DNA of 21,375 nucleotides from the IMG/VR virus record IMGVR_UViG_3300042934_001373, positions 1-21,375 of that record; one strand, 5' to 3'. Positions 1 through 21,375 of the stretch are shown here, piece by piece (positions within the stretch are counted from its first letter, which is position 1; the number at the start of each line of letters is the position of its first letter). The DNA is from a virus. The notes under the pieces are model-generated. The model was not told where the DNA came from. It worked only from the letters and a program-made list of their open reading frames with translations, and did no database searches. Position numbers and translations under genes: made by a program.

Positions 1-453
1 CTAATTAAAGTATTTCATCAAATAATCAAGTAATTCCCCTCTAACCTTATTCCCATGATTTTGCTTTTCATTAAGTCCAAGCGCTGTTAAATCATTTTTA
101 GACAAAGACCCATCAGGACACTCGCTTTCTAGTTTTAATTCCATATACATTTCCGTTACACCATTGTCTTTTATAGCATTGATTTCATACTTATCAATAA
201 CCCTTATTTTACGAACAATGTTGCATTTTACTATTTTACACAAATACTTAATTTGGTTTTCTTGATTATTTTTTTGATTGTTTAGAAGGATAAAAGCAAA
301 ATCGCCAACCTTTACCTTCATTTTTTGCCCCCGAGTGTACTGGCTCTGCAAAAATCCGCCTTCATTTTTCAATGCCCCTTCAACATCATAAGCATATGCT
401 CCAGCAACCCTTGGCCAAGTATCCATTTCAATTATTCGATATTCTATACCCAT
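1..453 (-). CDS. Small protein with possible EVE/PUA-like fold
   Basis: 150 residues, not firmly recognised. I chose the ATG at 453 because AGGAGG sits 8 nt upstream; an in-frame ATG at 510 has no comparable ribosome site. The segment around residues 45-75 (KVKVGDFAFILLN, then a charged loop, then IKYLCKIVK) reads like the GD-hydrophobic-strand core of EVE/PUA-like domains, which bind modified bases or RNA and are often linked to restriction. The C-terminus (GNKVRGELLDYLMKYF) resembles the closing helix of such proteins. That assignment is inference. The gene has its own consensus promoter at 585-613 and is AT-rich like its neighbour, a broken nuclease-like gene. The stop codon is the first three bases of the window, so any downstream partner is out of view. 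Confidence 0.6.
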   Translation of the reverse strand: MGIEYRIIEMDTWPRVAGAYAYDVEGALKNEGGFLQSQYTRGQKMKVKVGDFAFILLNNQKNNQENQIKYLCKIVKCNIVRKIRVIDKYEINAIKDNGVTEMYMELKLESECPDGSLSKNDLTALGLNEKQNHGNKVRGELLDYLMKYFN

Positions 454-549
454 AAATCTTTCCTCCTGATTATAATAAAAAAAGACGTTATCAAAAACAC
501 ATGACTTCATTAACTCGCCATACTGTTTTATTTAACATCTTACCCTAGT

Positions 550-566
550 GCTTGGCTTATCCAAGC
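550..566 (-). promoter_or_regulatory. Hairpin in the 5' leader of the EVE-like gene
   Basis: A perfect 6-bp stem (GCTTGG / CCAAGC) with a 5-nt loop lies about 12-28 nt downstream of the transcription start predicted from the promoter at 585-613. It could stabilise the leader or act as an operator. It lacks a T-tract, so it is not an intrinsic terminator. Confidence 0.35.
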
Positions 567-584
567 GGTATTTAATATACCCTT

Positions 585-613
585 ATTATAGATACATAAC
601 ATAATTTTGTCAA
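585..613 (-). promoter_or_regulatory. Perfect-consensus sigma-70/SigA promoter
   Basis: On the minus strand TTGACA is followed by exactly 17 nt and TATAAT, matching the housekeeping consensus at all twelve positions. The -35 box starts just inside the stop codon of the nuclease-like gene (610-1031), so the EVE-like gene at 1-453 can be transcribed alone. The predicted leader is about 125 nt. Confidence 0.75.
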
Positions 614-1031
614 TCATTTTTATGATAAAAACCGCTCAAATAATCAGAAGAATCAGAAGGCCTAACAACATTAATGTCTTCATTCTCAGCAACCAATAGA
701 ATATGTAATCCAACCAATTTTCTAAAATAATCCGATATTAACCCACACTGTCTCTTGTACTTTTCTTGATTTGGAACGGCAATTGCATAGATTGTATTAT
801 CATCTTTCATACTTTTTACAAGCTGACCTAGACAGGTGTTGAAATCAGTTCCAATTGCCGAAGTTAAACCCTTCGCTTCAATAATCCATCTCTCCCCTTC
901 CTTTTCAGCAATTAAATCGACTTGTTCTTTGGTTTTCAACTCATAACCCAACTTGCTGAAGTATTTTCAATAGACTCTTGAACAAAGGCTTCATAAGGAT
1001 AGCAATTTTCATTTTTATATTTTTTGTCCAT
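610..1031 (-). pseudogene. PD-(D/E)XK nuclease-like protein, frameshifted
   Basis: The ATG at 1031 has GGGAGAG upstream and opens 23 in-frame codons (MDKKYKNENC...) that run out of frame near 962-966. The rest of the protein is read in another frame, which has a stop at 967-969. One extra base at about 962/963 would turn ...ESIENTSASW into ...ESIEN-YFSKLGYELKTK and restore a 140-residue protein. The 3' part carries VDLIAEKEGERWIIEAKG, a D-x12-E-A-K pattern (D39, E52, K54 of the restored protein) typical of PD-(D/E)XK nuclease cores. A hydrophobic strand (HILLVAENEDINVV) follows. The family is known from restriction and recombination nucleases; the exact role here is unknown. It is either a real pseudogene or a sequencing error. 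A shorter product from TTG at 951 (113 residues) would still hold the D, E and K but lose the N-terminal helix. Confidence 0.6.
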
Positions 1032-1062
1032 ACTCGTTCTCTCTCCCAACTCTACTTTCATT

Positions 1063-1091
1063 ATTATAATGCAAATCACATTTCACATCAA
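1063..1091 (-). promoter_or_regulatory. SigA-type promoter for the nuclease-like gene
   Basis: TTGATG, a 17-nt spacer and TATAAT lie on the minus strand about 32 nt upstream of the ATG at 1031. Two of the six -35 bases depart from consensus; the -10 is perfect. Confidence 0.6.
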
Positions 1092-1210
1092 ATATATTTA
1101 TGTCTAGAAATAGGAAAAAACAATCTAGATTATGAAAAATCATAAATCGTAAATTGCATTCTAACCAATAATTAAAATCAGCCTTTTGTATTTCTTCTAT
1201 ATTAATATTA

Positions 1211-1245
1211 TTTTTTCAAAATAAAGACCGGAAATTTCACCGGCC
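1211..1245 (-). terminator. Intrinsic terminator of the recombinase operon
   Basis: Just past the stop of the last recombinase (1256), the minus strand forms a 6-bp stem (GGCCGG with CCGGTC, one G-U pair; 1240-1245 with 1226-1231) and an 8-nt loop, followed by TTTATTTTG and an AT-rich run. It probably marks the end of the recombinase transcript and may lie near the prophage edge. Confidence 0.6.
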
Positions 1246-1255
1246 ATTATTTCCC

Positions 1256-2821
1256 CTAAACTGCTATTTCTGTTCCATCCTTAAATGTGACTCTGACATC
1301 CTGTTTGCTGTAGACCGTTACAAAATCCACCAATCCACTCCAAAGACTACCATCGAATTCCGTAAGAGCATCGTTCTGCTCCGCAAGACAGGAAATATAT
1401 CTCCTGAGGATTTCAGCTTTGGCATTTCTTTCATTAATCTTTATCTGTAAGTCATCATACTTATCTTTCTTAGATTCATACTTCTCAATCATGCTTTCGT
1501 AGCGTATCTGGTATTCTTCCTGGTTCTGTGCCACATGAGCATTTCGGTTGATGAGGTCTTGGGTCAATTCTACAAGTATCGCAATTTCATCCATCAGGTT
1601 TTTCGCCTGCTCCTCATGAGATGTGGTATCACACAGGGTTTGAATAATAATATTTATATTACTGAATATCTCATTCTTTTCCGGCATCAGCTTATTGAAA
1701 GCGGACACGAAGATGTCCTTTATCTGCTGTTCAGTAAGATGTGGTGTGGTGCATTTGCATTCGCCATTGAATTTTTGATTACATTGGAATATCACTTTGC
1801 GGTACTTGTCATTAGAATGCCATATCTTCGAACCGAACCAACTTCCACAATCTCCGCACTTTATTTTTGATGAAAAAATACTGACTCCACTGTGCTTGCT
1901 ACTCGAACTGTTTCTTCTCAAAATCTCGGCCTGCACCAGTTCGAACACTGTAGGAGATATAATTGCCTCATGGTGACCTTCAACATAATACTGTTGAATT
2001 TCTCCTTCATTTTTTTTCAGCTTTTTCGTAAGGAAGTCCGTAGTGTAATACTTCTGCAAAAGTGCGTCACCTTTGTATTTCTCATTTTCAAGAATACTCA
2101 TAACCACATCATGATGCCATTTTTTCTTGTGCATCGGAGTTGGTACACCCATTTCAGACAGTTTATTTGCTATGGTAAAAGCAGAATAACCCTCAAGGAA
2201 CCACTTATAAATCAACCTTACTGTATCCGCTTGTTTCTCATTTACCTTGAATCCTTTTTCATATCCAAGAAAATTCTTATAGGCAACACTCGCGTGGCCA
2301 TCCGCAAATCTCTTTCTCTGACCCCAGGTTGTATTTTCCGAAATACTTCGACTTTCCTCCTGAGCCAATGAGGACATTATTGTAATAAGAAGTTCCCCTT
2401 TGGCATCGAGGGTCCAGATATTTTCCTTTTCAAAATAAATCTCAACCCCATGTTCCTTCAGCTTTCGTACCGTGATTAATGAATCTACGGTGTTTCGAGC
2501 AAATCTGCTCACTGACTTGGTAATGATTAAGTCAATCTTTCCTGCAAGAGCATCTTCAACCATCTGATTAAAACCGTCACGGTGTTTGGTGTTCGTTGCG
2601 GTGATACCTTCATCGCTATACATCTCTACAAATTCCCAATCCTCACGGCTTTTAATGTATTCTTGATAATAATCCATCTGGGCTTCATAGCTTGTTGCCT
2701 GTTCTTCACTATCTGTAGAAACACGAGCGTATCCTGCCGCCTTTCTTTTCTTCTTTGTATTAATAGGCTCTGCGGTAAATTGTCTTAGAGATGCAGGAAT
2801 AACCATTACTCTCTTTGCCAT
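1256..2821 (-). CDS. Large serine recombinase with coiled coil
   Basis: 521 residues, full length. The N-terminal resolvase domain (about 27-165) holds YARVST with catalytic Ser35 and Arg33, SRFARN (105-110) and the AQEES stretch (153-157). The Recombinase domain follows (about 180-300, with FLGYEKGF and the LENEKYKGD motif). The zinc ribbon uses C322, C325, C347 and C355 or C357. Residues about 400-490 form a long charged coiled coil, which in phage serine integrases controls synapsis and direction. The protein ends with a VTVYSKQDVRVTFKDG beta-hairpin. These enzymes cut and rejoin DNA at att sites through a Ser-DNA bond. Its ATG at 2821 overlaps the end of the upstream recombinase by 16 bp, so the two are probably translationally coupled and may act as a pair. 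Role in integrating this prophage is inferred from position. Confidence 0.93.
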   Translation of the reverse strand: MAKRVMVIPASLRQFTAEPINTKKKRKAAGYARVSTDSEEQATSYEAQMDYYQEYIKSREDWEFVEMYSDEGITATNTKHRDGFNQMVEDALAGKIDLIITKSVSRFARNTVDSLITVRKLKEHGVEIYFEKENIWTLDAKGELLITIMSSLAQEESRSISENTTWGQRKRFADGHASVAYKNFLGYEKGFKVNEKQADTVRLIYKWFLEGYSAFTIANKLSEMGVPTPMHKKKWHHDVVMSILENEKYKGDALLQKYYTTDFLTKKLKKNEGEIQQYYVEGHHEAIISPTVFELVQAEILRRNSSSSKHSGVSIFSSKIKCGDCGSWFGSKIWHSNDKYRKVIFQCNQKFNGECKCTTPHLTEQQIKDIFVSAFNKLMPEKNEIFSNINIIIQTLCDTTSHEEQAKNLMDEIAILVELTQDLINRNAHVAQNQEEYQIRYESMIEKYESKKDKYDDLQIKINERNAKAEILRRYISCLAEQNDALTEFDGSLWSGLVDFVTVYSKQDVRVTFKDGTEIAV

Positions 2822-4320
2822 GTCTTTACATCTCCCTTCTTGAAATAAAAATCCACTCTGTCATTGAATACCACAGCCTTTTCAATCTCGCAATAGAATC
2901 TCATTTCATAATTGTCATCTGTTCCAAGAATGCTGATGCTTGCTTTTATCAGCTCATCTTCCGTGATGTAACTGATGGAACAGGTATCCTTATCCGTTTT
3001 TTTTGCAGCACAAATCCAACACTTGTCATACCCCTTCTTACAGCAATTCATCCTCACAAATGTGCATCCGCATTCTCCGCACTGCACCTTTCTTGAAAAG
3101 CAATGCTTGTTATAGCCACCCTTCGGGTATCTCCTTAAGTAGGTTTTGACGTTTCCACCTTTCATGCAGAATTCGATGCGGTCATCAAACATTACAATTT
3201 TGTCCAAGATGTCCCTTTTTCCAAGAATGCCTTCCATAATCTCCTTCAGTTCATACTCCCTTATCGGCAACAAATCACACTTCTTTGTTTTCCGATTGTT
3301 GCATTCAATATGTATATAACGTCCTTTGTTATTGCTACGTTCAACATGGTTACATGCATATGCACATTTTCCGCATTTGATTATTCCGGCAAAGAATGTC
3401 TTTTTGTACCCTGCGTTAGCAGCCGTTCTCGCTCTTCTATTTAGCCTTTCCTGAACCGCCTCGAAATCTTCACGGCTAATAATTGCCTCGTGTGCATCGG
3501 AAACTATATACTTTGGAACTTCCCCATTATTGACTTTTGGTCTTTGTACCATTGGCGAGAAATATCTTTGAAGAATTATGTCACCCTTATAGGTTTCGCT
3601 TGTGAGAATCCGTCTGATTGTAGTTCTTCCTAGCAATTTTCCTCTTAAAGCTGTAACATCCTTTTCTGCCAGCTCCTCGGCAAGACCTTTTATGGATGCT
3701 CCGCTTAGGTATTGATTGTAAATATAACGAACCCAAACTGCTTCTTCTTCATTTATAATGCACTTGCCAGTTTCAGCGTCCCAGTCATAGCCAAAACAGC
3801 GGAGATCTGTATTTGGCTCTCCTTTTTCAAACTTCTTCTTAATTGCCCATTTCTCATTTCTTGAAATGCTCTCACTTTCTTCCTGGGCAAAAGATGCCAG
3901 AAGTGTAAGGAGCAATTCTCCGTCTTTGGAAAATGTAGAAATATTCTCTCGCTCAAATCTAACCTCAACACCTATGTCTTTCAAGTGTCGAACTGTATCG
4001 AGAAGGTCTACTGTATTTCTTGCAAATCTGCTGATTGACTTTACAAGGACAATATCAATAATTCCAGTATTACAGTCAGATATCAATCTGTTGAACTCAG
4101 AACGGTTCTTCTTCTCAGTTCCTGTTTTTCCTTCATCGGCGTATACCCCTGCATATTCCCAATCCGGATTCTTCTGAATTAATGAACTATAATAACTGAT
4201 TTGTGAAGACAGGGAATGAAGTAACTGCTCACAGTCCATGGATACTCTGGCATATGCAGCCACCCTTTTTCTTTTTTCTAAACATGGCAGGCGAGGCTCA
4301 ATTTTGCTTATTTTCGGCAT
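2806..4320 (-). CDS. Large serine recombinase with duplicated zinc-ribbon unit
   Basis: 504 residues; AGGAGGG lies just upstream of the ATG at 4320. The catalytic domain holds YARVSMD (Arg25, Ser27), the SRFARN motif (97-102) and AQEESES (145-151). The Recombinase domain runs about 165-300, with ETYKGDIILQ (242-251). The first zinc ribbon is C316, C319, C340, C348, then a helix and a beta-hairpin (VMFDDRIEFCMKGGNVKTY). The same order then repeats: second ribbon C414, C417, C434 or C437, C447, then a helix and VVFNDRVDFYFKKGDVKTW to the C-terminus. The long coiled coil found in the partner enzyme is absent. Duplication of the DNA-binding zinc unit suggests a changed att preference, or a partner role beside the downstream recombinase; this is inference. 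A 35-nt gap separates it from the SHOCT gene upstream. Confidence 0.92.
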   Translation of the reverse strand: MPKISKIEPRLPCLEKRKRVAAYARVSMDCEQLLHSLSSQISYYSSLIQKNPDWEYAGVYADEGKTGTEKKNRSEFNRLISDCNTGIIDIVLVKSISRFARNTVDLLDTVRHLKDIGVEVRFERENISTFSKDGELLLTLLASFAQEESESISRNEKWAIKKKFEKGEPNTDLRCFGYDWDAETGKCIINEEEAVWVRYIYNQYLSGASIKGLAEELAEKDVTALRGKLLGRTTIRRILTSETYKGDIILQRYFSPMVQRPKVNNGEVPKYIVSDAHEAIISREDFEAVQERLNRRARTAANAGYKKTFFAGIIKCGKCAYACNHVERSNNKGRYIHIECNNRKTKKCDLLPIREYELKEIMEGILGKRDILDKIVMFDDRIEFCMKGGNVKTYLRRYPKGGYNKHCFSRKVQCGECGCTFVRMNCCKKGYDKCWICAAKKTDKDTCSISYITEDELIKASISILGTDDNYEMRFYCEIEKAVVFNDRVDFYFKKGDVKTWQRE

Positions 4321-4355
4321 ATAATCCCTCCTTGTCAGTGATACATTTTCCCGTA

Positions 4356-4541
4356 CTATCGATCATTTATCAAGTTAATGTCGGCAAATAAACTACCCAA
4401 AGATGGACTATATTTTTGGGTGAAAATTGTATCAATTAGCCCATACTCTTCCTTATTAATAACTCCTTGCTTTAAGAGGTTCTTTGTAAGACTCATTGTA
4501 GTCTGATACAGTATTTCATTCCGAAACTGCTCTTCACTCAA
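4356..4541 (-). CDS. SHOCT-like small protein of the recombinase cassette
   Basis: 61 residues, starting at TTG 4541 (reads M-SEEQFRNEILYQTTM). GGAGG lies 8 nt upstream of that TTG; a GTG at 4550 would overlap the ribosome site, so it is less likely. The body (LLKQGVINKEEYGLIDTIF) has the short helical SHOCT pattern: 'x-L-hydrophobic-x-x-G-x-I-x-x-E-E-Y'. Such proteins are often encoded next to tandem serine recombinases in clostridial prophages and transposons; their function is unknown. The start overlaps the end of the HTH/zinc gene by 8 bp, which points to coupled translation. Confidence 0.75.
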   Translation of the reverse strand: MSEEQFRNEILYQTTMSLTKNLLKQGVINKEEYGLIDTIFTQKYSPSLGSLFADINLINDR

Positions 4542-4965
4542 CCTGTCCACCTCCAAATCGTGTAGCCACATAACATTCATGGCTGCAATATTTCCTATGA
4601 GAATTACCATAGACCGAAAATGACTTTCCACAGCGCGGACAGATGTACTCATACACAGCTTTAAGTTTTACCTTATCAAGATTTTTGTTCCACCACTTCA
4701 TTCTGCACTTGTTAGAGCAAAACTTTTTCTCTTTCCTTCCTGGGTTCTGCTCCACTGAAAGACCACAGCACATACATAAGTGTATTCCACCATCTGCTTG
4801 AATCTGTGTTTTGGCTGCCTCCACTGCTGCCATTCCAGTCAGATTGTTTCTTCTACAAAAGGACTTTACTGTATTTTCTGAAACACCAAGTACTTGAGCA
4901 ACTCTGATATAGCCGTACCCATTAGCACGTAACTTTGTAATTTGAACTTTCTGTTCTTCCGTCAT
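4534..4965 (-). CDS. HTH plus double zinc-knuckle DNA-binding protein
   Basis: 143 residues. The N-terminus (about 1-42: KVQITKLRANGYGYIRVAQ, then LGVSENTVKSFCRR) is a sigma-70 region 4-like helix-turn-helix. Two CxxC-x(n)-CxxxC zinc clusters follow: C64/C67 with C83/C87, and C109/C112 with C127/C131. The layout suggests a DNA-binding accessory factor for the recombinases, perhaps a transcriptional regulator or recombination directionality factor; this is inference. GGGAGG lies 10 nt before the ATG. The ATG overlaps the stop of the 32-codon leader ORF (TAATG), and the gene's own stop overlaps the SHOCT start, so all five genes of this cassette look like one coupled operon. Confidence 0.8.
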   Translation of the reverse strand: MTEEQKVQITKLRANGYGYIRVAQVLGVSENTVKSFCRRNNLTGMAAVEAAKTQIQADGGIHLCMCCGLSVEQNPGRKEKKFCSNKCRMKWWNKNLDKVKLKAVYEYICPRCGKSFSVYGNSHRKYCSHECYVATRFGGGQVE

Positions 4966-5063
4966 TAGAAATGCACCTCCCTTTGTAAAACTTCAGTTGT
5001 AGGAGCCTTATGTGCATTAGGTATCATTGGTATTGACGCGTCAGTTACCTTCGTTACTTGCAT
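4965..5063 (-). CDS. 32-residue leader ORF of the recombinase operon
   Basis: ATG at 5063 opens 32 codons (MQVTKVTDAS... ending REVHF) that close with TAA overlapping the ATG of the HTH/zinc gene as TAATG. A strong Shine-Dalgarno (GGGGAGG, 5081-5075) sits 11 nt upstream, inside the 3' arm of the long hairpin at 5071-5130. I do not recognise the peptide. The opening MxVTK is faintly like the N-terminus of many clostridial serine recombinases, so it could be a remnant or a real leader peptide. The overlap and the buried ribosome site favour a role in controlling translation of the operon; this is inference. Confidence 0.5.
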   Translation of the reverse strand: MQVTKVTDASIPMIPNAHKAPTTEVLQREVHF

Positions 5064-5070
5064 AAAAATA

Positions 5071-5130
5071 AAAACCTCCCCATACATGTCTTCACTGGAT
5101 AGCCACTGGAGAACATGCATGTGAGGTTTT
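5071..5130 (-). promoter_or_regulatory. Long hairpin hiding the leader Shine-Dalgarno
   Basis: AAAACCTC (5071-5078) pairs with GAGGTTTT (5123-5130). An inner stem CATACATG/CATGCATG and then CTTCACTGG/CCACTGGAG close on a 4-nt loop near 5099-5102, for about 24 base pairs with few mismatches. In minus-strand RNA the 3' arm contains GGGGAGG, the ribosome site of the leader ORF, and is followed directly by U5-A-U5. The element could therefore act as an SD-sequestering switch, an intrinsic attenuator, or a bidirectional terminator insulating the divergent plus-strand genes. The pairing is seen; the choice among roles is open. Confidence 0.6.
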
Positions 5131-5232
5131 ATATGCACATTGATATTTAATATGGTAAAATAATGAAATTTGATATATAATATTTAATGTGTAAGTGGTA
5201 TTAAGCTCAGGAGTAAAAAAGGAGAATGCCTT

Positions 5233-5853
5233 ATGGGAAATTTTTTTAAATGGAATATGTTTTTTACTTCTTTTCTGCCTTTGTGGATATCAATAATTGT
5301 AAGCGATTTCTGGAGTATAGGTAAAACGATTTATGATCTAGTCAATAGCCCTGACAACCCTACCATTTCGATTGGCACACTTTTTATCAATACAGTGATT
5401 GAATTGGTGACAATAATTGTTTTGATTGTTTATTCAGTCATAAGTGTATATAGCATTAATAAAACGATTAAAAATCAAAAATCTGCTCCTAATCATTTTC
5501 ACGGAACAATTACACGAGCTAAACGTGCTAATAAATTGACAGCAGAATTCTTGTTAGCATATATTCTTCCCATGATAGCTTTTGATTATAGCGACTTAAA
5601 GAGTATTGTATTATTCTTAATTTATTTCTCAGTATTAACGTATTTGTGCATTAGAAATAGTAATATTTACACCAATATTTACCTTGAATTCAAGGGCTAT
5701 CGTATGTACGAATGCGATATTACATGTAATGTACTTGGCAAGGAACATCCATATACAGATAGTCTAATATTTAGTAAAAACAATTTAACACAAGCATTAC
5801 CGCACGAGATTGATTATTTTGATTTTGAAAACTACATTTATATTGAAATTTAG
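5233..5853 (+). CDS. kwaA: Kiwa-like membrane protein (KwaA-like)
   Basis: 206 residues, preceded by AAGGAG about 8 nt before the ATG. Four likely membrane helices are visible: about 9-25, 46-74, 103-118 and 123-141, with a basic loop (INKTIKNQK...RAKRANK) between the second and third and a soluble C-terminal tail of about 65 residues. The next gene starts 10 bp after its stop and encodes a DUF4868-like protein. A four-TM protein of about 200 residues paired with DUF4868 is the composition of the Kiwa anti-phage system. In that system KwaA is a membrane sensor that works with DNA-binding KwaB; this is family knowledge. KwaA-like proteins are poorly conserved, so the name rests mainly on topology and neighbour. 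A possible extended -10 (TGGTAAAAT) lies at 5153-5161 and a TATAAT at 5176-5181. The gene is AT-rich compared with the phage structural genes. Confidence 0.62.
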   Translation: MGNFFKWNMFFTSFLPLWISIIVSDFWSIGKTIYDLVNSPDNPTISIGTLFINTVIELVTIIVLIVYSVISVYSINKTIKNQKSAPNHFHGTITRAKRANKLTAEFLLAYILPMIAFDYSDLKSIVLFLIYFSVLTYLCIRNSNIYTNIYLEFKGYRMYECDITCNVLGKEHPYTDSLIFSKNNLTQALPHEIDYFDFENYIYIEI

Positions 5854-5863
5854 GAGGGTACAA

Positions 5864-6805
5864 ATGAGTAAATCACAGCTATCGGCTGCCATGAATGACA
5901 TCAAAGGAAATAAGTATACTTGGAATTTGTATTTTTTTAAGATCAGTCATCGAAGAAAAGGTAACCCCTATTATGTCTACAAGCACACCTTTAAAAGTGC
6001 AGCTTATTTACCGGATTATATGACATCATTGAGTGATACCGTTCTACATTATCAGATTGAACCTCTTGGAACTGTTCAAGAATATGATGGGGAAAACAGT
6101 AAAACATCTTGCGATAAACTAAAGGTGGATAGCGAACTAATCAACGAACAATGGTTATATTTTTCCAATTCTGTATCGGGTGCTCCGAGAGAACAAGTCT
6201 CTGGAAAATACCAGGGATACATACTTGATGGACAACCAGTAATTACTTCTGACCCTTCAATCATCTTGGTCAAAACAGGAAATCCAATTATTAGTTTAGA
6301 AAACAAGAATACAAGAGTATTTAAGCATACAGCTAATGATGAGTTGGAATATCTAACAGATGAATTATGTAGGTTATATTTAAATGTAGATTTTATTGTC
6401 ATAAGGGATATTATGTATTCCTTTAACCATAGTTTTGAAGGAATTTTTAATATTGAAAAGACATTACACCGTTTGAAAAATCAAGCTATTGATGAAATTA
6501 TTTCCACTCAGGCTTTCCATGATTCAGAAAAGGTACAAACTTTTATGAATCGCTACACTTCCCCGAAAACTTTTTTGACATTAAAGGACCAAAGAATGGA
6601 AAAATTAAATACGCCACAGGGACGAGCTGAAATTTCTTCTAGGTTAAAACTATCTCTATCTGAAAATTCCGAACTTATTATCAATGACCAAGAACAAGCC
6701 AATCAGCTAATTAAGTACTTATGCTATAAAATTTTTCAAGATAAAGAAACCGATAATCTTATAGAGGTGAATTCTGTTATAAATGATAATATATTATCAA
6801 GTTAA
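5864..6805 (+). CDS. kwaB: DUF4868 / KwaB-like anti-phage protein
   Basis: 313 residues, close to the length of KwaB (about 315). I chose the ATG at 5864 because AGGAGGG lies 5 nt upstream; a longer in-frame start at 5810 lies inside the previous gene and lacks a ribosome site. The middle matches the DUF4868 pattern as I know it: IILVKTGNPIISL (133-145), then VDFIVIRDIMYSFN (175-188), then FEGIFNIEK (191-199) and a helical region. The N-terminus (WNLYFFKIS) resembles the beta-strand opening of the family. It forms a two-gene plus-strand operon with the membrane protein upstream. In Kiwa, KwaB is the soluble partner that binds DNA and blocks phage replication when KwaA senses infection; applying that here is inference. 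No convincing intrinsic terminator follows. Confidence 0.68.
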   Translation: MSKSQLSAAMNDIKGNKYTWNLYFFKISHRRKGNPYYVYKHTFKSAAYLPDYMTSLSDTVLHYQIEPLGTVQEYDGENSKTSCDKLKVDSELINEQWLYFSNSVSGAPREQVSGKYQGYILDGQPVITSDPSIILVKTGNPIISLENKNTRVFKHTANDELEYLTDELCRLYLNVDFIVIRDIMYSFNHSFEGIFNIEKTLHRLKNQAIDEIISTQAFHDSEKVQTFMNRYTSPKTFLTLKDQRMEKLNTPQGRAEISSRLKLSLSENSELIINDQEQANQLIKYLCYKIFQDKETDNLIEVNSVINDNILSS

Positions 6806-6875
6806 TCAAAGCAACCTTGAGTAAATTATAGAAAGCATATTACTAATAATATTCTGCTAAACACAAATTAACAGG

Positions 6876-6901
6876 AATTTTTGCGAGAGATTCGCAGAAT
6901 T
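6876..6901. repeat. Short imperfect inverted repeat
   Basis: AATTTTTGCGA and TCGCAGAATT flank a 5-nt loop (GAGAT) in the gap after the kwaB-like gene. There is no following T-tract on either strand strong enough for a terminator. Operator, processing site or chance are all possible. Confidence 0.3.
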
Positions 6902-6935
6902 CAAAAAGATAAATACTTAAAAAGAACAATTTTAA

Positions 6936-6987
6936 TATACTATAAAATTTAACAATTGCTATACTATAAAATTTAACAATTGCTATA
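6936..6987. repeat. 24-bp tandem direct repeat, two copies plus 4 bp
   Basis: The unit TATACTATAAAATTTAAC plus AATTGC occurs at 6936-6959 and identically at 6960-6983, followed by a further TATA. It lies between the Kiwa-like operon and the lysis terminator. Identical copies suggest recent slippage duplication. A protein-binding role is possible but unsupported. Confidence 0.85.
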
Positions 6988-7054
6988 TTTTCTTCCATAT
7001 TTTTCTTTTGTATGCTAATATATTATTGTGTATTATTTATTCCCCAAACATTAA

Positions 7055-7083
7055 GCCCACGGCATTTGTTATTTGCCGTGGGC
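7055..7083 (-). terminator. Strong hairpin after the lysis genes
   Basis: GCCCACGGCA (7055-7064) pairs perfectly with TGCCGTGGGC (7074-7083) around a 9-nt loop, 14 bp past the amidase stop. In the minus direction it is followed by TTAATGTTT, a modest U-rich stretch. It most likely ends the late phage transcript and may also stop plus-strand readthrough from the Kiwa-like genes. Confidence 0.7.
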
Positions 7084-7096
7084 CTCGTATTGTCAA

Positions 7097-7813
7097 CTAT
7101 TCCAATTTGATATATCCGTCAAAACCTGCTGACTTCAATTTCTTTACCATCGTTTCTGCTCTGCTCTTAGAAGAAAATGAGCCGACCTGAACACAGTATT
7201 TCATATCACACACTCTCTCCGCACCCTCCTTCTCCTCTTTTTCTTTCAGTCCTGCCTTGACTGCTTTCCTAAAGGAATCCATGTTCTCACCAAACTTCGG
7301 GAACCAGTGCATCACATCCGCATGGTTACTGGCAATGCCAAGTTTATACCCTTCACTGTGACAGATAATATTCTCCTCAGTCAGACCATAAGCCTTACAA
7401 AGATACACGCAAAGCTCCACAGCCTCCTTAAACACCTTACGGAAATATGCTTCATTGGTTAAGTTATCCTCACAGATTTCAAAACTGATATGCGTGTCAT
7501 TCCCGGAGCCTTTCTTCCCACTGCCGCAATGCCAAGCACGGTAGTTCCAAGGCAATGTCTGATAGGTGGCAATAGTGCCATCAGACAGTCTACCGATAAA
7601 AGCATGCACACAGACCTGCTTACCGCCTGGTTTATACTGATTCCAGTGGTTGCCGGATAGGTTTACACCCAGCTTTCCGTCATCCGGACCTACATATCGG
7701 TAGAGGAACGGGTTATTCGTCCCGGTTGAGTGAATCATAATACCCTTGGGCTTAATCGTTCTGCTTGCTTTGAAGCAAGCATTATTCGTAAGTATTAGCT
7801 TATGCAAATTCAT
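7097..7813 (-). CDS. N-acetylmuramoyl-L-alanine amidase endolysin
   Basis: 238 residues with no signal peptide, as expected for a holin-dependent endolysin. The Amidase_2/PGRP-type catalytic domain covers about 15-180: GIMIHSTG (H28, likely zinc ligand), AWHCGSG (H95), ISFEICED (E112, likely catalytic) and CHSEGYKLGIASNHADVMHW (H152, H164, H169). This fold cleaves the bond between muramic acid and L-alanine in peptidoglycan. After a charged linker (about 188-202), residues 205-238 (YCVQVGSFSSKSRAE ... KLKSAGFDGYI) form a SPOR-like repeat of about 34 residues, which would bind the cell wall. GAGGTGATC precedes the ATG. It is the last gene of the late operon, 11 bp after the BppU-like gene, and a strong hairpin follows. 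Confidence 0.93.
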   Translation of the reverse strand: MNLHKLILTNNACFKASRTIKPKGIMIHSTGTNNPFLYRYVGPDDGKLGVNLSGNHWNQYKPGGKQVCVHAFIGRLSDGTIATYQTLPWNYRAWHCGSGKKGSGNDTHISFEICEDNLTNEAYFRKVFKEAVELCVYLCKAYGLTEENIICHSEGYKLGIASNHADVMHWFPKFGENMDSFRKAVKAGLKEKEEKEGAERVCDMKYCVQVGSFSSKSRAETMVKKLKSAGFDGYIKLE

Positions 7814-7824
7814 TCTGGATCACC

Positions 7825-9312
7825 TCACTGTTCAAAAGGAGTAGTTGTCGTAAGTGCGACAGGATACAAATGGTAGGTAAATTTAAGATCACAGTAAGCC
7901 GTCGACGATGTGCCATTGCTACCCATGCGGATGTACATTCCGTAACCGGTTGGTATTCTGCTCTGCCGCATTTCGATATGAACGTGCTGGGATTCGGTAG
8001 TGCTATCTGCCCCGACAGGAGTACTTCGTGAAATTCTGGTGAAAGTTACTTCGTCATTAGAGATATATAAGTCCAATTCTTTCTCACTCGTATCTGATTG
8101 ACGGCAAAGAGTCAGCAGATGACAGTCATAAGTAGTTTCCGGATAAAGCGTTCCACCCTGTCCGCCAATAACCACGCTACCAATGGGGAGTACCGTGTGC
8201 AGAGGTCCACGAACGCTGTTGATACCGCCCGAACCAGAAACATTACCTGACATGACATATCTTAAGTAGCTTGCTCTGGTAAATGCATTGATTGTCGCTG
8301 TAGCAGTAGCTGTTAAGGTCAATGCAGTTATTATGTTTTCTGCTCTTTCCAATACGAACAAACTCTCGCCGTAAGCAACGTTAACATCACCGATGGAAAA
8401 TATTTGACTCGTCCAGTAGGATGTACAGGTCGGATTCGGATTAGTACCAGTCCCATAGGCAATATTTGATGTATCCTGGCTACCTCTTGTAGCTTCCGCA
8501 AGTTTCTTGACACTTCCCCGAAGGGTGCCTTGAATCCGTACCTGCACATTGTTTGCAGTCGGACTTCCCAAGGATGTGACAAACGTATAAGTCACTGTAC
8601 CAATTACTACGTTATTACCGTTTGCAATGTTCGTGAATGTGATGGATGCTCTTCTGCTTGCCATATCTGGTGCGGTCGCTGTTTCTATAGGATGCCAATG
8701 GTTAAGTAAAATCCCTGTCCGCATAGACAACATATTATGCGTATCATTGACCATATCATACGTATTGTTAAGTAGGTCATAGTTGTCATTTAACAGGCTG
8801 TGTGTGGTGTTTAACATCGTATAACTTTCATTTAATAGATCATGCGTGGTGTTTAGCAGATCATAGTTATCATTTAACAGGTTATAGGTGAGAGTAAGCA
8901 TACTATATACATCATTCACATCAAGTGCGGCTAAGGCTGAAAGCACCTGGTTAAGCCACTCCTGTGCAGGAGGTTCCGGTGGTATAAAAATACCATCTGC
9001 AAGAGCCTCCTCAATAATGGTAAAAATCCGAGCACTTTTCCCGACCACTTCCCCATAAGTAACCCTGATCTCCAACCGACCGACTCCGACGACCGATGTG
9101 TCTGTCGCACTTGGTGACCATGTCAGAACTCCGGTACTGTAGTTCGTGACTACTGGATAGGCAATGCCATCGGGTCTTTTATATATTGCATTCAGAGCAG
9201 CTGACGGGTATTTATCTTCTAGTAAGCTGGATACATCAAACTCGATGTTTCGGTAATTGTTCTCCCCTCGCCGCCCGATGAATACCGTTACCGCTTTTGT
9301 TAAGTCAATCAT
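7825..9312 (-). CDS. BppU-like baseplate/tail fibre protein
   Basis: 495 residues from the ATG at 9312, which lies 7 nt after GGAGGG; an ATG two codons earlier (9318) has no room for a ribosome site. Residues about 1-105 match the N-terminal domain of BppU-type upper baseplate proteins: GRRGENNYRNIEFDVS, YPSAALNAIYKRPDG, GVLTWSPS, GRLEIRVTYGEVVGKSARIFTI. A short proline-rich link (IPPEPPAQEW) leads to a strict heptad shaft (about 138-195), probably a trimeric coiled coil. The remaining 300 residues are beta-rich with no family I can name and are probably the distal, perhaps carbohydrate-binding, region. The gene sits between holin and amidase, an unusual but known place for a baseplate gene. 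Confidence 0.78.
   Translation of the reverse strand: MIDLTKAVTVFIGRRGENNYRNIEFDVSSLLEDKYPSAALNAIYKRPDGIAYPVVTNYSTGVLTWSPSATDTSVVGVGRLEIRVTYGEVVGKSARIFTIIEEALADGIFIPPEPPAQEWLNQVLSALAALDVNDVYSMLTLTYNLLNDNYDLLNTTHDLLNESYTMLNTTHSLLNDNYDLLNNTYDMVNDTHNMLSMRTGILLNHWHPIETATAPDMASRRASITFTNIANGNNVVIGTVTYTFVTSLGSPTANNVQVRIQGTLRGSVKKLAEATRGSQDTSNIAYGTGTNPNPTCTSYWTSQIFSIGDVNVAYGESLFVLERAENIITALTLTATATATINAFTRASYLRYVMSGNVSGSGGINSVRGPLHTVLPIGSVVIGGQGGTLYPETTYDCHLLTLCRQSDTSEKELDLYISNDEVTFTRISRSTPVGADSTTESQHVHIEMRQSRIPTGYGMYIRMGSNGTSSTAYCDLKFTYHLYPVALTTTTPFEQ
8728..8901 (-). repeat. Coding 21-bp repeats specifying Asn-rich heptads
   Basis: Eight consecutive 7-residue units occur without slippage: MLTLTYN, LLNDNYD, LLNTTHD, LLNESYT, MLNTTHS, LLNDNYD, LLNNTYD, MVNDTHN. 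DNY-type and TTH-type units alternate at first, giving a 42-bp higher-order period in the DNA. Asn is invariant at position 3 in the last seven units, and Tyr or His at position 6 in all eight. Confidence 0.9.
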
Positions 9313-9314
9313 AC

Positions 9315-9755
9315 TCATCCCTCCGGTGAAGATGGTCCATTGTCGTCACGCTCATGCAATTGCTTTAGTATATCCTTAAGCTTTTCTGGGATAGGCAGCC
9401 CAATATGAGCTGCATTTTCAAGAATAGAAATACCCTCATTACTTAAGTAGAAGAAAATCACCGCCGTACGAAGCACACTGCCATTCGGGTTACCGGCTGA
9501 GCCCAAAATATACGTGTCGAGTATGTGCCCTACTCCTACTAGTGCAAATATAAGGATCTTTTTAAAGATGCCTTTGGCTCCGATTTTACTGCAAAGATTC
9601 TTATCAATAATGGCACAAAGCACGCCTGTTATATAATCGATCACAACAAAAGTAATAAGTGCATAAAGGAAGCCATCCAAGCCGCCAAGAAACCATCCCA
9701 TAAACGCACCGGCTGCCACAAGAGATGTCTGTATCCAGTTCCATATCACTTTCAT
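9315..9755 (-). CDS. Phage holin (Cp-1/toxin-secretion holin family)
   Basis: 146 residues from the ATG at 9755, with GGAGG 8 nt upstream; a TTG-initiated longer form would overlap that ribosome site. Membrane segments lie at about 8-25 (VAAGAFMGWFLGG), 29-50 (FLYALITFVVIDYITGVLCAII), 68-88 (IFKKILIFALVGVGHILDTYI) and 95-112 (VLRTAVIFFYLSNEGISI). The DYITG motif and the NEGISILENAA stretch before a charged C-terminus are characteristic of this holin family. It forms membrane lesions that release the amidase encoded two genes on. The stop overlaps an unused upstream ATG of the BppU-like gene. A terminator-like hairpin at 9790-9815 separates it from the tail genes. Confidence 0.92.
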   Translation of the reverse strand: MKVIWNWIQTSLVAAGAFMGWFLGGLDGFLYALITFVVIDYITGVLCAIIDKNLCSKIGAKGIFKKILIFALVGVGHILDTYILGSAGNPNGSVLRTAVIFFYLSNEGISILENAAHIGLPIPEKLKDILKQLHERDDNGPSSPEG

Positions 9756-9789
9756 AATCCAAACCTCCAATCTTAAATTGTTAATAGGA

Positions 9790-9815
9790 AAGCGCCCTAC
9801 AAAATAAGAGCGCTT
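9790..9815 (-). terminator. Probable intrinsic terminator between tail and lysis genes
   Basis: In minus-strand RNA, AAGCGCUCU pairs with AGGGCGCUU (9 pairs including one G-U; 9807-9815 with 9790-9798) around an 8-nt loop. UUCCUAUUAAC follows. It lies 15 bp past the stop of the FN3 tail gene and may lower lysis gene expression relative to structural genes. Confidence 0.5.
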
Positions 9816-9830
9816 GGAATTATAACTGCC

Positions 9831-12299
9831 TTACATTGTAAGGATTAAGTTTTGAATTTGCTGTACCACATCCGCTTTTGGCCTGCCGGTACCGATAGGT
9901 AGCCATATCACTGGCGGTATGTCAAAAGTTGAAGAAGTATCAAAGCCGTTTATCATCGTGATAACTGGCTCAAGTGCAGCACGCACCTCAGTGATATGGT
10001 ATGGCCAGTCTCTTATGGCCGTCTTTGCTGCGACGATATCCTCGTCCCATGACACGATTGCCATACCATAATACTGACGAATGGTATTGACCGCTGTTCG
10101 GAGTGCCATAATATGCATCGCCTTAACATGAGTTATATTGGCTGTAATTGTCTCAAATGGTGAAGGCAGTACAATAAATGTTCTGGTAACCTCCATGCTT
10201 GGAGATAACAAGTCACTGTCCAAGCATCGAAAGATCACGATATGGCTCCCTGCCGCCAGGGTTGATGCCTGATACACTGTTTTAGTACTGTCACCAATAT
10301 AACCACTTGTGGAGAACATCCCTGGATCATCCACACTGTTATGCCATTCTCCAGAGTCAATCTTTACTTCCACTATCTGCGTTTGACCATCCGATTCCAC
10401 ACCTGTTGTTAACATAAAACGCGGTGTTTGGTTATAGATGGATTTTCCGGACACTGGGCTACTTATCACTGGTGCTGCAGGTGGGCTGTTCTTTCTGACC
10501 GTGTTACTAACCACATAAGAAGATACAGCATCCAACGAATCAGTAACGCTTAGGCGATACCTCGTTGAAGTTCCGGGAGTTTGGGAAGCCTCTGCTGTAT
10601 AACTTCCGAGTGTTTCACCGGATACTATTATCGCAAGTGTTTCATAGGAGGACCATGGTGGGTTGCCCATAATCGATGTGCTTCGCTGTAGTACATACTG
10701 CTTGATGGGGCTGGTACCCGTCACAGTTCCGCTCCAGGTTATCATTACTGATAATGTCTCGTACAGAGACGGAGATACAGACAGACTGGATGGCGGTGTC
10801 GACAAGATATTCTTACGAACAGAATTTGAGGATACCTTCCATCCGGAATAATAACTGCTTCCTGCCGTTCCTAACGTACGTATCTGATATCTCCGGTAAT
10901 CTCCCCTCATGGATGGAGGTGATACACTTAAGTACCCGTCTGTTAAAGCAGATGATACTGTGGTAAGCGCAGTCCATGCACCCCAGGTACTATTATCACT
11001 TGAATCGCTGTACTGTATCTCATAACCCGTTATCGCATTACCTGCTCCGGCAGCAGCTCCACTCCATGATAACGTCAAATTTCCTTCCGCTATTGTTGCG
11101 CTTAGCGTAAACATTGATGGTTCTGTACAGGCAGTAATATTACAGTAAATGCTATTACTGACTTTTTCCGTAGAATAAGCATTCAGTACATCTATCGTCC
11201 AGATGCCAAACTGTGTATAAGTTCCCGATATATTTGAGACTGTCGGATTAAAGATTCCTCCGCTGGAACTCAAATTAATTATTGCTAACTCTGTCCAGCC
11301 ACTCCAGGTACTGTTATCTGTAGATGTTCGGCTTGAAATCCGGTATCCCTTAATTGAACTTGTTCCTCCACTCGCCCCAGACCATGTAAGCGTGATGGTT
11401 TCATTACTGTATATTTCCGGTGATGCAGCCACCGCACTTGGAGCTGTAGGAAGGGTATTCTTCCGGACAGAGTTTGTGGAAACCTTCCATCCGGAATAAT
11501 ATGAACTGCCCGCAGTACCACAGGTTCGAATGCGAAACCTGCGAAAATTACCTCTGGTAGCAGGAGGAGCAACCGATAGGCTTCCACTGGTAGCGGATGT
11601 GGTTACAGTAGTTAATGCCGTCCAGCTTCCCCATGTGGTATTATCTGTAGAATCACTATACTGAATTTCATAGAAAGAAATTGCGTTGTTCGTACCTGCC
11701 TTTGCTCCACTCCATGACAAGGTTACATTACCTTCCGCAAGGGTACTGCTTAGCGAGCAGGTGGTCGGTGCACCTGCTGCTGTCGTGCGGCTTGCCCAGC
11801 TAATGGTAAGAACAATCTTTGTCAGATCGTTACGTCCTTTAAAGGACATATAGTTCGTTGTGCTGGAGCCGGCATCAATAAAGAGACAGTTGCTCGCACC
11901 GCTTCCGATGGAGTCAATTAGTGCAGTTGCTATGTTAAAAGTTTTATCCCCCTGTCCTGCCAAAACGGTATAGTTATAGCCAGAGGTTACCTTTGTAGGT
12001 CGGGAGGCAGCTACATTTGTGGAAGAACTCACCGCAGGAATACCTGTCTGATTTCCGGCATATAGCGTCATTGTTCGATCACTGCCCCAGGAACCGGAAC
12101 CAGTACGTGTCAGGGCAAGTGATACACTTGTCGGGTAATAATCCTCATATTGGTTTCTTATAGATGTAAGACTAAAAATCATTACACCAACGCACTCATC
12201 TAGGTCACCGTAGACACCCTGTCTGATATCTTCGGTTATGGAAGGAATATAATCCCCGTCACGCCAGCAGCATGCATTTGTAGCCTGATAATCTGCCAT
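9831..12299 (-). CDS. Large tail protein with tandem FN3-like modules
   Basis: 822 residues. Residues 1-175 are an N-terminal beta-rich domain (GVMIFSLTSIRNQYEDYYPTS...), of a kind that may bind the baseplate. Four FN3-like modules follow as two A-B pairs: A1 about 177-282, B1 283-390, A2 392-498, B2 499-605. Each has a TLSWSG/TLTWSG core, and the A modules have YEIQYSDS...TWGxWTALTTV and GTAGSSYYSGWKVS. A further beta domain (about 606-710, RFMLTTGVESDGQTQIVEVKID) precedes a helical C-terminus (about 715-822, THVKAMHIMALRTAVNTIRQYYG) that may trimerise. FN3-like domains in tail proteins bind carbohydrate weakly on cell surfaces; a role in host adsorption is inferred. It is the last tail gene before the lysis genes. 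Confidence 0.78.
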   Translation of the reverse strand: MADYQATNACCWRDGDYIPSITEDIRQGVYGDLDECVGVMIFSLTSIRNQYEDYYPTSVSLALTRTGSGSWGSDRTMTLYAGNQTGIPAVSSSTNVAASRPTKVTSGYNYTVLAGQGDKTFNIATALIDSIGSGASNCLFIDAGSSTTNYMSFKGRNDLTKIVLTISWASRTTAAGAPTTCSLSSTLAEGNVTLSWSGAKAGTNNAISFYEIQYSDSTDNTTWGSWTALTTVTTSATSGSLSVAPPATRGNFRRFRIRTCGTAGSSYYSGWKVSTNSVRKNTLPTAPSAVAASPEIYSNETITLTWSGASGGTSSIKGYRISSRTSTDNSTWSGWTELAIINLSSSGGIFNPTVSNISGTYTQFGIWTIDVLNAYSTEKVSNSIYCNITACTEPSMFTLSATIAEGNLTLSWSGAAAGAGNAITGYEIQYSDSSDNSTWGAWTALTTVSSALTDGYLSVSPPSMRGDYRRYQIRTLGTAGSSYYSGWKVSSNSVRKNILSTPPSSLSVSPSLYETLSVMITWSGTVTGTSPIKQYVLQRSTSIMGNPPWSSYETLAIIVSGETLGSYTAEASQTPGTSTRYRLSVTDSLDAVSSYVVSNTVRKNSPPAAPVISSPVSGKSIYNQTPRFMLTTGVESDGQTQIVEVKIDSGEWHNSVDDPGMFSTSGYIGDSTKTVYQASTLAAGSHIVIFRCLDSDLLSPSMEVTRTFIVLPSPFETITANITHVKAMHIMALRTAVNTIRQYYGMAIVSWDEDIVAAKTAIRDWPYHITEVRAALEPVITMINGFDTSSTFDIPPVIWLPIGTGRPKADVVQQIQNLILTM
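10481..11771 (-). repeat. 648-bp in-frame duplication in the FN3 tail gene
   Basis: Landmarks of the A modules recur exactly 216 residues apart: LAEG 187 vs IAEG 403, GTAGSSYYSGWKVS 261 vs 477, VRKN 278 vs 494. So the two A-B pairs are a 648-bp duplication without indels across the A module. The A copies are much more alike than the B copies. Confidence 0.8.
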
Positions 12300-12310
12300 A
12301 GGAATTCACC

Positions 12311-12814
12311 TCACTCATACACCGCTGTCACCAGCGAATTCACAGTCCCACAAAGGGAAGAAGAAAGTCTTGTGTCTGTTACATTCCCCGACGTTATCAA
12401 GGTAGCCGCTTGAGGAACTAAAATCTCTGCTATACACAGTTCATAAACATCGGTACTGCGTGTCAATGCCGGAGCAGTCGGTGTAGCTGCCGCTGTTCCT
12501 GTCAATACCGCAGCTGTGATACTTCGGTTAAGAAGGCTCCACCGGATTATGATACGGTCAATTCTTGGATAAGAGCCGTTAGCAGTTGCCAGTGTCTTGT
12601 TCAGTGCTTCTGTATTTTCATAACGGTAGCCGTTGATCCATGCACTTCCGGCCGCAATACTAACGGTCATTCCTGTTGTTGGTGTTACCTGCAGATTTGA
12701 GGTAGTTATATAAAAAATACCATTAGAAACCAGGCTTCCGAAATAGGCCGCAAAGTCGGCTGCATCGTACACCCTGTCGCCACTGGAAGAATTGAAAAAT
12801 CCACTCTTTTCCAC
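12311..12814 (-). CDS. Phage structural (baseplate-associated) protein
   Basis: 167 residues starting at GTG 12814, with GGAGGG 8 nt upstream. The order of motifs is typical of a small structural protein found beside tail hubs in Gram-positive prophages: FFNSSSGDRVYDAADFAAYF, LVSNGIF, NLQVTPTTGMTVSIAAGSAWINGYRY, YPRIDRIIIRW, APALTR...YELCIAEILVP, ITSGNVTDTRLSSSLCG. Its exact role (baseplate ring or fibre attachment) is not established. It lies between the Gp37-type hub and the FN3 tail protein, in the place expected for a component linking hub and fibre. Confidence 0.75.
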   Translation of the reverse strand: MEKSGFFNSSSGDRVYDAADFAAYFGSLVSNGIFYITTSNLQVTPTTGMTVSIAAGSAWINGYRYENTEALNKTLATANGSYPRIDRIIIRWSLLNRSITAAVLTGTAAATPTAPALTRSTDVYELCIAEILVPQAATLITSGNVTDTRLSSSLCGTVNSLVTAVYE

Positions 12815-12865
12815 CTCTGATACCCTCCTTTCATCACGGTTGTATTACTCTTTTTTCCTTTTCTA

Positions 12866-15121
12866 TCAACTAACAAACCATGTAGCATTAAACGTCAGCC
12901 ATTCTGTTCCTGCAATGCTTGTTGCATAAACATTTGTTCCATATCTGCTGCAGGAACACACTCCTGCACTTGTTATCTGTAACAACCAGGTATTAATTCC
13001 TGATCCCTGACATCTTATTGTAACATACCCTGACATTGGTCTATATTCGCTTGGTAGGGTATAGAAGCTTAAGTTCGTTGCTGAATTTATGGCAGCTCCT
13101 GCAGCTGGTAACATTGCCCCATGAAAATGCACCATTTTCCCTATCTTTCTTAATCTCGGACGTTGAGCCGTAGAATAAATCGTAAAACTGTTTTCCAAAT
13201 CTGTATCCGATAATTCAAGATACCCTGTATCTCCGCCATAAATGATGCCCGTGGTAGTATCACCGTTAACGCATACAGCACCGCCCTCAAGGTTGAGATA
13301 CATTGGAGAGCCCAAACCATTATTACGAGCCTGTATTTCGTTTGCATCAAAAACCATGTTCACACCGGTAGAAGTGCCAATCTGCAATGGATTGTCCGTT
13401 GATGTAAGGCTGACATCACGGTTTGGCAACTGCAGCTTATAGAAAACTCCGTCCTCGCTGAAGGTGGCTGTCTTTACCACACCGCTATCAACAGCCGATA
13501 CCGTGAAGGTCTGATCGCCATATGAAAAGGTAGATGATACCGCCGGAAGGTTTGCCACAAGAATCAGTGCCCCGTTATCAGGATCGGCAATTAAATTTCC
13601 TGATTCGATTAACGCATACAAACCATTTAAATACGCGGTTCCATAATCCGAAAGCCAAATATAGATATCCCATATTGTCCGGGTGGAACTTGTTGATTTT
13701 ACTATCTTTATATCCGTGGATAAAAAAGGACTTTTATCCCTTGTGTAAGCCTGCACAAAGGACTGGATGGACATCGTTGCAAAGGAGGACGTAGAATAAA
13801 CATACCCTTCTATCGTGCCGGTTTTGGGTGTGGTACCCGTGCCAAAGTAATCAAATTTAAAGGCAATACGGTTATAGGAACCGTTAATGACTACCCTTGC
13901 TACGTGAAAGTATTTTGCCAGGGTAGGGTCATTTCCTCCGGCAGTCGACGTATTCACAGCCAGCTTTGCAGAGCTTATCATGACACCGCCAGAGAACCTT
14001 TGTAAATCAGCCCAGCTGTTTTCATCCACCAGTAATTCTGAAATCCCTGCCGGAGCACCAAGAGCTGTCCTAACCTGACTAAAATCTGATTTTATCTTCT
14101 GCGCTATCGTTAGTTCTGCTTTTCCAAAGGTAACGCTGATGCTCTGTCCGTCCCTGCCATAACTTTCTTCCACCTCCACAATACGGGTGGTCATGGATAC
14201 TCCCCATTTTTTTGAGATGACCTGTACCGTCTGACCCAGATCATAATCCGTTTTATATATTAAATTTCCATGATTATTTACGATAACATCAAAGGACTGC
14301 GCTGTGGCAAATTCCGCAAGCCTTGTCTGCCCACGGTAGGTTAAGGCTTCCGTATAATCGGTAGGAAAATCTGCAGATCGAAGATCCTTTGCATCTACAA
14401 AGGCTTCCCTCCTGTTTTCCCCCGTACCGTCTATGATGTATGCAAAGACACGGTCAACCTCACTCTCCCCTTCCCCTCCTATCTTGGCGGTATTGGCATA
14501 CCCTGCTGTGTTTTTTGTAAAGGTCTGATCAAGCAGATTCTCATATTCCTTTGAAAACACAGCCTGAGAAGGCTCTCCAATGTAGAGTGTTACCGTAAGG
14601 TGCCCCGATGATGGTACAAATACGGTCTTAATTCCTACGGATGTAGAATTACAGAGCTCCTGTATTTCATCCAGAAGGTTATTATAGGAAACCTGCTTTT
14701 TCACCGATTTACTTAAAGCCGGTGACGAAAAGCTTAGATTTGCTATCTGACGGTTGGAGTCTGTAGGTGAAATGACATTATGGTTTATCAGCTGTCCGAT
14801 ACAGACAGAAAGATCAGCGTTTAAGGTTTCCGTATTCCAAATAATACGCCTGCCCAGTAGTACAGTGGCAAACCGTCCACTTACCGTGATGCTCTCACTG
14901 TCAGTCTGCGACAACTGCAGATATTCGATTAACCCCACTTCCTCATCGTCATTTTTCCAGATATAATTTCCTTCTTGAAGCAGGGCTGCATTCTCGGAAG
15001 ATGCATTTGCCTTAAGTTCAAAGGAACCACACTGGGAATAGCGTCTGGTCCACCTTAGGTACTCAAAGGATTCCACAACTCCAATCAGGGCACGGTTCTG
15101 ATTAAATACATATAGTTCCAT
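12866..15121 (-). CDS. Tail hub (Gp37-like) with receptor-binding-like C-terminus
   Basis: 751 residues. Residues about 1-345 match the Siphovirus ReqiPepy6 Gp37-like family: FEYLRWTRRYSQCGSFELKA, DDEEVGLIEYLQL, SGRFATVLLGRRI, SYNNLLDEIQELC, YANTAKIGGEGE, YDLGQTVQVISKKWGVSMTTRIVEVEESY. These form the central hub below the tail tube and carry the fibre or lysin parts. A beta-sandwich-like region follows (about 385-500). The C-terminus (about 655-751: RPRLRKIGKMVHFHGAM, LPSEYRPMSGYVTI, GTEWLTFNATW) reads like the knob of phage fibres and receptor-binding proteins. Such a hub-RBP fusion would dispense with a separate adsorption protein; this is inference. GGGGGTG precedes the ATG; the gene begins 3 bp after the Dit stop. 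Confidence 0.82.
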   Translation of the reverse strand: MELYVFNQNRALIGVVESFEYLRWTRRYSQCGSFELKANASSENAALLQEGNYIWKNDDEEVGLIEYLQLSQTDSESITVSGRFATVLLGRRIIWNTETLNADLSVCIGQLINHNVISPTDSNRQIANLSFSSPALSKSVKKQVSYNNLLDEIQELCNSTSVGIKTVFVPSSGHLTVTLYIGEPSQAVFSKEYENLLDQTFTKNTAGYANTAKIGGEGESEVDRVFAYIIDGTGENRREAFVDAKDLRSADFPTDYTEALTYRGQTRLAEFATAQSFDVIVNNHGNLIYKTDYDLGQTVQVISKKWGVSMTTRIVEVEESYGRDGQSISVTFGKAELTIAQKIKSDFSQVRTALGAPAGISELLVDENSWADLQRFSGGVMISSAKLAVNTSTAGGNDPTLAKYFHVARVVINGSYNRIAFKFDYFGTGTTPKTGTIEGYVYSTSSFATMSIQSFVQAYTRDKSPFLSTDIKIVKSTSSTRTIWDIYIWLSDYGTAYLNGLYALIESGNLIADPDNGALILVANLPAVSSTFSYGDQTFTVSAVDSGVVKTATFSEDGVFYKLQLPNRDVSLTSTDNPLQIGTSTGVNMVFDANEIQARNNGLGSPMYLNLEGGAVCVNGDTTTGIIYGGDTGYLELSDTDLENSFTIYSTAQRPRLRKIGKMVHFHGAMLPAAGAAINSATNLSFYTLPSEYRPMSGYVTIRCQGSGINTWLLQITSAGVCSCSRYGTNVYATSIAGTEWLTFNATWFVS

Positions 15122-15124
15122 AGA

Positions 15125-15976
15125 CTACACCCCCAGAAACTGTGGACGATAATAAATACTGACATCCAGAAGTTCCAGATTAACTGACGCATCGTATCGA
15201 AGGTTGTTTATACCGGGTGAAAGTTGAAAGAAATCCGAATCGGTATCCAACAGATAAAATGCATTGCTCTGTGTAGTGCCTATGATACTTATCACCCGTT
15301 TTCCTGCAAAGTGCGTATATATGTGAAATTCATCTCCAGAGCTCATTGTGGTGAGAATTTTTACATACTCTCCTGTATCCAAATGCAAAAGTTCCGGATT
15401 TGTAACCGTGCCCAGTGCCTTGAAAACAATCTCACAACCGCAGGATACGTCTCCGATATTATCCACCGCAATAATCTGGCTTGGCTGTCTTGCACCTAAT
15501 TCAATGCCTCCCATCGGAATCTCAAGAGAAAATTCAAACAATGCATCCCAGGAAGCAAGCTCCTGCCTTACCTCCTCCAGTGTTTCAAAGAAGGGAGATG
15601 GACAGAGAAGGCTTAAAAAGAACTTCGGTACCCTCTCCCTAATAGATACGGTCAGAACTGCTTCTTCCACGATGCAGGAAATCTGCCTATCCCGGTACCT
15701 TAATACACCCGATTTCTTTGGACTAAAAAACCGAAGGAAGACTTTCCGCATTTCATAGGCTTTATCTGCATTCTCAGCTATAATCGTTCCCTCCAATGTG
15801 ATGTTTCGCATATCAAGGGTTGAAGACACATAAAAAGCACCGTCCTGTTCCGGTGCCTTGAAGGTATTGACGGTATTTCGGATACTGCCCGTACCGTCCA
15901 GTTTTTCCAGAAAATACGGTTTTGCCTGCTTTATGGTAAGGCTTTCTCCATTTGAATTGATATACATAACCTCCAT
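15125..15976 (-). CDS. Distal tail protein (Dit, Sipho_tail family)
   Basis: 283 residues from the ATG at 15976, about 7 nt after GGAGGA; a GTG two codons earlier (15982) abuts the ribosome site and is unlikely. The N-terminal beta-barrel signature includes YFLEKLDGTG and FKAPEQDGAFYVSSTLDMRNITLEGTI, followed by MRKVFLRFFSPKKSGVLRYRDRQ and a galectin-like C-terminal half (about 150-283) ending NLELLDVSIYYRPQFLGV. Dit forms the ring that joins the tail tube to the baseplate hub. Position directly after the tape measure gene and before the Gp37 hub is the canonical one. Confidence 0.9.
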   Translation of the reverse strand: MEVMYINSNGESLTIKQAKPYFLEKLDGTGSIRNTVNTFKAPEQDGAFYVSSTLDMRNITLEGTIIAENADKAYEMRKVFLRFFSPKKSGVLRYRDRQISCIVEEAVLTVSIRERVPKFFLSLLCPSPFFETLEEVRQELASWDALFEFSLEIPMGGIELGARQPSQIIAVDNIGDVSCGCEIVFKALGTVTNPELLHLDTGEYVKILTTMSSGDEFHIYTHFAGKRVISIIGTTQSNAFYLLDTDSDFFQLSPGINNLRYDASVNLELLDVSIYYRPQFLGV

Positions 15977-15988
15977 GGGCACTCCTCC

Positions 15989-18538
15989 TTAATATGACAT
16001 TGCAAGCTTTTGCGACAGGTTCTTGAATTCTCTAGCCAGTTCCTTTTCCGAGAGTGCTTTTGGTGTTACGACAGATATGTTCTGATTGATTGTAGTTCCT
16101 GTTCCTGAAAGTCCATAACCAGTACGGCTACCAAAAGCATCGTTCCTATTATAACCAGCATTTACATCAAACTCTGTTGGTATTGCATTAATCATGTCAT
16201 TGGCAACCGTCTTCATTGCATTTTCAAAACCTACACCGATACCTTCTCCCATATTAAACCCTAATCCGGCAAACAGTGTTGAAGGTGAGTTAATCCCAAA
16301 GAAATCCTTTATCCTATCTGTAAGAGAGCTAAAGAAACCGGATACCTTATTCCACAACCAACCAGCAACATCAGAAATTCCTTGCCAAAGTCCCTGTATC
16401 AGTTTTTTCCCGATATCACTCATCTTTCCGATGTTGTTAGCAAAAGCACTTACCATGGAAGATATGATTAAAGGAACTGCTTTCACAAGCTCAACGATGA
16501 TCGTCGGCATTGCCTGTATAAGAGCAAGGAACAGCTCAATTCCTGCCTGGATAATAAGAGGAAGATTATCGATAATTGCTGTTACAAGACCATCCACAAT
16601 TATAGGTATTGCAGTGATAATCTCTTTAATAATCTGCGGCAGAGCTTTGATCAGCGACACTAACAGGTCAATTCCTGCCTGGATTAAAAGCGGAACAGAC
16701 TGAATAATGGCCCTAATAATTGCCGTAATGATCTGCGGAAGTGCTGCTACAATGCTTGCGATTATCTTAGGTAACGCAGTTATGAGCGAAACCAATAGCT
16801 TAATTCCGGCATCAATAATTTGAGGGATGGAACTTATTATGAAATCCAAAATTGCAGTGATAATTGTAGGCAGGGCCTCGACTAGCTGCGGTATCGCATC
16901 AATAAGACCTTTTGCAAGCCCAAGGATTAGCTGCAACGCAGCATCAAGGACTAGGGGAAGATTTTCAATCAATGTTGTTGCAATCAGAACCGCTGCCTGT
17001 ACGATGGCTGGGATAAGTGTTGGAAGTGCCTCCGCGATTCCTGTAGCCAGAGCCGCAATCATCTGAAGGGCTGCACCCACAATTGCAGGAAGGTTTGCAA
17101 TAATTCCGTCCACAAGGGCAAGCACAAGTTGCAAAGCACCATTTGTAATCTGTGGAAGTGCTTCAATAAGACCATTCAAAAGTGTCGTAATAATCTGTGA
17201 TGCAGTATTTATAAGCATGGGGAGATTAGCTAAGATTGCCCCTCCTATAGAAGATACGAGTTCCAGACCAAGCTGTATCATATTGGGTAACTGCTTTAAA
17301 ATCATATCTGCAATACTTCCTACCGTACTACCGATTACTTCACTGATTTTTGTCCAGTCACCACCGGACTCATTTAGTCCCCGCGTGAATTCACCAAGAA
17401 GTCCAACTCCGCTATCGGCTAATTCCTGCAGCTGTGGCAAGAGAACCATTCCAAGTGCGTTTTTTGCAGCCTTGCTTCCTGAACTAAGTCTCTGCATAGA
17501 ATCATCGAACCTACCCAAAGCCTCTAAGGATTCAAGACTCATAACAGCTCCCATGTTTCCTGCTTCCTTGGTAAGCTTTGCGATTCCTTCCGAGCCTTGT
17601 TCAATGAGCGGGTTTAACTCCTGTGCACTTTTCCCGAACAACTGCATGGCAATTGAATCCCGCTCTGTCTCGTTGGAAACATTCTTAAGTGCATCAATTG
17701 CTTCCCAGTATACAGTTTCCGAGTCCCTTAGATTCCCGTTTGCATCAGTAACTGAAATACCCAGTGTCTTATAGGCTTTGGCTGCTGTTCCGGTTCCGTC
17801 ACGTGCGGATGTCATCGACCGCACATTTTTTGCCATGCTTCCAGTCAGCGTTTCTAGCGAGGTGTCCACGAGTTCTGCAGCATATTGATAGGCTTGAAGG
17901 CTATCGGTGCTCATGCCGGTAACCGTTGACATAGTCAGAATATCATCGGCATACTGGGAAGCTCCCACAGTCATATCCGTTAAGGCTTTGGAAGCCCCCA
18001 CTACTGCCGTACTGATAGCAACAAGAGCTGTTCCCATGGCAATCCCAATTCCTTTCAGGATACCACCGAGTTTTTCAAACCTATTTCCTGATTTGTCTGC
18101 ATCATCGGCGGTGGCGTTGAGTTCATCACCGAATTGATCTGCCTGTTTCTCTGTATCATCAAAGCCAGTACCCGCACTCTCCAGAGCCTTGTTGTTACTT
18201 TCCAACTCCCGTTCCATGCCGTTTAGTTCTGCTTGTGCATTGTTCAGTTGGATTGCCCAGGACTGTGTACGCCTGTCACTTTCACCAAAGGAGTCGGCGG
18301 CATTTTGAAGAGCTGCACGGAGTGTCTCGATTTTATCTTTCTGGCTATCCATCTGCTTATTTAAAACTTCATTTCTTGCGGACAATGCCTGAATGCTTTT
18401 ATCATTTTTGTCAAATTGGGATGCCACAAGGTTCATCTCACTGCCGATTACTTTAAAGGCTTGGTTAATATCCTTAAGAGCATTCTTAAATTCCTTTTCT
18501 CCCTCGACCCCTATCTTTAATCCAAAATCGTCTGCCAT
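15989..18538 (-). CDS. Tail tape measure protein
   Basis: 849 residues with AGGAGGAGGTGG before the ATG. The N-terminus is coiled coil (about 15-125, many E/K/Q/N), followed by a glycine/alanine-rich hydrophobic stretch (157-185, LGGILKGIGIAMGTALVAISTAVVGA) and a TMP core (about 190-395, with ADDILTMSTVTGMSTDSLQAYQYAAE). Residues 417-702 are a strictly periodic hydrophobic repeat of 22-residue units. The C-terminus has SGFFSSLTDRIKDFFGINSPSTLFAGLG, common to clostridial TMPs. TMP sets tail length; at roughly 0.15 nm per residue this predicts a tail of about 125-130 nm, supporting a siphovirus. Parts of it may enter the host membrane during DNA ejection. It lies after the small moron-like gene and before Dit. 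Confidence 0.95.
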   Translation of the reverse strand: MADDFGLKIGVEGEKEFKNALKDINQAFKVIGSEMNLVASQFDKNDKSIQALSARNEVLNKQMDSQKDKIETLRAALQNAADSFGESDRRTQSWAIQLNNAQAELNGMERELESNNKALESAGTGFDDTEKQADQFGDELNATADDADKSGNRFEKLGGILKGIGIAMGTALVAISTAVVGASKALTDMTVGASQYADDILTMSTVTGMSTDSLQAYQYAAELVDTSLETLTGSMAKNVRSMTSARDGTGTAAKAYKTLGISVTDANGNLRDSETVYWEAIDALKNVSNETERDSIAMQLFGKSAQELNPLIEQGSEGIAKLTKEAGNMGAVMSLESLEALGRFDDSMQRLSSGSKAAKNALGMVLLPQLQELADSGVGLLGEFTRGLNESGGDWTKISEVIGSTVGSIADMILKQLPNMIQLGLELVSSIGGAILANLPMLINTASQIITTLLNGLIEALPQITNGALQLVLALVDGIIANLPAIVGAALQMIAALATGIAEALPTLIPAIVQAAVLIATTLIENLPLVLDAALQLILGLAKGLIDAIPQLVEALPTIITAILDFIISSIPQIIDAGIKLLVSLITALPKIIASIVAALPQIITAIIRAIIQSVPLLIQAGIDLLVSLIKALPQIIKEIITAIPIIVDGLVTAIIDNLPLIIQAGIELFLALIQAMPTIIVELVKAVPLIISSMVSAFANNIGKMSDIGKKLIQGLWQGISDVAGWLWNKVSGFFSSLTDRIKDFFGINSPSTLFAGLGFNMGEGIGVGFENAMKTVANDMINAIPTEFDVNAGYNRNDAFGSRTGYGLSGTGTTINQNISVVTPKALSEKELAREFKNLSQKLAMSY
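16433..17290 (-). repeat. 22/44-residue periodic repeat in the tape measure gene
   Basis: Hydrophobic-Pro pairs occur at residues 417, 439, 461, 483, 505, 527, 549 and 571, exactly 22 apart. They then occur at 571, 615 and 659, 44 apart, each with internal prolines at +18 and +29. In total 13 x 22 residues (417-702) are covered without slippage, or 66-bp and 132-bp periods in the DNA. Units mostly end alternately in N and A before the next LP, so the 44-residue superperiod runs through most of the block. Confidence 0.85.
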
Positions 18539-18566
18539 GCCACCACCTCCTCCTTAAAAATGGGCA

Positions 18567-18599
18567 TAAAAATAGAGCAACCCTTTTTTAGATTGCCCC
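18567..18599 (-). terminator. Terminator of the moron-like gene
   Basis: In minus-strand RNA, GGGGCAAUC pairs with GGUUGCUCU (18591-18599 with 18574-18582; nine pairs including three wobbles) around an 8-nt loop containing six A's. AUUUUUAU follows. It lies between the small gene at 18617-18997 and the tape measure gene. Confidence 0.5.
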
Positions 18600-18616
18600 A
18601 GCAATGGTATTTTTTC

Positions 18617-18997
18617 TTATCCTAAATCGTCAACATCGTAAAACGCAATTTTATCATACTTGATTTCATATAATTCTAAAGAATTCTGGAATGCGAAAGC
18701 ATCTTCTTCATTTTCCTTTTGAAATTTACTGAACAGCTTTTGTGTTTCTCCAAAATCAGTGCTCTTTAGAACTAACTTAAGAAACTTCATCCACTCATCA
18801 ACTGGCAGATCATAATAAAACTCACTATATCTTGTGCTAAAACCCACTGAGATGCCAATAATGCTTTCACTACTATCAGTCCATATTTTAAAATCTACTC
18901 CTAATAGTGATTTCGTATTCTGATAGCCTGCATTATTGATTATTTCAATGGGACCTCCATTTTTATACTCCAATCGCAACCAATCATCGCTATACAT
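18617..18997 (-). CDS. Unknown small protein, moron-like
   Basis: 126 residues, not recognised. GGAGGAG and GGGAG lie upstream of the ATG at 18997. The protein is acidic and aromatic-rich (MYSDDWLRLEYKNGG, RYSEFYYDLPVDEWMKFL, a charged FSKFQKENEEDAF stretch, ending DVDDLG), with no signal peptide or membrane helix, so it is probably cytoplasmic. It sits between the tail chaperones and the tape measure gene, where most siphophages have nothing. It is more AT-rich than its neighbours. It has its own promoter (19053-19082) and terminator (18567-18599). That combination defines a moron: an autonomous gene acquired by a phage and often expressed in the lysogen. Candidate roles are superinfection exclusion, immunity or host fitness; none is supported by the sequence itself. 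Confidence 0.75.
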   Translation of the reverse strand: MYSDDWLRLEYKNGGPIEIINNAGYQNTKSLLGVDFKIWTDSSESIIGISVGFSTRYSEFYYDLPVDEWMKFLKLVLKSTDFGETQKLFSKFQKENEEDAFAFQNSLELYEIKYDKIAFYDVDDLG

Positions 18998-19052
18998 TAA
19001 GCTCCCACTCCTCCTTAGTAATTATATTTCATCGTTTTCAAGTAGTAAAAAT

Positions 19053-19082
19053 ATTATATACTTTCCGGAATGATATCGTCAA
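19053..19082 (-). promoter_or_regulatory. SigA-type promoter for the moron-like gene
   Basis: TTGACG, an 18-nt spacer and TATAAT lie on the minus strand, overlapping the last codons of the second chaperone ORF. The -10 is perfect and the -35 matches at five of six positions. Predicted start of transcription is near 19046, giving a leader of about 49 nt before the ATG at 18997. The -35 bases also encode a conserved-looking Ile-Asp-Asp, so part of the match may be coincidental. Confidence 0.6.
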
Positions 19083-19245
19083 TTGTCATAATCCGTTTAT
19101 TTTTCTCAATCCCCAAGAACTGCTTATGACAAGTCCATAGATCAAAAAAATAACCAATGGGCATGAGCCAGAATCTTTCTTCATCCATGCCCATCTGCAC
19201 GGTACCGTAATAATAAAACCGGGTGAACAGTTCTTCATCGCTCAC
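19054..19245 (-). CDS. Tail chaperone gpGT-type extension, made by -1 frameshift
   Basis: The reading frame (SDEELFTRFYYYGTVQMGMDEERFW, then FDLWTCHKQFLG, ending TIDDIIPESI) is the usual second tail chaperone of clostridial siphophages. A GTG at 19245 could begin a 63-residue protein, but it has no clear ribosome site and lies inside the 5' arm of a stable hairpin. The frame is open back to the slippery A AAA AAG at the end of the first chaperone gene. A -1 shift there adds G-I-N-R before the GTG codon and gives a fusion of about 191 residues (from 19628). In lambda-like phages the ratio of gpG to gpGT governs tail tube assembly on the tape measure protein; the same role is inferred here. Confidence 0.82.
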   Translation of the reverse strand: MSDEELFTRFYYYGTVQMGMDEERFWLMPIGYFFDLWTCHKQFLGIEKNKRIMTIDDIIPESI

Positions 19246-19263
19246 CCGGTTTATGCCTTTTTT
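19217..19263 (-). promoter_or_regulatory. Programmed -1 frameshift signal
   Basis: The slippery heptamer A AAA AAG (19263-19257) lies in the correct zero-frame phase: TCA AAA AAG, codons 122-124. Five nt (GCATA) later a perfect 10-bp stem begins: AACCGGGTGA (19251-19242) with TCACCCGGTT (19226-19217) around a 15-nt loop. Slip site, spacer and stem are the standard three parts of a bacterial -1 frameshift. Zero-frame reading ends at TAA, the third codon after the slip pair begins; -1 reading continues into the second chaperone frame. Confidence 0.88.
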
Positions 19264-19628
19264 GAATTTTCCTCTTCACTTACTATATTCCTCTTAGTAC
19301 CTTTAAACATCGCTTCCGTGATTGCTTCCTTGTAACTTGCCAGCTCAAGTGGCGAGGTTAGTAGTTCTACTTCCTCTTCCGTTAATAATTCCCTTGGAGC
19401 CTCCTTATGTTTTAAATTGTTAATAAGAATTCCCTGATTCACTAAAAGCGTGATCAGCCACACAACCTCATCTAGCGCCAGTTCAAAATTCTCTGCTTTT
19501 AGAAGCTTTTCGCCCAGGTTCTCTAAGCCTCCATAACGTTTGGCAATTTCCTTCGTAGCACGGGTAGTAAGGGTCAGCAGATAGGTTTCCCCACTAATGA
19601 TAATTTCAGCACTTCTTTCCGTTTCCAT
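19251..19628 (-). CDS. Tail assembly chaperone (gpG-like)
   Basis: 125 residues; GGAGG lies 8 nt before the ATG. The protein starts with a beta-strand pair (AEIIISGETYLLTLTTRATKEIAKRYGGLENLGEKL), then helices (FELALDEVVWLITLLVNQGI) and an acidic region (LLTEEEVELLTSPLELASYKEAI), ending in a Lys-rich tail. The order matches the small chaperone encoded between the major tail and tape measure genes in phi13-type phages. It coats the tape measure protein before the tube polymerises. Its last codons contain the slippery A AAA AAG, from which a fraction of ribosomes make the longer fusion (to 19054). Confidence 0.85.
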   Translation of the reverse strand: METERSAEIIISGETYLLTLTTRATKEIAKRYGGLENLGEKLLKAENFELALDEVVWLITLLVNQGILINNLKHKEAPRELLTEEEVELLTSPLELASYKEAITEAMFKGTKRNIVSEEENSKKA

Positions 19629-19643
19629 AGTGTCAGCCTCCTA

Positions 19644-20234
19644 TCAAGGTGCCGGTGTATATACCGGTTCATAAACCTGTGTATACCATCCGGTGATAAC
19701 AGATGCCGGAACTCCTGCATCTCCCTCGGTAACCTCTGCTTTCCAAGGGTGTTTACCATTACCGTCCAGCTTGTTTCTTCGCATGATCGTTCCTTCTATG
19801 GTGGGAGTGGAAAAAGTGATCGATTCACCCTTTGTCTGAAGGTTGGTTGCTGGCAAACCAAACTTCACTCGGTACAACCAAAAATAACGGTAGCGTCCGT
19901 TTGCTTTTAATGCCCGAAATCCCACCGCCACAAGTGCTCCTGTGCTCTCACTGGCACAAATCAGCACACCGTTGTCGTCCGTAGTTGCTCCAGTCAAAGC
20001 TGCTGCAACAGATGCTCCGATGTCGTCCACCCCAAGCGAAAGCGTACCGTTATTAAAATCCTTTACTACCTCAGCAGCACCGTCATCAGCATATAATATT
20101 GCTTCTGTCAGTTCGACCGACATCTCTGCACTGATGGCTTTCGCCAAAATCGCAGGTGTTCCATATGTTTCTTCGCCGTCGGTATCCTCGGTAATTGCTG
20201 CATAATACAATTTATCAAGGCCAATAGTTGCCAT
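19644..20234 (-). CDS. Major tail protein (phi13 family)
   Basis: 196 residues from the ATG at 20234, with GGAGGA upstream; the longer in-frame start at 20306 lies within the previous gene. The sequence is highly typical of phi13-type major tail proteins: MATIGLDKLYYAAITEDTDG, YGTPAILAKAISAEMSVELTEA, LYADDGAAEVVKDFNNGTLS, LGVDDIG, VGFRALKANGRYRYFWLYRVKF. It polymerises into the tail tube. It follows the tail completion gene by 4 bp and precedes the chaperones by 15 bp. Confidence 0.95.
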   Translation of the reverse strand: MATIGLDKLYYAAITEDTDGEETYGTPAILAKAISAEMSVELTEAILYADDGAAEVVKDFNNGTLSLGVDDIGASVAAALTGATTDDNGVLICASESTGALVAVGFRALKANGRYRYFWLYRVKFGLPATNLQTKGESITFSTPTIEGTIMRRNKLDGNGKHPWKAEVTEGDAGVPASVITGWYTQVYEPVYTPAP

Positions 20235-20238
20235 AGTG

Positions 20239-20580
20239 TTATTCCTCCAATCCGTAATGCTTCGCCACATCCATGGCGTAATGGTGATATCCTGTGTCAT
20301 CCTCATGACCCAGGTAACGACGGTCAGTCACAGTAAACCCCGAGTCAATCAGTTCGTTCACTATCTGGTTCTTTATCTGCCTGTAATTTGTTTTAGAGAA
20401 CAGTGAAATCCTTGCTTCCTGCACATCATATTCCGGCCTGTTATCTGCATGGTATCCGAAGGTATCTGCAATCGGAGTAAGCACAGCATACACATCCGGT
20501 GCTGTACCACTGAATACACCGGTTTCCACAGGAATCGGAATAATGTATAATAAGGTTGTCAACTCCTCCAGAACACTCAT
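20239..20580 (-). CDS. Tail completion / terminator-like protein
   Basis: 113 residues. Start and preceding stop overlap as ATGA, so translation is coupled to the HK97 gp10-like gene. Features include YIIPIPVETGVFSGTAPDVYAVLTPI, ADNRPEYDVQEARISLFSK and YRQIKNQIVNELIDSGFTVTDRRYLGHEDDTGYHHYAMDVAKHYG. The order and the alternating strand/helix pattern fit minor tail proteins that cap the tube at the neck. The name rests on position, directly before the major tail gene, as well as on sequence. Confidence 0.75.
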   Translation of the reverse strand: MSVLEELTTLLYIIPIPVETGVFSGTAPDVYAVLTPIADTFGYHADNRPEYDVQEARISLFSKTNYRQIKNQIVNELIDSGFTVTDRRYLGHEDDTGYHHYAMDVAKHYGLEE

Positions 20581-21008
20581 ATCCTTCCTATCTCCTCCTC
20601 AAGCTTTGCAGTCATGGCATTCATACAGGCGCGACGGGAAGCTGATTTTGCCGGTGCTAAAAAGGGCTTTGCTGGCTGTCCGTGCTTTCCGTATTCAAGG
20701 ATACTGGCAAGCTTCGCATTGGATCCGCCGTCAGAACGCGGTTCTGCAAAACCAATCTTTACGTTATAATTCCCATTCTTATCAAGCTTAGCTGGAGACA
20801 AACCCAGTGAACCGACCAATTCTCCTGTTGATACAGACGGATATTTGGTATCCCTTCCGACTATAGAACGAAGATTACTCTGAGCCTTTTCCAAGACAAT
20901 GTTTCCCCCTGTTTCCAGTACCTTCGGCAAAATCACATCCGTCTGTTCCTCAAGCCTTGATACCTTTAGTAAAAACTCTTCCGGCAATTTAACCTGCATC
21001 TTTGCCAT
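20577..21008 (-). CDS. HK97 gp10-like protein (head-tail joining)
   Basis: 143 residues; GAGGTGAT precedes the ATG. Motifs fitting the family: VLETGGNIVLEKAQSNLRS, VSTGELVGSLGLSPAKL, VKIGFAEPRSDG, LASILEYGKHGQPAKPFLAPA. The ILEYG...PAKPFLAPA stretch is the most telling. The family acts in the neck, joining the capsid connector to the tail. The gene lies 7 bp after the head-tail adaptor and overlaps the tail completion gene by 4 bp. Confidence 0.9.
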   Translation of the reverse strand: MAKMQVKLPEEFLLKVSRLEEQTDVILPKVLETGGNIVLEKAQSNLRSIVGRDTKYPSVSTGELVGSLGLSPAKLDKNGNYNVKIGFAEPRSDGGSNAKLASILEYGKHGQPAKPFLAPAKSASRRACMNAMTAKLEEEIGRI

Positions 21009-21015
21009 ATTTATA

Positions 21016-21351
21016 TCACCTCACTGACGGTTCCAGTTTACTTGTAAGAGCTTCTACATACATCCCCTTACCACGTACATCTTCTACACTTATAATCCGG
21101 AACCGCTCATCTCCACAGACAATAGTCATTTTAGTATCCACAGTAAGCTCCGGTATTGCACGAAATCGAAAAAGAGAGCTTGCTTCCTGAAATGCTGCAA
21201 GGTTAGCCCATCTTTCACTTCCATGCCGATCTTCTCTGTATGCTCTGATAGATGCCAGAACGGTGTCACTCTGTGTGGCAAATCCCTCGCTGTCCTTTAC
21301 GATTGACACATGAACAATATCTATTTGTATGTTCATCTTTCCGAAGCTCAT
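21016..21351 (-). CDS. Head-tail adaptor (phage_H_T_join-like)
   Basis: 111 residues from the ATG at 21351, 8 nt after GGAG; a GTG three codons earlier (21360) overlaps that site. The pattern INIQID-type opening (MNIQIDIVHVSIVKDSEGFATQSDTVLASIRAYRED), then FRFRAIPELTVDTKMTIVCGDERFRIISVEDVRGKGMYVEALTSKLE, fits the SPP1 gp16/HK97 gp9-like joining proteins: a small beta-barrel with the 'I-x-x-V-E-D-x-R-x-K-G-x-Y-x-E' ending. It closes the neck before the tail attaches. Confidence 0.85.
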   Translation of the reverse strand: MSFGKMNIQIDIVHVSIVKDSEGFATQSDTVLASIRAYREDRHGSERWANLAAFQEASSLFRFRAIPELTVDTKMTIVCGDERFRIISVEDVRGKGMYVEALTSKLEPSVR

Positions 21352-21352
21352 A

Positions 21353-21375
21353 TCAAACACTCCATTCCCGATCCA
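21353..21375 (-). CDS. 3' end of upstream gene, probably head-tail connector
   Basis: The frame entering from the right reads D-R-E-W-S-V then TGA (21353-21355), 1 bp before the adaptor ATG. By position this would be the gp6-like connector. Only six codons are visible and another frame (ending ECLI at 21348) is also open, so this is tentative. Confidence 0.35.

Follow-up and report, generated by a model that had tools for sequence, protein, structure and literature searches.

A divergent Kiwa gene pair carried as cargo by an integrated Firmicute prophage

The window analyzed here, a stretch of 21,375 nucleotides from IMG/VR virus record IMGVR_UViG_3300042934_001373, contains two adjacent plus-strand genes, kwaA (5233–5853; 206 amino acids) and kwaB (5864–6805; 313 amino acids from the ATG at 5864), which are separated by 10 bp in the list of open reading frames (ORFs). 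Each start codon is preceded by a Shine-Dalgarno-like motif (AAGGAG before 5233, AGGAGG before 5864). The 5′ region of kwaA including its ribosome-binding site (5141–5232, plus strand) reads AAAAAGGAG before the ATG; a promoter scan scored no better than shuffled sequences and revealed no terminator, and Rfam gave no match anywhere in the window. A strong hairpin at 5050–5145 (−28.4 kcal/mol, z −4.6 compared to shuffles) is located between the upstream recombinase cassette and kwaA. Similar sequence occurs at the equivalent position in three related phage contigs (L002, L026, and L028), and the hairpin could be a terminator, a regulatory element, or an element linked to recombination. In the region 3′ of kwaB (6935–6990), a unit of approximately 24 bp is present twice in head-to-tail orientation (ATACTATAAAATTTAACAATTGCT), where the window and L002 diverge most.

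The genes on both sides of the pair are encoded on the minus strand. To the left lie two large serine recombinases with Resolvase, Recombinase, and Zn_ribbon_recom domains (1256–4320), presumed to form the integration cassette of a prophage, and a gene of the same cassette with sub-threshold HTH and treble-clef Pfam matches (4534–4965), which many relatives have conserved at the same place, flanked by the amidase and a recombinase. To the right lie an amidase or lysin with Amidase_2 and SPOR domains (7097–7813), a tail-type gene (7825–9318), and a holin (9315–9770; Phage_holin_4_1, E 2.9e-45). The HTH/zinc-finger-like gene and the amidase thus border a slot that is occupied by kwaA and kwaB. 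A near-identical phage contig (L002, the same contig as L027) also carries the pair, and its likeness to the window begins at approximately position 1245. Left of this prophage edge, positions 1–951 contain two unclassified ORFs of 169 and 113 amino acids with no Pfam match over the cut-off and no PADLOC match, the shorter of which appears nuclease-like by eye. The window forms the end of a 53-kb contig in a 4.8-Mb genome assembly with an estimated contamination of 7.5%, and the prophage can be followed up to that end; upstream on the same contig, inspection by eye revealed ordinary chromosomal genes such as murE, priA, fmt, and rlmN. Since Spo0A is present in the host genome and no match to Omp85 was found in it, the host is read as a Gram-positive, spore-former-type Firmicute. 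The preliminary description of the locus had proposed a plus-strand operon of these two genes in a prophage, flanked by oppositely oriented lysis and recombinase genes, in a host with a Gram-positive envelope. Its coordinates are correct to the base, and the ORFs, the Pfam matches, the near-identical phage contig, and the Spo0A and Omp85 results agree with the remainder.

The kwaA product matched 13 KwaA models of PADLOC (best score 65 bits, E 1.2e-18) and the NCBIfam KwaA model (60.2 bits, E 2.3e-16); the latter score is below the curated equivalog cut-off of 100 bits, which is a threshold for naming and not a biological feature. A sequence search of the PDB retrieved KwaA (9mrg, E 1e-5). The AlphaFold model of the protein (mean pLDDT 84.5) consists of long helices at residues 3–38, 47–84, 101–115, and 122–141, followed by a C-terminal beta domain, and all seven significant matches of this model in a fold search of the PDB were KwaA chains (best match 9mrx_A; E 1.7e-9, probability 1.00, TM 0.72/0.76). 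A simple hydropathy scan displayed only the strongest membrane segments.

The kwaB product passed the cut-off of the Pfam KwaB family (PF16162, DUF4868) with 32.2 bits (cut-off 26.3), as did the homologs from two related loci (28.9 bits in L003, 33.1 bits in L025). It had no match among the PADLOC KwaB models at E values up to 10, and none in NCBIfam. The PADLOC models do find KwaB proteins from genomes of the same bacterial family, and their miss of this protein reflects a limit of the models and not a biological feature. Judged from these sequence comparisons, the kwaB product is far more divergent than the kwaA product. When the KwaB branch described below was compared, profile against profile, with KwaB proteins of bacteria in the same family and order (three of these proteins are strong hits of the PADLOC KwaB models), the match covered the C-terminal half with an E value of 2.4e-7. 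For the AlphaFold model (mean pLDDT 87.1), whose underlying alignment includes other KwaB proteins, a fold search of the PDB gave six significant matches, all of them to KwaB over the full length; the best (9mrx_D) had an E value of 3.7e-11, a probability of 1.00, and a moderate TM score of 0.60. Sequence searches of the PDB with the protein alone or with a profile of its four-member branch yielded nothing useful and missed the solved KwaB. Since the latter was reached solely by the wider profile and by fold search, the direct sequence link of the branch to KwaB of Escherichia coli is weak. The preliminary description had recognized Kiwa from the protein sizes, the gene order, a four-transmembrane first protein, and a DUF4868-like core in the second. 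The four long helices in the model correspond to the proposed topology, the profile and fold matches confirm the first protein as KwaA, and for the second protein, the Pfam match and the KwaB-like fold uphold the assignment, with kwaA and kwaB adjacent as expected. The outcome named in that description as refuting Kiwa, a second protein matching DUF4868 neither by profile nor by fold or a different fold for the pair, therefore did not occur.

Homologous pairs were found in phages as well as in bacterial chromosomes. The pair of L002 is 99% identical to that of the window, and a different phage contig (L003) carries a pair with 59% (KwaB) and 64% (KwaA) identity, which is in antisense orientation and adjoins a terminase gene. 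Two bacterial genomes contain the pair with no phage genes nearby: in L025 (67% identity for both proteins) it is located within a defence island with DUF4365, TIR, caspase-like, and ThsB-TIR genes, and in L013 (39% for KwaB, 53% for KwaA) it has genes for a DpnI-like enzyme and for a DNA methylase in its vicinity. All four loci have retained kwaA next to kwaB, and because relatives at 39–67% identity keep both genes adjacent, the two are not a chance pair of ORFs. In the KwaB tree, the window prophage, another phage, and the two chromosomal loci form a branch of four members with a support of 100/100. The chromosomal L025 nests among its phage members, which indicates transfer of this type of Kiwa between phages and chromosomes. 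Pfam KwaB matches were obtained in 5 of 200 sampled genomes of the same bacterial family (approximately 2.5%, the window genome included); Kiwa is thus uncommon but ordinary in this family. Neither KwaA nor KwaB had a match in 50,697 phage records, and KwaB had none in 72,556 plasmid records. A separate Kiwa branch from the same order has kwaA and kwaB in convergent orientation instead of in one operon (L019, 1501–2992; L021, 883–2373), an arrangement that is unusual for a two-gene complex.

The comparison of the window with L002 also bears on the recent history of the pair. Among the 519 codons of kwaA and kwaB, 10 differ synonymously between the two phages, whereas 177 of 1557 codons do so in five phage genes that flank the pair (Fisher p 3e-13). 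Since constraint on the proteins cannot account for low silent divergence, these counts point to a recent exchange of the Kiwa block (approximately 4950–6900) between otherwise diverged phages.

The slot between the lysis genes and the recombinase cassette was surveyed in 80 phage contigs that encode a related amidase; in 69 of them, the amidase and the next gene of the recombinase cassette are both visible. These contigs are partly redundant and were selected by amidase similarity, so that the following counts are illustrations and not frequencies: the gap is shorter than 600 bp in 52 of the 69 loci and longer in 17. Contents are described for those longer slots that were read, leaving out the near-identical L061, L062, and L068 with a gap of 1.0 kb. 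Kiwa occupies the slot of L002/L027 in antisense orientation. Other antisense inserts are the candidate defence gene PDC-S53 in L026 (1324 bits), a dGTPase gene in L028 (E 2e-84), and an AbiGi-like gene in L030 (E 4e-14), and genes in the same sense encode LysM-GH18 proteins (L031 and L038) and an HDOD protein (L039). In L026 (10845–14116), the PDC-S53 protein is helicase-like with 929 amino acids and is accompanied by a 139-amino-acid neighbor without assignment. The antisense ORFs in the slots of L033, L040, L042, and L049 (155, 207, 130, and 291 amino acids, respectively) had no Pfam or PADLOC match and are candidates for new accessory or defence genes. L089, L093, and L101 have long slots as well, but these contain replication-type genes and were rejected as cargo. 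L026 is 93% identical to the DNA of the window phage at 7106–8797 and 85% identical at 8839–16075; this likeness ends at the amidase, beyond which the slot content and also the recombinase cassette differ. The stretch between lysis genes and recombinases is a true cargo slot, which is mostly empty in related prophages. Like other prophage cargo (morons), the kwaAB pair lies in phage DNA, on the opposite strand, and at a site where relatives have either nothing or other genes. The earlier suggestion that prophages keep defence cargo at this site holds for some of the relatives, namely those with PDC-S53, dGTPase, and AbiGi genes.

Compared to the Kiwa system of E. coli (9mrx, 9mrg, 9nyu, 9mtn), the proteins are close in length (206 and 313 versus 195 and 315 amino acids) and share the four-helix membrane protein and the KwaB fold over the full length, whereas sequence identity is only approximately 20% for KwaA and 14% for KwaB. 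The order kwaA-kwaB is the same in E. coli. Unlike the E. coli system, the pair described here resides in a prophage, and its host, in which Omp85 was not found, presumably has no outer membrane. Kiwa of Streptococcus thermophilus protects Gram-positive hosts from phages (PMC11514479; PMC12322248). By its description, the system of S. thermophilus 90730 (PMC11514479) is likewise a two-gene membrane system of a Gram-positive host, with anti-phage activity shown in that study, but has the order kwaB then kwaA and is located in a chromosomal, CRISPR-linked defence island instead of a prophage. A DefenseFinder survey detected 1019 Kiwa systems, 220 of them (21%) in prophages (PMC9090908); prophage carriage is shared with these systems, but the PADLOC KwaB models miss the branch described here. 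Since both Kiwa in prophages and a working Kiwa in Gram-positive bacteria have already been published, the pair is regarded as a divergent member of a known system.

The homology and fold of both proteins, their linkage, the position in a variable slot, and a common ancestry or exchange of the block in the recent past were observed. We consider it likely that kwaA and kwaB constitute a divergent Kiwa system, which is an accessory module of an integrated Firmicute prophage and would work by the same mechanism as Kiwa of E. coli. It probably serves to protect the host cell from rival viruses. By analogy to E. coli, KwaA would assemble into tetramers in the cytoplasmic membrane and hold KwaB dimers beneath it. 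Upon injection by a second phage, KwaA would react to the membrane disturbance, and KwaB would bind the incoming DNA and thereby block replication and late transcription. This mechanism of a membrane-bound KwaA and a DNA-binding KwaB has been summarized recently, and how KwaA senses infection was described there as unknown (PMC12904381). In a Gram-positive envelope, phage sensing might differ, as the preliminary description suggested. Since the pair is opposite in orientation to the late genes of the phage, expression in the lysogen is probable, and the pair would then give the host of the prophage immunity to rival phages.

A Kiwa-derived pair could also have a narrower task for the phage, such as excluding only close relatives or responding to a different trigger, instead of conferring broad immunity. 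The identity of 13–14% at which KwaB aligns structurally with its E. coli counterpart, the missing PADLOC KwaB match, and the occurrence of the branch in two different phages at two different places fit such a role, but the chromosomal members beside defence genes suggest ordinary defence use, and we regard a narrower task as improbable. That the pair is a decaying passenger without function appears very improbable: degraded copies of the branch do exist, as in a Faecalimonas metagenome-assembled genome where only the last approximately 85 residues of kwaB are left, but both ORFs in the window are intact, with ribosome-binding sites and conserved cores, and so are the relatives at 59–67% identity.

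The narrower libraries score the second protein weakly or not at all, which might suggest a membrane protein next to an unrelated partner, two genes that merely resemble Kiwa. However, each fold separately gives a Kiwa component as best PDB match with a probability of 1.00, and the pair stays together in distant genomes; the fold and linkage results refute this explanation, to which we assign practically no probability. Nothing in the evidence favors a toxin-antitoxin system or a transporter either. Beyond the reading as a divergent Kiwa system, the branch might represent a phage-adapted Kiwa subtype with a KwaA tuned to injection through a single membrane, and might belong to a set of exchangeable defence modules swapped by phages of Clostridia via the fixed slot between lysis genes and integrase, although we consider this rather unlikely.

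The divergent Kiwa pair extends this system to a phage-carried branch that is missed by the PADLOC KwaB models and occurs here in a host that apparently lacks an outer membrane. The slot occupied by the pair is a place where Firmicute prophages could be searched for more defence genes. For the question of how KwaA senses infection, a distant KwaA in a host with a single membrane offers a useful comparison.
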